A DNA stretch of 45,986 nucleotides from Hyphomicrobiaceae bacterium (GTDB lineage: Bacteria; Pseudomonadota; Alphaproteobacteria; Rhizobiales; Aestuariivirgaceae): NCBI GenBank assembly GCA_900298995.1, contig OMIC01000058.1, positions 1 to 45,986 of the forward strand, given 5' to 3'. The position numbers and the translations under genes are program-made. This document shows positions 1 to 45,986 of the stretch, in pieces. Position 1 is the stretch's first letter; the number at the start of each line of letters is the position of its first letter. The notes beneath the pieces were generated by a model. The model ran no database searches and was not told where the DNA came from. It saw nothing but the letters and a program-made list of their open reading frames with translations.

Positions 1-33
1 TCGTCGGCAGCGTCAGATGTGTATAAGAGACAG
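1..33. other. Illumina Nextera read-1 adapter left on the contig
   Basis: The first 33 bases are the Nextera transposase read-1 adapter: they begin TCGTCGGCAGCGTC and end with the 19-bp mosaic end AGATGTGTATAAGAGACAG. This is library sequence, not genome. Any reading frame that starts inside it is spurious. The junction to genomic DNA is at about 33/34. Confidence 0.97.
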
Positions 34-253
34 GGGGGACGGCGAGGACCACCTCCACGGCCTTGCGCGGCGGACGCGGCATGGCGCGGAGCCGCTGCGT
101 CAGCAGCCGGAACGCCTCCGCGAGATCCGTGTCCCCGGAGCCGTCGGGGCGCGCATCCGGATGATCTCCTCCGGCAGCGGTGGCGGCAGCATCGAGCGGC
201 ATGGGGGCGTCCGTTGGGAACCTCGCGTTGACGCGGTCACTGAGCGCCCGCAA
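34..253 (-). CDS. Partial hypothetical protein, 5' part only, cut by the adapter
   Basis: An open minus-strand frame runs from a TTG at 253 (or an ATG at 202) to the adapter boundary and carries on off the contig. It encodes about 73 residues: a start like MRALSDRVNARFP, a low-complexity acidic/Ala-rich stretch (about residues 17-40), then a basic segment LTQRLRAMPRPPRKAVEVV. I do not recognise the family. Support is limited to codon-like composition and the absence of stops. It would be divergent from msrB, with the 254-400 gap as shared upstream region. It could be chance in GC-rich DNA. Confidence 0.3.
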
Positions 254-272
254 GCCTGTAGGATTGTTTAAA

Positions 273-343
273 ACTGGAGGTATTCCAGTGAGCCCGTATT
301 CGTGCAAGTGGAGATATGATTAACCGCCCCTTTCGTGGGGCGG
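273..343. promoter_or_regulatory. Intergenic region with a small inverted repeat and a GC hairpin
   Basis: The 147-base gap before msrB holds two symmetric elements. An inverted repeat ACTGGA-N5-TCCAGT lies at 273-289. A perfect 7-bp GC hairpin lies at 324-343 (CCGCCCC, loop TTTCGT, GGGGCGG). The hairpin has no T-tract on either side, so it is not a convincing intrinsic terminator. The inverted repeat could be an operator for one of the flanking divergent genes. I see no clear promoter hexamers. Confidence 0.3.
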
Positions 344-400
344 GCGCTTCACATTCTGGCCGCGAAGTCCCACATTGACTGCAAGCAAAGCGAGTAGCCC

Positions 401-802
401 ATGACCAAGATCACGAAGACCGACGCCGAGTGGCGTCAAGCCCTGTCACCCGAAGCCTACCGCGTGCTGCGCGAGCACGGAACCGAACGCGCCGGCACAA
501 GCCCCCTCAACCTCGAGAAGCGCAAGGGAGTTTTTGCGTGCGCGGGTTGTGGGAAGCCGCTGTTCAATTCCGATACCAAATTTGAGTCCGGCACCGGCTG
601 GCCAAGCTTCTGGGCGCCCATGAGCCCGGATGCGGTCGCGACCTCCGAGGACCGGTCCTGGCTCATGCGCCGCACCGAAGTCCATTGCGCCGACTGCGGC
701 GGCCATCTGGGCCATGTCTTCCCCGACGGGCCGGAACCCACCGGCCAGCGCTATTGCATGAATGGCGTGGCGCTCGCCTTCAAGCCCGGCGGGGCCGACT
801 GA
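401..802 (+). CDS. msrB: Peptide-methionine (R)-S-oxide reductase MsrB
   Basis: Reduces the R epimer of methionine sulfoxide in oxidised proteins back to methionine, a cytosolic repair reaction normally recycled by thioredoxin. At 133 residues it has the usual single-domain length. The two zinc-binding CxxC pairs are C47/C50 (CAGC) and C96/C99 (CADC). The substrate-binding block GTGWPSFW is at 64-71. HLGHVFPDG is at 102-110, and the catalytic cysteine C119 sits in RYCMNG. Family members more often read RYCINS here, so the MNG variant is mild. The ATG at 401 has only a weak Shine-Dalgarno. One base separates its stop from the ptrB start, so the two are probably co-transcribed. Confidence 0.96.
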
Positions 803-803
803 G

Positions 804-2900
804 ATGAGCACAGCACTCCCGCCGCCGCGCGCCGCCCGCCAGGCGCATGTCGAAACCTGGCACGGCCACGAAAAGCGCGACGATTATCGCTGGCTCAAGG
901 CCGAGAACTGGCAGGAGGTGATGCACGACCCATCCCTGCTGCCCGCGGACATCCGCGCCTATCTCGAAGCGGAGAATGCCTATCACGAAGCCGTCATGGC
1001 CGATACGACCGCGCTCCAGGAGCGGCTCTTCTCCGAACTCAGGGGGCGCATCAAGGAGGATGACTCCTCCGTTCCCGCTCCTGACGGACCCTTCGAGTAT
1101 TACTCCTCCTATGTGAAGGGTGGCCAGCACCCGCGCTCCTGCCGCAGGCCCCGCGGCCAGGATGGACCCGAACAGATCCTGCTCGACGGCAATGCGCTGG
1201 CTGCGGGACGCTCCTATTTCCGGTTCGGTGGCATCAGTCCCTCGCCGGACCACAGCCTCATTGCCTGGTCCTTCGACGGCAATGGCTCCGAGTTCTTCGA
1301 GATCCGTCTGCGTCAGGCCGGCGCGGCCGAAGATACCGGCGAGGTTCTCGAGAACACCGCGGGCGGCGCTGCCTGGGCCGCCGATGGCCGCAGTTTCTTC
1401 TACACGCTCCAGGACGACAACCATCGCCCCCTCCAGACCTTCCGTCACGTGCTGGGCACGCCGCAATCCGCCGACGTGCTGGTCCATGACGAACTGGACA
1501 CCGGCAAGTTCACCGATGTCGGCAAGACCCAGTCGGAGGCCTTCATCGTCATCAGCATCCATGACCACGACACCTCCGAATCCTGGGTGATCGGTGCCGA
1601 CACGCCCGAGGCGAGGCCCCGGCGCGTCGCGCCCCGCCAGACCGGCATCGAGTACGACCTCGAGCACTGGCAGGACCGCTTCATCATCCGCACCAATGCG
1701 GGCGGGGCGGAGGACTACAAGATCGTTACGGCCCCGCTCGATGATCCGTCGACGGATCACTGGACCGACCTCGTTCCCCACAGGCCCGGCATCTTCATCG
1801 TGAGCTTCATGGTGCTCCGCCGCTGGCTGGTGCGCCTCGAGCGCGAGAACGCCCTGCCGCGCATCGTCGTGCGCAACCTCGAGACCGGCGAGGAGCACGC
1901 CATTGCCTTCGACGAGGAAGCCTATGCGCTGGGCTTTGGCGAGATGCGCGAATACGACACCGACATTCTGCGCTTCACCTATTCCTCGATGACCACGCCC
2001 GCCCAGGTCTTCGACTACGACATGCGCGCGCGCACGCGCAGCCTGCGCAAGATGCAGGAGGTGCCGAGCGGCCACGATCCCGCAGCCTACGTGACGCGGC
2101 GGATCTTCGCGCCCGCCCATGACGGCGAGACGATCCCCGTGACGCTGCTCTATGCGCGGGGGACGCCTCTCGATGGCTCGGCTCCGCTCTGGCTGTATGG
2201 CTATGGGTCCTACGGCATTTCGCTCCCGGCATCGTTCAACACCAATATCCTGTCTCTGGTGAATCGCGGCTTCATCTACGCCATCGCGCATGTGCGCGGC
2301 GGACAAGAGAAGGGGCGGCGCTGGTACAAGACGGGAAAGCTCGCGCACAAGCAGAACACGTTCCGCGATTTCATCGCCTGCGCCGGACACCTGATCGACG
2401 CGGGCTTCACAACCCGGGGCGCCATCGTGGCTCAGGGCGGTTCGGCGGGAGGGATGCTGATGGGGGCCATCGCCAACATGGCGCCCGAACTGTTCTGCGG
2501 CATCGTGGCGGAGGTGCCCTTTGTGGACGTGCTCACCACCATGCTCGACGACACGCTGCCGCTGACGCCTCCGGAATGGCCCGAATGGGGCAACCCGATT
2601 GCCGACAAGGCGGCCTATGAAACCATCATGGCCTATTCGCCCTATGATCGGATCGAGGCGAAGGCCTATCCGCACATTCTTGCCGTGGGCGGTCTCACCG
2701 ATCCGCGCGTCACCTACTGGGAGCCCGCCAAGTGGGTTGCAAAGCTCCGTGAACGGAAGACCGACTCCAATCTGCTGCTGCTCAAGACCAACATGGGCGC
2801 GGGCCATGGCGGGGCGTCCGGCCGCTTCGACCGGCTGAAGGAGGTGGCCTTCGTCTATGCGTTCGGGCTCAAGGTGGTGGGCCGCGACCATGCTGGTTGA
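804..2900 (+). CDS. ptrB: Oligopeptidase B (S9A serine peptidase)
   Basis: A prolyl-oligopeptidase-family enzyme that cleaves short peptides after basic residues in the cytosol. The 698-residue length suits the family. The N-terminal beta-propeller opens with DDYRWLKAEN and the conserved LEAENAYHEAVMADT and GRIKEDDSSVP stretches. The C-terminal alpha/beta-hydrolase domain carries nucleophile Ser547 (GGSAGG), Asp633 (GGLTDPRVTYWEP) and His668 (GAGHGGASGR), the full catalytic triad. The ATG at 804 is preferred over an in-frame upstream start at 762 because the latter lies inside msrB. The gene overlaps the next one by 11 bp, so msrB, ptrB and the hydrolase form a tight cluster. Confidence 0.95.
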   Translation: MSTALPPPRAARQAHVETWHGHEKRDDYRWLKAENWQEVMHDPSLLPADIRAYLEAENAYHEAVMADTTALQERLFSELRGRIKEDDSSVPAPDGPFEYYSSYVKGGQHPRSCRRPRGQDGPEQILLDGNALAAGRSYFRFGGISPSPDHSLIAWSFDGNGSEFFEIRLRQAGAAEDTGEVLENTAGGAAWAADGRSFFYTLQDDNHRPLQTFRHVLGTPQSADVLVHDELDTGKFTDVGKTQSEAFIVISIHDHDTSESWVIGADTPEARPRRVAPRQTGIEYDLEHWQDRFIIRTNAGGAEDYKIVTAPLDDPSTDHWTDLVPHRPGIFIVSFMVLRRWLVRLERENALPRIVVRNLETGEEHAIAFDEEAYALGFGEMREYDTDILRFTYSSMTTPAQVFDYDMRARTRSLRKMQEVPSGHDPAAYVTRRIFAPAHDGETIPVTLLYARGTPLDGSAPLWLYGYGSYGISLPASFNTNILSLVNRGFIYAIAHVRGGQEKGRRWYKTGKLAHKQNTFRDFIACAGHLIDAGFTTRGAIVAQGGSAGGMLMGAIANMAPELFCGIVAEVPFVDVLTTMLDDTLPLTPPEWPEWGNPIADKAAYETIMAYSPYDRIEAKAYPHILAVGGLTDPRVTYWEPAKWVAKLRERKTDSNLLLLKTNMGAGHGGASGRFDRLKEVAFVYAFGLKVVGRDHAG

Positions 2901-3441
2901 GGCCGCGAAGTCGAGCCTGCTCCTCGTCGACATGCAGGAGCGCCTTCTCCCCGCGATGAGCGGCGGGGACCGTGCCGAGGCGCACTGCGCGATCCTGCTC
3001 AAGGCCGCGCAGGCCCTCGCCGTGCCCGTCACGGTCTCGGAACAATATCCCAGGGGGCTGGGGCCGACTGTCCCCGGGCTGAAACAGGGGCTCGGCGACG
3101 CGCCCGTCTTCGCCAAGCTCAGTTTCTCCTGCTGGCGTGACGCCGCGATCAAGGACCGGCTGATTGATCTTCACGAGGCGGGCCGGCCGCTGGTCATCCT
3201 CGTCGGGATCGAGGCGCATGTCTGCGTCATGCAGACCGCCGCCGACCTGTCCGCCGCGGGCTTCGGCGTCTTCGCGGTGGCTGACGCCATGGCCTCGCGG
3301 GCGCCCGCCTCCCACGCACTCGCGCTCGAGCGCATGCGGCAGGATGGCGTTGCCGTGATCAATACAGAAATGGCCGTTTTCGAGCTTCTGGGCCGGGCCG
3401 GAACGCCCGAATTCAAGGCCCTGTCCGCACTGGTGCGGTGA
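2890..3441 (+). CDS. Isochorismatase-like cysteine hydrolase
   Basis: A 183-residue member of the isochorismatase-like hydrolase superfamily. The catalytic triad is visible: Asp14 in LLVDMQERL, Lys76 in FAKLSFS and Cys112 in EAHVCVMQTA. This subgroup (YcaC/nicotinamidase-like fold) hydrolyses C-N or C-O bonds in small metabolites; the natural substrate cannot be told from sequence. The short IEAHVCVMQTA block resembles the family members related to ribonuclease-like YcaC rather than true nicotinamidase, which would show extra metal-binding histidines not obvious here. The ATG at 2890 overlaps ptrB by 11 bp, implying translational coupling. The gap to gcdH that follows is about 65 bases. Confidence 0.85.
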   Translation: MLVEAAKSSLLLVDMQERLLPAMSGGDRAEAHCAILLKAAQALAVPVTVSEQYPRGLGPTVPGLKQGLGDAPVFAKLSFSCWRDAAIKDRLIDLHEAGRPLVILVGIEAHVCVMQTAADLSAAGFGVFAVADAMASRAPASHALALERMRQDGVAVINTEMAVFELLGRAGTPEFKALSALVR

Positions 3442-3455
3442 GGCATCCCGGCGAA

Positions 3456-3485
3456 TTGACTTTTCCGCCCGGCATTGCTCATTAG
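3456..3485 (+). promoter_or_regulatory. Candidate promoter of gcdH
   Basis: TTGACT at 3456-3461 is followed after 18 bases by CATTAG at 3480-3485, giving a plausible sigma-70 type promoter. The AGGAG ribosome site (3496-3500) follows 7 bases before the gcdH ATG. The -35 is good and the -10 is poor, so this is a suggestion only. Confidence 0.35.
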
Positions 3486-3507
3486 GCGGCAATCACAGGA
3501 GTGTCTC

Positions 3508-4686
3508 ATGGCTGCCGCCGAATTCAACTGGGAAGATCCGCTCGACCTCGAGTCACAGCTCACCGACGAGGAACGGATGATCCGCGACTCCGCCCGCGCC
3601 TTCGCGCAGGACAAGCTGATGCCGCGCGTCAAGTCCGCCTTCCGGGATGAACGCTTCGACCGCGAGATCATGAACGAGATGGGCGAGATGGGTTTCCTCG
3701 GCGTGATGACCGGTGCCGACCATGGCGGCTCGGGTCTCGGCTATGTGGCCTATGGGCTGGTGGCGCGCGAGGTGGAGCGCGTCGATTCCGGCTACCGCTC
3801 GGCCATGAGCGTCCAGAACTCGCTCGTCATGCACCCCATCGAGGCCTATGGCACGGCGGATCAGCACAGGAAGTATCTGCCGAAACTCGCCACCGGAGAA
3901 CTCGTCGGCTGCTTCGGCCTCACCGAACCCGATGCCGGATCCGACCCCGGCGGCATGAAGACCCGGGCGCGCAAGGTGTCTGGCGGCTATGTGCTGAACG
4001 GCTCCAAGATGTGGATTTCGAACTCGCCCATCGCCGACCTCGCCGTGGTCTGGGCCAAGACCGATGATGACGTGATCCGCGGCTTCGTTGTCGAGCGCGG
4101 CATGAAGGGTTTCACGACCCCGGTCATCGACGGCAAGATTTCGCTGCGCGCCTCGATCACCGGCGAGATCGTGCTCGACAATGTGGAAGTGCCCGAGTCC
4201 GCCCTTCTGCCCAACGCCAAGGGCCTGGGCGGTCCCTTCGGCTGCCTCAACAAGGCACGCTATGGCATTGCCTGGGGCGTCATGGGTGCGGCGGAGGATT
4301 GCTGGCACCGGGCGCGCCAGTACACGCTCGACCGCAGGCAGTTCGGCAAGCCGCTGGCCGCCAATCAGCTGGTTCAGAAGAAACTCGCCGACATGCAGAC
4401 CGACATCGCGCTGGGCCTTCAGGGCTGCCTCGCACTGGGCCGCGGGCTCGAGCGCGGCACCGTCGCGCCGCCCGCCATCTCGCTCATGAAGCGCAACAAC
4501 TGCGGCAAGGCGCTGGATGTGGCGCGCGCCGCACGCGACATGCATGGTGGCAACGGCATCTCGGAAGAATATCACGTGATCCGCCACATGGTGAACCTGG
4601 AGACAGTGAACACCTACGAGGGCACGCATGACGTGCACGCGCTGATCCTCGGCCGCGCCCAGACCGGGATTCAGGCGTTCCAGTGA
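3508..4686 (+). CDS. gcdH: Glutaryl-CoA dehydrogenase
   Basis: FAD-dependent acyl-CoA dehydrogenase that oxidises and decarboxylates glutaryl-CoA to crotonyl-CoA in lysine, tryptophan and hydroxylysine breakdown, passing electrons to ETF. The 392-residue protein shows the acyl-CoA dehydrogenase N-terminal, middle ([34 protein letters not shown]) and C-terminal domains. The GcdH-type tail [19 protein letters not shown] carries catalytic base Glu371. The [14 protein letters not shown] block is also typical of GcdH rather than short-chain enzymes. The start is ATG 3508, behind the AGGAG ribosome site at 3496-3500; an in-frame upstream ATG at 3475 is not preceded by one. The stop overlaps the GTG of the following acetyltransferase. 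Confidence 0.94.
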
Positions 4687-5165
4687 ACGCAATCATCGTC
4701 ACCATCGCGGATCCCGCCGACCCGCCGGTGCGGGCGATGGTGGAGGCGCTCGACGCCTATCTCTCGGCACTCTACCCGGCCGAGAGCAATCACCTGCTCG
4801 ACATCGAGGTGATGCGCCAGCCGGAGATGCGGTTCTTCGCCGCCTTCCGGGCCGGGGAGGTGCTGGCCATCGGCGGCTGCTGGCTGCATGCCGATTATGC
4901 CGAGGTGAAGCGGGTCTTCGTGACGCCCGCCGCGCGGGGTCTGGGACTGGCCAAGCGGCTGATGCAGCGGATCGAGGCCGAGGCGGTGGCCGGGGGCCTC
5001 CGCATCGCCAGGCTCGAGACCGGCATCCACCAGCCCGAATCGCTCGGCCTCTACCGCCGTCTCGGCTATGCCGATTGCGGACCGTTCGGCGACTATCCCG
5101 CGCACGACCCCAACAGCGTGTTCATGGAAAAGCGGCTTGATCCGGGGGTCATCCTTGCGCGTTGA
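4683..5165 (+). CDS. GNAT family N-acetyltransferase
   Basis: A 160-residue acetyl-CoA-dependent acetyltransferase with a single GNAT domain. The pyrophosphate-binding motif A is seen as [19 protein letters not shown] (RGLGLA at 85-90). Motif B lies in [21 protein letters not shown] (about 108-128). The substrate is unknown; close relatives are called YsnE/PhnO-like only by resemblance. Initiation is at a GTG (4683) that overlaps the gcdH stop, so the two are translationally coupled. The link to glutarate/lysine catabolism is therefore by position only. Confidence 0.85.
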
Positions 5166-5212
5166 AGCGTCAGGGACTAGACAAGGCTCTCATTTTTCAA
5201 GGAGGAACCACG

Positions 5213-5812
5213 ATGGCTCTCGAACTGCCCGCCCTGCCCTATGCCTATGACGCGCTGGGCCCCTACATGTCCAAGGAGACTCTCGAGTTTCACCACGACA
5301 AGCACCACATGGCCTATGTGACCAACGGCAACAACGCGCTCAAGGACAGCCCGCTGGCCTCCAAGTCGGTCGAGGAGATCTGCAAGGCGGCCTATGCCGA
5401 GAAGAACGCCGCGCTCATCAACAATGTGGGCCAGCACTACAACCACGTTCATTTCTGGAACTGGATGAAGCCCAATGGCGGCGGCAAGAAGATTCCCGCC
5501 CGCCTTCAGGCGGCAATCGACTCCGATCTCGGCGGCTATGACAAGATGCGCACCGACTTCATCCAGGCGGGCGTCACGCAGTTCGGCTCCGGCTGGTGCT
5601 GGATCGCCAAGAAGGACGGCAAGCTCGCCATCATGAAGACGGCGAACGGCGAGAACCCGCTGATGCACGGCGCCTCGCCGATCCTGGGCTGCGATGTGTG
5701 GGAGCACAGCTACTACATCGACTATCGCAACCTGCGTCCCAAGTATCTCGAGGCCTTCGTCGACAACCTCGTGAACTGGGACTACGTCGACCAGATGTTC
5801 GCCAAGGCCTGA
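5213..5812 (+). CDS. sodB: Superoxide dismutase, Fe/Mn family
   Basis: Dismutates superoxide to O2 and H2O2. The 199 residues contain all four metal ligands in the expected places: His27 (EFHHDKHH), His78 (HYNHVHFW), Asp161 and His165 (DVWEHSYYIDYRN). There is no signal peptide, so a cytosolic enzyme is expected. FeSOD-like features include QHYNHVHFWNWMKP; whether iron, manganese or either is used cannot be settled by eye. A strong AAGGAGG ribosome site (5199-5205), 7 bases before the ATG, fixes the start and suggests high expression. The gene ends in a perfect hairpin terminator, so it is probably transcribed separately from the dipeptidase. Confidence 0.97.
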   Translation: MALELPALPYAYDALGPYMSKETLEFHHDKHHMAYVTNGNNALKDSPLASKSVEEICKAAYAEKNAALINNVGQHYNHVHFWNWMKPNGGGKKIPARLQAAIDSDLGGYDKMRTDFIQAGVTQFGSGWCWIAKKDGKLAIMKTANGENPLMHGASPILGCDVWEHSYYIDYRNLRPKYLEAFVDNLVNWDYVDQMFAKA

Positions 5813-5836
5813 GCGGGCCCGTTCATGACCTGATGC

Positions 5837-5864
5837 AACGGCCGGGTCACGCCCGGCCGTTCTT
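5837..5864 (+). terminator. Intrinsic terminator after sodB
   Basis: A perfect 10-bp stem, AACGGCCGGG (5837-5846) with CCCGGCCGTT (5852-5861) and a 5-base loop, follows the sodB stop by about 25 bases. The 3' T-run is short (TTCTT). The stem is symmetric enough to work on both strands. Confidence 0.75.
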
Positions 5865-5883
5865 GCCTGGAGCGCCATCCATC

Positions 5884-6921
5884 TTGGTTCCGGTTTTCGA
5901 CGGCCACAACGACGTTCTGCTCCGCCTGTGGAACCGCAAGGTGGGCGATCCCGTCGCGGCTTTTCTGAACGGCGACGGCCAGGGCCACATGGACCTGCCG
6001 CGCATGGTGAAGGGCGGCTTCGCCGGTGGCTTCTTCGCAATCTTCGCGCCGAGCACCGAGGACGAGGACGATGACGACGACCTCAATCCGCCACCCTCCC
6101 ATGCCGTCGCACACGCCGCAGCCGCCGCTGCGGTGACCGGCATGGCCTCGCTCCTCTTCCGCATCGAGGAGGCCGCGCCCGACCGCTTCAAGGTGTGCCG
6201 CAGCACCGCTGATATCCGCAGTGCCCTGGCAGACGGCAAGATCGCGGCCATCTTCCACATCGAGGGTGCGGAGGCGATTGATCCGGACCTGCACGCTCTC
6301 GATGTTCTCCACAAGGCCGGTCTGCGCTCACTCGGCCTGGTGTGGAGCCGCGACAATATCTTCGGCCATGGCGTCCCGTTCCGCTTTCCATCCTCTGGCG
6401 ACACCGGGCCCGGACTGACGGCCGCCGGAAAGGCGCTGGTGCGGCGCTGCAACGAACTGCGGATCATGATCGACGTCTCGCATCTGAACGAGAACGGCTT
6501 CTGGGACGTGGCCCGCCACAGTGCCGCGCCACTGGTCGCCACCCACTCGAATGCCCATGCGCTGAGTCGGTCGTCGCGCAATCTGACCGACGATCAGATC
6601 CGCCTCATCGGCCAGTCCGGCGGCATGATCGGTCTGAACTTCGCAAACGGTTTCCTCCGGGCTGACGGTCTCTGGCAGAGCGAGAACGGCCTCGACACCC
6701 CGCTCCGCCATCTCGATCACCTGATGAAACTGGCAGGCGAGGACCATGTCGGGCTGGGCTCCGACTTTGACGGAGCCCGGATTCCCTCGGCGATTGGCGA
6801 TGTCAGCGGCCTGCCAAGGCTGGTCGCTGCCATGGCAGATCATGGCTATGGCCAGGAACTGATCGAAAAACTATGTTCTTCCAACTGGTTAAGGGTTCTG
6901 GAGCGGGTCTGGGGCGAATAG
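5884..6921 (+). CDS. Membrane-dipeptidase (renal dipeptidase, M19) family protein
   Basis: Zinc dipeptidase of the M19/amidohydrolase-like family, cleaving dipeptides that may include D-residues. The first zinc motif is DGHNDVLLRL (His8, Asp10). Other hallmarks are HIEGAEAIDPDL, WSRDNIFGHGVPF, IDVSHLNENGFWDV, ATHSNAHAL and LGSDFDGARIP. From TTG 5884 the product is 345 residues, standard length. TTG is chosen because no ATG or GTG lies in frame near the conserved N-terminus and a TGGAG sits at 5868-5872; TTG 5863 is an alternative. No signal peptide is seen, so it acts in the cytosol. A TTG start right behind the sodB terminator hints at low expression. Confidence 0.88.
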   Translation: MVPVFDGHNDVLLRLWNRKVGDPVAAFLNGDGQGHMDLPRMVKGGFAGGFFAIFAPSTEDEDDDDDLNPPPSHAVAHAAAAAAVTGMASLLFRIEEAAPDRFKVCRSTADIRSALADGKIAAIFHIEGAEAIDPDLHALDVLHKAGLRSLGLVWSRDNIFGHGVPFRFPSSGDTGPGLTAAGKALVRRCNELRIMIDVSHLNENGFWDVARHSAAPLVATHSNAHALSRSSRNLTDDQIRLIGQSGGMIGLNFANGFLRADGLWQSENGLDTPLRHLDHLMKLAGEDHVGLGSDFDGARIPSAIGDVSGLPRLVAAMADHGYGQELIEKLCSSNWLRVLERVWGE

Positions 6922-6923
6922 CG

Positions 6924-6959
6924 TTGCCTCCCGCTATTAGCACTGCTAATAGTTCCCTC
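6924..6959 (+). promoter_or_regulatory. Leaderless promoter of the HTH-ribBX gene
   Basis: TTGCCT (6924-6929), 17 bases, then TAATAG (6947-6952), preceded by an extended TG (6944-6945). Seven bases lie between the -10 and the A of the ATG at 6960, exactly where transcription would start, and no Shine-Dalgarno is present. This is the layout expected of a leaderless mRNA. The -35 begins 2 bases after the dipeptidase stop. Confidence 0.6.
6934..6952. promoter_or_regulatory. Perfect 19-bp palindromic operator over the -10 box
   Basis: CTATTAGCA - C - TGCTAATAG: 9-bp arms around one central base. It covers the whole -10 element of the promoter. A related half-site GTTAATAG occurs inside the gene at 6981-6988. 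The downstream protein itself starts with a Cro/CI-type helix-turn-helix, so autoregulation is the simplest reading (inference). Confidence 0.7.
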
Positions 6960-8237
6960 ATGAAACTGTCCGACTGGCTGGTTAATAGCGGCGTCTCGCA
7001 ATCCGAACTGGCGCGGCGGCTTGGGGTGACCCAGGGCCGGGTGTCCCAGATCGCGGCCGGGGCCCAGCCGTCGCTGGAGCTTGCCCGCCGGATAGCGGCG
7101 GCCACGGCCAACAAGGTGCGGCCCGAGGATTTTGGAGATCAGATCATGGCGAATGAACAGGCTCTCGACAGCGTCGAGGATGCAATCAAGGCGATTGCCG
7201 CTGGCGAGATGGTGGTGGTGGTCGATGACGACGACCGCGAGAATGAGGGCGACCTGATCGCGGCGGCTGCCAAGATCACGCCCGAGCAGATGGCCTTCAT
7301 GGTGCGCCACACCTCGGGCATCGTGTGCACGCCGATCACCGCCGAGGAAGCAAGACGCCTGAAACTCGACCCGATGGTGGCACTGAACGATGCGCCCATG
7401 GGCACGGCCTTCACGGTCTCGATCGACTACAAGGAAGGGCTCACCACGGGCATATCGGCCAAGGAGCGCGCCGCGACCTGTCACGCGCTCGCCAACAGCA
7501 ATGTCGTGGCCGACGATTTCGTTCGGCCCGGCCACATCTTCCCGCTCGTCGCCAAGTCGGGCGGCGTGCTGATGCGCTCGGGCCATACGGAGGCTGCCAT
7601 CGACCTCGTCAAGCTTGCAGGCCTGCCGCCAGTGGGCGCGATCTGCGAGCTGGTCAATGACGACGGGTCGGTGAAGCGTGGGCCGCAGGTCATGGCCTTT
7701 GCCCGCGAGCACGGGTTCAAGATCATCTCGGTTGCCGATCTCATCGCCTATCGCCAGCGCCGCGAACGCCTGGTGGAGCAGACCGCCCGCTTCGATGTGG
7801 ACACCGCCATCGGCAAGGCCACGGGCTATTCCTATGTGACTCCCTTCGACCGCGTCGAGCAGCTGGCGCTGGTGTTCGGCGATATCACCTCCGGGCGCGC
7901 GGTTCCGGTGCGGCTGCACCGCGAGAACGTGCTGGAGGACGTATTCGGGACGCGCGCCACGCTCGGCAAGGTGTTCGAGGTGTTCAGGCGCGAGGGATCA
8001 GGCATCCTGGTCTATCTTCAGGAGGGCGCGGCGGGCGTTCCCGCCGGTCAGTTCAGCGCCGAGAAATCGGGCAGCGCCGCCCAGCGCGAAAAGACCTGGC
8101 GCGACGTGGGCCTCGGCGCCCAGATCCTGCGCGATCTCAACATCAGCAAGATCCGGCTCGTGTCCAGCTCCAACCGCCATTATGTCGGACTGTCGGGCTT
8201 CGGGATCGAGATTTCGGAAACGATCAAGCTCGACTGA
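6960..8237 (+). CDS. ribB: HTH-RibBX fusion: DNA-binding domain plus 3,4-dihydroxy-2-butanone-4-phosphate synthase
   Basis: Residues 1-61 form a Cro/CI-type helix-turn-helix ([21 protein letters not shown], then [12 protein letters not shown]). Residues 63-270 form RibB, which converts ribulose-5-phosphate to the four-carbon riboflavin precursor; its motifs [36 protein letters not shown] and [11 protein letters not shown] are intact. The C-terminal part resembles GTP cyclohydrolase II but has lost the zinc cysteines: the family's ECLTGDVFGSLRCDCG block reads [16 protein letters not shown]. It matches the RibBX architecture known in Proteobacteria. The HTH is in frame with no stop. An internal ATG (7146, residue 63) with its own GGAG could also give a 363-residue RibBX. 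No FMN riboswitch is seen. Confidence 0.9.
7134..7148 (+). promoter_or_regulatory. Internal ribosome site and start for RibBX alone
   Basis: GGAG at 7134-7137 lies 8 bases before an in-frame ATG at 7146, exactly where the conserved RibB sequence begins ([14 protein letters not shown]). The upstream ATG at 6960 has no such site. Two protein forms from one gene are possible. Confidence 0.5.
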
Positions 8238-8264
8238 CCCCTGCCCCGGCTCTAGACTGGCGCC

Positions 8265-8720
8265 ATGCTGACGGCACGACCCAAGGCCAGCAAGGACAAC
8301 CAGCCGATGATCATCGGCTGGCGCGAGAAGGTGAGCCTGCCGGAACTCGGCGTTGGCGTCTTCACCGCCAAGATCGACACCGGCGCACGCAGCGCCGCGC
8401 TTCACGCCACATCGATCCGCGAGGAGGCGGACAGCCATGTCAGCTTCGTGCTGCCGCTCAAGGGCCGCAATCACCAGTGCCGCCTGCCTCTCAAGGGCCT
8501 GCGCCGGGTGAAGAGCTCCAGCGGCCACAGCGAAACCCGCGCCGTAGTGGAAACCGACGTCAAGATCGGCAGGCGCGTGCTGCGGATCGAAGTCACCCTC
8601 ACCGACCGCACCGACATGGGAATTCCCATGCTGCTCGGGCGCAGCAGCATCGGCTCCGACTTTCTCGTCCATCCCGCCCGGACCAACCTCCTCACGCCGC
8701 GCAAGCGGAGGCCCGCATGA
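8265..8720 (+). CDS. RimB/RimK-linked ATP-dependent zinc protease family protein
   Basis: A 151-residue retropepsin-like protein of the family often labelled putative ATP-dependent zinc protease (COG4067/RimB). It shows the aspartic-protease-like [13 protein letters not shown] (Asp38), [21 protein letters not shown] and the terminal basic run. In Pseudomonas the rimABK operon controls glutamylation of ribosomal protein S6, with RimB working on the RimK product. Here it is encoded immediately before rimK with a 4-bp ATGA overlap. ATG 8265 is used; an ATG at 8307 with AAGGA before it is an alternative, giving a protein starting MIIGWREKV. The name protease is family convention; activity is not shown by sequence. 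Confidence 0.82.
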
Positions 8721-9622
8721 AGATTGCGCTCCTCACCCGCAACCCCCGTCTCTATTCGCATGTGCGCCTCATCGAGACGGCAGAGAAGCGCGGGCATGAG
8801 ATCGTGCCCATCGACTATCTCAAATGCTACATGAACATCACCTCGAAGAAGCCGGAGCTTCGCTATCTGGGCGAAAAGCTCGAAGGCTTCGACGCGGTGA
8901 TCCCGCGGATCGGTGCCTCGCACACATTCTATGGTCTGGCGGTGCTGCGCCAGTTCGAGATGATGGGCGTCTATCCGGTGAATGAATCCGTGGCGATCGG
9001 CCGCTCGCGCGACAAGCTGCGCTCGCTGCAGTTGCTGGCGCGCGATGGTGTGGGCCTTCCCGTGACGGCCTTTGCACAGGATTCGAAACGTACCGACGAT
9101 CTTCTCGCCATCGTCGGCGGCGCCCCAGTGGTGATCAAGCTGCTCGAGGGAACGCAGGGCATCGGCGTGGTGCTGAGCGAGACGCACAAGTCAGCCAAGT
9201 CGGTGATCGAGGCCTTCCATGGCGCCGACGTCGCGATCCTCGTGCTGGAGTTCGTGAAGGAATCGGAAGGCCGCGACGTCCGCGCCTTCGTGGTCGGCCG
9301 CGCGCTCGTAGCCGCAATCGAACGCAAGGGCGGCAAGGATGATTTCCGGTCCAACCTGCATCGGGGCGGCACTGCGAGCGTCACCGAGCTCTCTGCCCTC
9401 GAAAAGGCGACAGCCCTCAAGGCAGCACGTTCCATGGGCCTCAACGTGGCCGGCGTCGACATGCTCCGCTCGGCACATGGGCCGGTGGTCATGGAGGTCA
9501 ATTCCTCTCCCGGCCTCGAGGGCATCGAGACGGCGAGTGGCGTTGATGTCGCGCTGTCCATCATCCGCTTCATCGAACGCAACGCCAAGCCGGGCCGCAC
9601 CCGGACGCGGGGCAAGGGATGA
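8717..9622 (+). CDS. rimK: RimK-family ATP-grasp alpha-L-glutamate ligase
   Basis: A 301-residue ATP-grasp ligase that adds glutamate residues to a carboxylate, in Escherichia coli the C-terminus of ribosomal protein S6. Visible are the N-terminal preATP-grasp fold ([20 protein letters not shown]), [21 protein letters not shown], the ATP-binding [13 protein letters not shown] (about 137-149), [15 protein letters not shown] and the metal-binding [14 protein letters not shown]. These match RimK rather than LysX or glutathione synthetase. ATG 8717 overlaps the RimB-like stop by 4 bp, and its own stop overlaps the following peptidase-like gene by 4 bp, so the three are one operon. The substrate may be S6 or another protein. 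Confidence 0.93.
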
Positions 9623-10632
9623 GCCCCTTCAGCCTTGGCAGTGCCAGCATCGCGCCTGGCGCGCGCGCCACCATCGATCTTCCGGTCAGCACGCTGTCCA
9701 ACCACACCCATGTGACGCTTCCCGTCCATGTGGTGCATGGCGAACGGGCGGGACCGGTGATGTTCCTTTCCGGCGCCATCCATGGCGACGAGATCCAGGG
9801 CGTCGAGATCATCCGCCGCATCCTCAATCATCCGGCGCTGATGAGCTTCAGCGGCACGCTGCTGGCCGTGCCCATCGTCAACAGCTTCGGCTTCCTCAAT
9901 CACACCCGCTACATGCCCGACCGGCGCGATCTCAACCGCTGCTTCCCCGGCTCGGACCGCGGCTCGCTTGCCAGCCTGGTGGCCGACATCTTCTTCCGCG
10001 AGGTGGTGCTGAAGAGCCAGTATGGCATCGACTTCCACACAGCCGCCCTGCACCGCACCAACCTGCCTCAGATCAGGCTTGCGCCAGGCGAAGCGGACCT
10101 GCTGGCGCTGGCGCAGGCCTTTGCGCCACCGGTCATCCTGATTTCGAAGCTGCGCGAGAAATCGCTGCGGCTTTCGGCAGCCCAGGCCGGCGTCCGGGTG
10201 CTGCTCTATGAAGGCGGCGAGGCGCTGCGCTTCGATGAAGCCTCCATCGATGCGGCAGTCAAGGGCACGCTGCGCGTCATGGCACATCTCGGAATGATCG
10301 ATGAGGCGCCGCGCAAGCCCCCCGCGGAGCCGGTGTTCTCGGATTCCAGCAGCTGGATTCGGTCACCGGAGAGCGGCATCCTCCACACCACGCGCCGCAT
10401 CGGCGACCGGGTGGGCAAGCGCGAAGTGGTTGGGGTTGTGGCCGATCCGCTGGGCGCGCATTCGGTGCCGCTTCTGGCGGAGGGCGATGGCATCATCGTA
10501 GGGCGCACCAACCTGCCGATCCTCAATCGCGGCGACGCGGTGTTCCATATCGCAAGGGCGCAACCACTTGCCACCATTCGCCGTCATCCGGAAACCGCCG
10601 TCGCGCTGGCGGACGAGGACGAGATCATCTAG
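9619..10632 (+). CDS. Succinylglutamate desuccinylase/aspartoacylase (M14-like) protein linked to RimK
   Basis: A 337-residue zinc hydrolase of the AstE/AspA branch of M14 carboxypeptidases. Ligands are His55 and Glu58 ([10 protein letters not shown]) and His140 (GIDFHTA); Glu198 in YEGGEA is the likely general base. Residues 240-337 form a beta-rich C-terminal domain with a SGILHTT-type biotinyl-like fold. AstE proteins act on N-acyl amino acids; in this neighbourhood, hydrolysis of the glutamyl bonds made by RimK is a reasonable guess (inference). The start overlaps rimK by 4 bp. It is followed by a ribosome site and a membrane protein, with no terminator seen. Confidence 0.85.
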
Positions 10633-10660
10633 TCTCGCGGCATCAAAACCGGAGAGCGCC

Positions 10661-11734
10661 ATGTCAACCGAGTCCGATCTTCAGAAAGCGGTTGCGGCGG
10701 GGCTCCTCTCCGCCGAGCAACGCAGCCGCATCCTCGATTTTCTGAAGTCGCCCGCAGCCGCGGCGGGAGCGGCCGAGTCTCCACCCGCGCAATTCAGCCT
10801 GACGCATGTGCTGTGGTATGGCGGCGCGCTCATCATCATGGCGGCGATGGGACTGTTCTCGACCGAGGCATTTGCGCTGCTGGGCGGCTGGGCCCTCTTT
10901 GCCATCGGCGCTGCCTATGCGCTGGGCCTGTGGTTCGTCGGCCGCTACCTCTGGCAGGTGAGGGGCCTGCGCGTGCCCGGCGGATTGCTGATCGCGGCAT
11001 CCGTCTCGATGGTGCCGCTGATGATCTATGGCATCCAGGACGCATTGGATCTGTGGCGCTTCGCGCAAGGACGTCCGGGCAGCTACCGCGACTTCTTCCC
11101 CTATGTACACGGCAGCTGGCTCTACATGGAGATTGCCACCGTGCTGGCGGCGCTGCTGGCGCTGCGCGTCTACAAAGTCCCGTTCCTTCTGCTGGTGGCG
11201 GGAATCGCCCTGTGGTTCATGTCGATGGACATCGCCATGTGGTTCACGCCTTCACCCGACGACTATGGCGATTTCGAAACACGCCGGATGGTCTCGATCG
11301 TCTTCGGCCTCGCGGTGATCGCCGTGGCCTGGGGCATCGACCTTGCGCGCCCGCGCGGCGCGGATCTCGCCTTCTGGCTTCATGTCTTCGGCGCACTCAC
11401 CTTCTGGGGCGCACTTACCGCCAGCCCCGATTCCACGGCACTGCTCCGCTTCGTCTATTTCCTCATCAATCTGGTGCTGATCGGTTTTGCTCTGTTCATC
11501 GACCGCCGCATCTATGCCGTGGCCGGCGCGCTGGGCGTGGCCATCTATCTCGGCTACCTCGCCTATGACGTATTCTCCGACATGATCCTGTTCTCTTTCG
11601 CGCTCTCGGCGATCGGACTTGGCGTCATCGGTCTGGGTCTCTGGCTCAACCGGCACCATGGCGCGCTCTCGGCCGCGCTCGACGCGCGCACCCCTGCGGC
11701 GCTGCGATGGCTGAGGCCGCACCCTAGCGCTTGA
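10661..11734 (+). CDS. Polytopic inner-membrane protein, DUF2157-like
   Basis: A 357-residue protein with a short cytosolic N-terminal helix (residues 1-45, DLQKAVAAGLLSAEQRSRILDFL) and about ten membrane segments (for example VLWYGGALIIMAAMGLFS, WALFAIGAAYALGLW, ALLALRVYKVPFLLLVAGIALWF and the last near residue 325). The N-terminal helix resembles DUF2157 proteins. No enzymatic motif is seen. The ATG at 10661 has GGAG 7 bases upstream. The stop overlaps the convergent DUF853 gene by 11 bp. Function unknown; its position after the RimK triad may be incidental. Confidence 0.7.
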   Translation: MSTESDLQKAVAAGLLSAEQRSRILDFLKSPAAAAGAAESPPAQFSLTHVLWYGGALIIMAAMGLFSTEAFALLGGWALFAIGAAYALGLWFVGRYLWQVRGLRVPGGLLIAASVSMVPLMIYGIQDALDLWRFAQGRPGSYRDFFPYVHGSWLYMEIATVLAALLALRVYKVPFLLLVAGIALWFMSMDIAMWFTPSPDDYGDFETRRMVSIVFGLAVIAVAWGIDLARPRGADLAFWLHVFGALTFWGALTASPDSTALLRFVYFLINLVLIGFALFIDRRIYAVAGALGVAIYLGYLAYDVFSDMILFSFALSAIGLGVIGLGLWLNRHHGALSAALDARTPAALRWLRPHPSA

Positions 11735-13166
11735 GGCTGCCCAGAATGCCGCGGATGATCATGTTGCCGATCTGACGGCCGGCGGTTCCCGCCAGGTTCT
11801 TGACGAAACGGTCAGTGGCCGTCTCGCGCGTCGAGACCCGCGCTGGCTTTGGCGCAGGTGCGGTCTTCCCCGTGGCCTCCCGTTCGGCCGTGGCCGCACG
11901 GCGGGCGAGGATCTCATAGGCCGACTCGCGATCCTTCGGCTGGTCATAGACCCCGCGAACGGGTGAGTCCGCGATGATGGACCTGCGCTCCTCCGCCGAC
12001 AGCGGACCCATGCGGCTGGAGGGCGGGCGGATCATGGTGCGCTCGACCATTGTGGGCACGCCCTTGGCATCGAGCACGGATACGAGCGCCTCACCTTTCG
12101 CAAGTTCCGTGATCGCCTGCTCGGTGCTGAAGGCGGGGTTCGGCCGGAAGGTGGACGCAGCGACCGCCACCGCCTTCTGTTCACGCGGCGTGTAGGCGCG
12201 CAACGCATGCTGCACCCGATTGCCCATCTGGGCCAGAACGCTTTCCGGAATATCGAGCGGGTTCTGCGTCACGAAATAGATGCCGACGCCCTTCGAGCGG
12301 ATGAGCTTCACGGTCTGCTCGATCTTCTGGATCAGGGCGGGTGGCGCGTCCGCGAAGAGAAGATGCGCCTCGTCGAAGAAAAAGACCATCTTCGGCCGCG
12401 CGGCATCGCCCACCTCCGGCATGTTCTCGAACAGCTCCGACATCATCCAGAGCAGGAAGGTGGCATAGAGCTGCGGCGCACTGATCAGCCGGTCGGCGGC
12501 CAGCACATTCATGTAGCCCCGGCCATCGGGCGTGGTGCGCATGAAGTCGCGCAGATCGAGGGCGGGCTCGCCAAAGAAGGCCTCGCCACCCTGCTCTTCC
12601 AGCACCACGAGCCGGCGCTGGATGGCGCCGATGGTGGCAGGCGCGAGGTTGCCGTATTCGGTGGACAACGCCTTGCCGCGCTGGGCGAGATCCTTCAGCA
12701 GGGCGCGCAGATCCTTGAGATCGAGAAGGCCAAGGCCTTCCTCATCGGCCAGACGGAAGGCGATGTTGAGTGCGCCCTCCTGCGCATCCGAGAGGCCCAT
12801 GAGCCGCGACAGCATCAGCGGACCCATCTCGGAAATGGTGGTGCGGACGGGGTGGCCCTGCACGCCGAACAGATCCCAGAAGATGGTTGGCGTGGCCGCA
12901 AATCCGTAGTCCTCAAAGCCCATCTTGCGGGCCCGCTCGACCAGCACCTCCTGGGCCACGCCCGCCATGGCAATGCCGGCGAGATCACCCTTCACATCCG
13001 CCGCGAAGACCGGAACGCCGGCGGCGCTGAAGCCCTCGGCCATGATCTGCAGCGTGACCGTCTTGCCGGTGCCGGTTGCGCCGGTGATCAGCCCGTGGCG
13101 ATTGGCCATGGCGAGGAGAAGTTCCTCGCGTCCCGAGCCCTGCCCCAGGAAAACCGCATCCGCCAT
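11724..13166 (-). CDS. DUF853 family HerA-like ATPase (YjgR type)
   Basis: A 480-residue helicase-like P-loop ATPase. Walker A is GATGTGKT (29-36), immediately followed by VTLQIMAEGFS; Walker B is KMVFFFDEAHLLF with DEAH at 265-268. The FAADVKGDLAGIA and NRVQHALRAYTPREQKAV blocks are typical of the DUF853/HerA-FtsK family. The C-terminal 60 residues are basic and low in complexity (PARVSTRETATDRFVKNLAG) and end in a short amphipathic segment. The role in bacteria is unsettled; related HerA proteins translocate DNA, and YjgR is a tetramer- or hexamer-forming ATPase of unknown use. It is divergent from the small DUF2780-like gene across an 80-base gap. Confidence 0.86.
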   Translation of the reverse strand: MADAVFLGQGSGREELLLAMANRHGLITGATGTGKTVTLQIMAEGFSAAGVPVFAADVKGDLAGIAMAGVAQEVLVERARKMGFEDYGFAATPTIFWDLFGVQGHPVRTTISEMGPLMLSRLMGLSDAQEGALNIAFRLADEEGLGLLDLKDLRALLKDLAQRGKALSTEYGNLAPATIGAIQRRLVVLEEQGGEAFFGEPALDLRDFMRTTPDGRGYMNVLAADRLISAPQLYATFLLWMMSELFENMPEVGDAARPKMVFFFDEAHLLFADAPPALIQKIEQTVKLIRSKGVGIYFVTQNPLDIPESVLAQMGNRVQHALRAYTPREQKAVAVAASTFRPNPAFSTEQAITELAKGEALVSVLDAKGVPTMVERTMIRPPSSRMGPLSAEERRSIIADSPVRGVYDQPKDRESAYEILARRAATAEREATGKTAPAPKPARVSTRETATDRFVKNLAGTAGRQIGNMIIRGILGSLKR

Positions 13167-13208
13167 GGCTCATTCTCCCCGGTTCTGATCGCTTCCACGG
13201 CACTTTCT

Positions 13209-13217
13209 TGCTATATG
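13209..13217 (+). promoter_or_regulatory. Candidate extended -10 of the DUF2780-like gene
   Basis: TG-C-TATATG (TG 13209-13210, TATATG 13212-13217) lies 30 bases before the ATG at 13247 in the 80-base divergent gap. No convincing -35 is present, as tolerated by extended -10 promoters. Low confidence. Confidence 0.35.
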
Positions 13218-13246
13218 CCCGGCGCAAGCGCAATCGGGGAACGAAG

Positions 13247-13648
13247 ATGGACACCATGCAGGATCTGATCGGCCGCCTGACGGCTGCCACCGGCCTTTCG
13301 CCTGAGAAGGCCGAAAAGGCCCTCGGCATCGTGCTCAACCTGATCCAGACCCAGGGCAACCAGAACAAGGTGCGCGAACTCTTCGACAAGCTGCCGGGTG
13401 CGGCCGAACTGGCCAGCCAGCAGGGCGGCGATGGCGCAGGGCGTGGCGGCGGGCTTCTGGGCATGCTGGCGGGCGGCATGATGGGCGGGCCGCTGGCAGC
13501 CATTTCCAAGCTGACGGCCGCCGGACTGTCGATGGACCAGATCAAGGTGCTGGGCGTCACCACCCTCGACTATGCCAAGGAAAAGGCCGGCCCGCAGCTC
13601 GTGAAGGAGGTCGCGGGCTCGATCCCGGGCCTCTCGGGCTATGTCTGA
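13247..13648 (+). CDS. Small DUF2780/DUF2267-like protein
   Basis: A 133-residue protein with three parts: an N-terminal helical region (MDTMQDLIGRLTAATG), a glycine-rich linker at about residues 64-86 (GAGRGGGLLGMLAGGMMGG) and a C-terminal helical region (LTAAGLSMDQIKVLGVTTL). Its shape suits the small DUF2780 or DUF2267 families, which have no known function. There is no signal peptide or membrane helix; the glycine-rich block is not transmembrane in length. ATG 13247 has GGGGAA 5 bases upstream and is preferred over an in-frame ATG at 13208. It is divergent from the DUF853 ATPase. Confidence 0.55.
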   Translation: MDTMQDLIGRLTAATGLSPEKAEKALGIVLNLIQTQGNQNKVRELFDKLPGAAELASQQGGDGAGRGGGLLGMLAGGMMGGPLAAISKLTAAGLSMDQIKVLGVTTLDYAKEKAGPQLVKEVAGSIPGLSGYV

Positions 13649-13651
13649 GGC

Positions 13652-13665
13652 TTGACAGGGGTCAA
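13652..13665. promoter_or_regulatory. TTGAC-N4-GTCAA inverted repeat before the ABC exporter
   Basis: TTGAC (13652-13656), AGGG, GTCAA (13661-13665): a small perfect inverted repeat that contains a consensus TTGACA -35. No -10 at the right distance is visible. It may be an operator of the exporter operon that starts at 13702. Confidence 0.3.
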
Positions 13666-13701
13666 TTCAGCGCGCCCCCGGCCCGCATAAGGTGACGAGG
13701 C

Positions 13702-14417
<716 letters not shown>

Positions 14418-14418
<1 letters not shown>

Positions 14419-16778
14419 TGCGCGCCCTCGACATCAAGCTCTGGCGCGACATGCTGCGGCTCTGGCCGCAGGCGCTGGCCATTGCGCTCGTGATGGCGGC
14501 GGGGGTCGCAACACTGATCCTTGGCGTAGGCGCCTATGACTCGCTGTCCACCACACGGCAGCGCTACTATGAGGCCAACGGCTTTGCCGACATCTTCGCC
14601 AGCCTCACCCGCGCGCCCGCGAGCCTGAAGTCCGACATCGCCGCAATCGACGGCGTGGCCGCAGCCGAGACGCGGGTTGAAGAAATCGCCCTTGCCGATC
14701 TTCCCGGAATGGCGGAGCCCGCCTCGGTAAGGCTGGTGTCACTGCCGGAGGGCCGCGAACCGGCACTGAACCGGCTGCACCTGCGCTCGGGAAGGCTGCC
14801 CGCCCCGGACAGCTACGAGGCCGTGGCGAGTGCCGGCTTTGCCGCGGCCCACCGGCTTGCGGAGGGCGACAGCCTGCGCGTGCTGATCAATGGCCGCCAG
14901 CGCGACGTTCGGATCAGCGGTACTGCGCTCTCGCCCGAATTCGTCTACGCCCTTGGCCCCGGCGCGCTGATGCCCGACGACCGCCGCTTCGGAATTCTCT
15001 GGATGCCCGAGCACAGCCTCGCAGCAGCCTACGGGCTCGACGGTGCCTTCAACCAGGTCTCCCTGTCCCTTGTTCCCGGCGTGGATCCGGACATGGTGAT
15101 CGACAGCCTGGACCGGTTGCTCCAGCGCTATGGCGGACGCGGCGCGCATGGCCGCGCGGATCAGCAGTCCCACGCCTTTCTGGATGCTGAACTGCACCAG
15201 CTGCGCGCGATGAGCCGCATCCTGCCGCCGATCTTCCTTCTCGTGACGGCGTTCCTGGTCAACATGACGCTCTCCCGCCTGATCGCGCTCGAACGCGAAC
15301 AGATCGGGCTTCTGAAGGCCATGGGCTATTCCTCGCTCAGCGTGGTGCGCCACTATGCGGGCTTCGTCACGCTCATCGCCGCCGCGGGCATCGCCATCGG
15401 CATGGTGGCGGGAAGCTGGCTCGGCGCCGAGATGACGACACTCTATGCCAAGTTCTTCAGCTTTCCGTTTCTGGTGTTCAGCCGCAACCCAGCCGTCTAC
15501 GGGATCGCCGCCGCGGCTGCCTATGCCGCGGCCATTGTCGGCGCGGTGAAGGCGGTGCGCGAGGTGGCCTGGCTGGCGCCCGCCGTCGCCATGGCGCCGC
15601 CCGCGCCGCCGCGCTACCGCAAGATCCTGGGCGGCTACGCCGATCTCTCGGGCTATGTCCGGCAATCGAGCGTCATCGTCATGCGCCACCTGACCCACTG
15701 GCCGCTGCGCACCCTCAGCGGCATCATCGGCATGGCGCTGGCCGTGGCAATCCTCGTGGGGTCGCTGTGGTCCTTCGGCTCCATCGACCACATGATCGAT
15801 GTCACCTTCCGGCGCAGCGACCGGCAGGATGCCACCATCACCTTCACCGAGGCACGCCCGGAACGCGCGGTGTTCAACCTGCGGCAGCTCCCCGGCGTCA
15901 GCGCAGCGGAGCCCTTCCGCGCCGTCGCCGTGACACTGCGCAACGGCACGGCGGAACGCCGGGTGTCGCTGATCGGCAAGGAGCCGGGGGTAAGCCTTAC
16001 ACGGGTGCTCGACGGCGCGCTGATGCCGGTGACGCTGCCCGGAGAGGGAATCGTGATCTCGGACGCGCTCGCGCGGGTGCTGAAGCTGCGGCGCGGCGAC
16101 CGGGTCGAGGTCGCTGTGCTGGAAGGCCGCCGCCAGACGCTGGACGTGCCCGTCTCGGCCATCATCACCGGCTTCATCGGCCTCACGGCCTATATGGACC
16201 TCGCGGCATTGAACCGCCTGCTGGACGAGGACAGTGTGATATCCGGCGCCTATCTCATGCTCGATCACGCGCAGACCGACACGCTCTTCGCCGCGCTGAA
16301 ACAGATGCCGGCGGCGAGCTTCATTGCGCTCCAGTATGCCGCTGTTGCCAAGTTCCGCGAGACCCTCGCCCAGAATGTGACCATCATGATCACCGTCTAC
16401 GCCAGCCTGGCGGCGATCATTGCTTTCGGAGTGGTCTACAACTTCGCGCGCGTCTCACTTTCCGAACAGGGGCGCGAGATGGCGAGCCTGCGGGTTCTCG
16501 GCTTCACGCGGGGCGAGGTGTCGGCCCTGCTGCTCGGCGAGCTTGCGGCCGTCGTCATCATCGCGCAACCTGTCGGATGGGGACTGGGCTATCTGTTCGC
16601 CTGGGCCATGGCGGAAGGCTTCCGGACCGATCTCTACCGCGTGCCGCTGGTCGTCAATCGCGAGGTCTATGCCTGGGCCAGTCTCATCGTGTTCGCCGCC
16701 GCCGCGATCTCGGGCCTCGCGGTGGGCCGCCGGATCGACCGGCTGGACATGATCGACGTGCTGAAGACGAGGGAGTGA
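14418..16778 (+). CDS. ABC exporter permease, FtsX/MacB type
   Basis: A 786-residue permease with two copies of the FtsX-like membrane module. The N-terminal helix (about 13-37), large periplasmic domain, then LPPIFLLVTAFLVNMTLSRL and following helices make module one (to about 395). Module two starts near WPLRTLSGIIGMALAVAILVG (about 435) and closes with the last helices at 655-780. The name MacB-like rests on operon context. ATG 14418 is used, inside the TGATG overlap with the ATPase; an in-frame GTG at 14415 is equally possible. The permease is larger than classical MacB (about 650), which carries its own ATPase. Confidence 0.87.
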
Positions 16779-16779
16779 C

Positions 16780-17961
16780 ATGCTGCGCCGCCTGATCATG
16801 CTGCTCATCCTGCTTGCCGTTGCGGCGGGCCTTGCCTGGGCCTTCTGGCCCCGGCCCATCGCCGTGGAGACGGCGGCGATCACGCGCCGGAGCATCGAGA
16901 TCGATGTCGAGGAAGAAGGCAAGAGCCGCATCCGCGAGGTGTTCACCGTGTCAGCCCCGATCGGGGGGCAGACCCAGCGTATCGCGCTGCATGCGGGCGA
17001 TGCCGTGATCAAGGACGAGACAGTGGTCGCCGCCATCCGGCCGGCCGCACCCGGACTTCTCGACGTACGCCTCAGGCGCGTGGCGGAGGCCGCGGCCGCC
17101 TCCACCGAGGCCGGTCTGGGCCTCGCACAGGCCGAGGTGAGGCAGGCCGAGGCGCGCCTCGCCTTCCTCAAGACCGAGCTGGCGCGCGCCGAGCGGCTGG
17201 CGGCCCAGGGTACGATTTCCGAGAGTGCGCGCGACAAGGCGCGGCTCGAGGCCGAGACGGCGGAAGCCATCCTGGAGAGTGCCAGGGCCGCGCTTGCCGT
17301 GCGCCAGCGCGAGCTCGAGCGCGCCAGGGCGGCCTTGATCGAAACCGGCGAGACCGAGGGTCCCTGCTGCACCGAGATCAAGGCACCGGTGTCGGGACGC
17401 ATTCTCCGGGTCCTGGCAGAGAGCGAGCAGGTGGTACAGGCGGGAACGCCACTCATGGAGATCGGCGATCCCGCCAACCTCGAGATCGTCGCCGACATCC
17501 TCTCGCGCGAGGCCTTCGAGATTGCGCCCGGCGCAACGGCAGAGATCGTCAACTGGGGCGGGCCGCCCCTCGCCGCGACAGTGCGCCGTGTCGAGCCCTC
17601 GGCCGTCACCAAGGTGTCGGCGCTGGGAATCGAGGAGCAGCGCGTGCCGGTGATCCTCGACCTCGCCGGACAAGCGGACGCACAGGGACTGGGCGACGGC
17701 TTCCGGGTGATCGTCAGGATCCGGGTCTGGGACGGCCAGGACCTGACCGCCGCACCCATCGCCGCATTGTTCCGGCAGGGCAGTGGATGGGCGGTCTACA
17801 AGGTGGTGGGCAGTCGCGCCGTGCTCCAGCCTGTTGAAATCGGCCGCCGCAACGACGAGGTGGCCGAGGTGATCGCGGGACTGACTGCGGGCGACACGGT
17901 CGTGCTCCATCCTTCCGACCAGATGGGTGATGGCGTCGCCGTAACCCCGCTGTCACCCTAG
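16780..17961 (+). CDS. Periplasmic adaptor (HlyD/MacA family) of the exporter
   Basis: A 393-residue membrane fusion protein. Residues 1-25 form a signal-anchor helix (MLRRLIMLLILLAVAAGLAW), then a barrel-sandwich half (about 50-85), a long alpha-hairpin coiled coil (about 90-195: repeated Glu/Ala/Arg pattern ASTEAGLGLAQAEVRQAEARL to RARAALIETG), the second half of the lipoyl fold (IKAPVSGRILRV), and beta-barrel domains to the end. It joins the FtsX-type permease to an outer-membrane channel. No TolC homologue is encoded nearby. Only one base separates it from the permease. Its last 9 bases overlap the convergent Na/Pi cotransporter gene. Confidence 0.88.
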   Translation: MLRRLIMLLILLAVAAGLAWAFWPRPIAVETAAITRRSIEIDVEEEGKSRIREVFTVSAPIGGQTQRIALHAGDAVIKDETVVAAIRPAAPGLLDVRLRRVAEAAAASTEAGLGLAQAEVRQAEARLAFLKTELARAERLAAQGTISESARDKARLEAETAEAILESARAALAVRQRELERARAALIETGETEGPCCTEIKAPVSGRILRVLAESEQVVQAGTPLMEIGDPANLEIVADILSREAFEIAPGATAEIVNWGGPPLAATVRRVEPSAVTKVSALGIEEQRVPVILDLAGQADAQGLGDGFRVIVRIRVWDGQDLTAAPIAALFRQGSGWAVYKVVGSRAVLQPVEIGRRNDEVAEVIAGLTAGDTVVLHPSDQMGDGVAVTPLSP

Positions 17962-19557
17962 GGCAACGCCCGTGCGCGGGCTGTCGCCTGCGGAGAGTTC
18001 GCGGACCAGCCATACCATGCGCTCGAACAGTCCGGTTGCCACGAACAGCGCCTCGCGGTTGACGTTCGATGCCGTCTCGTTCCGAACGATCTCGTTGCGG
18101 AAACGCGTCATCACATCGCCGCGCCCATGCGTCAGACGCTGCAGTATCTCTGCATCGCCCTCGCCATTGGCGTGATCGGCCAGCAGGCTCAGCAGAAAAT
18201 GAAGCGTCTCGGTCATCGATTCGCGCATCGCCTGCTCGTGCGGTGCTGGATCCTTCAGGTCCTCCAGTTCATCCATATAGCCGTGCAGCGCCTCGATGAG
18301 GGACTGGAGGTGGCCATTGCAGCGTTGGAGAAGCAGCAGGCCGCTGACATCGGAATTCTGGGGATGGCTCTTCACGGCCTCGCTGATGAAGGACTCGAGA
18401 TGCTGCGCCAGTTCCACAGCCAGCTGCCGCCTCTGGCGGTTGTCCAGCAGACGTGAGCCACCTTCTTCCTCGAGCCGCAGAGGCGAGAGGGCCACCGGCA
18501 TGAGCCCCACAAGACGTCCATATTCCTGACGGGCCAGAATGAGCGCGGTTTCGGGATCCTCAACCGCCTCATCGATGAGAAAGGCCGGTTCATATTGCTG
18601 CTTGTCCTGATCGATGGGGACCAGCATGTCGAGGAGCCGCATGAGCGGCTGGCGCAGCAGGCCGGCAAGAATGGCGCCCGATGCATTGAGCGCCAGATAC
18701 GTGAGGGCAATCAGCATGGGAGGCGAGATGGAGGCCAGGGGCGGAGGGGGAAAACGTCCGAAGGCCGACCCGACCAGCACGGGGACAAGTATGGCGAAGG
18801 ACCCGGCGCCCTTGACCACGGACTGCCATACTGCGAGTTGCCGCGGGCGTCCGGTCAGGTGAGAGGAGACGAGGGCGACGCTGAGCCCGGACCCGAGATT
18901 GGCACCACATACGATCACGACAGCATCCTTCAGGGGAAGGAGACCGGCGGCGCTCAGCGCAACGGCAAGAATCGACACGGTCGAGGATGACTGCATCACC
19001 AGCGTGACGATGAAACCGATGAGAAAGCCATAGACCCACGACTGGGACGAGAATTCGAAGAACTCCTGTACCCAGACATTGCCCTGCAAACCCTGCCCGG
19101 TATCCTTCACCATGGCGAGTCCAAGCAGGGTGACACCAATGGCAAGAAGCAATTCCGATCCGCGGCGGCCGGTCTCATTGCGCTGCAGGGCCGCCAGGTA
19201 GAACAGCGCCACAAGCGACAGCGCCGCCAGCGCGGCCAGCCGCAGGTCGATCGATGCAAGGAAAACGAGGATGGAGGTGCCGACCCCGGACCAGGCACTG
19301 ACCGTCAAGACTGCCGGAAAGGTTATGGCCCGCGCATTGAGAAGGCCCATGCAGATGAAGGCTGCGGCACTGGTGCTCTGTGTGACAGCGCCCAGAAGGG
19401 TTCCCATCACGGGGCCGGACAGAGGCAGTCTGGACAGTTTTAGAAGGATGGGGCGCACATGGCGCGCCGCGAGTGCGCGCACGGCTTCTGACAGCATGTG
19501 GAGGCCGGCAAGGAAGAAACCCAGTCCGGCAAAGGCAGTGACGGCGCTGGCAATCAT
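17953..19557 (-). CDS. Na/Pi cotransporter family protein with PhoU-like tail
   Basis: A 534-residue type II Na/phosphate symporter homologue. The inverted-repeat membrane domain shows both QSxS signatures: QSTSA (60-64) and QSSSTV (189-194), plus GANLGSGLS. A soluble C-terminal part (about 370-530) is helical and PhoU-like. It would move phosphate inward with sodium. It is the second gene of an operon that starts at 20269 with a sensor-like membrane protein, 4 bases apart. A Pho box lies upstream of that gene, so expression under phosphate limitation is expected. Overlaps the adaptor gene by 9 bp at its end. Confidence 0.9.
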   Translation of the reverse strand: MIASAVTAFAGLGFFLAGLHMLSEAVRALAARHVRPILLKLSRLPLSGPVMGTLLGAVTQSTSAAAFICMGLLNARAITFPAVLTVSAWSGVGTSILVFLASIDLRLAALAALSLVALFYLAALQRNETGRRGSELLLAIGVTLLGLAMVKDTGQGLQGNVWVQEFFEFSSQSWVYGFLIGFIVTLVMQSSSTVSILAVALSAAGLLPLKDAVVIVCGANLGSGLSVALVSSHLTGRPRQLAVWQSVVKGAGSFAILVPVLVGSAFGRFPPPPLASISPPMLIALTYLALNASGAILAGLLRQPLMRLLDMLVPIDQDKQQYEPAFLIDEAVEDPETALILARQEYGRLVGLMPVALSPLRLEEEGGSRLLDNRQRRQLAVELAQHLESFISEAVKSHPQNSDVSGLLLLQRCNGHLQSLIEALHGYMDELEDLKDPAPHEQAMRESMTETLHFLLSLLADHANGEGDAEILQRLTHGRGDVMTRFRNEIVRNETASNVNREALFVATGLFERMVWLVRELSAGDSPRTGVALG

Positions 19558-19561
19558 GCTC

Positions 19562-20269
19562 TCAGCTCCGCGTCGCCCTCAGGGCGCCAGTCAGGACATA
19601 GCCCGTGATGACAAGACTCAGGCCAATGACACTCAGGATGAACCAGCGCAGGCTGACATAACGGTCATACATGCGTGTGTTGAGTACGCTCCGCCGCTGT
19701 TCGGCAATCTCCGCGATGTTGCTGGCCAGTGCGCCGATCCTGGCCTCGATGTTGCGATCTGCTCCGCGAAGCGCCTTGTCGATGACGCGCGCCACGTCAG
19801 GGCTGATGGATCCGTCTCCGCCGCGCTTTTCTGCAAGCAGCGACTCGTAGCGGGCGACCAACGCCTCGTGCTCGTCGCTCAGCCGGGACGCTTCGGCAGC
19901 GAAATCTGCAAAGGCCAGCCGCTGCCCTTCAGAGAAAACCTTTGCAAGATTGGCACGCGCTTTCTGTCCGCTGCTGTGGAATGCGGCGAGATGTTTCTCG
20001 AGGAGTGCGGCGTCATCGCCCCGAAGAAGGACGTTCTTCCACTCCTGGATCTGGACCTTGAAATCGACCTGTGCATCCAGCGCCGCTCTCGACAAGGCCT
20101 GGAGCTCCGCCGTTTCCGCACTTCCTGCGGTCCAGGCGCGGTTGATTGACCAGATCGAGAAGAGCGAGAACAGGCCGATGACCGCCACGAGGGTGATCAT
20201 GGTGAAGGCAGACGTGGCCATTGCCCGCCGGAGCTCAATCTTGCCATGAAGGTCTCGGCTCTCTGCCAT
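19562..20269 (-). CDS. Two-helix membrane protein with a sensor-like periplasmic helical domain
   Basis: A 235-residue protein of unknown function. It has a short basic N-terminus, helix TM1 (about 19-41), a roughly 160-residue periplasmic domain made of amphipathic helices (AALDAQVDFKVQIQEWKNVLLRGDD, then DEHEALVARYESLLAE, NIAEIAEQRRSVL), and TM2 (about 207-229) close to the C-terminus. This looks like the four-helix bundle sensory domain of methyl-accepting chemotaxis proteins, but no HAMP, kinase or methyl-accepting domain follows. It is the first gene of the Na/Pi operon and sits behind a Pho box. A role as an accessory or sensor subunit of the transporter is inference. Confidence 0.65.
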   Translation of the reverse strand: MAESRDLHGKIELRRAMATSAFTMITLVAVIGLFSLFSIWSINRAWTAGSAETAELQALSRAALDAQVDFKVQIQEWKNVLLRGDDAALLEKHLAAFHSSGQKARANLAKVFSEGQRLAFADFAAEASRLSDEHEALVARYESLLAEKRGGDGSISPDVARVIDKALRGADRNIEARIGALASNIAEIAEQRRSVLNTRMYDRYVSLRWFILSVIGLSLVITGYVLTGALRATRS

Positions 20270-20312
20270 CTATGCCTCATTGTTCCCTATCTTCGGCTCG
20301 TGTGCGCCGAAC

Positions 20313-20330
20313 ATGACAGACACATGACGG
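20313..20330 (-). promoter_or_regulatory. Pho box of the Na/Pi operon
   Basis: On the minus strand, CCGTCAT-GTGT-CTGTCAT: two 7-bp repeats separated by 4 bases, the standard 18-bp PhoB site (consensus CTGTCAT-N4-CTGTCAT). The match is 13 of 14 key bases. It lies 44 bases before the start codon at 20269. PhoB should therefore activate this operon when phosphate is scarce. Confidence 0.75.
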
Positions 20331-20575
20331 ACGCGCCGACCTTAGTGTGGCGGACCAGCCTGAGAAAGCGGGAACCACCCTTCTGACCGCGCGCCTCCTT
20401 CACGGCTGACCCAGCACGCTCTATTTATGGTTGATCGATGCCATCTTCCTGCCAAAGCCGATGATCCCGGTCGTGGGCAGACCGCGGCGGGCGGAGCCTG
20501 CCCTAGACAAAGGGTGGTTTGCCGCAGGCCTCGGCATTGGCTAGACATTTCGCGGTTGCAACAGATTGGGCTGCC
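20331..20575. other. Gap before methylmalonyl-CoA mutase
   Basis: No gene was found here. Two CTAGACA words repeat at 20503-20509 and 20541-20547, and GGGCAG/CTGCCC can pair at 20475-20480 and 20498-20503. No cobalamin riboswitch signature (no B12 box) is recognisable. Promoter elements are not clear. Confidence 0.4.
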
Positions 20576-21775
20576 ATGAGCGACTTGACACTGGCCGGAG
20601 CCTTTCCGGACCTCACACGGGCCGACTGGATGAAGCGCGTGGAAGCGGTGCTGAAGGGGGCCGCCTTCGAGGACAGGCTCGTGCGCCATACGCCCGACGG
20701 CATCCGGCTGGAGCCACTCTACGGTCAGCAACCAGGTCCGCGCGCGGCACGGCCGCAGCAGGCGCCCTGGACCGTCTACCAGCGGGTCGATCACCCGGAC
20801 GCGGCCCGGGCCAATGCCCAGGCACTGGAGGATCTCGAGAACGGCGCCACGGGCCTCGTTCTGGTGACGCCCGACGCCGCAGGCGCGCGCGGCTTCGGCG
20901 TGGACGCGACCCGCCTCGCCCGGGTGTTGCAGGGCGTGCATCTGCATGCCGTTGCGCTGAAGATCGAGGGCGGTGCATCCATGGCGCTGGCCGGCCTCAT
21001 CGCCACGCAACCCATCGACCCGGAACGTCTCAACATCCATTTTGCCCTCACCTCCCCCGCCGATGCAGTGGAACTTGCCCGGCTCGGCTATGCCGGCCCC
21101 TACATGGAGGCCGATGGCCGCGGCTTTCACGAACAGGGTGCCTCCGATGCCGAGGAACTTGGTGCTGCGCTCGCAACCGCAGTCGCCAGCATGCGGCAGC
21201 TCTCCGGACTCAACGATGTGCATCTGGTGCGCGCCGTCGGCATGACGCTGGCCGCCACCCAGGACATGTTCGCGACACTCGCCAAGTTCCGCGCCGCCAG
21301 GCTTCTGTGGTGGCGGGTGCTGGATGCGGCAGGCCTCCCCGATGCGCCGCTGCAACTCCATGCCGAAACCTCCTGGCGGATGATGGCGAAGCTTGACCCC
21401 CACACCAATATCCTGCGCGCCACCGCGGCAGTCTTCGGCGCCGGGCTGGGTGGTGCCGACTCGATCACCGTGCTCCCCTTTTCGCTCGCCCAGGGCCTTC
21501 CCAATGCCTTCGCCCGGCGGGTGGCGCGCAACGTCCAGAACGTCCTGCTGGAGGAAGCCAATCTCTGGCGGGCGGCCGACCCTGCCTCGGGTGCCGGCTA
21601 TGTCGAGACCTATACGAAAGGCCTGTGTGAGGCGGCCTGGAACGTGTTCCAGAACGCTGAAGCAGGCGACTGGCCGGTCCCGAAAGCTGATGCCACCCAT
21701 GGCCTGCCGGTGATCGGCACGACCGCCTATCCGCTGAAGCAGGAATTTGCACCCGAGACGGAGGCGGTGTCATGA
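20576..21775 (+). CDS. mutA: Methylmalonyl-CoA mutase small subunit, short form
   Basis: A 399-residue homologue of the mutase barrel. It has the TIM-barrel pattern of the family ([64 protein letters not shown]) but ends where the cobalamin-binding domain would start, and it lacks that domain. Small subunits are catalytically inactive in known enzymes and support the large subunit. At about 400 residues it is shorter than the roughly 600 typical of small subunits. ATG 20576 is chosen at the start of conserved sequence; an in-frame ATG at 20519 gives 19 more residues. It overlaps mutB by 4 bp. Confidence 0.85.
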
Positions 21776-23922
21776 GCCGCCTTCCGGATTTCTCGACCAT
21801 CGCCTTCGCTGCATCTTCTGTGGAGGGGCGGCGCGGGCATGACTGGGCCACGCCGGAGGGCATAGCCGTGAAGGGCGCCTATGGGCCCGAAGACATGGCG
21901 GGCATCGATTTTCTCCACACATGGCCCGGCGCCGCGCCGTTTCTGCGCGGGCCCTATCCAACCATGTACACGACCCAGCCCTGGACCATCCGCCAATATG
22001 CGGGTTTCTCCACGGCCGAGGACTCCAATGCCTTCTACCGACGGAATCTGGCGGCGGGCCAGATGGGCCTGTCCATCGCCTTCGATCTCGCTACCCACCG
22101 CGGCTATGATTCCGATCATCCGCGCGTGGCGGGCGACGTCGGCATGGCGGGCGTCGCCATCGACTCGATCTACGACATGCGCACGCTGTTCGACGGCATT
22201 CCGCTCGACAAGATGACGGTGTCGATGACCATGAACGGCGCGGTGCTGCCGGTGATGGCGCTCTACATCGTTGCAGGCGAGGAACAGGGCGTTCCGCCGG
22301 AGAAGCTGGCGGGCACCATCCAGAACGACATTCTCAAGGAGTTCATGGTCCGCAACACCTTCATCTACCCGCCCAAGGCGTCGATGAAGATCGTCTCGGA
22401 CATCTTCCGCTACACATCCGAGCGCATGCCGAAATTCAACTCGATCTCGATCTCCGGCTATCACATGCAGGAGGCCGGCGCCACCGCCGACCTCGAGCTG
22501 GCCTATACGCTGGCCGATGGGCTCGAGTATGTGCGCGCCGGTGTCGATGCCGGACTGGGCATTGACCAGTTCGCACCCCGCCTCTCGTTCTTCTGGGCGA
22601 TCGGCATGAACTTCTTCATGGAAGTGGCCAAGATGCGGGCCGCCCGCATGATCTGGGCGAAGCTGATCAAGCAGTTCGGCCCGGCGGACGAACGCTCGCT
22701 GTCGCTCCGCACCCATTGCCAGACATCCGGCTGGAGCCTCGCCGCGCAGGACGTCTTCAACAATGTGACGCGCACCTGCATCGAGGCGATGGCGGCGACC
22801 CAGGGCGGAACCCAGTCGCTGCACACCAATTCGCTCGACGAGGCTCTCGCGCTGCCCACCGATTTTTCCGCCCGCATCGCGCGCAACACACAGCTCTTCC
22901 TGCAGCAGGAGGCGGGCAGCTGCACCGTCATCGATCCGTGGGGCGGCAGCTATTTCGTGGAACGGCTCACCGCCGATCTTGCCGCCAAGGCCTGGGCGCA
23001 CATGGAGGAAATTGAAGCCATGGGCGGCATGGCCAAGGCCATAGAGGCTGGCATCCCCAAGGCGCGCATCGAGGAGGCGGCGGCGCGCACGCAGGCGCGC
23101 ATCGACTCCGGCGAGCAGGCGGTGATCGGCGTCAACACGTACCGCGTGGCGGGTGACGCCGCGATCGACATTCTGAAGGTTGACAATTCGGCAGTGCGCG
23201 CCCGTCAGATCGAGAAGCTGCAGCGGCTGCGCGCCGAGCGCAACGAGGCGGAGACAAAGGCTGCACTGGCAAAGCTCTCGGAGGTGGCGCGCAGCGGACA
23301 GGGCAATCTGCTGGCTGCCTCGGTCGATGCGGCACGCGCCAAGGCGACGGTGGGCGAAATCTCACTCGCGCTGGAGCAGGTCTTCCGCCGCCACACGCCG
23401 GCGATCCGCGCGGTGAAGGGCGTCTATGCCGCAACGCCAAAGGACCAGCACAAGATCGACCGCGTGCGGCACGCCATCGCGGCTTTCCGCGAGGCTGATG
23501 GCCAGGCGCCCAGGCTTCTGGTCGCCAAGGTCGGCCAGGACGGGCATGACCGCGGTCAGAAGGTCATCGCCTCGGCCTTCACCGACATGGGTTTCGACGT
23601 CACCATCGGGCCCCTCTTCGCAACGCCCGAGGAGGTCGCAAAACAGGCCGTGGCCGAGAAGGTGCATGCCGTGGGCGTCTCCACGCTGACGGCGGGCCAC
23701 CTCACGCTGGTGCCGCTGCTCAAGGCCGCACTCGACAAGGCGGGGCGCTCCGACATCATGATCGTGGTGGGCGGCGTGATCCCGCCCGAGGACATCCAGA
23801 CACTTCTCGACATGGGTGCGGCAGCGGTGTTCCCGCCAGGAACCGTGATACCCGACGCGGCGCTGGCGCTTCTCGACCGGCTGAACCTCAGGCTCGGCTA
23901 TGCCCAGAAGGCGGCAGGATAG
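21772..23922 (+). CDS. mutB: Methylmalonyl-CoA mutase large subunit
   Basis: Adenosylcobalamin-dependent mutase that interconverts (R)-methylmalonyl-CoA and succinyl-CoA, in propionate and odd-chain/branched amino-acid breakdown. The 716 residues comprise the substrate barrel ([53 protein letters not shown]) and the cobalamin domain. The latter has the cobalt ligand His592 in [10 protein letters not shown] and the following GVSTLTAGH and [10 protein letters not shown] loops. Length fits the catalytic subunit. Starts at the ATGA overlap with mutA. Three bases separate the stop from that of the convergent asparaginase. No MeaB/ArgK-type chaperone is encoded in the window. Confidence 0.97.
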
Positions 23923-23925
23923 AGA

Positions 23926-24903
23926 TCAGAGGCTGAGCCCCCGCACCTCGCCCACGCCCCGCTTGCGCCAGTTGACAAGATCGTGGTGGCGGAACCGTTC
24001 GAGCAGGTTCCTTTCCTCCGGCGTCCATTGATCGAGCCCCGCCAGAACCGAGGCAATGGCGACCTCGGCAGCCCTTGCCGCGCCGTCATCGATCTTGAGC
24101 GCGACGCCAAGTCCGGCGTGGGGAATGCAGGCACAGTAAACGCCCTCGGCACCGGTCTTGATGAAGAGGCGCGGGACGGCCTCCATGATCAGCGTGTCGA
24201 AGTCATCGCTGCCCCCGACCATGAAGGGACAAGCCCGCACCGCTGCCATGATGCGGCGGGCAGCGACGAGATCGGGGTCGGCGAAGCGGGCAAAGCCCTG
24301 CGCCAGCGACTTGAGCGGAATGGCCCAGGTGGGAACAGAACAGCCGTCGACGCCCATGGGCTGAGCATCGAGATCGACCCCACAGATCTCGCCCATGCGC
24401 CGCGCGATCAGCCGCTGCACCGGATGGTCCGGATTGACGTAGCCATGGGGATCAACTCCGAGATGGCGGGCCAGTGCCAGCATGCCGGCGTGCTTGCCGG
24501 AGCAATTGTTGTGAACGGCCGCACAGCCCGCCCCCTGGCGCAGGAGGGCAAAGCGCGAGCCTTCGTGGTAGGGCCAGTGGGCGCCGCACTCATAGAGATC
24601 TTCGGCATTGCCAGCCTTGGCGAGCAGCGCGCGCGCCACGCGCACATGATCAGCCTCGCCATTGTGCGAGGAGCAACACAGCGCGATCTCCTCTTCCGAG
24701 AAACCGAAACGGTCGGCTGCGCCGCTCTCGATGACGGGCAGGCACTGGAAGGCCTTGATGGCCGAGCGTGGATAGACCGGGGCTGCGATGGCACCCTCCG
24801 CCGCAACGACATGCCCTGAAGCATCGACCACGGCATAGGCGCCGCGATGGCGGCTTTCGACGATGCCGCCACGGGTCACTTCGGCGATCACCGGATTGGT
24901 CAT
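23926..24903 (-). CDS. ansA: L-asparaginase, Rhizobium etli type (class 3)
   Basis: Hydrolyses asparagine to aspartate and ammonia. The 325-residue protein belongs to the family of the R. etli enzyme ReAV, unrelated to type I/II asparaginases. Counterparts of its active-site residues are Ser47 and Lys50 (PRSAIKAFQ), Ser79 (CCSSHNGE), and the metal-binding Cys134, Lys137 (NNCSGKHAG) and Cys188 (VDGCSVP), each shifted by one residue from the ReAV numbering known to me. ATG 24903 is used; an earlier in-frame start at 24978 lies inside the MFS gene. The start overlaps the end of the MFS gene by 4 bp (ATGA), so the two form an operon. Confidence 0.92.
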   Translation of the reverse strand: MTNPVIAEVTRGGIVESRHRGAYAVVDASGHVVAAEGAIAAPVYPRSAIKAFQCLPVIESGAADRFGFSEEEIALCCSSHNGEADHVRVARALLAKAGNAEDLYECGAHWPYHEGSRFALLRQGAGCAAVHNNCSGKHAGMLALARHLGVDPHGYVNPDHPVQRLIARRMGEICGVDLDAQPMGVDGCSVPTWAIPLKSLAQGFARFADPDLVAARRIMAAVRACPFMVGGSDDFDTLIMEAVPRLFIKTGAEGVYCACIPHAGLGVALKIDDGAARAAEVAIASVLAGLDQWTPEERNLLERFRHHDLVNWRKRGVGEVRGLSL

Positions 24904-26126
24904 GACGGTCTTGTCTCCCTGTGCGGCGCGGCCGCGGCATACCAGATGAAGGCCAGGATTTGCGCAGCGAGGAAACACCCCAGCGCAACACTGTAGCCAT
25001 GCGGGCTGTAGCCGGTCTCCGTGACCGGGAACAGCCCGATGATGAGACCCACCAGATACTGGGACAGGAAGGCGCAGACGAACATGGTGAAGTTGATGGT
25101 GGCATTGGCACGGCCGGCGAGTTCGCGGCCGATGCGGGCGGCGAACCAGGGAAAGGCCAGCACCGCGACCTGGCCGAAGGCGGCGACCATCAGCCAGGCC
25201 GGAAAGGCGAGGCCCTCGATGCGCAGCACGATGACGCCCTGCGCCACAAAATACAGGAGATTGAAACCCAGCATGACCTGCATGGGGCCGATGCCGCGGC
25301 GGCCCAGCCGGTCGGCGATGACACCCACCGACAGGATGCCCACCATGAAGGCCGCTGCCATGAACAGCAGATGATGCGCGACCTCGGGCCGCGTGAGGCC
25401 CATGACATCGCGCAGCCAGGGACCAGCCCAGAGCGTCTGGATGCCGATCTGCACGCCAGAGGTCAGGCCGAGAAGCGGCGCGATGCGCCAGAACAGTGGC
25501 GTCTTCAGGATCGCCAGCATCTCGGCGAATTGCTGGCGGAGCGGGGCGGGCGCGGTGAGCGTATCCCGGCGCGGGGCCACCCCGAGGATCAGCAGCGCAG
25601 CCAGCAGGATCAGCCCGGCAAAGGCCATGAAGGCCGGCCGCCAGCCGATGAGGGCCACGAGATATTCAGTGGGTTCGGTTGCCACCACGACACCCAGCGC
25701 GCCCACCGACATGATGCCCGTATTGGCCAGCGACCGGCGCTCGGCCGGCACCCAGGTGGCCGAAGACTTGTAGCTCGCCATCAGACCTGCCGAGAAACCG
25801 AGCCCGATGACGGCGCGCGCCGCGAACAGGCCGCCGAAATCAGGCGCCATGGCAAAGCCCGCGCAGCCCAGGGCCGCGATGCCCAGAAGCCCGGCCTGCA
25901 CCTTGCGCGGCCCGTAGCGGTCGAGCAGCACGCCGAGCGGCAGCTGGAAAAGCGCGAAGGCGCCGAGATAGGCCGCCGTCAGCAGGCCCAGCTCGGCAGG
26001 TGACAGTCCCAGGTCCCGCACCAGGTCCGGCGCCACCACGGCATTCACGGCGCGCAGCAGGTAGGACATGAAATACCCCGCCGCGAAGGGCAGGAGGGCG
26101 GTGAAGAGGAGTCGCGGCAGCGTCAT
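24900..26126 (-). CDS. MFS transporter coupled to asparaginase
   Basis: A 408-residue major facilitator with 12 predicted helices. The loop 2-3 motif appears as LPLGVLLDRYGPRKVQ and the loop 8-9 region as GVIADRLGRRG. It is likely a cytoplasmic-membrane importer or exporter of a small molecule; next to asparaginase, an amino acid or related amide is possible. ATG 26126 is taken as start because conserved MFS sequence begins there; TTG 26159 is an in-frame alternative. No Shine-Dalgarno is convincing for either. It leads the operon with ansA and is divergent from the amidotransferase. Confidence 0.88.
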   Translation of the reverse strand: MTLPRLLFTALLPFAAGYFMSYLLRAVNAVVAPDLVRDLGLSPAELGLLTAAYLGAFALFQLPLGVLLDRYGPRKVQAGLLGIAALGCAGFAMAPDFGGLFAARAVIGLGFSAGLMASYKSSATWVPAERRSLANTGIMSVGALGVVVATEPTEYLVALIGWRPAFMAFAGLILLAALLILGVAPRRDTLTAPAPLRQQFAEMLAILKTPLFWRIAPLLGLTSGVQIGIQTLWAGPWLRDVMGLTRPEVAHHLLFMAAAFMVGILSVGVIADRLGRRGIGPMQVMLGFNLLYFVAQGVIVLRIEGLAFPAWLMVAAFGQVAVLAFPWFAARIGRELAGRANATINFTMFVCAFLSQYLVGLIIGLFPVTETGYSPHGYSVALGCFLAAQILAFIWYAAAAPHRETRPS

Positions 26127-26170
26127 GACCGCGGCAGTGTGTTCTCTATTCCGGCTCAAGGCAATGCGGA

Positions 26171-26195
26171 CGCGAATAACTACTTGTGATTCGCG
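26171..26195. promoter_or_regulatory. Candidate LysR-type box (T-N11-A) in a divergent gap
   Basis: CGCGAAT-N11-ATTCGCG: 7-bp perfect arms around 11 bases, with the T-N11-A pattern of LysR-family sites. It sits between the MFS/asparaginase operon and the amidotransferase. No LysR gene is in the window, so the regulator is unknown. Confidence 0.4.
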
Positions 26196-26245
26196 CAGAA
26201 TGGCTTATGTGCGCGTTTCAAATTTCTTACCCGTGGGGGCCTTCG

Positions 26246-26983
26246 GTGATCAGACGCGCTCTTGCCTTTCAGCACATGGATGATGAACCGCCCGGCCTGT
26301 TCGGCCGCTTCCTCGCCGAACACGGGGCGGAGCTTGACGTGGTCAAGCTGCACAGGGGTGAGGCGATTCCGTCGCTCGCCCCTTATGATTTCCTGCTGGT
26401 GATGGGCGGGGCGATGGACGTCTGGGAGACGCAAGCCTACCCCTGGCTCGAGCATGAGGTGGACGCGATCCGCGAATGGACGGTGAACCGCAACCGCCCG
26501 TTCCTGGGCGTGTGCCTCGGACTGCAGCTGCTGGCCATCGCGCTGGGCGGCGAGGTTGGCCTGGCGCGCGCTTCGGAGGTTGGCTTCGGCAAGGTGAAGC
26601 TCAATGCGCTGGGCGCCGCCCATCCGATGATGCGCGGACTTCCTGCCAGCTTCAAGGTCATGCAGTGGCACCACGCCGAGGTCACCCGGCTTCCGCCCGG
26701 CGCGGAGGTGCTGGCCTCGTCACCGGTGAGCCAGGTTCAGATCATGTCCGTGGGCCGCGAGATCATGGCAACCCAGTTCCATGGTGAACTCACCCCGGCG
26801 CTGATCGAAAGCTGGGCGCACATCCCGCAGTATGTGGCATGGCTGGAAGAGGCGATGGGACCTGGTGGCTATCAGCGCGTCAGGACGCAGGCGAAGCCGC
26901 AGCTGCCGAAGACCGAACGGCTGAGCCGGATGATGTTCGAGAATCTCATCGCCAACCGCAGGACGATGCACAAGGCGGCCTGA
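26246..26983 (+). CDS. Class I glutamine amidotransferase, GMP synthase-like
   Basis: A 245-residue glutaminase-type protein. Nucleophile Cys90 lies in PFLGVCLGLQLLA, with His179 and Glu181 in QFHGELTPALIESW, a full triad. The N-terminus MIRRALAFQHMDDEPPGLF fits free-standing GATase1 proteins that resemble GMP synthase's amidase half. No synthetase partner is beside it, so it may be a gamma-glutamyl hydrolase or amidase. Start GTG 26246 is preferred because GGGGG (26234-26238) lies about 8 bases before it and conserved sequence begins there; an in-frame ATG at 26186 is an alternative. Its stop abuts the stop of the convergent DUF1185 gene without a spare base. Confidence 0.83.
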   Translation: MIRRALAFQHMDDEPPGLFGRFLAEHGAELDVVKLHRGEAIPSLAPYDFLLVMGGAMDVWETQAYPWLEHEVDAIREWTVNRNRPFLGVCLGLQLLAIALGGEVGLARASEVGFGKVKLNALGAAHPMMRGLPASFKVMQWHHAEVTRLPPGAEVLASSPVSQVQIMSVGREIMATQFHGELTPALIESWAHIPQYVAWLEEAMGPGGYQRVRTQAKPQLPKTERLSRMMFENLIANRRTMHKAA

Positions 26984-27568
26984 TCAGCGCAGACCGTCCT
27001 CGCCCTTGATTTCCGAGACCTTGAGGCCGCCGACCCGCGGCAACGGCCGTCCGCCCGTGGTCACCGCCACCGCCACCATGATCTCGTTGGCGCGGGGCGC
27101 ATCAGTGATGCGCACCTCCATGCCATCGAAATGGCTGCGCACGAAGGCGGCATCCTTGTGGCCCAGCGGAATGTCGAGCACCACGCCCATGCCGCCACGC
27201 TTCTTCGAGGATGGAATCAGGGCAGCGCCCTTGCCCAGCACCTTGCGGAAGGGGGCACCCAGCTTCGGGTGCAGAATGGCGGCGGCATGTTCGAGTTCAC
27301 CGTTCTCGCCCACCGCAGCCGCCTTGCCATAGCTCTCGACCTTGTCGCCCGGAATGCCCAGCGCTGCCACGGCACGCTCCGCCAAGAACCCGCCCAGTTC
27401 TTCGCCGACGTCGATCAGTTCGCTCAAATCCTCCTGATAGGTGCCGGCGAAGGGATTGGCGATCACCGCAATCGCGGCGGCCCGGCGAACGGGCGGCGAC
27501 ACGTCCCTGCCCTGCTCGGAAAGCGTTTCGTCAACCACCGTCATGATCTTGCGGATCTTCGCCTTCAT
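26984..27568 (-). CDS. DUF1185 (amino acid synthesis family) protein, copy 2
   Basis: A 194-residue member of PF06684. Motifs are IANPFAGTYQEDL, SYGKAAAVGENGELEHAAA, SSKKRGGMGVVLDIPLGH, RSHFDGMEVRI and DAPRANEIMVAVAV. The family name is historical; structures are known but no reaction is established. It is one of two tandem paralogues that share the same C-terminal KGEDGLR and alternate residues throughout. It is last in the operon with the molybdenum hydroxylase. Overlaps its neighbour by 4 bp. Close paralogues of this size side by side could form a heteromer, which is inference. Confidence 0.85.
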   Translation of the reverse strand: MKAKIRKIMTVVDETLSEQGRDVSPPVRRAAAIAVIANPFAGTYQEDLSELIDVGEELGGFLAERAVAALGIPGDKVESYGKAAAVGENGELEHAAAILHPKLGAPFRKVLGKGAALIPSSKKRGGMGVVLDIPLGHKDAAFVRSHFDGMEVRITDAPRANEIMVAVAVTTGGRPLPRVGGLKVSEIKGEDGLR

Positions 27569-28149
27569 CTCAGTCCGTCCTCTCCCTTGATGTCCGCGGC
27601 GGCAAGTCCACCGGCGCGGGCGTGAACCCGCGGCCCCGTGGTCATCACCAGCGCCACCACCATCTCATTTGCCTTCGGCGCATCCGGAACGCCCACCTCG
27701 ATGGCATCGAAATGGCTGCGCACATAGGAAGCGTTGACATGGGTGACGGGAATGTCGAGCCGCGCGCCCGGTCCGCCCACCTTCTTGGTCGACGGCACGA
27801 TGGCCCTAGCGCCACCCAGCACGTCGCGCATCGCATAGCCGCCCGGCGCATGCCAGAGCGCGGCGTGCTCAAGCTCGCCCGCCTCGCCCACGATGGCTCC
27901 CTTGCCATAGCCCTCGACAGCCTTCGGATCGCCGCCCAGCGCCGCCAGAAGCTTCTGCGCCATGGCCAGACCGAGTGGCTTCAGATCCTCCATGAAGGGC
28001 TGGATATCGGCATGGTAGGACCCTGCATAGGGGTTCTCGATCACCGCAAGCACGGTGCCCCGGCGTGGCGGAACTGCCGCGACCGGCCCGCCCTCATGAT
28101 GGATCTCCTCCACCGAGACCAGAAATTTCCTCACCCTGACGTCCGGCAT
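27565..28149 (-). CDS. DUF1185 (amino acid synthesis family) protein, copy 1
   Basis: A 194-residue paralogue of the following gene. Matching blocks include VIENPYAGSYHADI, EGYGKGAIVGEAGELEHAA, STKKVGGPGARLDIPVTH, RSHFDAIEVGV and DAPKANEMVVALVM. It ends in IKGEDGLR like its partner. Equal length and even spacing suggest a tandem gene duplication. Its 5' end lies 56 bp inside the UPF0280 gene, and its 3' end overlaps the second copy by 4 bp, so translational coupling is likely. Function unknown; see the neighbourhood finding for a proposed role in ring degradation. Confidence 0.85.
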   Translation of the reverse strand: MPDVRVRKFLVSVEEIHHEGGPVAAVPPRRGTVLAVIENPYAGSYHADIQPFMEDLKPLGLAMAQKLLAALGGDPKAVEGYGKGAIVGEAGELEHAALWHAPGGYAMRDVLGGARAIVPSTKKVGGPGARLDIPVTHVNASYVRSHFDAIEVGVPDAPKANEMVVALVMTTGPRVHARAGGLAAADIKGEDGLR

Positions 28150-28993
28150 CGATCCTCCCCAGCCACTGGCCCACGAAACGCGTGTCGCCCGCCAGATGCA
28201 GCGCTGCAGCGGTCATGTACCCCACCACAAGACAGCCTCGGGCGCAGGCTACACCAGCATCGAGCGCGGCCGCAATTTCATTTACCTGCAACGGCCCGAC
28301 ACCCCGGGTGACCAGCCTTGCGCCCAGATCATTGTCAGGTTGGATGTCACGCGCCGGCACACGCTCTATGGCCGGATGCCCCGGCAGGTCGACCGCATTG
28401 GCGATGAACGTCGCAGCGGAATCTGCTTGGCTCGCGCAAGCGGCCAGCACGGTCACCGCGTCGGCGATTCCCAGCGAGAAGGACCGACCCCGCCAGCCGC
28501 TGGTGGCAATGCCGCGCACGGGATCTTCGGCACGCAACCGGGTGGTGGCGAACAGCGCAGGCTGATCGGGCCGGCTCACGAGTCCGATGTCATAGGCCAT
28601 GCCGGGCGCGAGATGGAAGGCAATGTCGCCGCCATTGTTGACGAAGGCGCGCGCCAGCGGCGCAGCGCCGGTCATGCTTGCAAGCACCTCTTCGGCCACC
28701 GAACCTGCAACCGCCGCCATGGGGGTGATGAAACATTCCGCCGCAAGGACCCGCGTGGCCTGCCACATGCGCCGTGCCACCTCACCCAGAGGCTTCTCGC
28801 CCGTCGGGCGGCGAAGCAGGGGCAACTCCGCGCAGAGTTCATCGAGTATGGTCTCAAAGCGCCGTTCAGCAGCGTGGTAGGCCGATGCGATGGCTCCGGC
28901 CTCGCCATCCGCGCCGATGATAAGGTCGATGGGACCATCGTGAAGGTGCAACCTGCGTCCGTCAGGCAGCAGGGCGGCCTGTACCCTTTTCAT
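28094..28993 (-). CDS. UPF0280 (ApbE-like) family protein
   Basis: A 299-residue member of UPF0280/COG2122, distantly related to the FMN transferase ApbE. Characteristic are CFITPMAAVAGSVAEEVL, NNGGDIAFHLAPG, IATSGWRGRSFSLGIADAVTVLA and ATFIANAV. No reaction is known; the ApbE relation suggests flavin or flavin-pyrophosphate handling. It overlaps the Mo-hydroxylase gene by 4 bp at its start and the first DUF1185 gene by 56 bp at its end; such an overlap length is unusual. In some bacteria UPF0280 genes lie beside 6-hydroxynicotinate reductase and DUF1185 genes, which points to N-heterocycle catabolism (from memory, to be checked). Confidence 0.82.
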   Translation of the reverse strand: MKRVQAALLPDGRRLHLHDGPIDLIIGADGEAGAIASAYHAAERRFETILDELCAELPLLRRPTGEKPLGEVARRMWQATRVLAAECFITPMAAVAGSVAEEVLASMTGAAPLARAFVNNGGDIAFHLAPGMAYDIGLVSRPDQPALFATTRLRAEDPVRGIATSGWRGRSFSLGIADAVTVLAACASQADSAATFIANAVDLPGHPAIERVPARDIQPDNDLGARLVTRGVGPLQVNEIAAALDAGVACARGCLVVGYMTAAALHLAGDTRFVGQWLGRIDAGRQGEEISGLGGGDPS

Positions 28994-31722
28994 GTGGTGC
29001 GGGCGGCCCGGATTGCAGCAAGCACGCGCTCAGGCGTTGCCGGCGTGCGGGTCAGCCGCGCTCCGGTGGCGTGATGAATGGCGTTCAGGATCGCAGGTGC
29101 GGTCGGGATCAGCGCCTGTTCGCCAATACCCTTGGCACCGAAGGGACCGACGGAGGAGGCGCGCTCCACGAGAATCGAGTCGATCGGCGGCACGTCGCCG
29201 ATGGTGGGAATGAGATAGTCATGCAGGTTTTCCCCACGGCCCGGCGTGAACTCCTCCATCAGCGCCATACCGATTCCCTGCGCAACACCACCCTCGATCT
29301 GGCCTTCGACAAGGACCGGATTGATGGCGCGACCGACGTCATGGGCCGCCACGATGCGCAGCACTTTCACAAGTCCCAGCCGGATATCGACCTCAACCTC
29401 CGCCAGATGCGCGCCATAACCATAGACGGCATAGGGAATGCCCTGGCCATTGGCATCCAGCGGCGCGGTCGGTGGATCAAATGTTTCTTCTGCACACAGT
29501 ACATAGCCGTGGGGGCCGCGCGCCAAGGCCCCAAGATCGACCGTACGAATGACGCCGCCCTCATCGACGCGCAGGATGCCTGCGGCCAGTTCAAGGCCTG
29601 CACCTTCGCCAGCATTGGCTAGCCGCAGGAGCTGACGGCGGAGGGCCCGCCCGGCAAGTTCTGCCGCCTTCCCGGTGACAAAGGTCTGGCGCGAGGCCGA
29701 GGTCTTGCCGCAATCCGGCGTGAGGTCGGTATCGGGAGAGACGAGATCGATCATGGCGACCGGCAGACCCACCGCGTCGGCGGCGATCTGCGCAATGGCT
29801 GTGTTCGAGCCCTGGCCGATGTCGACTGCTCCCTGATGCAGTGCCAGGCGGCCATCGGGCTTGACGCCGAAGCGGATGGTTGAGGGATTGGGAAGCGAGG
29901 TGTTGCCGCAGCCATAGAACATGCCTGCAACGCCCACGCCACGTCGCATCGCACCGGCTTGCGTGTTGAACGCGTCAGCTGTTTGTCGCAACTTCTGCCA
30001 GGCTGGGCGCAGGGCTTCGAAACAGGCGCGGATGCCGACGCCATCCCCCATCACCTGTCCGGTGACAGTGGGCGTTGCCTCGGTCAGGGCGTTGCGGATC
30101 CGGAACTCCAGCGCGTCGAGACCGAGCTTCGCGGCCAGCATGTCGAGCATCTGTTCCTGAGCGATCACCGTCTGCGGCACGCCAAAGCCGCGGAACGCTC
30201 CTGCGGGCACGCAATGAGTCAGGATGGCGCGGGTCTCGGCACGGTAGTTGGGCACAACATAGGGGCCCGACGCATGGACCGGCACGCGGTTCGCGACCGT
30301 CGGCCCCCAGGAGGCATAGGCGCCGGTGTTGAAGTCACCCTCGAAATCCATGGCCAGGAGATCGCCCTCCCGGGTTGCAGCCATGCGCGAGCGCATGATG
30401 GCCGGATGGCGCTTGGTGGTCGACTGGATCGATTCAGGACGCGAATAGACCATGGCAACCGGCTGGCCCGTGAGCCACGCGGCAAGCGCCACATAGGGCT
30501 GCACCGAGAGATCGAGCTTCGAACCGAAGCCACCGCCACAGGCCGAGGGAATGATGCGGATGCTCTCCGGTGGCAGGCCCATGATGGCGGCCGTGTCGTC
30601 GCGGTCCATGTAGGGCGATTGGGTCGAGGCCGTGATCTCGATGCGTTCACCCACCCGTCGCGCCCATCCGGCCTCGGGCTCGATATAGGCATGTTCGACA
30701 AAGGAGGTCTCGAACACGCCTTCGACCGTGACGGCCGCATCGGCAAAACCCTGCCCGACATCGCCGCGCGCCACGCGGCCTTTGACGAGAACATTGCCGG
30801 CCCGTTTGGCGTGGAGTTGCGGGGCATCCGCCGCAAGCGCTTCGGCAATACCCAGAACCGCAGGACGCTCGTCCCAGATGACCGGGAATAGAGCAAGATC
30901 AAGCGCCTCGATCACCGCGCGCTCACCGACGACGGCGGCCACGGCCTCGCCACGGAAACGCGTTTCGCCTTCCGCAAACACCGGCTGATCTGCAAAGGGC
31001 GGTATGACGCCGAAGACATTGCGACCCGGAATGTCCCTTGCTGTCAATATGCGGGCAAGACCGGGATGCGCACGGCTGTAGCCATCGAGATCACCGAAGC
31101 GGAATCCAGCCCGATGGTAGGGGGAGCGCACCGCCCTGACCCACAGCGCGCCCGCCGGCACGGCATCGGCGCCATAGGGTTCCGTCCCCATCACCTTCGG
31201 CCGGCCGTCGAGCCGTGCGATGGGCGCACCGACCGCAGCGCCCGATGACGGCGTCAGCATCTCAGCAGCCCGACCCTGCGCGGCATCTGCAACTGCATCG
31301 ATGATCTTGGAATAGCCGGTACAGCGGCAGAGCACGCCGCCCAGCGCGTCGGCAATGGCGGCACGGTCCGGCGCAGCAGTCTGTGCCAGCAACGCCGTCG
31401 CCGCCATCAGCATGCCCGGCGTGCAGATGCCGCACTGCGCCGCGCCGCGCGCCAGAAAGGCCTTTTGCAGCCTTGCTCCGATGTCGGACCCGGCAAGCCC
31501 CTCGACGGTCTCGATGCGCGCCCCCTCAACCTGCGCCACCGGCACGAGACAGGCGCAGACCGGCTCGCGGTCCGCCAACACGGTGCAGGCGCCGCAATCG
31601 CCGGCATCGCATCCGCTCTTGACCCCCGTCTGCCCCAGCGTGCGGCGCAGGGCTTCGCTGAGGCGCATGCCGGGGTCCGCCGCACAGTTGACGCTCTTGC
31701 CATTCAGTTCAAAGGAAATCAC
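28990..31722 (-). CDS. Molybdenum hydroxylase with fused [2Fe-2S] and molybdopterin domains
   Basis: A 910-residue xanthine oxidase-family protein that hydroxylates a ring or aldehyde carbon. Two N-terminal [2Fe-2S] clusters: plant-type C38, C43, C46 and C58, and the helical one C97, C100, C132 and C134. The molybdopterin part starts near 165 (ARLDGRPKVMGTEPYG) with ACGGGFGSK, GAFRGFGVPQT, IGQGSNTA and catalytic Glu in KGIGEQALIPTAPAI. That tail, rather than GEPPL, resembles nicotinate- or aldehyde-type members more than xanthine dehydrogenase. The FAD subunit is upstream, 1 base away. A fused small/large chain is less usual than three subunits. Substrate unknown; a nitrogen heterocycle is a reasonable guess. 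Confidence 0.9.
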   Translation of the reverse strand: MISFELNGKSVNCAADPGMRLSEALRRTLGQTGVKSGCDAGDCGACTVLADREPVCACLVPVAQVEGARIETVEGLAGSDIGARLQKAFLARGAAQCGICTPGMLMAATALLAQTAAPDRAAIADALGGVLCRCTGYSKIIDAVADAAQGRAAEMLTPSSGAAVGAPIARLDGRPKVMGTEPYGADAVPAGALWVRAVRSPYHRAGFRFGDLDGYSRAHPGLARILTARDIPGRNVFGVIPPFADQPVFAEGETRFRGEAVAAVVGERAVIEALDLALFPVIWDERPAVLGIAEALAADAPQLHAKRAGNVLVKGRVARGDVGQGFADAAVTVEGVFETSFVEHAYIEPEAGWARRVGERIEITASTQSPYMDRDDTAAIMGLPPESIRIIPSACGGGFGSKLDLSVQPYVALAAWLTGQPVAMVYSRPESIQSTTKRHPAIMRSRMAATREGDLLAMDFEGDFNTGAYASWGPTVANRVPVHASGPYVVPNYRAETRAILTHCVPAGAFRGFGVPQTVIAQEQMLDMLAAKLGLDALEFRIRNALTEATPTVTGQVMGDGVGIRACFEALRPAWQKLRQTADAFNTQAGAMRRGVGVAGMFYGCGNTSLPNPSTIRFGVKPDGRLALHQGAVDIGQGSNTAIAQIAADAVGLPVAMIDLVSPDTDLTPDCGKTSASRQTFVTGKAAELAGRALRRQLLRLANAGEGAGLELAAGILRVDEGGVIRTVDLGALARGPHGYVLCAEETFDPPTAPLDANGQGIPYAVYGYGAHLAEVEVDIRLGLVKVLRIVAAHDVGRAINPVLVEGQIEGGVAQGIGMALMEEFTPGRGENLHDYLIPTIGDVPPIDSILVERASSVGPFGAKGIGEQALIPTAPAILNAIHHATGARLTRTPATPERVLAAIRAARTT

Positions 31723-31723
31723 C

Positions 31724-32560
31724 TCAGAGAACCCCCACCGCGCGGTCCAGCGCCTCGCCGATCACCGTGATCGCGGCATCAAGCCGGTAATCCGCCGAAG
31801 CTCGGACATCGCCGATGGGCGCGAGCGGCGCGAGATGCTGCGGCGCCACCCGTGTCGAAGGCCGCTCCCCGGGCGCGAGGTTCCGCAGATCCTGCTCCAG
31901 TGCCGGGAGGCGTTGCGCCACGGGCGAGGCGGCGCCCACGGCGATGGCGGCCCGGATGATGCGCCCGGCGCTATCCCTTTCCACAAGGGCGGCGGCCATG
32001 AGAATTGAGATGACCAGATAGCGCCGCGCGCCAAGCTTCACGAAGGCAGAGCGGGCGCCAGTGCCGGGCAGCGGGACGGTGACCGCCGTGACGATCTCAC
32101 CCGGCGCGAGCGCCGTCTTGCGATAGCCGGTGATGAAAGCAGCCAGCGGCAGCATCCGCCGGCCCGTCACCGAGGCAATCTCCACCCGGGCATCGAGCGT
32201 GAGCAGCGGTGGAACGCCATCAGCCGCAGGCGAGGCATTGCAGAGATTGCCGGCAATCGACCCCCGGTTCTGGATCTGCACCGAGCCGACCTCGCGGGCC
32301 GCAGCCTTCAACCCGTCGAAGGCGGGCGGCAGATCTGCCGCGACGATGTCGCTCCAGGTGGTGGCCGCACCAATGCGGATTTCCCCAGACCCCTGTGTGA
32401 TCCCCCGCAGGCCCTCGACCCTCGAGAGATCGACCAGCGGGCGGCTCAGCGCCTTGCCTGCATGGGCCGGGTAGACATCGGTGCCACCGCACAGCGCGAG
32501 CGCATCCGGCGCCTGCATGGCGCGCGCCGCTTCCTCCACCGTCATAGGCCTCGCATACAT
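31724..32560 (-). CDS. FAD-binding subunit of the molybdenum hydroxylase
   Basis: A 278-residue CoxM-like FAD subunit that passes electrons from the [2Fe-2S] clusters onward. CGGTDVYPAH matches the first FAD loop and QIQNRGSIAGNLCNASPAAD the second. Start ATG 32560 is taken from the MYARPMTVEEAARAM beginning, common to the family; an earlier in-frame ATG at 32680 would add 40 residues crossing the operator. One base separates it from the fused subunit. The operator palindrome and a TTGACA -35 lie upstream, so it leads this operon. Confidence 0.88.
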   Translation of the reverse strand: MYARPMTVEEAARAMQAPDALALCGGTDVYPAHAGKALSRPLVDLSRVEGLRGITQGSGEIRIGAATTWSDIVAADLPPAFDGLKAAAREVGSVQIQNRGSIAGNLCNASPAADGVPPLLTLDARVEIASVTGRRMLPLAAFITGYRKTALAPGEIVTAVTVPLPGTGARSAFVKLGARRYLVISILMAAALVERDSAGRIIRAAIAVGAASPVAQRLPALEQDLRNLAPGERPSTRVAPQHLAPLAPIGDVRASADYRLDAAITVIGEALDRAVGVL

Positions 32561-32615
32561 CGCTGCGCCGGTCTCCGCTTCGAAACATGCAGTCTGTGGC
32601 GCAGGCGGCGAGATT

Positions 32616-32641
32616 GTCAAGCAAGGCGGGCCTTGCTTGAC
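32616..32641. promoter_or_regulatory. Perfect 26-bp palindrome in the divergent purine/N-heterocycle gap
   Basis: GTCAAGCAAGGC, GG, GCCTTGCTTGAC: 12-bp perfect arms at 32616-32627 and 32630-32641. It lies midway between the divergent starts at 32560 and 32688. Each arm supplies a TTGAC word pointing outward: TTGACA on the minus strand (32620 to 32615) and TTGACG on the plus strand (32637-32642). A bound regulator would cover both -35 boxes. Regulator family unknown. Confidence 0.7.
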
Positions 32642-32687
32642 GTTTGCCAGCCGTTCATGGTGCAAGGGGACTGGGAGCAATCACGCC

Positions 32688-33473
32688 ATGACCAAACCCG
32701 ATCTTGCCGCGGCAGCGGACACTCTTCTCGGCCAATGGGCTGCGACGACCCGCATCGCCGCCCTGCCCGCAGCCATGCGGCCCACAACGCGCGCCCAGGG
32801 CTATGAGGCAGCCGCCCTGCTCGCGGACAGAAGCGGAAGCAGCGTGGCGGGCTGGAAGATTGCCGCCACGAGCGAAGCCGGCCAGAAACACATCAACGTC
32901 GACGGCCCGCTTGCCGGCCGCATCCTCAGAAGCAAGTTGCTGCAGCCGGGAGCCCGTGTGCCGCTGTCCGGCAACATCATGCGCGTGGCCGAAGCCGAAT
33001 TTGCCTTCGGCTTCACGAAGGACCTCCCGCCACGGGCCGCAGCTTACACGCAGGCGGAGGCTCTGGATGCGGCGGGGTCTCTGCATCTGTCGATCGAGGT
33101 GCCGGACAGCCGCTATGAGGACTTCACGAAGGTCGGCGCCGCGCAACTGATTGCTGATACTGCCTGCGCCTGCTGGCTGGTGCTGGGGCCGCCGGTAGCC
33201 GCGCCGTGGCGTGATCTCGATCTCTCAACCCATGTCGTGAGAGGTTCGGTCAATGGGACGCTGCGGGCGGAAGGCACGGGAAAGGCCGTCCTCGGCGGAC
33301 CGTTCACTGCGCTCACGTGGTTCGTCAATGAAGCGGCGACTCACTGCGGTGGCGTAAAAGCAGGTCAGTTCGTGACCACGGGCACCTGCCTCGTTCCAAT
33401 GGCGATAGCACCAGGCGACGAGATCACGGCTGATTATGGCGTGCTCGGCGCAATTTCCTGCAGGATTGCCTGA
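32688..33473 (+). CDS. 2-keto-4-pentenoate hydratase/FAH-family protein
   Basis: A 261-residue member of the fumarylacetoacetate hydrolase superfamily, closest in pattern to MhpD-type 2-oxopent-4-enoate hydratases. The metal site appears as AEAEFAFGF and EVPDSRYEDF; KIAATSEAGQKHINVDGPLAGRI and GSVNGTLRAEGTGKAVLGGP are other family blocks. The true substrate is unknown. It is not a canonical purine enzyme but is co-transcribed with ureidoglycolate lyase (4-base gap), so a 2-oxo acid from ring opening is possible. Start ATG 32688 has GGGAG 10 bases upstream; in-frame upstream ATGs lie across the operator. Confidence 0.82.
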   Translation: MTKPDLAAAADTLLGQWAATTRIAALPAAMRPTTRAQGYEAAALLADRSGSSVAGWKIAATSEAGQKHINVDGPLAGRILRSKLLQPGARVPLSGNIMRVAEAEFAFGFTKDLPPRAAAYTQAEALDAAGSLHLSIEVPDSRYEDFTKVGAAQLIADTACACWLVLGPPVAAPWRDLDLSTHVVRGSVNGTLRAEGTGKAVLGGPFTALTWFVNEAATHCGGVKAGQFVTTGTCLVPMAIAPGDEITADYGVLGAISCRIA

Positions 33474-33477
33474 CCCG

Positions 33478-33969
33478 ATGCGCCAGCTCATCCCCACGCC
33501 GCTGACCCGCGAAGCCTTCGAGCCTTTTGGCGACGTGGTTGAAATCGCCGGTGCAAGCCCAATCACCATCAACCAGGGCTTTGCCCAGCGCTTCAACGAT
33601 CTCGCACATATCGATGTCCAGAGTGCGGAAGGCGAGGTCAATGTCAGCTTCTTTGTCGGTCAGCCGCGTCCGCAGCCGATCGCCGTGAAGCTGATGGAGC
33701 GCCATCCGCTTGGCAGTCAGCTCTTCATGCCGATGCAGGATCGCCCATGGCTGGTGCTGGTGGCGGCGGATCCGCATGATCTGTCGAGCTATCACGCTTT
33801 TGCTGCCACTGGACGTCAGGGTGTCAATTATGCCCGCAACGCCTGGCATCATCCGCTTCTGGTGTTCGATGCCGACAGCCGCTTTCTCATAATCGACCGC
33901 AAGGGCCCCGGCATCAATCTGGAAGAAGTGTGGCTGCCCGACGAGAAGGTCTTCAGCCTCACGGCGTGA
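33478..33969 (+). CDS. allA: Ureidoglycolate lyase
   Basis: A 163-residue lyase that splits ureidoglycolate into glyoxylate and urea at the end of purine degradation. Family marks include EAFEPFGDVVEI, NQGFAQRFNDLAHID, ERHPLGSQLFMPM and NAWHHPLLVFD. The length matches AllA. The ATG at 33478 is 4 bases after the hydratase stop. It is convergent with the guanine deaminase gene, overlapping it by 11 bp. The preceding allantoin and allantoate steps are not encoded in this window, so they must lie elsewhere. Confidence 0.93.
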   Translation: MRQLIPTPLTREAFEPFGDVVEIAGASPITINQGFAQRFNDLAHIDVQSAEGEVNVSFFVGQPRPQPIAVKLMERHPLGSQLFMPMQDRPWLVLVAADPHDLSSYHAFAATGRQGVNYARNAWHHPLLVFDADSRFLIIDRKGPGINLEEVWLPDEKVFSLTA

Positions 33970-35248
33970 TGCGCTCAAAAACCTTGCGGCCTTTCACATA
34001 GGTCGCGGCCACTGCACGGTCATCGCCCAGCATCATCAGCGAGAACAGCACGTCTTCAAGGGAAGCAGAGACCTCCTGGCGACTGGCCAGAACCGGTGTG
34101 GCGCAAGGATCGAGCACCACCAGGTCGGCAAACTTCCCCAGCTCCAGCGCGCCGGTCTCATGATCCATGCGGAGCCGCTTTGCATTGCCGCGCGTCGCCA
34201 TCCGGAACAAGTCCGCAGCACTTGGCTTGTACCCCACCAGCATCTGCACCTTGTAGGCCTCGGCCATGGTGGCCAGCATGGAATAGCTGGTGCCGCCACC
34301 CACATCCGTGGCCAGACCCAGTGCAACGGGACGCTCCGGCTTCGAGAGATGCGGCATCGACATGAGGCCGGAGCCGAGGAAGGTGTTGGATGTCGGGCAG
34401 TGGACCACCGCAGACCCCGACTCCGACAGGCGTGTGCACTCCCGTTCCGACAGATGAATTCCGTGCGCGAAGAGGCTGCGGGGCCCCAGCAGTCCGAAAT
34501 GGTCGTAGACGTCGGTATAGTCTTTCGCCCAGGGAAAGAGCCGACCCACCATCGCGATCTCGCCGGCGCTTTCGGAGAGATGCGTCTGCATCAGCGCCCC
34601 GTCGAGCGAGGCGAGCAGCTCGCCGGACAGGCGCAACTGCGCATCCGAGGAGGTGATCGCAAAGCGTGGCGTCACAGCGTAGCGCAACCGCCTCTTGCCA
34701 TGCCAGGCTTGATAGAGCTCGGCACTCTCGCGTGCTCCGGTTTCAGGATCATCCTCGACAGCGGGTATGGCATTGCGGTCCATCATGGTCTTGCCGGTGA
34801 TGAGTGCCATCCCTCGCGCATCGGCGGCCTCGAAGAGCGCCTGTGCACAGACCTTGTGGACCGAGCAGAAGACCAGCGCCGCGGTGGTGCCATGGGCATG
34901 CAAGCGGTTCAGAAAAACAGTTGCGGAGCGGTCTGCGTAGTCCTTGGCGGCGTAGCGGCTTTCCTCGGGAAAGGTAAAGCGGGTGAGCCAGTCCATAAGG
35001 TCCTTGGCCGGCGCGGCAAGCATCCGGTATTGCGGGAAGTGAATATGGGCGTCGATGAAGCCTGGCATGACGATCATGCGTCCATGGTCATGGGTCTCGA
35101 CCTGGCGGAAGGCCTGCGGCAGAAGCGGCTGCGGGCCACACCACAGGATCACCCCATCATCACCCACGACGACGGCGCCGCGCTCTTCATGCCGGAGCGC
35201 GCCCTCCGCGCTGAACGTCAGGGTCTGGCCCTTGATGACGCAGGTCAT
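33959..35248 (-). CDS. guaD: Guanine deaminase
   Basis: A 429-residue amidohydrolase that turns guanine into xanthine and ammonia. Hallmarks are MPGFIDAHIHFPQYRM with the zinc-binding His68 and His70, SLFAHGIHLSERE, THLSESAGE and GLATDVGGGTSYSML. The DWLTRFTFPEE insertion is typical of guanine deaminase among amidohydrolases. It is the last gene in the long minus-strand purine operon and overlaps uraD by 4 bp. With XdhAB encoded upstream it feeds xanthine to the dehydrogenase. Codes for a cytosolic enzyme without signal sequence. Confidence 0.94.
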   Translation of the reverse strand: MTCVIKGQTLTFSAEGALRHEERGAVVVGDDGVILWCGPQPLLPQAFRQVETHDHGRMIVMPGFIDAHIHFPQYRMLAAPAKDLMDWLTRFTFPEESRYAAKDYADRSATVFLNRLHAHGTTAALVFCSVHKVCAQALFEAADARGMALITGKTMMDRNAIPAVEDDPETGARESAELYQAWHGKRRLRYAVTPRFAITSSDAQLRLSGELLASLDGALMQTHLSESAGEIAMVGRLFPWAKDYTDVYDHFGLLGPRSLFAHGIHLSERECTRLSESGSAVVHCPTSNTFLGSGLMSMPHLSKPERPVALGLATDVGGGTSYSMLATMAEAYKVQMLVGYKPSAADLFRMATRGNAKRLRMDHETGALELGKFADLVVLDPCATPVLASRQEVSASLEDVLFSLMMLGDDRAVAATYVKGRKVFERITP

Positions 35249-35742
35249 GGCGCCACCCGATCTTCGAGACGAAAGCGGAAGATGCGGCAGATCTGCGCCA
35301 GCGCCGTCTCGAATTCCACTTCCGGACTGTTGCCGACGCGCGCCTCGAAACTTTCGAGAATCATCTGCCTGGTGGCGCCACGGACCGCGAAGATGAAGGG
35401 AAAGGCGAAGCGCGACCTGTAGCGGGTGTTGAGGTCGGTGAAGCGGGCGAACTCCTCGGCCGAGAGGCTCGACAGCCCGGCCCCGGCCTGCTCTTTCGTC
35501 GAGTCGTCAGTGAGTTTGGCACGCGTTGCGAGATCCGGGTGCGCGCGGATCAGCGCCAGCTGAGACTGACGGTTTGCGCCTCGCAGGGCGGAGGTGAAGG
35601 CGGCGATCATGCCCTCACGATCCCGATAGGGACGGTGGCCGGCCGCTTCGCGCGCCACCCAGGGCGAATGTTCCGCCACATCGCCGAATGCCTCGACAAA
35701 GGCGGCGGGGAGCATGGCATTGATGTCTGCTATGCTGATCAT
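35245..35742 (-). CDS. uraD: OHCU decarboxylase
   Basis: 2-oxo-4-hydroxy-4-carboxy-5-ureidoimidazoline decarboxylase, the last step to S-allantoin. The 165-residue protein shows ADINAMLPAAFVEAFGDVAEHSPWVA, IRAHPDLATRA with the catalytic His, STKEQAGAGL, LNTRYRSRFAFPFIFAV and the tail. ATG 35742, within an ATGA overlap with puuD, is chosen; ATG 35757 adds five residues. The HIU hydrolase that would precede it is not seen in the window, so the intermediate may open slowly by itself or be handled elsewhere. Confidence 0.94.
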   Translation of the reverse strand: MISIADINAMLPAAFVEAFGDVAEHSPWVAREAAGHRPYRDREGMIAAFTSALRGANRQSQLALIRAHPDLATRAKLTDDSTKEQAGAGLSSLSAEEFARFTDLNTRYRSRFAFPFIFAVRGATRQMILESFEARVGNSPEVEFETALAQICRIFRFRLEDRVAP

Positions 35743-37820
35743 TGCCTTGCAATCCATGCTCCGAGCCTGGCGCGCTCATCATCGGTCATGCCCGTTCGGT
35801 TGCCGAGCGGCATGGCCTTGTTGCGGATGGCCTGGACATCGATCTGGGCGGCATAGCGCTTCAGGTCAGCCAGGTTCTCGAGATGTATACCCTTCGGAGC
35901 CACCTTGATGGAGGCGTCCGTGGGATTGGCCGCATGACAGGCCGCGCAGCGTGTCTGGACGATCCCAAGGGCCGCCTCGTCAGTCACTTCACCCTGAAAG
36001 AGCACGAGCTTCGAAGGCTCGGTCACGATCAGGGCCAGTGCGAGCGAGCCTCCGATGAGCGGCAGGGTCCAGGCAATGTCAGCCTGCCGGTCGCCGACCT
36101 CCGTCCGGACGAGGAAATGGCGCGCCAATCCGCCCGAAAGAATGATGAGCCCCGCCAGCAGCCAGGCACTTGGGCTGTCGGTGATCATCGGGAAGTGATT
36201 GCTGATCATCATGGCCAGCACGGGCAGCGTCAGGTAGGTGTTGTGCAGCGAGCGCTGCTTGCCTGTGGCGCCGAGTGCGGGATCGGGCGTGTCGCCCCGC
36301 AGAAGGGCTGCAGTGATCTTCCGCTGATTTGGAATGATGACCATGAAGACATTGGCCGCCATGAGCGTGCCGATGAGAGCGCCGATATGTATGAAGGCGC
36401 CACGGCCTGAAAAAACATGGGTGTAGGCATAGGCAAAGGCCAGCAGCAGGACGAACAGAGCAAGTCCCAGAAAGCCTGTGCGCCGTCCGAGCGGCGAGCG
36501 GCAAAGCGCGGAATAGGCCAACCAGCCGATGCCGAGACTTGCGAGGGAAAGGCCGATGGCCTGCCAGGACGTAAGGGCCATGACCGCGGGGTCGATGAGA
36601 TAGCTCTCGGCCTGAAGGTAATAGAGCACGACGAGCAGCAGGAAGCCGGTCAGCCAGGTGAGATAGGCCTCCCACTTGAACCAGATGAGATGGGTGGGAA
36701 GTTCGGCCGGTGCGGTCAGATATTTGCGCACATGGTAGAAGCCACCGCCATGCACCTCCCAGGCTTCCCCTGCCACACCCGGCGGCAGGCCCGGCCCCTT
36801 GCGAAGCGAGAAATCCAGCGCCACGAAATAGAAGGAGGTGCCGATCCAGGCAATGCCTGCGATCATGTGCGACCAGCGGATCAGGAGATTGGCCCAGTCG
36901 AGCGAAAGGACGGGCTGAGACGAGAGCCACCAGGCAAGACAGAGCGCACCGAAGATGATGGGCAGCGTCCAGCCGATCTTCGAGAGCGGGTCGCCCACCT
37001 CGTGGCGCACAAGAAAATGCCGCAGCGCCGCGCCGCCCACGAAGATGAGCCCGATCAGAAGCCAGGCCTGGGAAGCATCCGTGAGCATGGCGAAGTGATT
37101 GCTGATCATCATCAGCAGTACCGGCAGGGTCAGATAGGTGTTGTGCAGGGAGCGCTGCTTGCCCATCGCTCCAAGAGCAGGATCGGGCGTCTCGCCGCGC
37201 AGAAGCGCTGCGGTAATGCGCCGCTGGTTGGGAATGATGACCATGAAGACATTGGCGGCCATCATGGTGCCCGTGATGACGCCAACGTGGATGAACGCGC
37301 CACGCCCCGAGAATACATGGGTGAAAAGCCAGGCAAAGCCGAGGATGAGCGCGAAGACCCCGCCCGCCAGCGCGGCAGGACGTCGGCCCAGGGGCGAGCG
37401 GCAGGCGCCATCATAGACGAGCCAGCCGGCAACGATCGAAACGAGGGAGATCGCCACCGCCGCCAGAGGCGACAGCGCAAGTATGGAGGGATCAATCAGA
37501 TTGGCGCTGGCGTCGGCGTAATAGACAATCCCGAGCAGCAGGAAGCCGGTCAGCCAGGTGAGATAAGCTTCCCACTTGAACCAGGTAAGATGATCGGGAA
37601 GACTGGCAGGCGCGGAGAGATATTTCTGCACATGATAGAAGCCGCCGCCATGTACTTCCCAGGCCTCGCCGCGCACCCCGGCAGGCAGCCCGTCGCGGCC
37701 GCGCAGGGAGAAGTCGAGCGCCACGAAATAGAAGGAGGTGCCGATCCAGGCGATGCCTGCGACCATGTGCCCCCAGCGGATGAGAAAGTTCATCCAGTCA
37801 ATCATGAACAGCCAGACCAT
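35739..37820 (-). CDS. puuD: Urate hydroxylase PuuD with a tandemly duplicated membrane domain
   Basis: PuuD-type urate oxidase: an integral-membrane enzyme that hydroxylates urate to 5-hydroxyisourate and passes electrons to its cytochrome c. Known PuuD has one membrane domain (PF06181, about 300 residues, eight or so helices) plus a cytochrome c tail. This 693-residue protein has two membrane copies, at about 8-292 and 308-592, spaced exactly 300 residues without gaps and about 70% identical by eye. Both keep GIAWIGTSFYFVALDFSLR, EAWEVHGGGFYHV, THVFSGRGAFIH, ANVFMVIIPNQ, TPDPALG, RSLHNTYLTLPVL and MISNH. A single c-type heme site follows: Cys625, Cys628, His629 (CAACH), with a Met in KAMPLGN. 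The start is ATG 37820; ATG 37805 is possible. Confidence 0.93.
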   Translation of the reverse strand: MVWLFMIDWMNFLIRWGHMVAGIAWIGTSFYFVALDFSLRGRDGLPAGVRGEAWEVHGGGFYHVQKYLSAPASLPDHLTWFKWEAYLTWLTGFLLLGIVYYADASANLIDPSILALSPLAAVAISLVSIVAGWLVYDGACRSPLGRRPAALAGGVFALILGFAWLFTHVFSGRGAFIHVGVITGTMMAANVFMVIIPNQRRITAALLRGETPDPALGAMGKQRSLHNTYLTLPVLLMMISNHFAMLTDASQAWLLIGLIFVGGAALRHFLVRHEVGDPLSKIGWTLPIIFGALCLAWWLSSQPVLSLDWANLLIRWSHMIAGIAWIGTSFYFVALDFSLRKGPGLPPGVAGEAWEVHGGGFYHVRKYLTAPAELPTHLIWFKWEAYLTWLTGFLLLVVLYYLQAESYLIDPAVMALTSWQAIGLSLASLGIGWLAYSALCRSPLGRRTGFLGLALFVLLLAFAYAYTHVFSGRGAFIHIGALIGTLMAANVFMVIIPNQRKITAALLRGDTPDPALGATGKQRSLHNTYLTLPVLAMMISNHFPMITDSPSAWLLAGLIILSGGLARHFLVRTEVGDRQADIAWTLPLIGGSLALALIVTEPSKLVLFQGEVTDEAALGIVQTRCAACHAANPTDASIKVAPKGIHLENLADLKRYAAQIDVQAIRNKAMPLGNRTGMTDDERARLGAWIARQ
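36045..36899 (-). repeat. puuD membrane domain, copy 2
   Basis: Codons 308-592. It is the second unit of the tandem and passes directly into the cytochrome c tail. The counterpart blocks to copy 1 lie 900 bases lower, for example 36631-36660 and 36181-36255. Differences gather in the outer helices and interhelix turns. Confidence 0.9.
36945..37799 (-). repeat. puuD membrane domain, copy 1
   Basis: Codons 8-292, on the minus strand. It aligns with copy 2 at an exact 900-base shift, with no insertion or deletion. Several nucleotide blocks are near-identical, for example around 37531-37560 and 37081-37155. Confidence 0.9.
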
Positions 37821-37836
37821 GGGCTTTCCGCGAAGA

Positions 37837-37867
37837 CGCCTGCCGGGGATCGCTCCCGCGGCAGGCG
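37837..37867 (-). other. Stable intercistronic hairpin between the binding protein gene and puuD
   Basis: Perfect 9-bp arms CGCCTGCCG (37837-37845) and CGGCAGGCG (37859-37867), extended by GGGA/TCCC, with a 4-base loop and one bulge. No T-run follows on the minus strand, so this looks like an mRNA-stability or partial-termination element after the binding-protein gene, common for ABC importers. Confidence 0.6.
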
Positions 37868-37888
37868 CGCTGGTGTTGCGTCAGACGC

Positions 37889-38962
37889 TTACTGCGGCAG
37901 CTTGTCGTCAACGCCCTTGATGTAATAGTTCATGCCGAGCAGCTCGCCGTCCGGCAGCGGCTTGCCCGCCTCGCCGACGACCGTGCCGTCCTGCTTGGTG
38001 ATTGGGCCGGTGAAGGGATGGAATTCGCCGGACTTGATCTTGGCGACCGTGTCCTCGGCCATCTTCTTCACGTCGTCTGGCATGTTGGTGAAGGGCGAGA
38101 GCACCACCATGCCGTCCTTCATGCCGCCCCAGGTGTCTTCCGACTTCCAGGTGCCGTCCAGCACGGCCTGAACGCGCGCGATGTAATAGGGATCCCAGTC
38201 ATCCGTGTTGGCGGTGAGCTGGGCTTTCGGCGCAAACTTGATCATGTCGGAGGACTGACCGAAACCAAGCTTGCCCTGTTCTTCCGCAACCTGAAGCGCA
38301 GCGGTGGAATCCGTATGCTGGACAATGATGTCCGCTCCCTGTCCAAACAGCACCTTGGCGGCGTCAGCTTCCTTGCCCGGGTCATACCAGGAGTTCACCC
38401 AGACGATCTTGACCTTGAAATCCGGATTCACAGACTGTGCACCGAGCATGAAGGCATTGATGCCCATCACCACCTCGGGGATCGGGAAGGAGACGATGTA
38501 GCCGGCAACGCCCGCCTTCGACATCTTGGCGGCGATCTGGCCCATCACATAGCGGCCCTCATAGAACCGCGCGTTGTAGATCGAGACATTGTCGGCTTTC
38601 TTGTAACCGGTGGCGTGCTCGAACTTCACATCGGGATACTTGGCTGCGACCTTGATGGTCGGATCCATGAAACCGAAAGAGGTCGTGAAGATGATCTTGC
38701 AGCCCTCGCGCGCGAGGCGCTCGATGGCGCGCTCGGCATCGGGGCCCTCGGCCACATTCTCGAGGAAGGCTGTCTCGACCTTGTCGCCGAGCGCCTTCTC
38801 GACCGCCTTGCGGCCCAGGTCATGCTGGTAGGAATAGCCAAAATCACCCACCGGGCCGACATACACCCAGCAGGCCTTGAGCTTGTCAGCGGCATTCGCG
38901 GCCGATGCAGAAACGCCGAGCGCCAGCGCCGCCGCCATTGTCATCCAGATCTTCAACTTCAT
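37889..38962 (-). CDS. BMP-family ABC transporter substrate-binding protein
   Basis: A 357-residue periplasmic binding protein of the BMP/PnrA family, which bind nucleosides or purine derivatives. Residues 1-25 form a Sec signal peptide (MKLKIWMTMAAALALGVSASA, ANAA cleavage), with no lipobox. YVGPVGDFGYSYQHDLGRKA, AREGCKIIFTTSFGFMDP and KAGVAGYIVSFPIPEV are family-like. The start is ATG 38962, since AAGGAG lies 8-9 bases upstream; a start at 38989 adds nine residues. A guanine-, xanthine- or nucleoside-type ligand is expected from the operon. The intercistronic hairpin downstream may raise its mRNA level above that of the other genes. Confidence 0.92.
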   Translation of the reverse strand: MKLKIWMTMAAALALGVSASAANAADKLKACWVYVGPVGDFGYSYQHDLGRKAVEKALGDKVETAFLENVAEGPDAERAIERLAREGCKIIFTTSFGFMDPTIKVAAKYPDVKFEHATGYKKADNVSIYNARFYEGRYVMGQIAAKMSKAGVAGYIVSFPIPEVVMGINAFMLGAQSVNPDFKVKIVWVNSWYDPGKEADAAKVLFGQGADIIVQHTDSTAALQVAEEQGKLGFGQSSDMIKFAPKAQLTANTDDWDPYYIARVQAVLDGTWKSEDTWGGMKDGMVVLSPFTNMPDDVKKMAEDTVAKIKSGEFHPFTGPITKQDGTVVGEAGKPLPDGELLGMNYYIKGVDDKLPQ

Positions 38963-38999
38963 TCTTGTTTCTCCTTGTTCAAAACCCATTGCTGCTGGC

Positions 39000-39923
39000 C
39001 TACCGGTCAGGCACGAAGGGCTGACCGAGACAAGCCGGCGTGTTGGCCCGTGTGAGAGCCTTATTGCCCGACATCACAACCAGAACGAGAATGGTTACGA
39101 CATAGGGAAGAGCGGATAGTAGCTGGGATGGAATGCCGATGCCATGCGCTTGAAGCGCAAATCCCATCACCGTGATCGTGCCAAAGAGATAGGCCCCTGC
39201 CACGATACGCCAGGGGAGCCAGGACGCGAAGACGACCAGCGCCAGGGCGATCCAGCCCCGCCCGGCCGTCATGTTCTCGACCCATTGCGGGGTATAGGCG
39301 AGCGACAGATAGCCCCCCGCCAGCCCCGCGCAGGCGCCGCCGAACATGACGCAGAGATAGCGCACGCCCGCCACGGAATAGCCCAGCGCATGGGCCGACT
39401 GGTGGCTATCGCCCACCGCGCGGATGACAAGGCCCGCCTTTGTACGGAACAGCACATGGGAGGTGCCCGCCGCAATGATCAGCGCGGCATAGACCAGCAG
39501 ATCCTGGCCGAAGAGGATGGGGCCGAGAAACGGGATATCGCTGAGGCCCGGAACGTGGATCTTCTGCAGCTGCACGCCGGGCTGGCCAACGAAGCTCTCT
39601 CCGGCGAGACCCGCAAGGCCGAGGCCGAGAAGTGTCAGCGCAAGCCCGGTGGCCACCTGATTGGACACCATGGTGAGGGTGAGGAAAGCAAACAGCAGCG
39701 ACAGCGCCGCGCCGGCGACGAGCGCGGCCACCACACCCAGATAGGGCGAGCCTGTCAGCAGCGCCGCGCCGAAGCCCGACACGGCGCCCACCGCCATCAT
39801 GCCCTCCACGCCGAGATTGATGACGCCAGAACGTTCTGCGACCAGTTCTCCCATTGAGGCGAGGAGAAGGGGTGTCGACGCCGTGATGATCGTCAGGATG
39901 ATGGAGAGAAGCTGCTCGCTCAT
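39000..39923 (-). CDS. ABC importer permease, BMP system (short)
   Basis: A 307-residue membrane protein with about eight to nine helices of the branched ABC permease type used with BMP binding proteins. The conserved ELVAERSGVINLGVEGMMAVGAVSGF stretch near the N-terminus and FEQVATGLALTLLGLGLAGL-like middle region are typical (NupQ/YufQ). It is the partner of the following longer permease in a heterodimer. Its ATG overlaps the previous permease stop by 4 bp. It precedes the binding protein gene by 37 bases. Confidence 0.88.
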   Translation of the reverse strand: MSEQLLSIILTIITASTPLLLASMGELVAERSGVINLGVEGMMAVGAVSGFGAALLTGSPYLGVVAALVAGAALSLLFAFLTLTMVSNQVATGLALTLLGLGLAGLAGESFVGQPGVQLQKIHVPGLSDIPFLGPILFGQDLLVYAALIIAAGTSHVLFRTKAGLVIRAVGDSHQSAHALGYSVAGVRYLCVMFGGACAGLAGGYLSLAYTPQWVENMTAGRGWIALALVVFASWLPWRIVAGAYLFGTITVMGFALQAHGIGIPSQLLSALPYVVTILVLVVMSGNKALTRANTPACLGQPFVPDR

Positions 39924-41026
39924 GTGCGGGTCTCCACCAGACTGGCTGCAGGACCCTGGAAGCGAAGACGATAGAGGATCAGCGTATCGCAGGCCAGGAT
40001 GTAGAACAGCAGGATGCCCTGAAAGACACGCGCCGTCTTGTCGGAGATACCAAGAGCCACCTGGGCCGATTCACCTCCGAGATAGCTGATGGCGAGGGCG
40101 AAAGCCGCGACAAGAGCTCCCAGGGGATTGAGCCGGCCGAGGAAGGCCACGATGATCGCCGTGAAGCCATAACCGGGTGAGATTCCGGGTTGCAGCTGAC
40201 CGACCGTGCTCATCACTTCGCAGATGCCGGCTAGCCCCGCGAGGCCGCCGGACAGCAAGAAACAGAACCACACCGTGCGATTGCGCGCGAAGCCCGAAAA
40301 ACGTCCGGCGCGCGGCGCCAGTCCCTGGACGCTCAGCTCGAAACCCTTCAGCGTCCGGCCCATGAGCACGGCCAGCGCAAGCACCGCGAGGACGGCGAAG
40401 ACAGCGCCGAGGTTGACATAGACCGGCCCCACAGACGGCGGGAGAAGCTGGAAGCTTGGCAGCGTCTGCCAGCCGGAGAAGGCAACCGTCTTGGGAAAAT
40501 TGTAGCCCTGCGGATCACGCCAGGGCCCGCGCACCAGCCAGTCGAGCAGAAGCTGGACGACATAGACCAGCATGAGGCTTGTCAGGATTTCATTGGTACC
40601 GAAGCGATTCTTGAGAAAGGCGGGTATGGACGCATAGGCCATTCCGCCAGCGATGCCGAGCAGCAGCATGAGAAGCAGTGTCAGTGGCGATTGAAGGTCG
40701 GGCAAGAACACCGGAATGACGGCACCCAGAATGGCACCGGCCGTGAACTGGCCCTCGGCGCCGATGTTCCAGGCACTGGCCCGATAGGATATCGCCAGCC
40801 CCGCGCCGATAAGCGCGAGCGGCGTCGCCTTGACGATCAGTTGCTCGATCGACCAGGAGGTTGCCAGCGGCTCCACGAAGTAGACGTAGAGGGCGGCCAG
40901 CGGATCAAGCCCGCGCAAGGCAAAAATGATGCCGCCGGTGATCAGGGTGAGCACGATTGCGATGATGGGCGAGAGCAGCGCCATCTTCGCAGAATGCTCG
41001 GCCCTTTTCTCAAGCACGAGCCGCAT
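39920..41026 (-). CDS. ABC importer permease, BMP system (long)
   Basis: A 368-residue permease with about ten membrane segments. Blocks include SYRASAWNIGAEGQFTAGAI, PAFLKNRFGTNEILTSLMLVYV and ISPGYGFTAIIVAFLGRLNPLGAL, all marks of the NupP/YufP-like BMP permease. Start ATG 41026 is chosen because GGGAG lies 7 bases upstream; ATG 41047 adds seven residues. It starts 17 bases inside the 3' end of the ATPase gene, so the two are translationally coupled. Confidence 0.88.
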   Translation of the reverse strand: MRLVLEKRAEHSAKMALLSPIIAIVLTLITGGIIFALRGLDPLAALYVYFVEPLATSWSIEQLIVKATPLALIGAGLAISYRASAWNIGAEGQFTAGAILGAVIPVFLPDLQSPLTLLLMLLLGIAGGMAYASIPAFLKNRFGTNEILTSLMLVYVVQLLLDWLVRGPWRDPQGYNFPKTVAFSGWQTLPSFQLLPPSVGPVYVNLGAVFAVLAVLALAVLMGRTLKGFELSVQGLAPRAGRFSGFARNRTVWFCFLLSGGLAGLAGICEVMSTVGQLQPGISPGYGFTAIIVAFLGRLNPLGALVAAFALAISYLGGESAQVALGISDKTARVFQGILLFYILACDTLILYRLRFQGPAASLVETRT

Positions 41027-42545
41027 GGGCGCTCTCCCTGCGTTCATGCGCGCCCGCCATCAGCAGGCCGATCCGCTCCGCGGAGAGGCTGGCAGCCGGA
41101 TAGGCATCCGACAGCTGGCCGCGCGAGATGACCGCGATGCGGTCGGCAATCTCGAAGATCTCGTCAAGGTCCTGGCTGATGACCAGCACCGCCGAGCCCT
41201 GCCGTGCCAGGTCGACGATGGCCTGGCGGATGGTGGCGGAAGCGCCGGCATCGACCCCCCAGGTCGGCTGATTGACGACCAGCACGCCGGGCCTGCGGTC
41301 GAGTTCGCGGCCGACGACGAATTTCTGGAGATTGCCGCCCGACAGCGAGCGCGCCTCGGGGTCGGGCTTTGCCTTGCGGACATCAAAGGCCTTGCTGACC
41401 CGCGCGGCAATGCCGGTCGCGGCTTCGCGGTTCACAAAGCCGCCACGTGCCAGTTGCGGGTCGCAGGCATGGCGCGTCAGAACGACATTCTGGGACAGCG
41501 TGAAGCCCGGCACGGCGCCATGGCCCAGCCGTTCCTCGGGCACGAAGGCGGCACCCGCCTTGCGCCGGGCATTGACGCCGCTGCGGCCCACCGGGCGGCC
41601 ATCGAGCGCGATCATGGCGTCGTCCGCCAGTCGGCGCTCGCCCGACACGGCATCGAAGAATTCCGCCTGTCCGTTGCCCGCGACTCCGGCCACGGCCACC
41701 ACCTCGCCTGCCCGCACCTCGAGCGAGATGTCCTTCAGCGCAACGGCGAAGGGCCCGTCGGCTTCAAGCTCGAGACCCGAGAGCGCAAGTCGCACCGCAC
41801 CGCCCGCATCCGGGGCCGCGGCACGCACGACATGGATGTCGCCGCCCACCATGAGCCGCGCAAGACTCGCTGCCGTCTCCTCCGCAGGATCGACATTGGC
41901 CACAACCTTGCCGTGGCGCAGGATGGTTGCGTTGTGGCAGAGCCGCTTCACTTCTTCCAGCCGGTGGCTGATGTAGATCACGGCACAGCCCTCGCCCGCA
42001 AGGCGCGTCAGCGTCACGAACAGCTGGTCGGCTTCCTGGGGCGTCAGCACCGCGGTCGGTTCATCCATGATCAGGAGCCTCGGCTCCTGCAGCAGGCAAC
42101 GCACGATTTCAATGCGCTGGCGCTCGCCCACCGAGAGATCGGCAACCACCGCGGAGGGCTCGAGCGGCAGGCCATACTCCCGGGACACGCCGGCGATGCG
42201 CGCCGAGAGGGCCTTCATGTCGAAAGGCCCCGGCATGGCCAGCGCAATGTTCTCGGCGACGGTGAGCGCCTCGAAAAGCGAGAAATGCTGGAACACCATG
42301 CCAATGCCAAGCTTTCGCGCCGCCGCGGGGCTTGGAATGGCCACGCGACGGCCCATCCAGCGGAATTCCCCGGCGCTGGGCTGAAGCGCGCCATAGATCA
42401 TCTTGACGAGTGTCGACTTGCCCGCTCCGTTCTCGCCGAGAAAAGCATGGATCTCGCCAGGCTTCACCCGCAGCGTCACGTCGTCATTCGCCTTCAGCGC
42501 GCCGAAGAGCTTGGTGACATGCAGGGCCTCGAGGAGATAATCCAT
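41010..42545 (-). CDS. ABC importer ATPase with two nucleotide-binding domains
   Basis: A 511-residue duplicated ATPase of the sugar/nucleoside type. The first domain has Walker A GENGAGKS (37-44), VFQHFSLFEALTVAENI, signature LSVGERQRIEI and LLIMDEPTAVL. The second has the usual modified GVAGNGQAEFFDAV in place of Walker A and LSGGNLQKFVVGRE as signature. It energises the two permeases that follow. The first gene of the importer, it comes 3 bases after xdhC, which suggests that import and xanthine oxidation are controlled together. Confidence 0.92.
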   Translation of the reverse strand: MDYLLEALHVTKLFGALKANDDVTLRVKPGEIHAFLGENGAGKSTLVKMIYGALQPSAGEFRWMGRRVAIPSPAAARKLGIGMVFQHFSLFEALTVAENIALAMPGPFDMKALSARIAGVSREYGLPLEPSAVVADLSVGERQRIEIVRCLLQEPRLLIMDEPTAVLTPQEADQLFVTLTRLAGEGCAVIYISHRLEEVKRLCHNATILRHGKVVANVDPAEETAASLARLMVGGDIHVVRAAAPDAGGAVRLALSGLELEADGPFAVALKDISLEVRAGEVVAVAGVAGNGQAEFFDAVSGERRLADDAMIALDGRPVGRSGVNARRKAGAAFVPEERLGHGAVPGFTLSQNVVLTRHACDPQLARGGFVNREAATGIAARVSKAFDVRKAKPDPEARSLSGGNLQKFVVGRELDRRPGVLVVNQPTWGVDAGASATIRQAIVDLARQGSAVLVISQDLDEIFEIADRIAVISRGQLSDAYPAASLSAERIGLLMAGAHERRESAHAARA

Positions 42546-42548
42546 GGT

Positions 42549-43457
42549 TCAGCCGGTTTTTTCCGATCTCACAATGCCTTGGCGGACAGGGGCTGACAAT
42601 GCCTCATCAAGGGCGATGATCTGGGCAACCACAGAAATCGCGATGGCCGCCGGCAGCTTGGAGCGGATGCCGCCAATGCCGATGGGACAGATCATGGCGG
42701 CGATCCGGTCCTCGGGCAGGCCCGCCTCGCGCAGGCGCTTCACGAAGCGCGCCCGCTTTGTGGCGCTGCCGATGACACCGATTTCGAGGATCGAGGGGTT
42801 CGCGAGGGCGGCGGCGGCGATCTGAAGGTCCAGCGCGTGGGAATGGGTCATGATGAAGGCAAGCGACCCGGACGCCGCCCCGGCCACCACGTCCAGCGGG
42901 TTTCCGGCAAAGGCCGTCACGCTCTGCGGCAGGACGCCGGGAAAGCTTTCAGGTCGGGGGTCGGCCCAGGTCACGTCATAGGGCAAGGGGGCGAGAGCCA
43001 GCATCAGCGCGCGGCCGACATGGCCGGCACCAAAAACGAGAACGCGGCGCCGGACGGCACCGAACTGCTCGGACACATCAATGCCGGGCAAGCGACCCAA
43101 CAGGGTGAAAGGCCCGGCAGCTTCGCGCGCGGCGTGATCGGCAACCTCGGCAAGCGCGTCGGCATCGAAACTCTCGACCGCCAGCTTCACCCGTCCGCCG
43201 CAGCACTGGCCGAGATCAGGCCCCAGAGACTGATTGATGAACCGTACCTGACGCGGCTTGCCGAGCATGGCCTGCGCCATGGCCAGCGCCTTCCATTCCA
43301 GCGCCCCGCCGCCAATCGTCCCGTGGAAGCCAGCGGCACTCACCACCATCCGAGCACCTGCCTCGCGCGGCGCCGAACCATCCGTGGCAATGACACTCAC
43401 CAGCGCGCAGGACCCCTGCTCGGCAAGCGCCCTGGCGATGAGGCTCCACGTCTTCAT
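42549..43457 (-). CDS. xdhC: Xanthine dehydrogenase accessory protein XdhC
   Basis: A 302-residue chaperone that binds molybdenum cofactor and helps its sulfuration and insertion into xanthine dehydrogenase. The N-terminal XdhC_CoxI domain shows ALVSVIATDGSAPREAGARMVV, GTIGGGALEWKAL and LGQCCGGRVKLAVE. The C-terminal Rossmann part carries VLVFGAGHVGRALMLALAPLPYDVTWAD and MTHSHALDLQI. ATG 43457 overlaps the xdhB stop by 4 bp; upstream in-frame starts lie inside xdhB. The order xdhA-xdhB-xdhC then the ABC genes is a single transcription unit. Confidence 0.94.
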   Translation of the reverse strand: MKTWSLIARALAEQGSCALVSVIATDGSAPREAGARMVVSAAGFHGTIGGGALEWKALAMAQAMLGKPRQVRFINQSLGPDLGQCCGGRVKLAVESFDADALAEVADHAAREAAGPFTLLGRLPGIDVSEQFGAVRRRVLVFGAGHVGRALMLALAPLPYDVTWADPRPESFPGVLPQSVTAFAGNPLDVVAGAASGSLAFIMTHSHALDLQIAAAALANPSILEIGVIGSATKRARFVKRLREAGLPEDRIAAMICPIGIGGIRSKLPAAIAISVVAQIIALDEALSAPVRQGIVRSEKTG

Positions 43458-45760
43458 GCGGTCATGGCCCTGACGGCGCGGAGAATGGCCTCCGGCGTTG
43501 CCGGCGCATCGAGTTGCGGGATGCGACCGGGTGCAAGGCCTGCAATGGCGTCGAATACCGCCGTCCACACCGACACGCCGAGCATGAGCGGGGGTTCGCC
43601 CACCGCCTTCGACCGGTAGATCGTGTCTTCCTTGTTGCCGCGCGACTCGAAGAGCGCCACACGGAAATCGGCCGGAACATCAGAGGCGCAGGGTATCTTG
43701 TAGGTCGAGGGTGCGTGGGTACGAAGCCGCCCCGCCGCGTCATAGACAAGCTCTTCGGTGGTGAGCCAGCCCATGCCCTGCACGAAGCCCCCTTCCACCT
43801 GTCCGATGTCAAGCCCGGGATTGAGCGACAGCCCCACATCATGCAGCAGGTCGGCGCGCGTCACCTTCATTTCACCGGTCAACGTGTCGATCAGCACTTC
43901 CGAGCAGGCCGCGCCATAGGCGAAATAGAAGAACGGTCGGCCTTTGGCGCGCGCCCGGTCCCAGGCGATTTTCGGCGTGGCATAGAAACCCGTTGCCGAC
44001 AGGGAAACCCGCGCCATGTGCGCAAGCCGCGCCAGTTCGCCGAAGCTGACCGACCGGTTGCCGATCTTCACCTTGCCGTCTGCAAATCGGATGCGTCCCC
44101 TCGGAACTTTCCAGTGTCTGGCGGCAAACTCGGTGAGCCGCGTGCGGATGGTCGCAGCTGCCTGCTTCGCCGCCATGCCGTTGAGATCAGCGCCCGACGA
44201 GGCAGCCGTCGCCGAGGTGTTCGGCACCTTGCCGGTGGTGGTGGCGGTGATCCGCACCGCTTCGGCATCGATCCCGAATTCCTCGGCCACGACCTGCGCC
44301 ACCTTGGTGTAGAGACCCTGGCCCATTTCCGTGCCGCCGTGATTGAGGTGCACCGAGCCATCAGTGTAGACATGCACCAGCGCTCCCGCCTGATTGAGGT
44401 GGGTGAGCGTGAAGGAGATGCCGAACTTGACGGGCGTCAGCGACAGCCCCTTCCTGAGAACCCGACTTTCCGCATTGAAGGCCTCGATCGCCTTGCGCCG
44501 GGCCCGGTAGTCGGAGCTCTTCTCGAGCCTTGCGATGATGTCCGGCGCGATGTTGTCCTCGACCTTCATGCCATAGGGCGTGACATTGCGCCTTGGGCCA
44601 TAGAGATTGGCCTTGCGCACATCGAGCGGGTCGCGGCGCGTGAGAATGGCGATCGCCTCCATCATGCGCTCGGCAAACACGACGCCCTGCGGCCCGCCAA
44701 AGCCGCGGAAGGCGGTGTTCGAGACGGTATGCGTGCGCAGGCGGCGAGTGGCGATGCGGGCAGCGGGATAGAAATAGGCGTTATCGGCGTGGAACATGGC
44801 GCGGTCGCAGATCGCGTTGCTCAGGTCGGCGGAGCAGCCGCAGCGTGCGAGCAGGTCGGCATCAACGCCCAGAATGCGGCCACGCCTGTCGAAGCCCACG
44901 GCGTAATCGACCCGGAAATCATGCCGCTTGCCGGTCATCATCATGTCTTCGTCGCGGTCGAGGCGGCACTTGGCCGGACGGCCCGTCACATGGGCCGCCA
45001 GAGCCGCGAGGCAGGCCCATTGCGCGGCCTGGCTCTCCTTGCCACCGAAGGCTCCGCCCATGCGGCGGCACTCCACCGTCACGCGCGCGGACGGCACATG
45101 GAGCATGTGCGCCACGAGATGCTGCACCTCGGACGGATGCTGCGTCGAGCAATGCAGCATCATGCCGCCCTGCTCCTCCGGCACGGCGAGGCTCACCTGG
45201 CCTTCAAGGTAGAAATGTTCCTGGCCACCGATGCGGAAACTTTCCGAAAGCCGCTGTGGCGCTGAAGCGACGGCCCTGGCGGCATCGCGGCGGATAAAGG
45301 CGTAGGGCTCGCCCACATCCTTCGTCTTCCTGGCCAGCGCATCCTCGACGGTGACGGCCGGTGTCTCGGCCGCTACGACGACTTTTGCAAGCCTCGCTGC
45401 ACGGCGTGCAGCCTCGCGCGTGTGGGCAACAACAGCGAAGATCGGCTGGCCGTGATAGATGATCGCGCCATCCGCGAGGATCGGATCGCCGCCAACCGAC
45501 GGGCTGCAATCATTGACGCCCGGAATGTCACGCGCCGTCAGGACTGCAATCACGCCCGGCGCAGCCCGCACCGGCGCGAGATTAAGCGAAGTGATGGCGC
45601 CCAGCGCGGCCTCCCGCGCGAAGCCCGGATACACATGCACAAGTCCTTCGGGTTCGCGGATGTCATCGACATAGGCGGCAGCACCCTGCACATGCAGTTC
45701 GGCACTGTCATGGGCCAGCGTGTGGCCGACGACGGCGGTCGCACGACGGGTCTGCTTCAT
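43454..45760 (-). CDS. xdhB: Xanthine dehydrogenase molybdopterin-binding subunit
   Basis: The 768-residue large subunit of canonical xanthine dehydrogenase, oxidising hypoxanthine and xanthine to urate. Conserved: HVQGAAAYVDDIREPEG, GGQEHFYLEGQVSLA, RRMGGAFGGKESQ, AFRGFGGPQG, NHGGTEMGQGLYTKVAQV and the catalytic Glu722 in AVGEPPLMLG. It differs from the fused Mo-protein of the neighbouring operon, so two such enzymes are encoded. Its start overlaps the xdhA stop by 4 bp. With guaD, PuuD and UraD it makes the route from guanine toward allantoin. Confidence 0.96.
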   Translation of the reverse strand: MKQTRRATAVVGHTLAHDSAELHVQGAAAYVDDIREPEGLVHVYPGFAREAALGAITSLNLAPVRAAPGVIAVLTARDIPGVNDCSPSVGGDPILADGAIIYHGQPIFAVVAHTREAARRAARLAKVVVAAETPAVTVEDALARKTKDVGEPYAFIRRDAARAVASAPQRLSESFRIGGQEHFYLEGQVSLAVPEEQGGMMLHCSTQHPSEVQHLVAHMLHVPSARVTVECRRMGGAFGGKESQAAQWACLAALAAHVTGRPAKCRLDRDEDMMMTGKRHDFRVDYAVGFDRRGRILGVDADLLARCGCSADLSNAICDRAMFHADNAYFYPAARIATRRLRTHTVSNTAFRGFGGPQGVVFAERMMEAIAILTRRDPLDVRKANLYGPRRNVTPYGMKVEDNIAPDIIARLEKSSDYRARRKAIEAFNAESRVLRKGLSLTPVKFGISFTLTHLNQAGALVHVYTDGSVHLNHGGTEMGQGLYTKVAQVVAEEFGIDAEAVRITATTTGKVPNTSATAASSGADLNGMAAKQAAATIRTRLTEFAARHWKVPRGRIRFADGKVKIGNRSVSFGELARLAHMARVSLSATGFYATPKIAWDRARAKGRPFFYFAYGAACSEVLIDTLTGEMKVTRADLLHDVGLSLNPGLDIGQVEGGFVQGMGWLTTEELVYDAAGRLRTHAPSTYKIPCASDVPADFRVALFESRGNKEDTIYRSKAVGEPPLMLGVSVWTAVFDAIAGLAPGRIPQLDAPATPEAILRAVRAMTA

Positions 45761-45873
45761 GATGCCATCACTCCACGCGCCCCCAACAGCCGCGTGGCGG
45801 CCGTGCCTGCAACTTCCATCAGCGCCTTGCGCAACAGGCCCTGCGCCACCTCCATGCGGTAGGCGGCCGAGGC
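45757..45873 (-). CDS. xdhA: Xanthine dehydrogenase small subunit, genuine 3' end only
   Basis: About 38 codons encode the C-terminus of XdhA: ASAAYRMEVAQGLLRKALM, then EVAGTATRLLGARGVMAS and stop. The small subunit carries the two [2Fe-2S] clusters and FAD; only the last part of its FAD-domain tail is here. Further up the same frame a TAG occurs at 45943-45945. That is not a real nonsense change: the sequence there is the same gene in the reverse direction, a chimera (see next entry). Confidence 0.85.
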   Translation of the reverse strand, partial: ASAAYRMEVAQGLLRKALMEVAGTAATRLLGARGVMAS

Positions 45874-45986
45874 CGCGCTGGTGGGGGTTTCGCTCGACAG
45901 AGAGGCAAGCTGGCAGTCTGCCCTTGCCGCGCTTGCGGCCGACTATGCGCCGATCTCGGACATGCGCGCCTCGGCCGCCTACCGCA
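45855..45986. other. Fold-back (inverted) chimera of xdhA at the contig end
   Basis: Bases 45855-45873 are the exact reverse complement of the last 19 bases (45968-45986). On the plus strand, 45863-45986 reads as good XdhA protein: AAEAALVGVSLDREASW, QSALAALAADYAPISDMRASAAYR. On the minus strand, the same gene's end is ASAAYRMEVAQGLL. The sequence therefore turns back on itself near GCGGCCGAGGC (45863-45873). The real chromosome must carry the plus-strand segment on the minus strand, just upstream of 45855. Likely an amplification or assembly artefact. Confidence 0.9.

Follow-up and report, generated by a model that had tools for sequence, protein, structure and literature searches.

The locus and its gene setting

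The window, that is the whole stretch of DNA analysed here, comprises 45,986 nucleotides (positions 1 to 45,986 of contig OMIC01000058.1, assembly GCA_900298995.1, from a Hyphomicrobiaceae bacterium), and it bears at 35739..37820 a gene of the PuuD type in which the membrane module occurs twice. The gene and its neighbours are as follows:

33436..33969, plus strand: ureidoglycolate lyase (PF04115, 8.6e-55)
33959..35248, minus strand: amidohydrolase (PF01979)
35245..35757, minus strand: OHCU decarboxylase (PF09349, 6.5e-47)
35739..37820, minus strand: gene for a PuuD (urate oxidase) with doubled module, 693 amino acids, from the ATG at 37820 to the stop codon at 35739
37889..42545, minus strand: Bmp-type ABC importer, whole set of four genes
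37889-38989, minus strand: binding protein of this importer
39000-39923 and 39920-41047, minus strand: permeases of this importer
41010-42545, minus strand: ATPase of this importer
about 42549-43499, minus strand: XdhC, in the stretch 42549..45760
43454-45760, minus strand: molybdenum-binding subunit of xanthine dehydrogenase type

As seen from this list, the gene lies in the purine/urate gene context that marks PuuD. OHCU decarboxylase acts two steps past urate oxidation, and its gene overlaps the end of puuD by 19 bases; the amidohydrolase at 33959..35248 may be a guanine deaminase, which is our guess from the context. Moreover, a gene for HIU hydrolase (PF00576) is found elsewhere in the same genome, and no uricase of the PF01014 type, the only uricase type looked for, was found in the genome. 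A search of 30000-45986 against Rfam gave no match. According to PMC4562309, PuuD is the urate oxidase that prevails among diderm aerobes, and deletion of puuD in Agrobacterium is reported to abolish urate degradation; from the gene setting and by analogy with that work, the window gene is most naturally read as one that acts in urate oxidation.

Two membrane modules and one heme site in a single chain

Within the gene the following features are distinguished:

36924..37805, minus strand: membrane module 1 (PF06181 copy 1), residues 6-299, E = 3.8e-122, eight long helices in the AF2 model
36900..36932, minus strand: short linker, about residues 297-307, between the final helix of module 1 and the opening helix of module 2
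36060..36902, minus strand: membrane module 2 (PF06181 copy 2), residues 307-587, E = 4.6e-125, likewise with eight long helices in the AF2 model
35934..35948, minus strand: proposed heme c attachment site CAACH, residues 625-629, the sole CxxCH of the protein
35811-35813, minus strand: Met670, proposed sixth heme ligand, in a nearly invariant column

The family PF06181 (Urate_ox_N) is matched twice in the same frame of 35739-37820, which is free of stops both within and between the matches, and the two modules score 407.4 and 417 bits, where 26.9 is the cut-off; the whole protein of 693 residues reaches 811.7 bits in two stretches, and its gene is the sole PF06181 gene of the genome (E <= 0.001). 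The first-pass annotation, which named no strand, had read from this gene two urate-hydroxylase membrane domains and one CAACH in a single chain, and the two PF06181 matches together with CAACH at 625-629 bear this out. The modules are joined by some six to ten residues, which is too small to hold a remnant of a cytochrome c.

As to the heme site, C625, C628, H629 and M670 occupy nearly invariant columns in an alignment of 58 rows, and so does R683; a C-terminal cytochrome c with CxxCH and Met, as expected of PuuD, is thereby indicated on the motif and the alignment. No Pfam cytochrome domain is called in the window protein at E <= 0.001, and at this threshold only 12 of the 58 aligned sequences have such a match. 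The roles of CAACH and Met670 as heme ligands are proposed by analogy with the PuuD described in PMC4562309.

When the entire double chain was modelled with AF2, pLDDT was 86.1 and pTM 0.85; for a single PuuD, L050, the values were 85.7 and 0.82. The model of the double predicts eight long helices in either module, and their places correspond. A sequence search at E <= 1 gave no relative of solved structure, and neither did Foldseek at E <= 0.001 with the single-module and the double models.

In its module sequence, conserved histidines and loops, as well as in the C-terminal CxxCH with a Met at the expected place and the purine-degradation context, the protein is like PuuD (Atu2314 of Agrobacterium fabrum; COG3748; PF06181/DUF989). 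However, PuuD as described in PMC4562309 is bi-domain, with one 8-helix module and one cytochrome c, while the window protein departs from one module per chain and has two modules with one cytochrome c. No description of a double-module PuuD was found in the open-licence literature searched (PuuD, DUF989, Urate_ox_N, Aestuariivirga urate), and the strings 'duplicat' and 'two domains' are absent from the main text of PMC4562309. With two modules and one heme per chain, the protein is a variant of PuuD.

The doubling is not an assembly artefact

The two copies align without gaps at an offset of exactly 300 amino acids or 900 nucleotides, and 205 of 290 residues (71%) are identical. Their DNA is 71% identical over the aligned codons and 53% identical at third codon positions, which shows an old duplication and not one copy assembled twice. 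That an assembly error or a collapsed repeat could explain the doubling, for which only the broken genes in some draft relatives might speak, is a practically negligible chance, since the two copies disagree in 29% of their residues and in 47% of their third positions, and the same architecture occurs in other assemblies, including a 666-kb contig of the strain A. litoralis KCTC 52945. The misjoined or collapsed assembly against which the first-pass annotation had warned is excluded on the same two grounds, divergence of the copies and recurrence of the architecture in other assemblies.

As for the broken genes, near-identical doubled copies were considered as the cause of the contig breaks in G013, G007 and G001, and this cause was not adopted. 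In G013 two contig ends overlap with 95.8% identity over 593 bases. In G001 the starting piece matches copy 1 (85% versus 79%) and the ending piece matches copy 2 (80% versus 64%), a sequence pattern which hints that the broken gene is a double one. Gene conversion between the copies left no strong sign: the identity within one protein is 0.66-0.75 versus a cross-protein mean of 0.68-0.71, and of the 15 proteins 11 show the higher value within, with an excess of no more than 0.05.

Occurrence within and outside the family

In the window's family, 69 genomes were searched, 50 of them have a PF06181 match, and 17 of these 50 carry the double module in one open frame. In the window's genus these are G000, G002, G005, G006, G010, G011, G017, G018, G019, G024 and G028, and further G029, G030, G031, G034 and G035; G428 comes from another genus of the family. 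The frames of G010, G035 and G428 end at a contig end. An eighteenth, frameshifted case is G009, with both modules in pieces on one contig and with the frame lengths of L067, a frameshifted gene whose contig name gives a coverage of 2.4. The genes of G001, G007 and G013, broken at contig ends, were not counted among the doubles.

A second scan, in which the window protein was compared with one genome each for 84,980 species and which finds close relatives only, gave 66 loci, many of them from the same genomes as those of the family search. Sixteen loci are double (L032-L045, L052 and L067), namely 15 MAGs and the one strain A. litoralis KCTC 52945 (L033), under the titles Aestuariivirga, Rhizobium sp. 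Q54, Rhodobiaceae, Rhizobiales/Hyphomicrobiales, Alphaproteobacteria, Pseudomonadota and 'bacterium'. The doubling is real and old within one bacterial family.

Outside the family, no double frame was found in samples of the order, class and phylum, G167 of the order aside. A match is present in 263 of 397 genomes of the order sample, in 155 of 289 of the class sample, and in 119 of 398 of the phylum sample at E <= 1e-30. In the phylum sample no genome besides G000 has more than one match, and among the strong matches of the class sample no genome besides G000 has two in one frame. By per-genome counts, 20 genomes of the order sample outside the family have two or more matches; 13 of them, re-examined together with three long-frame genomes, show separate genes, fragments or weak short stretches. 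Of the remaining genomes, G056, G060 and G420 have their matches on separate contigs, and those of G125, G201 and G388 are weak only. Four other long single-PuuD frames (613-1045 amino acids) have one PF06181 stretch each. Among plasmids, 220 records match the window protein, all below 60% identity, and 15 places among the matches listed span about 1,150-1,190 bases, which is the size of a single PuuD. As to the other point raised in the first-pass annotation, that a double PuuD might prove common and already described, it is frequent within one family, and a description was not found in the literature searched.

History of the duplication

A tree of 101 rows for the most part separates copy 1 from copy 2. 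By the AU test a single clade is not rejected, whether for copy 1 (p 0.092), for copy 2 (0.36) or for all copies together (0.116). If G428 is taken out of copy 1, a set that was chosen after seeing the tree, the p value is 0.0345; the copy-2 rows other than those of clade B group as a single clade in the best 101-row tree itself (91/95.8, not starred). In the family tree of 54 rows, the clade-A copy 2 (12 rows) is one clade at 97/80 (starred) and the clade-A copy 1 (11 rows) has 83/89, with 96/86 (starred) for the clade-B copy 1 (5 rows) and 100/99 (starred) for the clade-B copy 2 (3 rows). The tests do not reject a duplication of its own in A, in B or in G428 either (p 0.149, 0.182 and 0.138), though the best 54-row tree shows none of them. 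One duplication and several are both compatible with the AU tests, with p from 0.09 to 0.36 for the groups named beforehand. The doubling dates back at least to clade A.

In an rpoB tree of 39 genomes, made by a quick method without bootstrap, the doubles of the genus fall into two groups, to which G428 is added, nine genomes of the genus that have a single PuuD stand beside group B (97, starred), and two changes of state are enough over the 36 genomes of known state. A simple reading of this tree would be that the double was gained once and that a single PuuD was regained later. In the 54-row PuuD tree, nine single PuuDs of the genus (G003, G016, G020, G021, G022, G023, G027, G033 and G036, seven of them in the rpoB tree) lie outside the set that holds all doubles (98/95, starred), and in the 101-row tree the matching single-PuuD set stands at an unresolved fork beside the doubles. 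For these nine, replacement by transfer fits the 54-row tree better than loss of a module. The single PuuDs of G004, G008, G012, G025 and G032 stand next to the clade-B copy 1 (85/90, 54-row tree). It was also considered that single PuuDs might be crossover products of the two copies; five windows over 21 family single PuuDs gave no clear breakpoint.

Both copies are conserved

For the comparison of modules, 17 copy-1, 16 copy-2 and 68 single-PuuD sequences were used. Among the single PuuDs, 69 positions reach an identity of 97% or more; 68 of these are retained in each window copy, and the sole departure is Y243F in both. At the 95 positions that are at least 88% identical, each copy keeps 93, the departures being A181V and Y243F in copy 1 and D137S and Y243F in copy 2. 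Moreover, H18, H57, G58-60, C140, K221, R223, H226, N227 and H242 are invariant in 17 of 17 copy-1 and 16 of 16 copy-2 sequences. The earlier statement that both copies keep all conserved blocks and neither is dead was right at the level of blocks, with 93 of 95 positions in each.

Which of these residues belong to PuuD proper can be seen from its short 4-helix relatives in PF06181. They share with PuuD the helices I, II, V and VI and the motifs RWxH, WIG and PNQ (hhalign E = 2e-19 for PuuD against 11 such sequences), as well as H18, but they are without the HGGG loop, the C140 stretch and a heme domain. When the profiles are aligned, these 11 sequences have gaps at H57 and C140 and differing residues at H226 and H242, so that H57, C140, H226 and H242 mark PuuD proper. 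The gene context of the short relatives is completely different from that of puuD according to PMC4562309. HemJ (PF03653) has a similar-looking first-helix motif, and a kinship with it, which would have hinted that the module binds a b heme, was considered; it was rejected, with an hhalign probability of 1.5% for 12 HemJ sequences and hmmsearch E of 0.1 or worse.

Pairwise dN/dS values (Nei-Gojobori, range-matched, from pairs that are not independent) have a median of 0.162 for copy 1 (63 pairs), 0.188 for copy 2 (64) and 0.257 for single PuuDs (114). Both copies are under similar purifying selection, and neither is decaying.

A proposed mechanism

In PMC4562309, PuuD is predicted to have eight helices in a Nout-Cout topology, with the conserved loops cytosolic and the heme domain periplasmic. 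On this topology and the above results, we hold it somewhat better than an even chance that the tandem PuuD consists of two parallel 8-helix urate-oxidising modules with one shared periplasmic heme. It may have arisen when an ancestral 8-helix module without its cytochrome c was placed in frame ahead of a complete PuuD. Because the number of helices is even and the topology Nout-Cout, both copies would run in the same direction through the membrane; the conserved loops of either copy would face the cytosol, the one heme c domain would lie in the periplasm, and the even helix number would leave the missing first cytochrome c as the main cost of the tandem. Both modules would then convert urate to 5-hydroxyisourate on the cytosolic side, and the electrons of both would reach the respiratory chain by way of the heme c that they share. 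Urate turnover by each of the two modules, and electron delivery from module 1 to the heme that module 2 carries, are our inference. The internal pseudo-dimer suggested in the first-pass annotation is compatible with the observations, and the published topology would by analogy keep the tandem copies co-oriented.

Asymmetry between the copies and alternative readings

The copies are not exact twins, as judged from their sequences, and a mild asymmetry is seen at a few sites, of which two depart from the single PuuDs in one window copy each:

36510..36512, minus strand: copy-2 residue 437 (Ser), in the place of Asp137 by alignment to single PuuDs
37278..37280, minus strand: copy-1 residue 181 (Val), usually Ala by alignment to single PuuDs

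It may be imagined that the labour is divided, with module 1 as the main catalytic site and module 2 mostly as a relay docking to heme c, or the reverse, which would make an asymmetric unit. For this division, which we regard as rather unlikely, speak Asp137, present in 65 of 68 single PuuDs and in 17 of 17 copy 1 versus 5 of 16 copy 2, Asp110 (17 of 17 versus 12 of 16) and Ala181 (62 of 68 single PuuDs, 1 of 17 copy 1, 13 of 16 copy 2), together with ten sites at which each copy has a fixed residue of its own in 11 clade-A proteins (shared by 10 or more of the 11). In copy 2, Asp137 is replaced by Ser or Thr in 11 of 16, a change that covers the clade-A lineage except G002. However, the histidines that mark PuuD are in both copies, and Asp137 is also absent from 3 of 68 single PuuDs, so that it is not strictly needed if those three work. 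Moreover, over nine variable positions departures occur in 44 of 153 copy-1 cells versus 38 of 144 copy-2 cells, and with similar dN/dS neither copy is clearly relaxed. Arg173 is Ser in 2 of 17 copy 1. Y243 is kept in 67 of 68 single PuuDs, in 7 of 17 copy 1 and in 5 of 16 copy 2; with D137 and Y243 often replaced, the two sites may be unequal or not fully normal. Given the mild asymmetry at D137 and A181, one copy may be specialised.

A stricter form of such specialisation, an obligate unit in which one module does the urate chemistry and the heme-attached module has been reshaped into a transmembrane electron relay, seems to us improbable; if true, it would be a membrane oxidase split into a reaction half and a wiring half of the same fold. 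It is just as doubtful that module 1 is no enzyme at all and serves as a structural partner that replaces the second subunit of a homodimer, or aids urate in reaching module 2. Module 1 indeed has no cytochrome c of its own, and a fused dimer requires only that the geometry be kept; however, copy 1 is conserved at least as well as copy 2, being the more identical one between species in 79 of 105 pairs, and it has the residues that mark PuuD.

A switch of one module to another substrate, for example another oxopurine, with a shared heme outlet, is very unlikely: the separate copy clades across clade-A species and the fixed-site differences would suit it, but the conserved PuuD blocks are intact in both copies, and several of the ten fixed differences are mild (K/R, I/L, F/Y, S/T, V/A), although H273T, Q65R, H77D and F290G are not. 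The substrate shift of one copy that had been suggested earlier finds no support, with H57, H226, H242 and C140 in all 17 copy-1 and all 16 copy-2 sequences.

Returning to the proposed pair of urate-oxidising modules with one shared heme, the double PuuD is a natural chain in which the stoichiometry of modules and heme is fixed, and it makes the passage of electrons from a poorly understood enzyme testable. Changes made in one module at a time would show whether a module needs its own heme, whether the enzyme works as a dimer and which residues are the key ones, and D137, A181 and Y243 already vary naturally.

Single PuuDs within the genus of the window

Besides the double PuuDs, nine genomes in the genus of the window (G003, G016, G020, G021, G022, G023, G027, G033 and G036) carry a PuuD with a single membrane module, and in the PuuD tree these proteins fall outside the set which holds the doubles, while the seven of the nine genomes sampled for rpoB are nested inside the genus of the window. 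It is thus possible that in these nine the gene was replaced by transfer. As for the doubles themselves, one of these loci, L067, carries frameshifts, which are possibly sequencing errors; its coverage is 2.4 according to the contig name.

Other PF06181 proteins

In the class sample, short PF06181 relatives that lack cytochrome c are common, and eleven of them (L180-L190) were retrieved and compared. A very divergent PF06181 stretch was also seen in a relative from the class of the window, at residues 457-740 (E 6e-34) of an 842-aa frame (L212:322-2847), which has a CxxCH at 770 and lacks the HGGG motif; for the approximately 450 residues ahead of the stretch, a Pfam search at E<=0.01 gives no match.

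Neighbouring genes in the window

The following genes were identified in the window.

26984-27568, minus strand, PF06684 (AA_synth) gene, by family match
27565-28149, minus strand, PF06684 (AA_synth) gene, second of the pair, by family match
28990-31722, minus strand, molybdenum hydroxylase (910 aa), 2Fe-2S and molybdenum-binding parts fused in a single chain
31724-32680, FAD subunit of the 910-aa hydroxylase, as a separate gene
43454-45760, second molybdenum-binding subunit

With this second molybdenum-binding subunit, the purine genes are therefore flanked by two enzymes of the molybdenum hydroxylase type. The two PF06684 genes lie side by side with a 4-base overlap, and the pair is a further tandem duplication in the window besides the PuuD doubling, here as separate genes.
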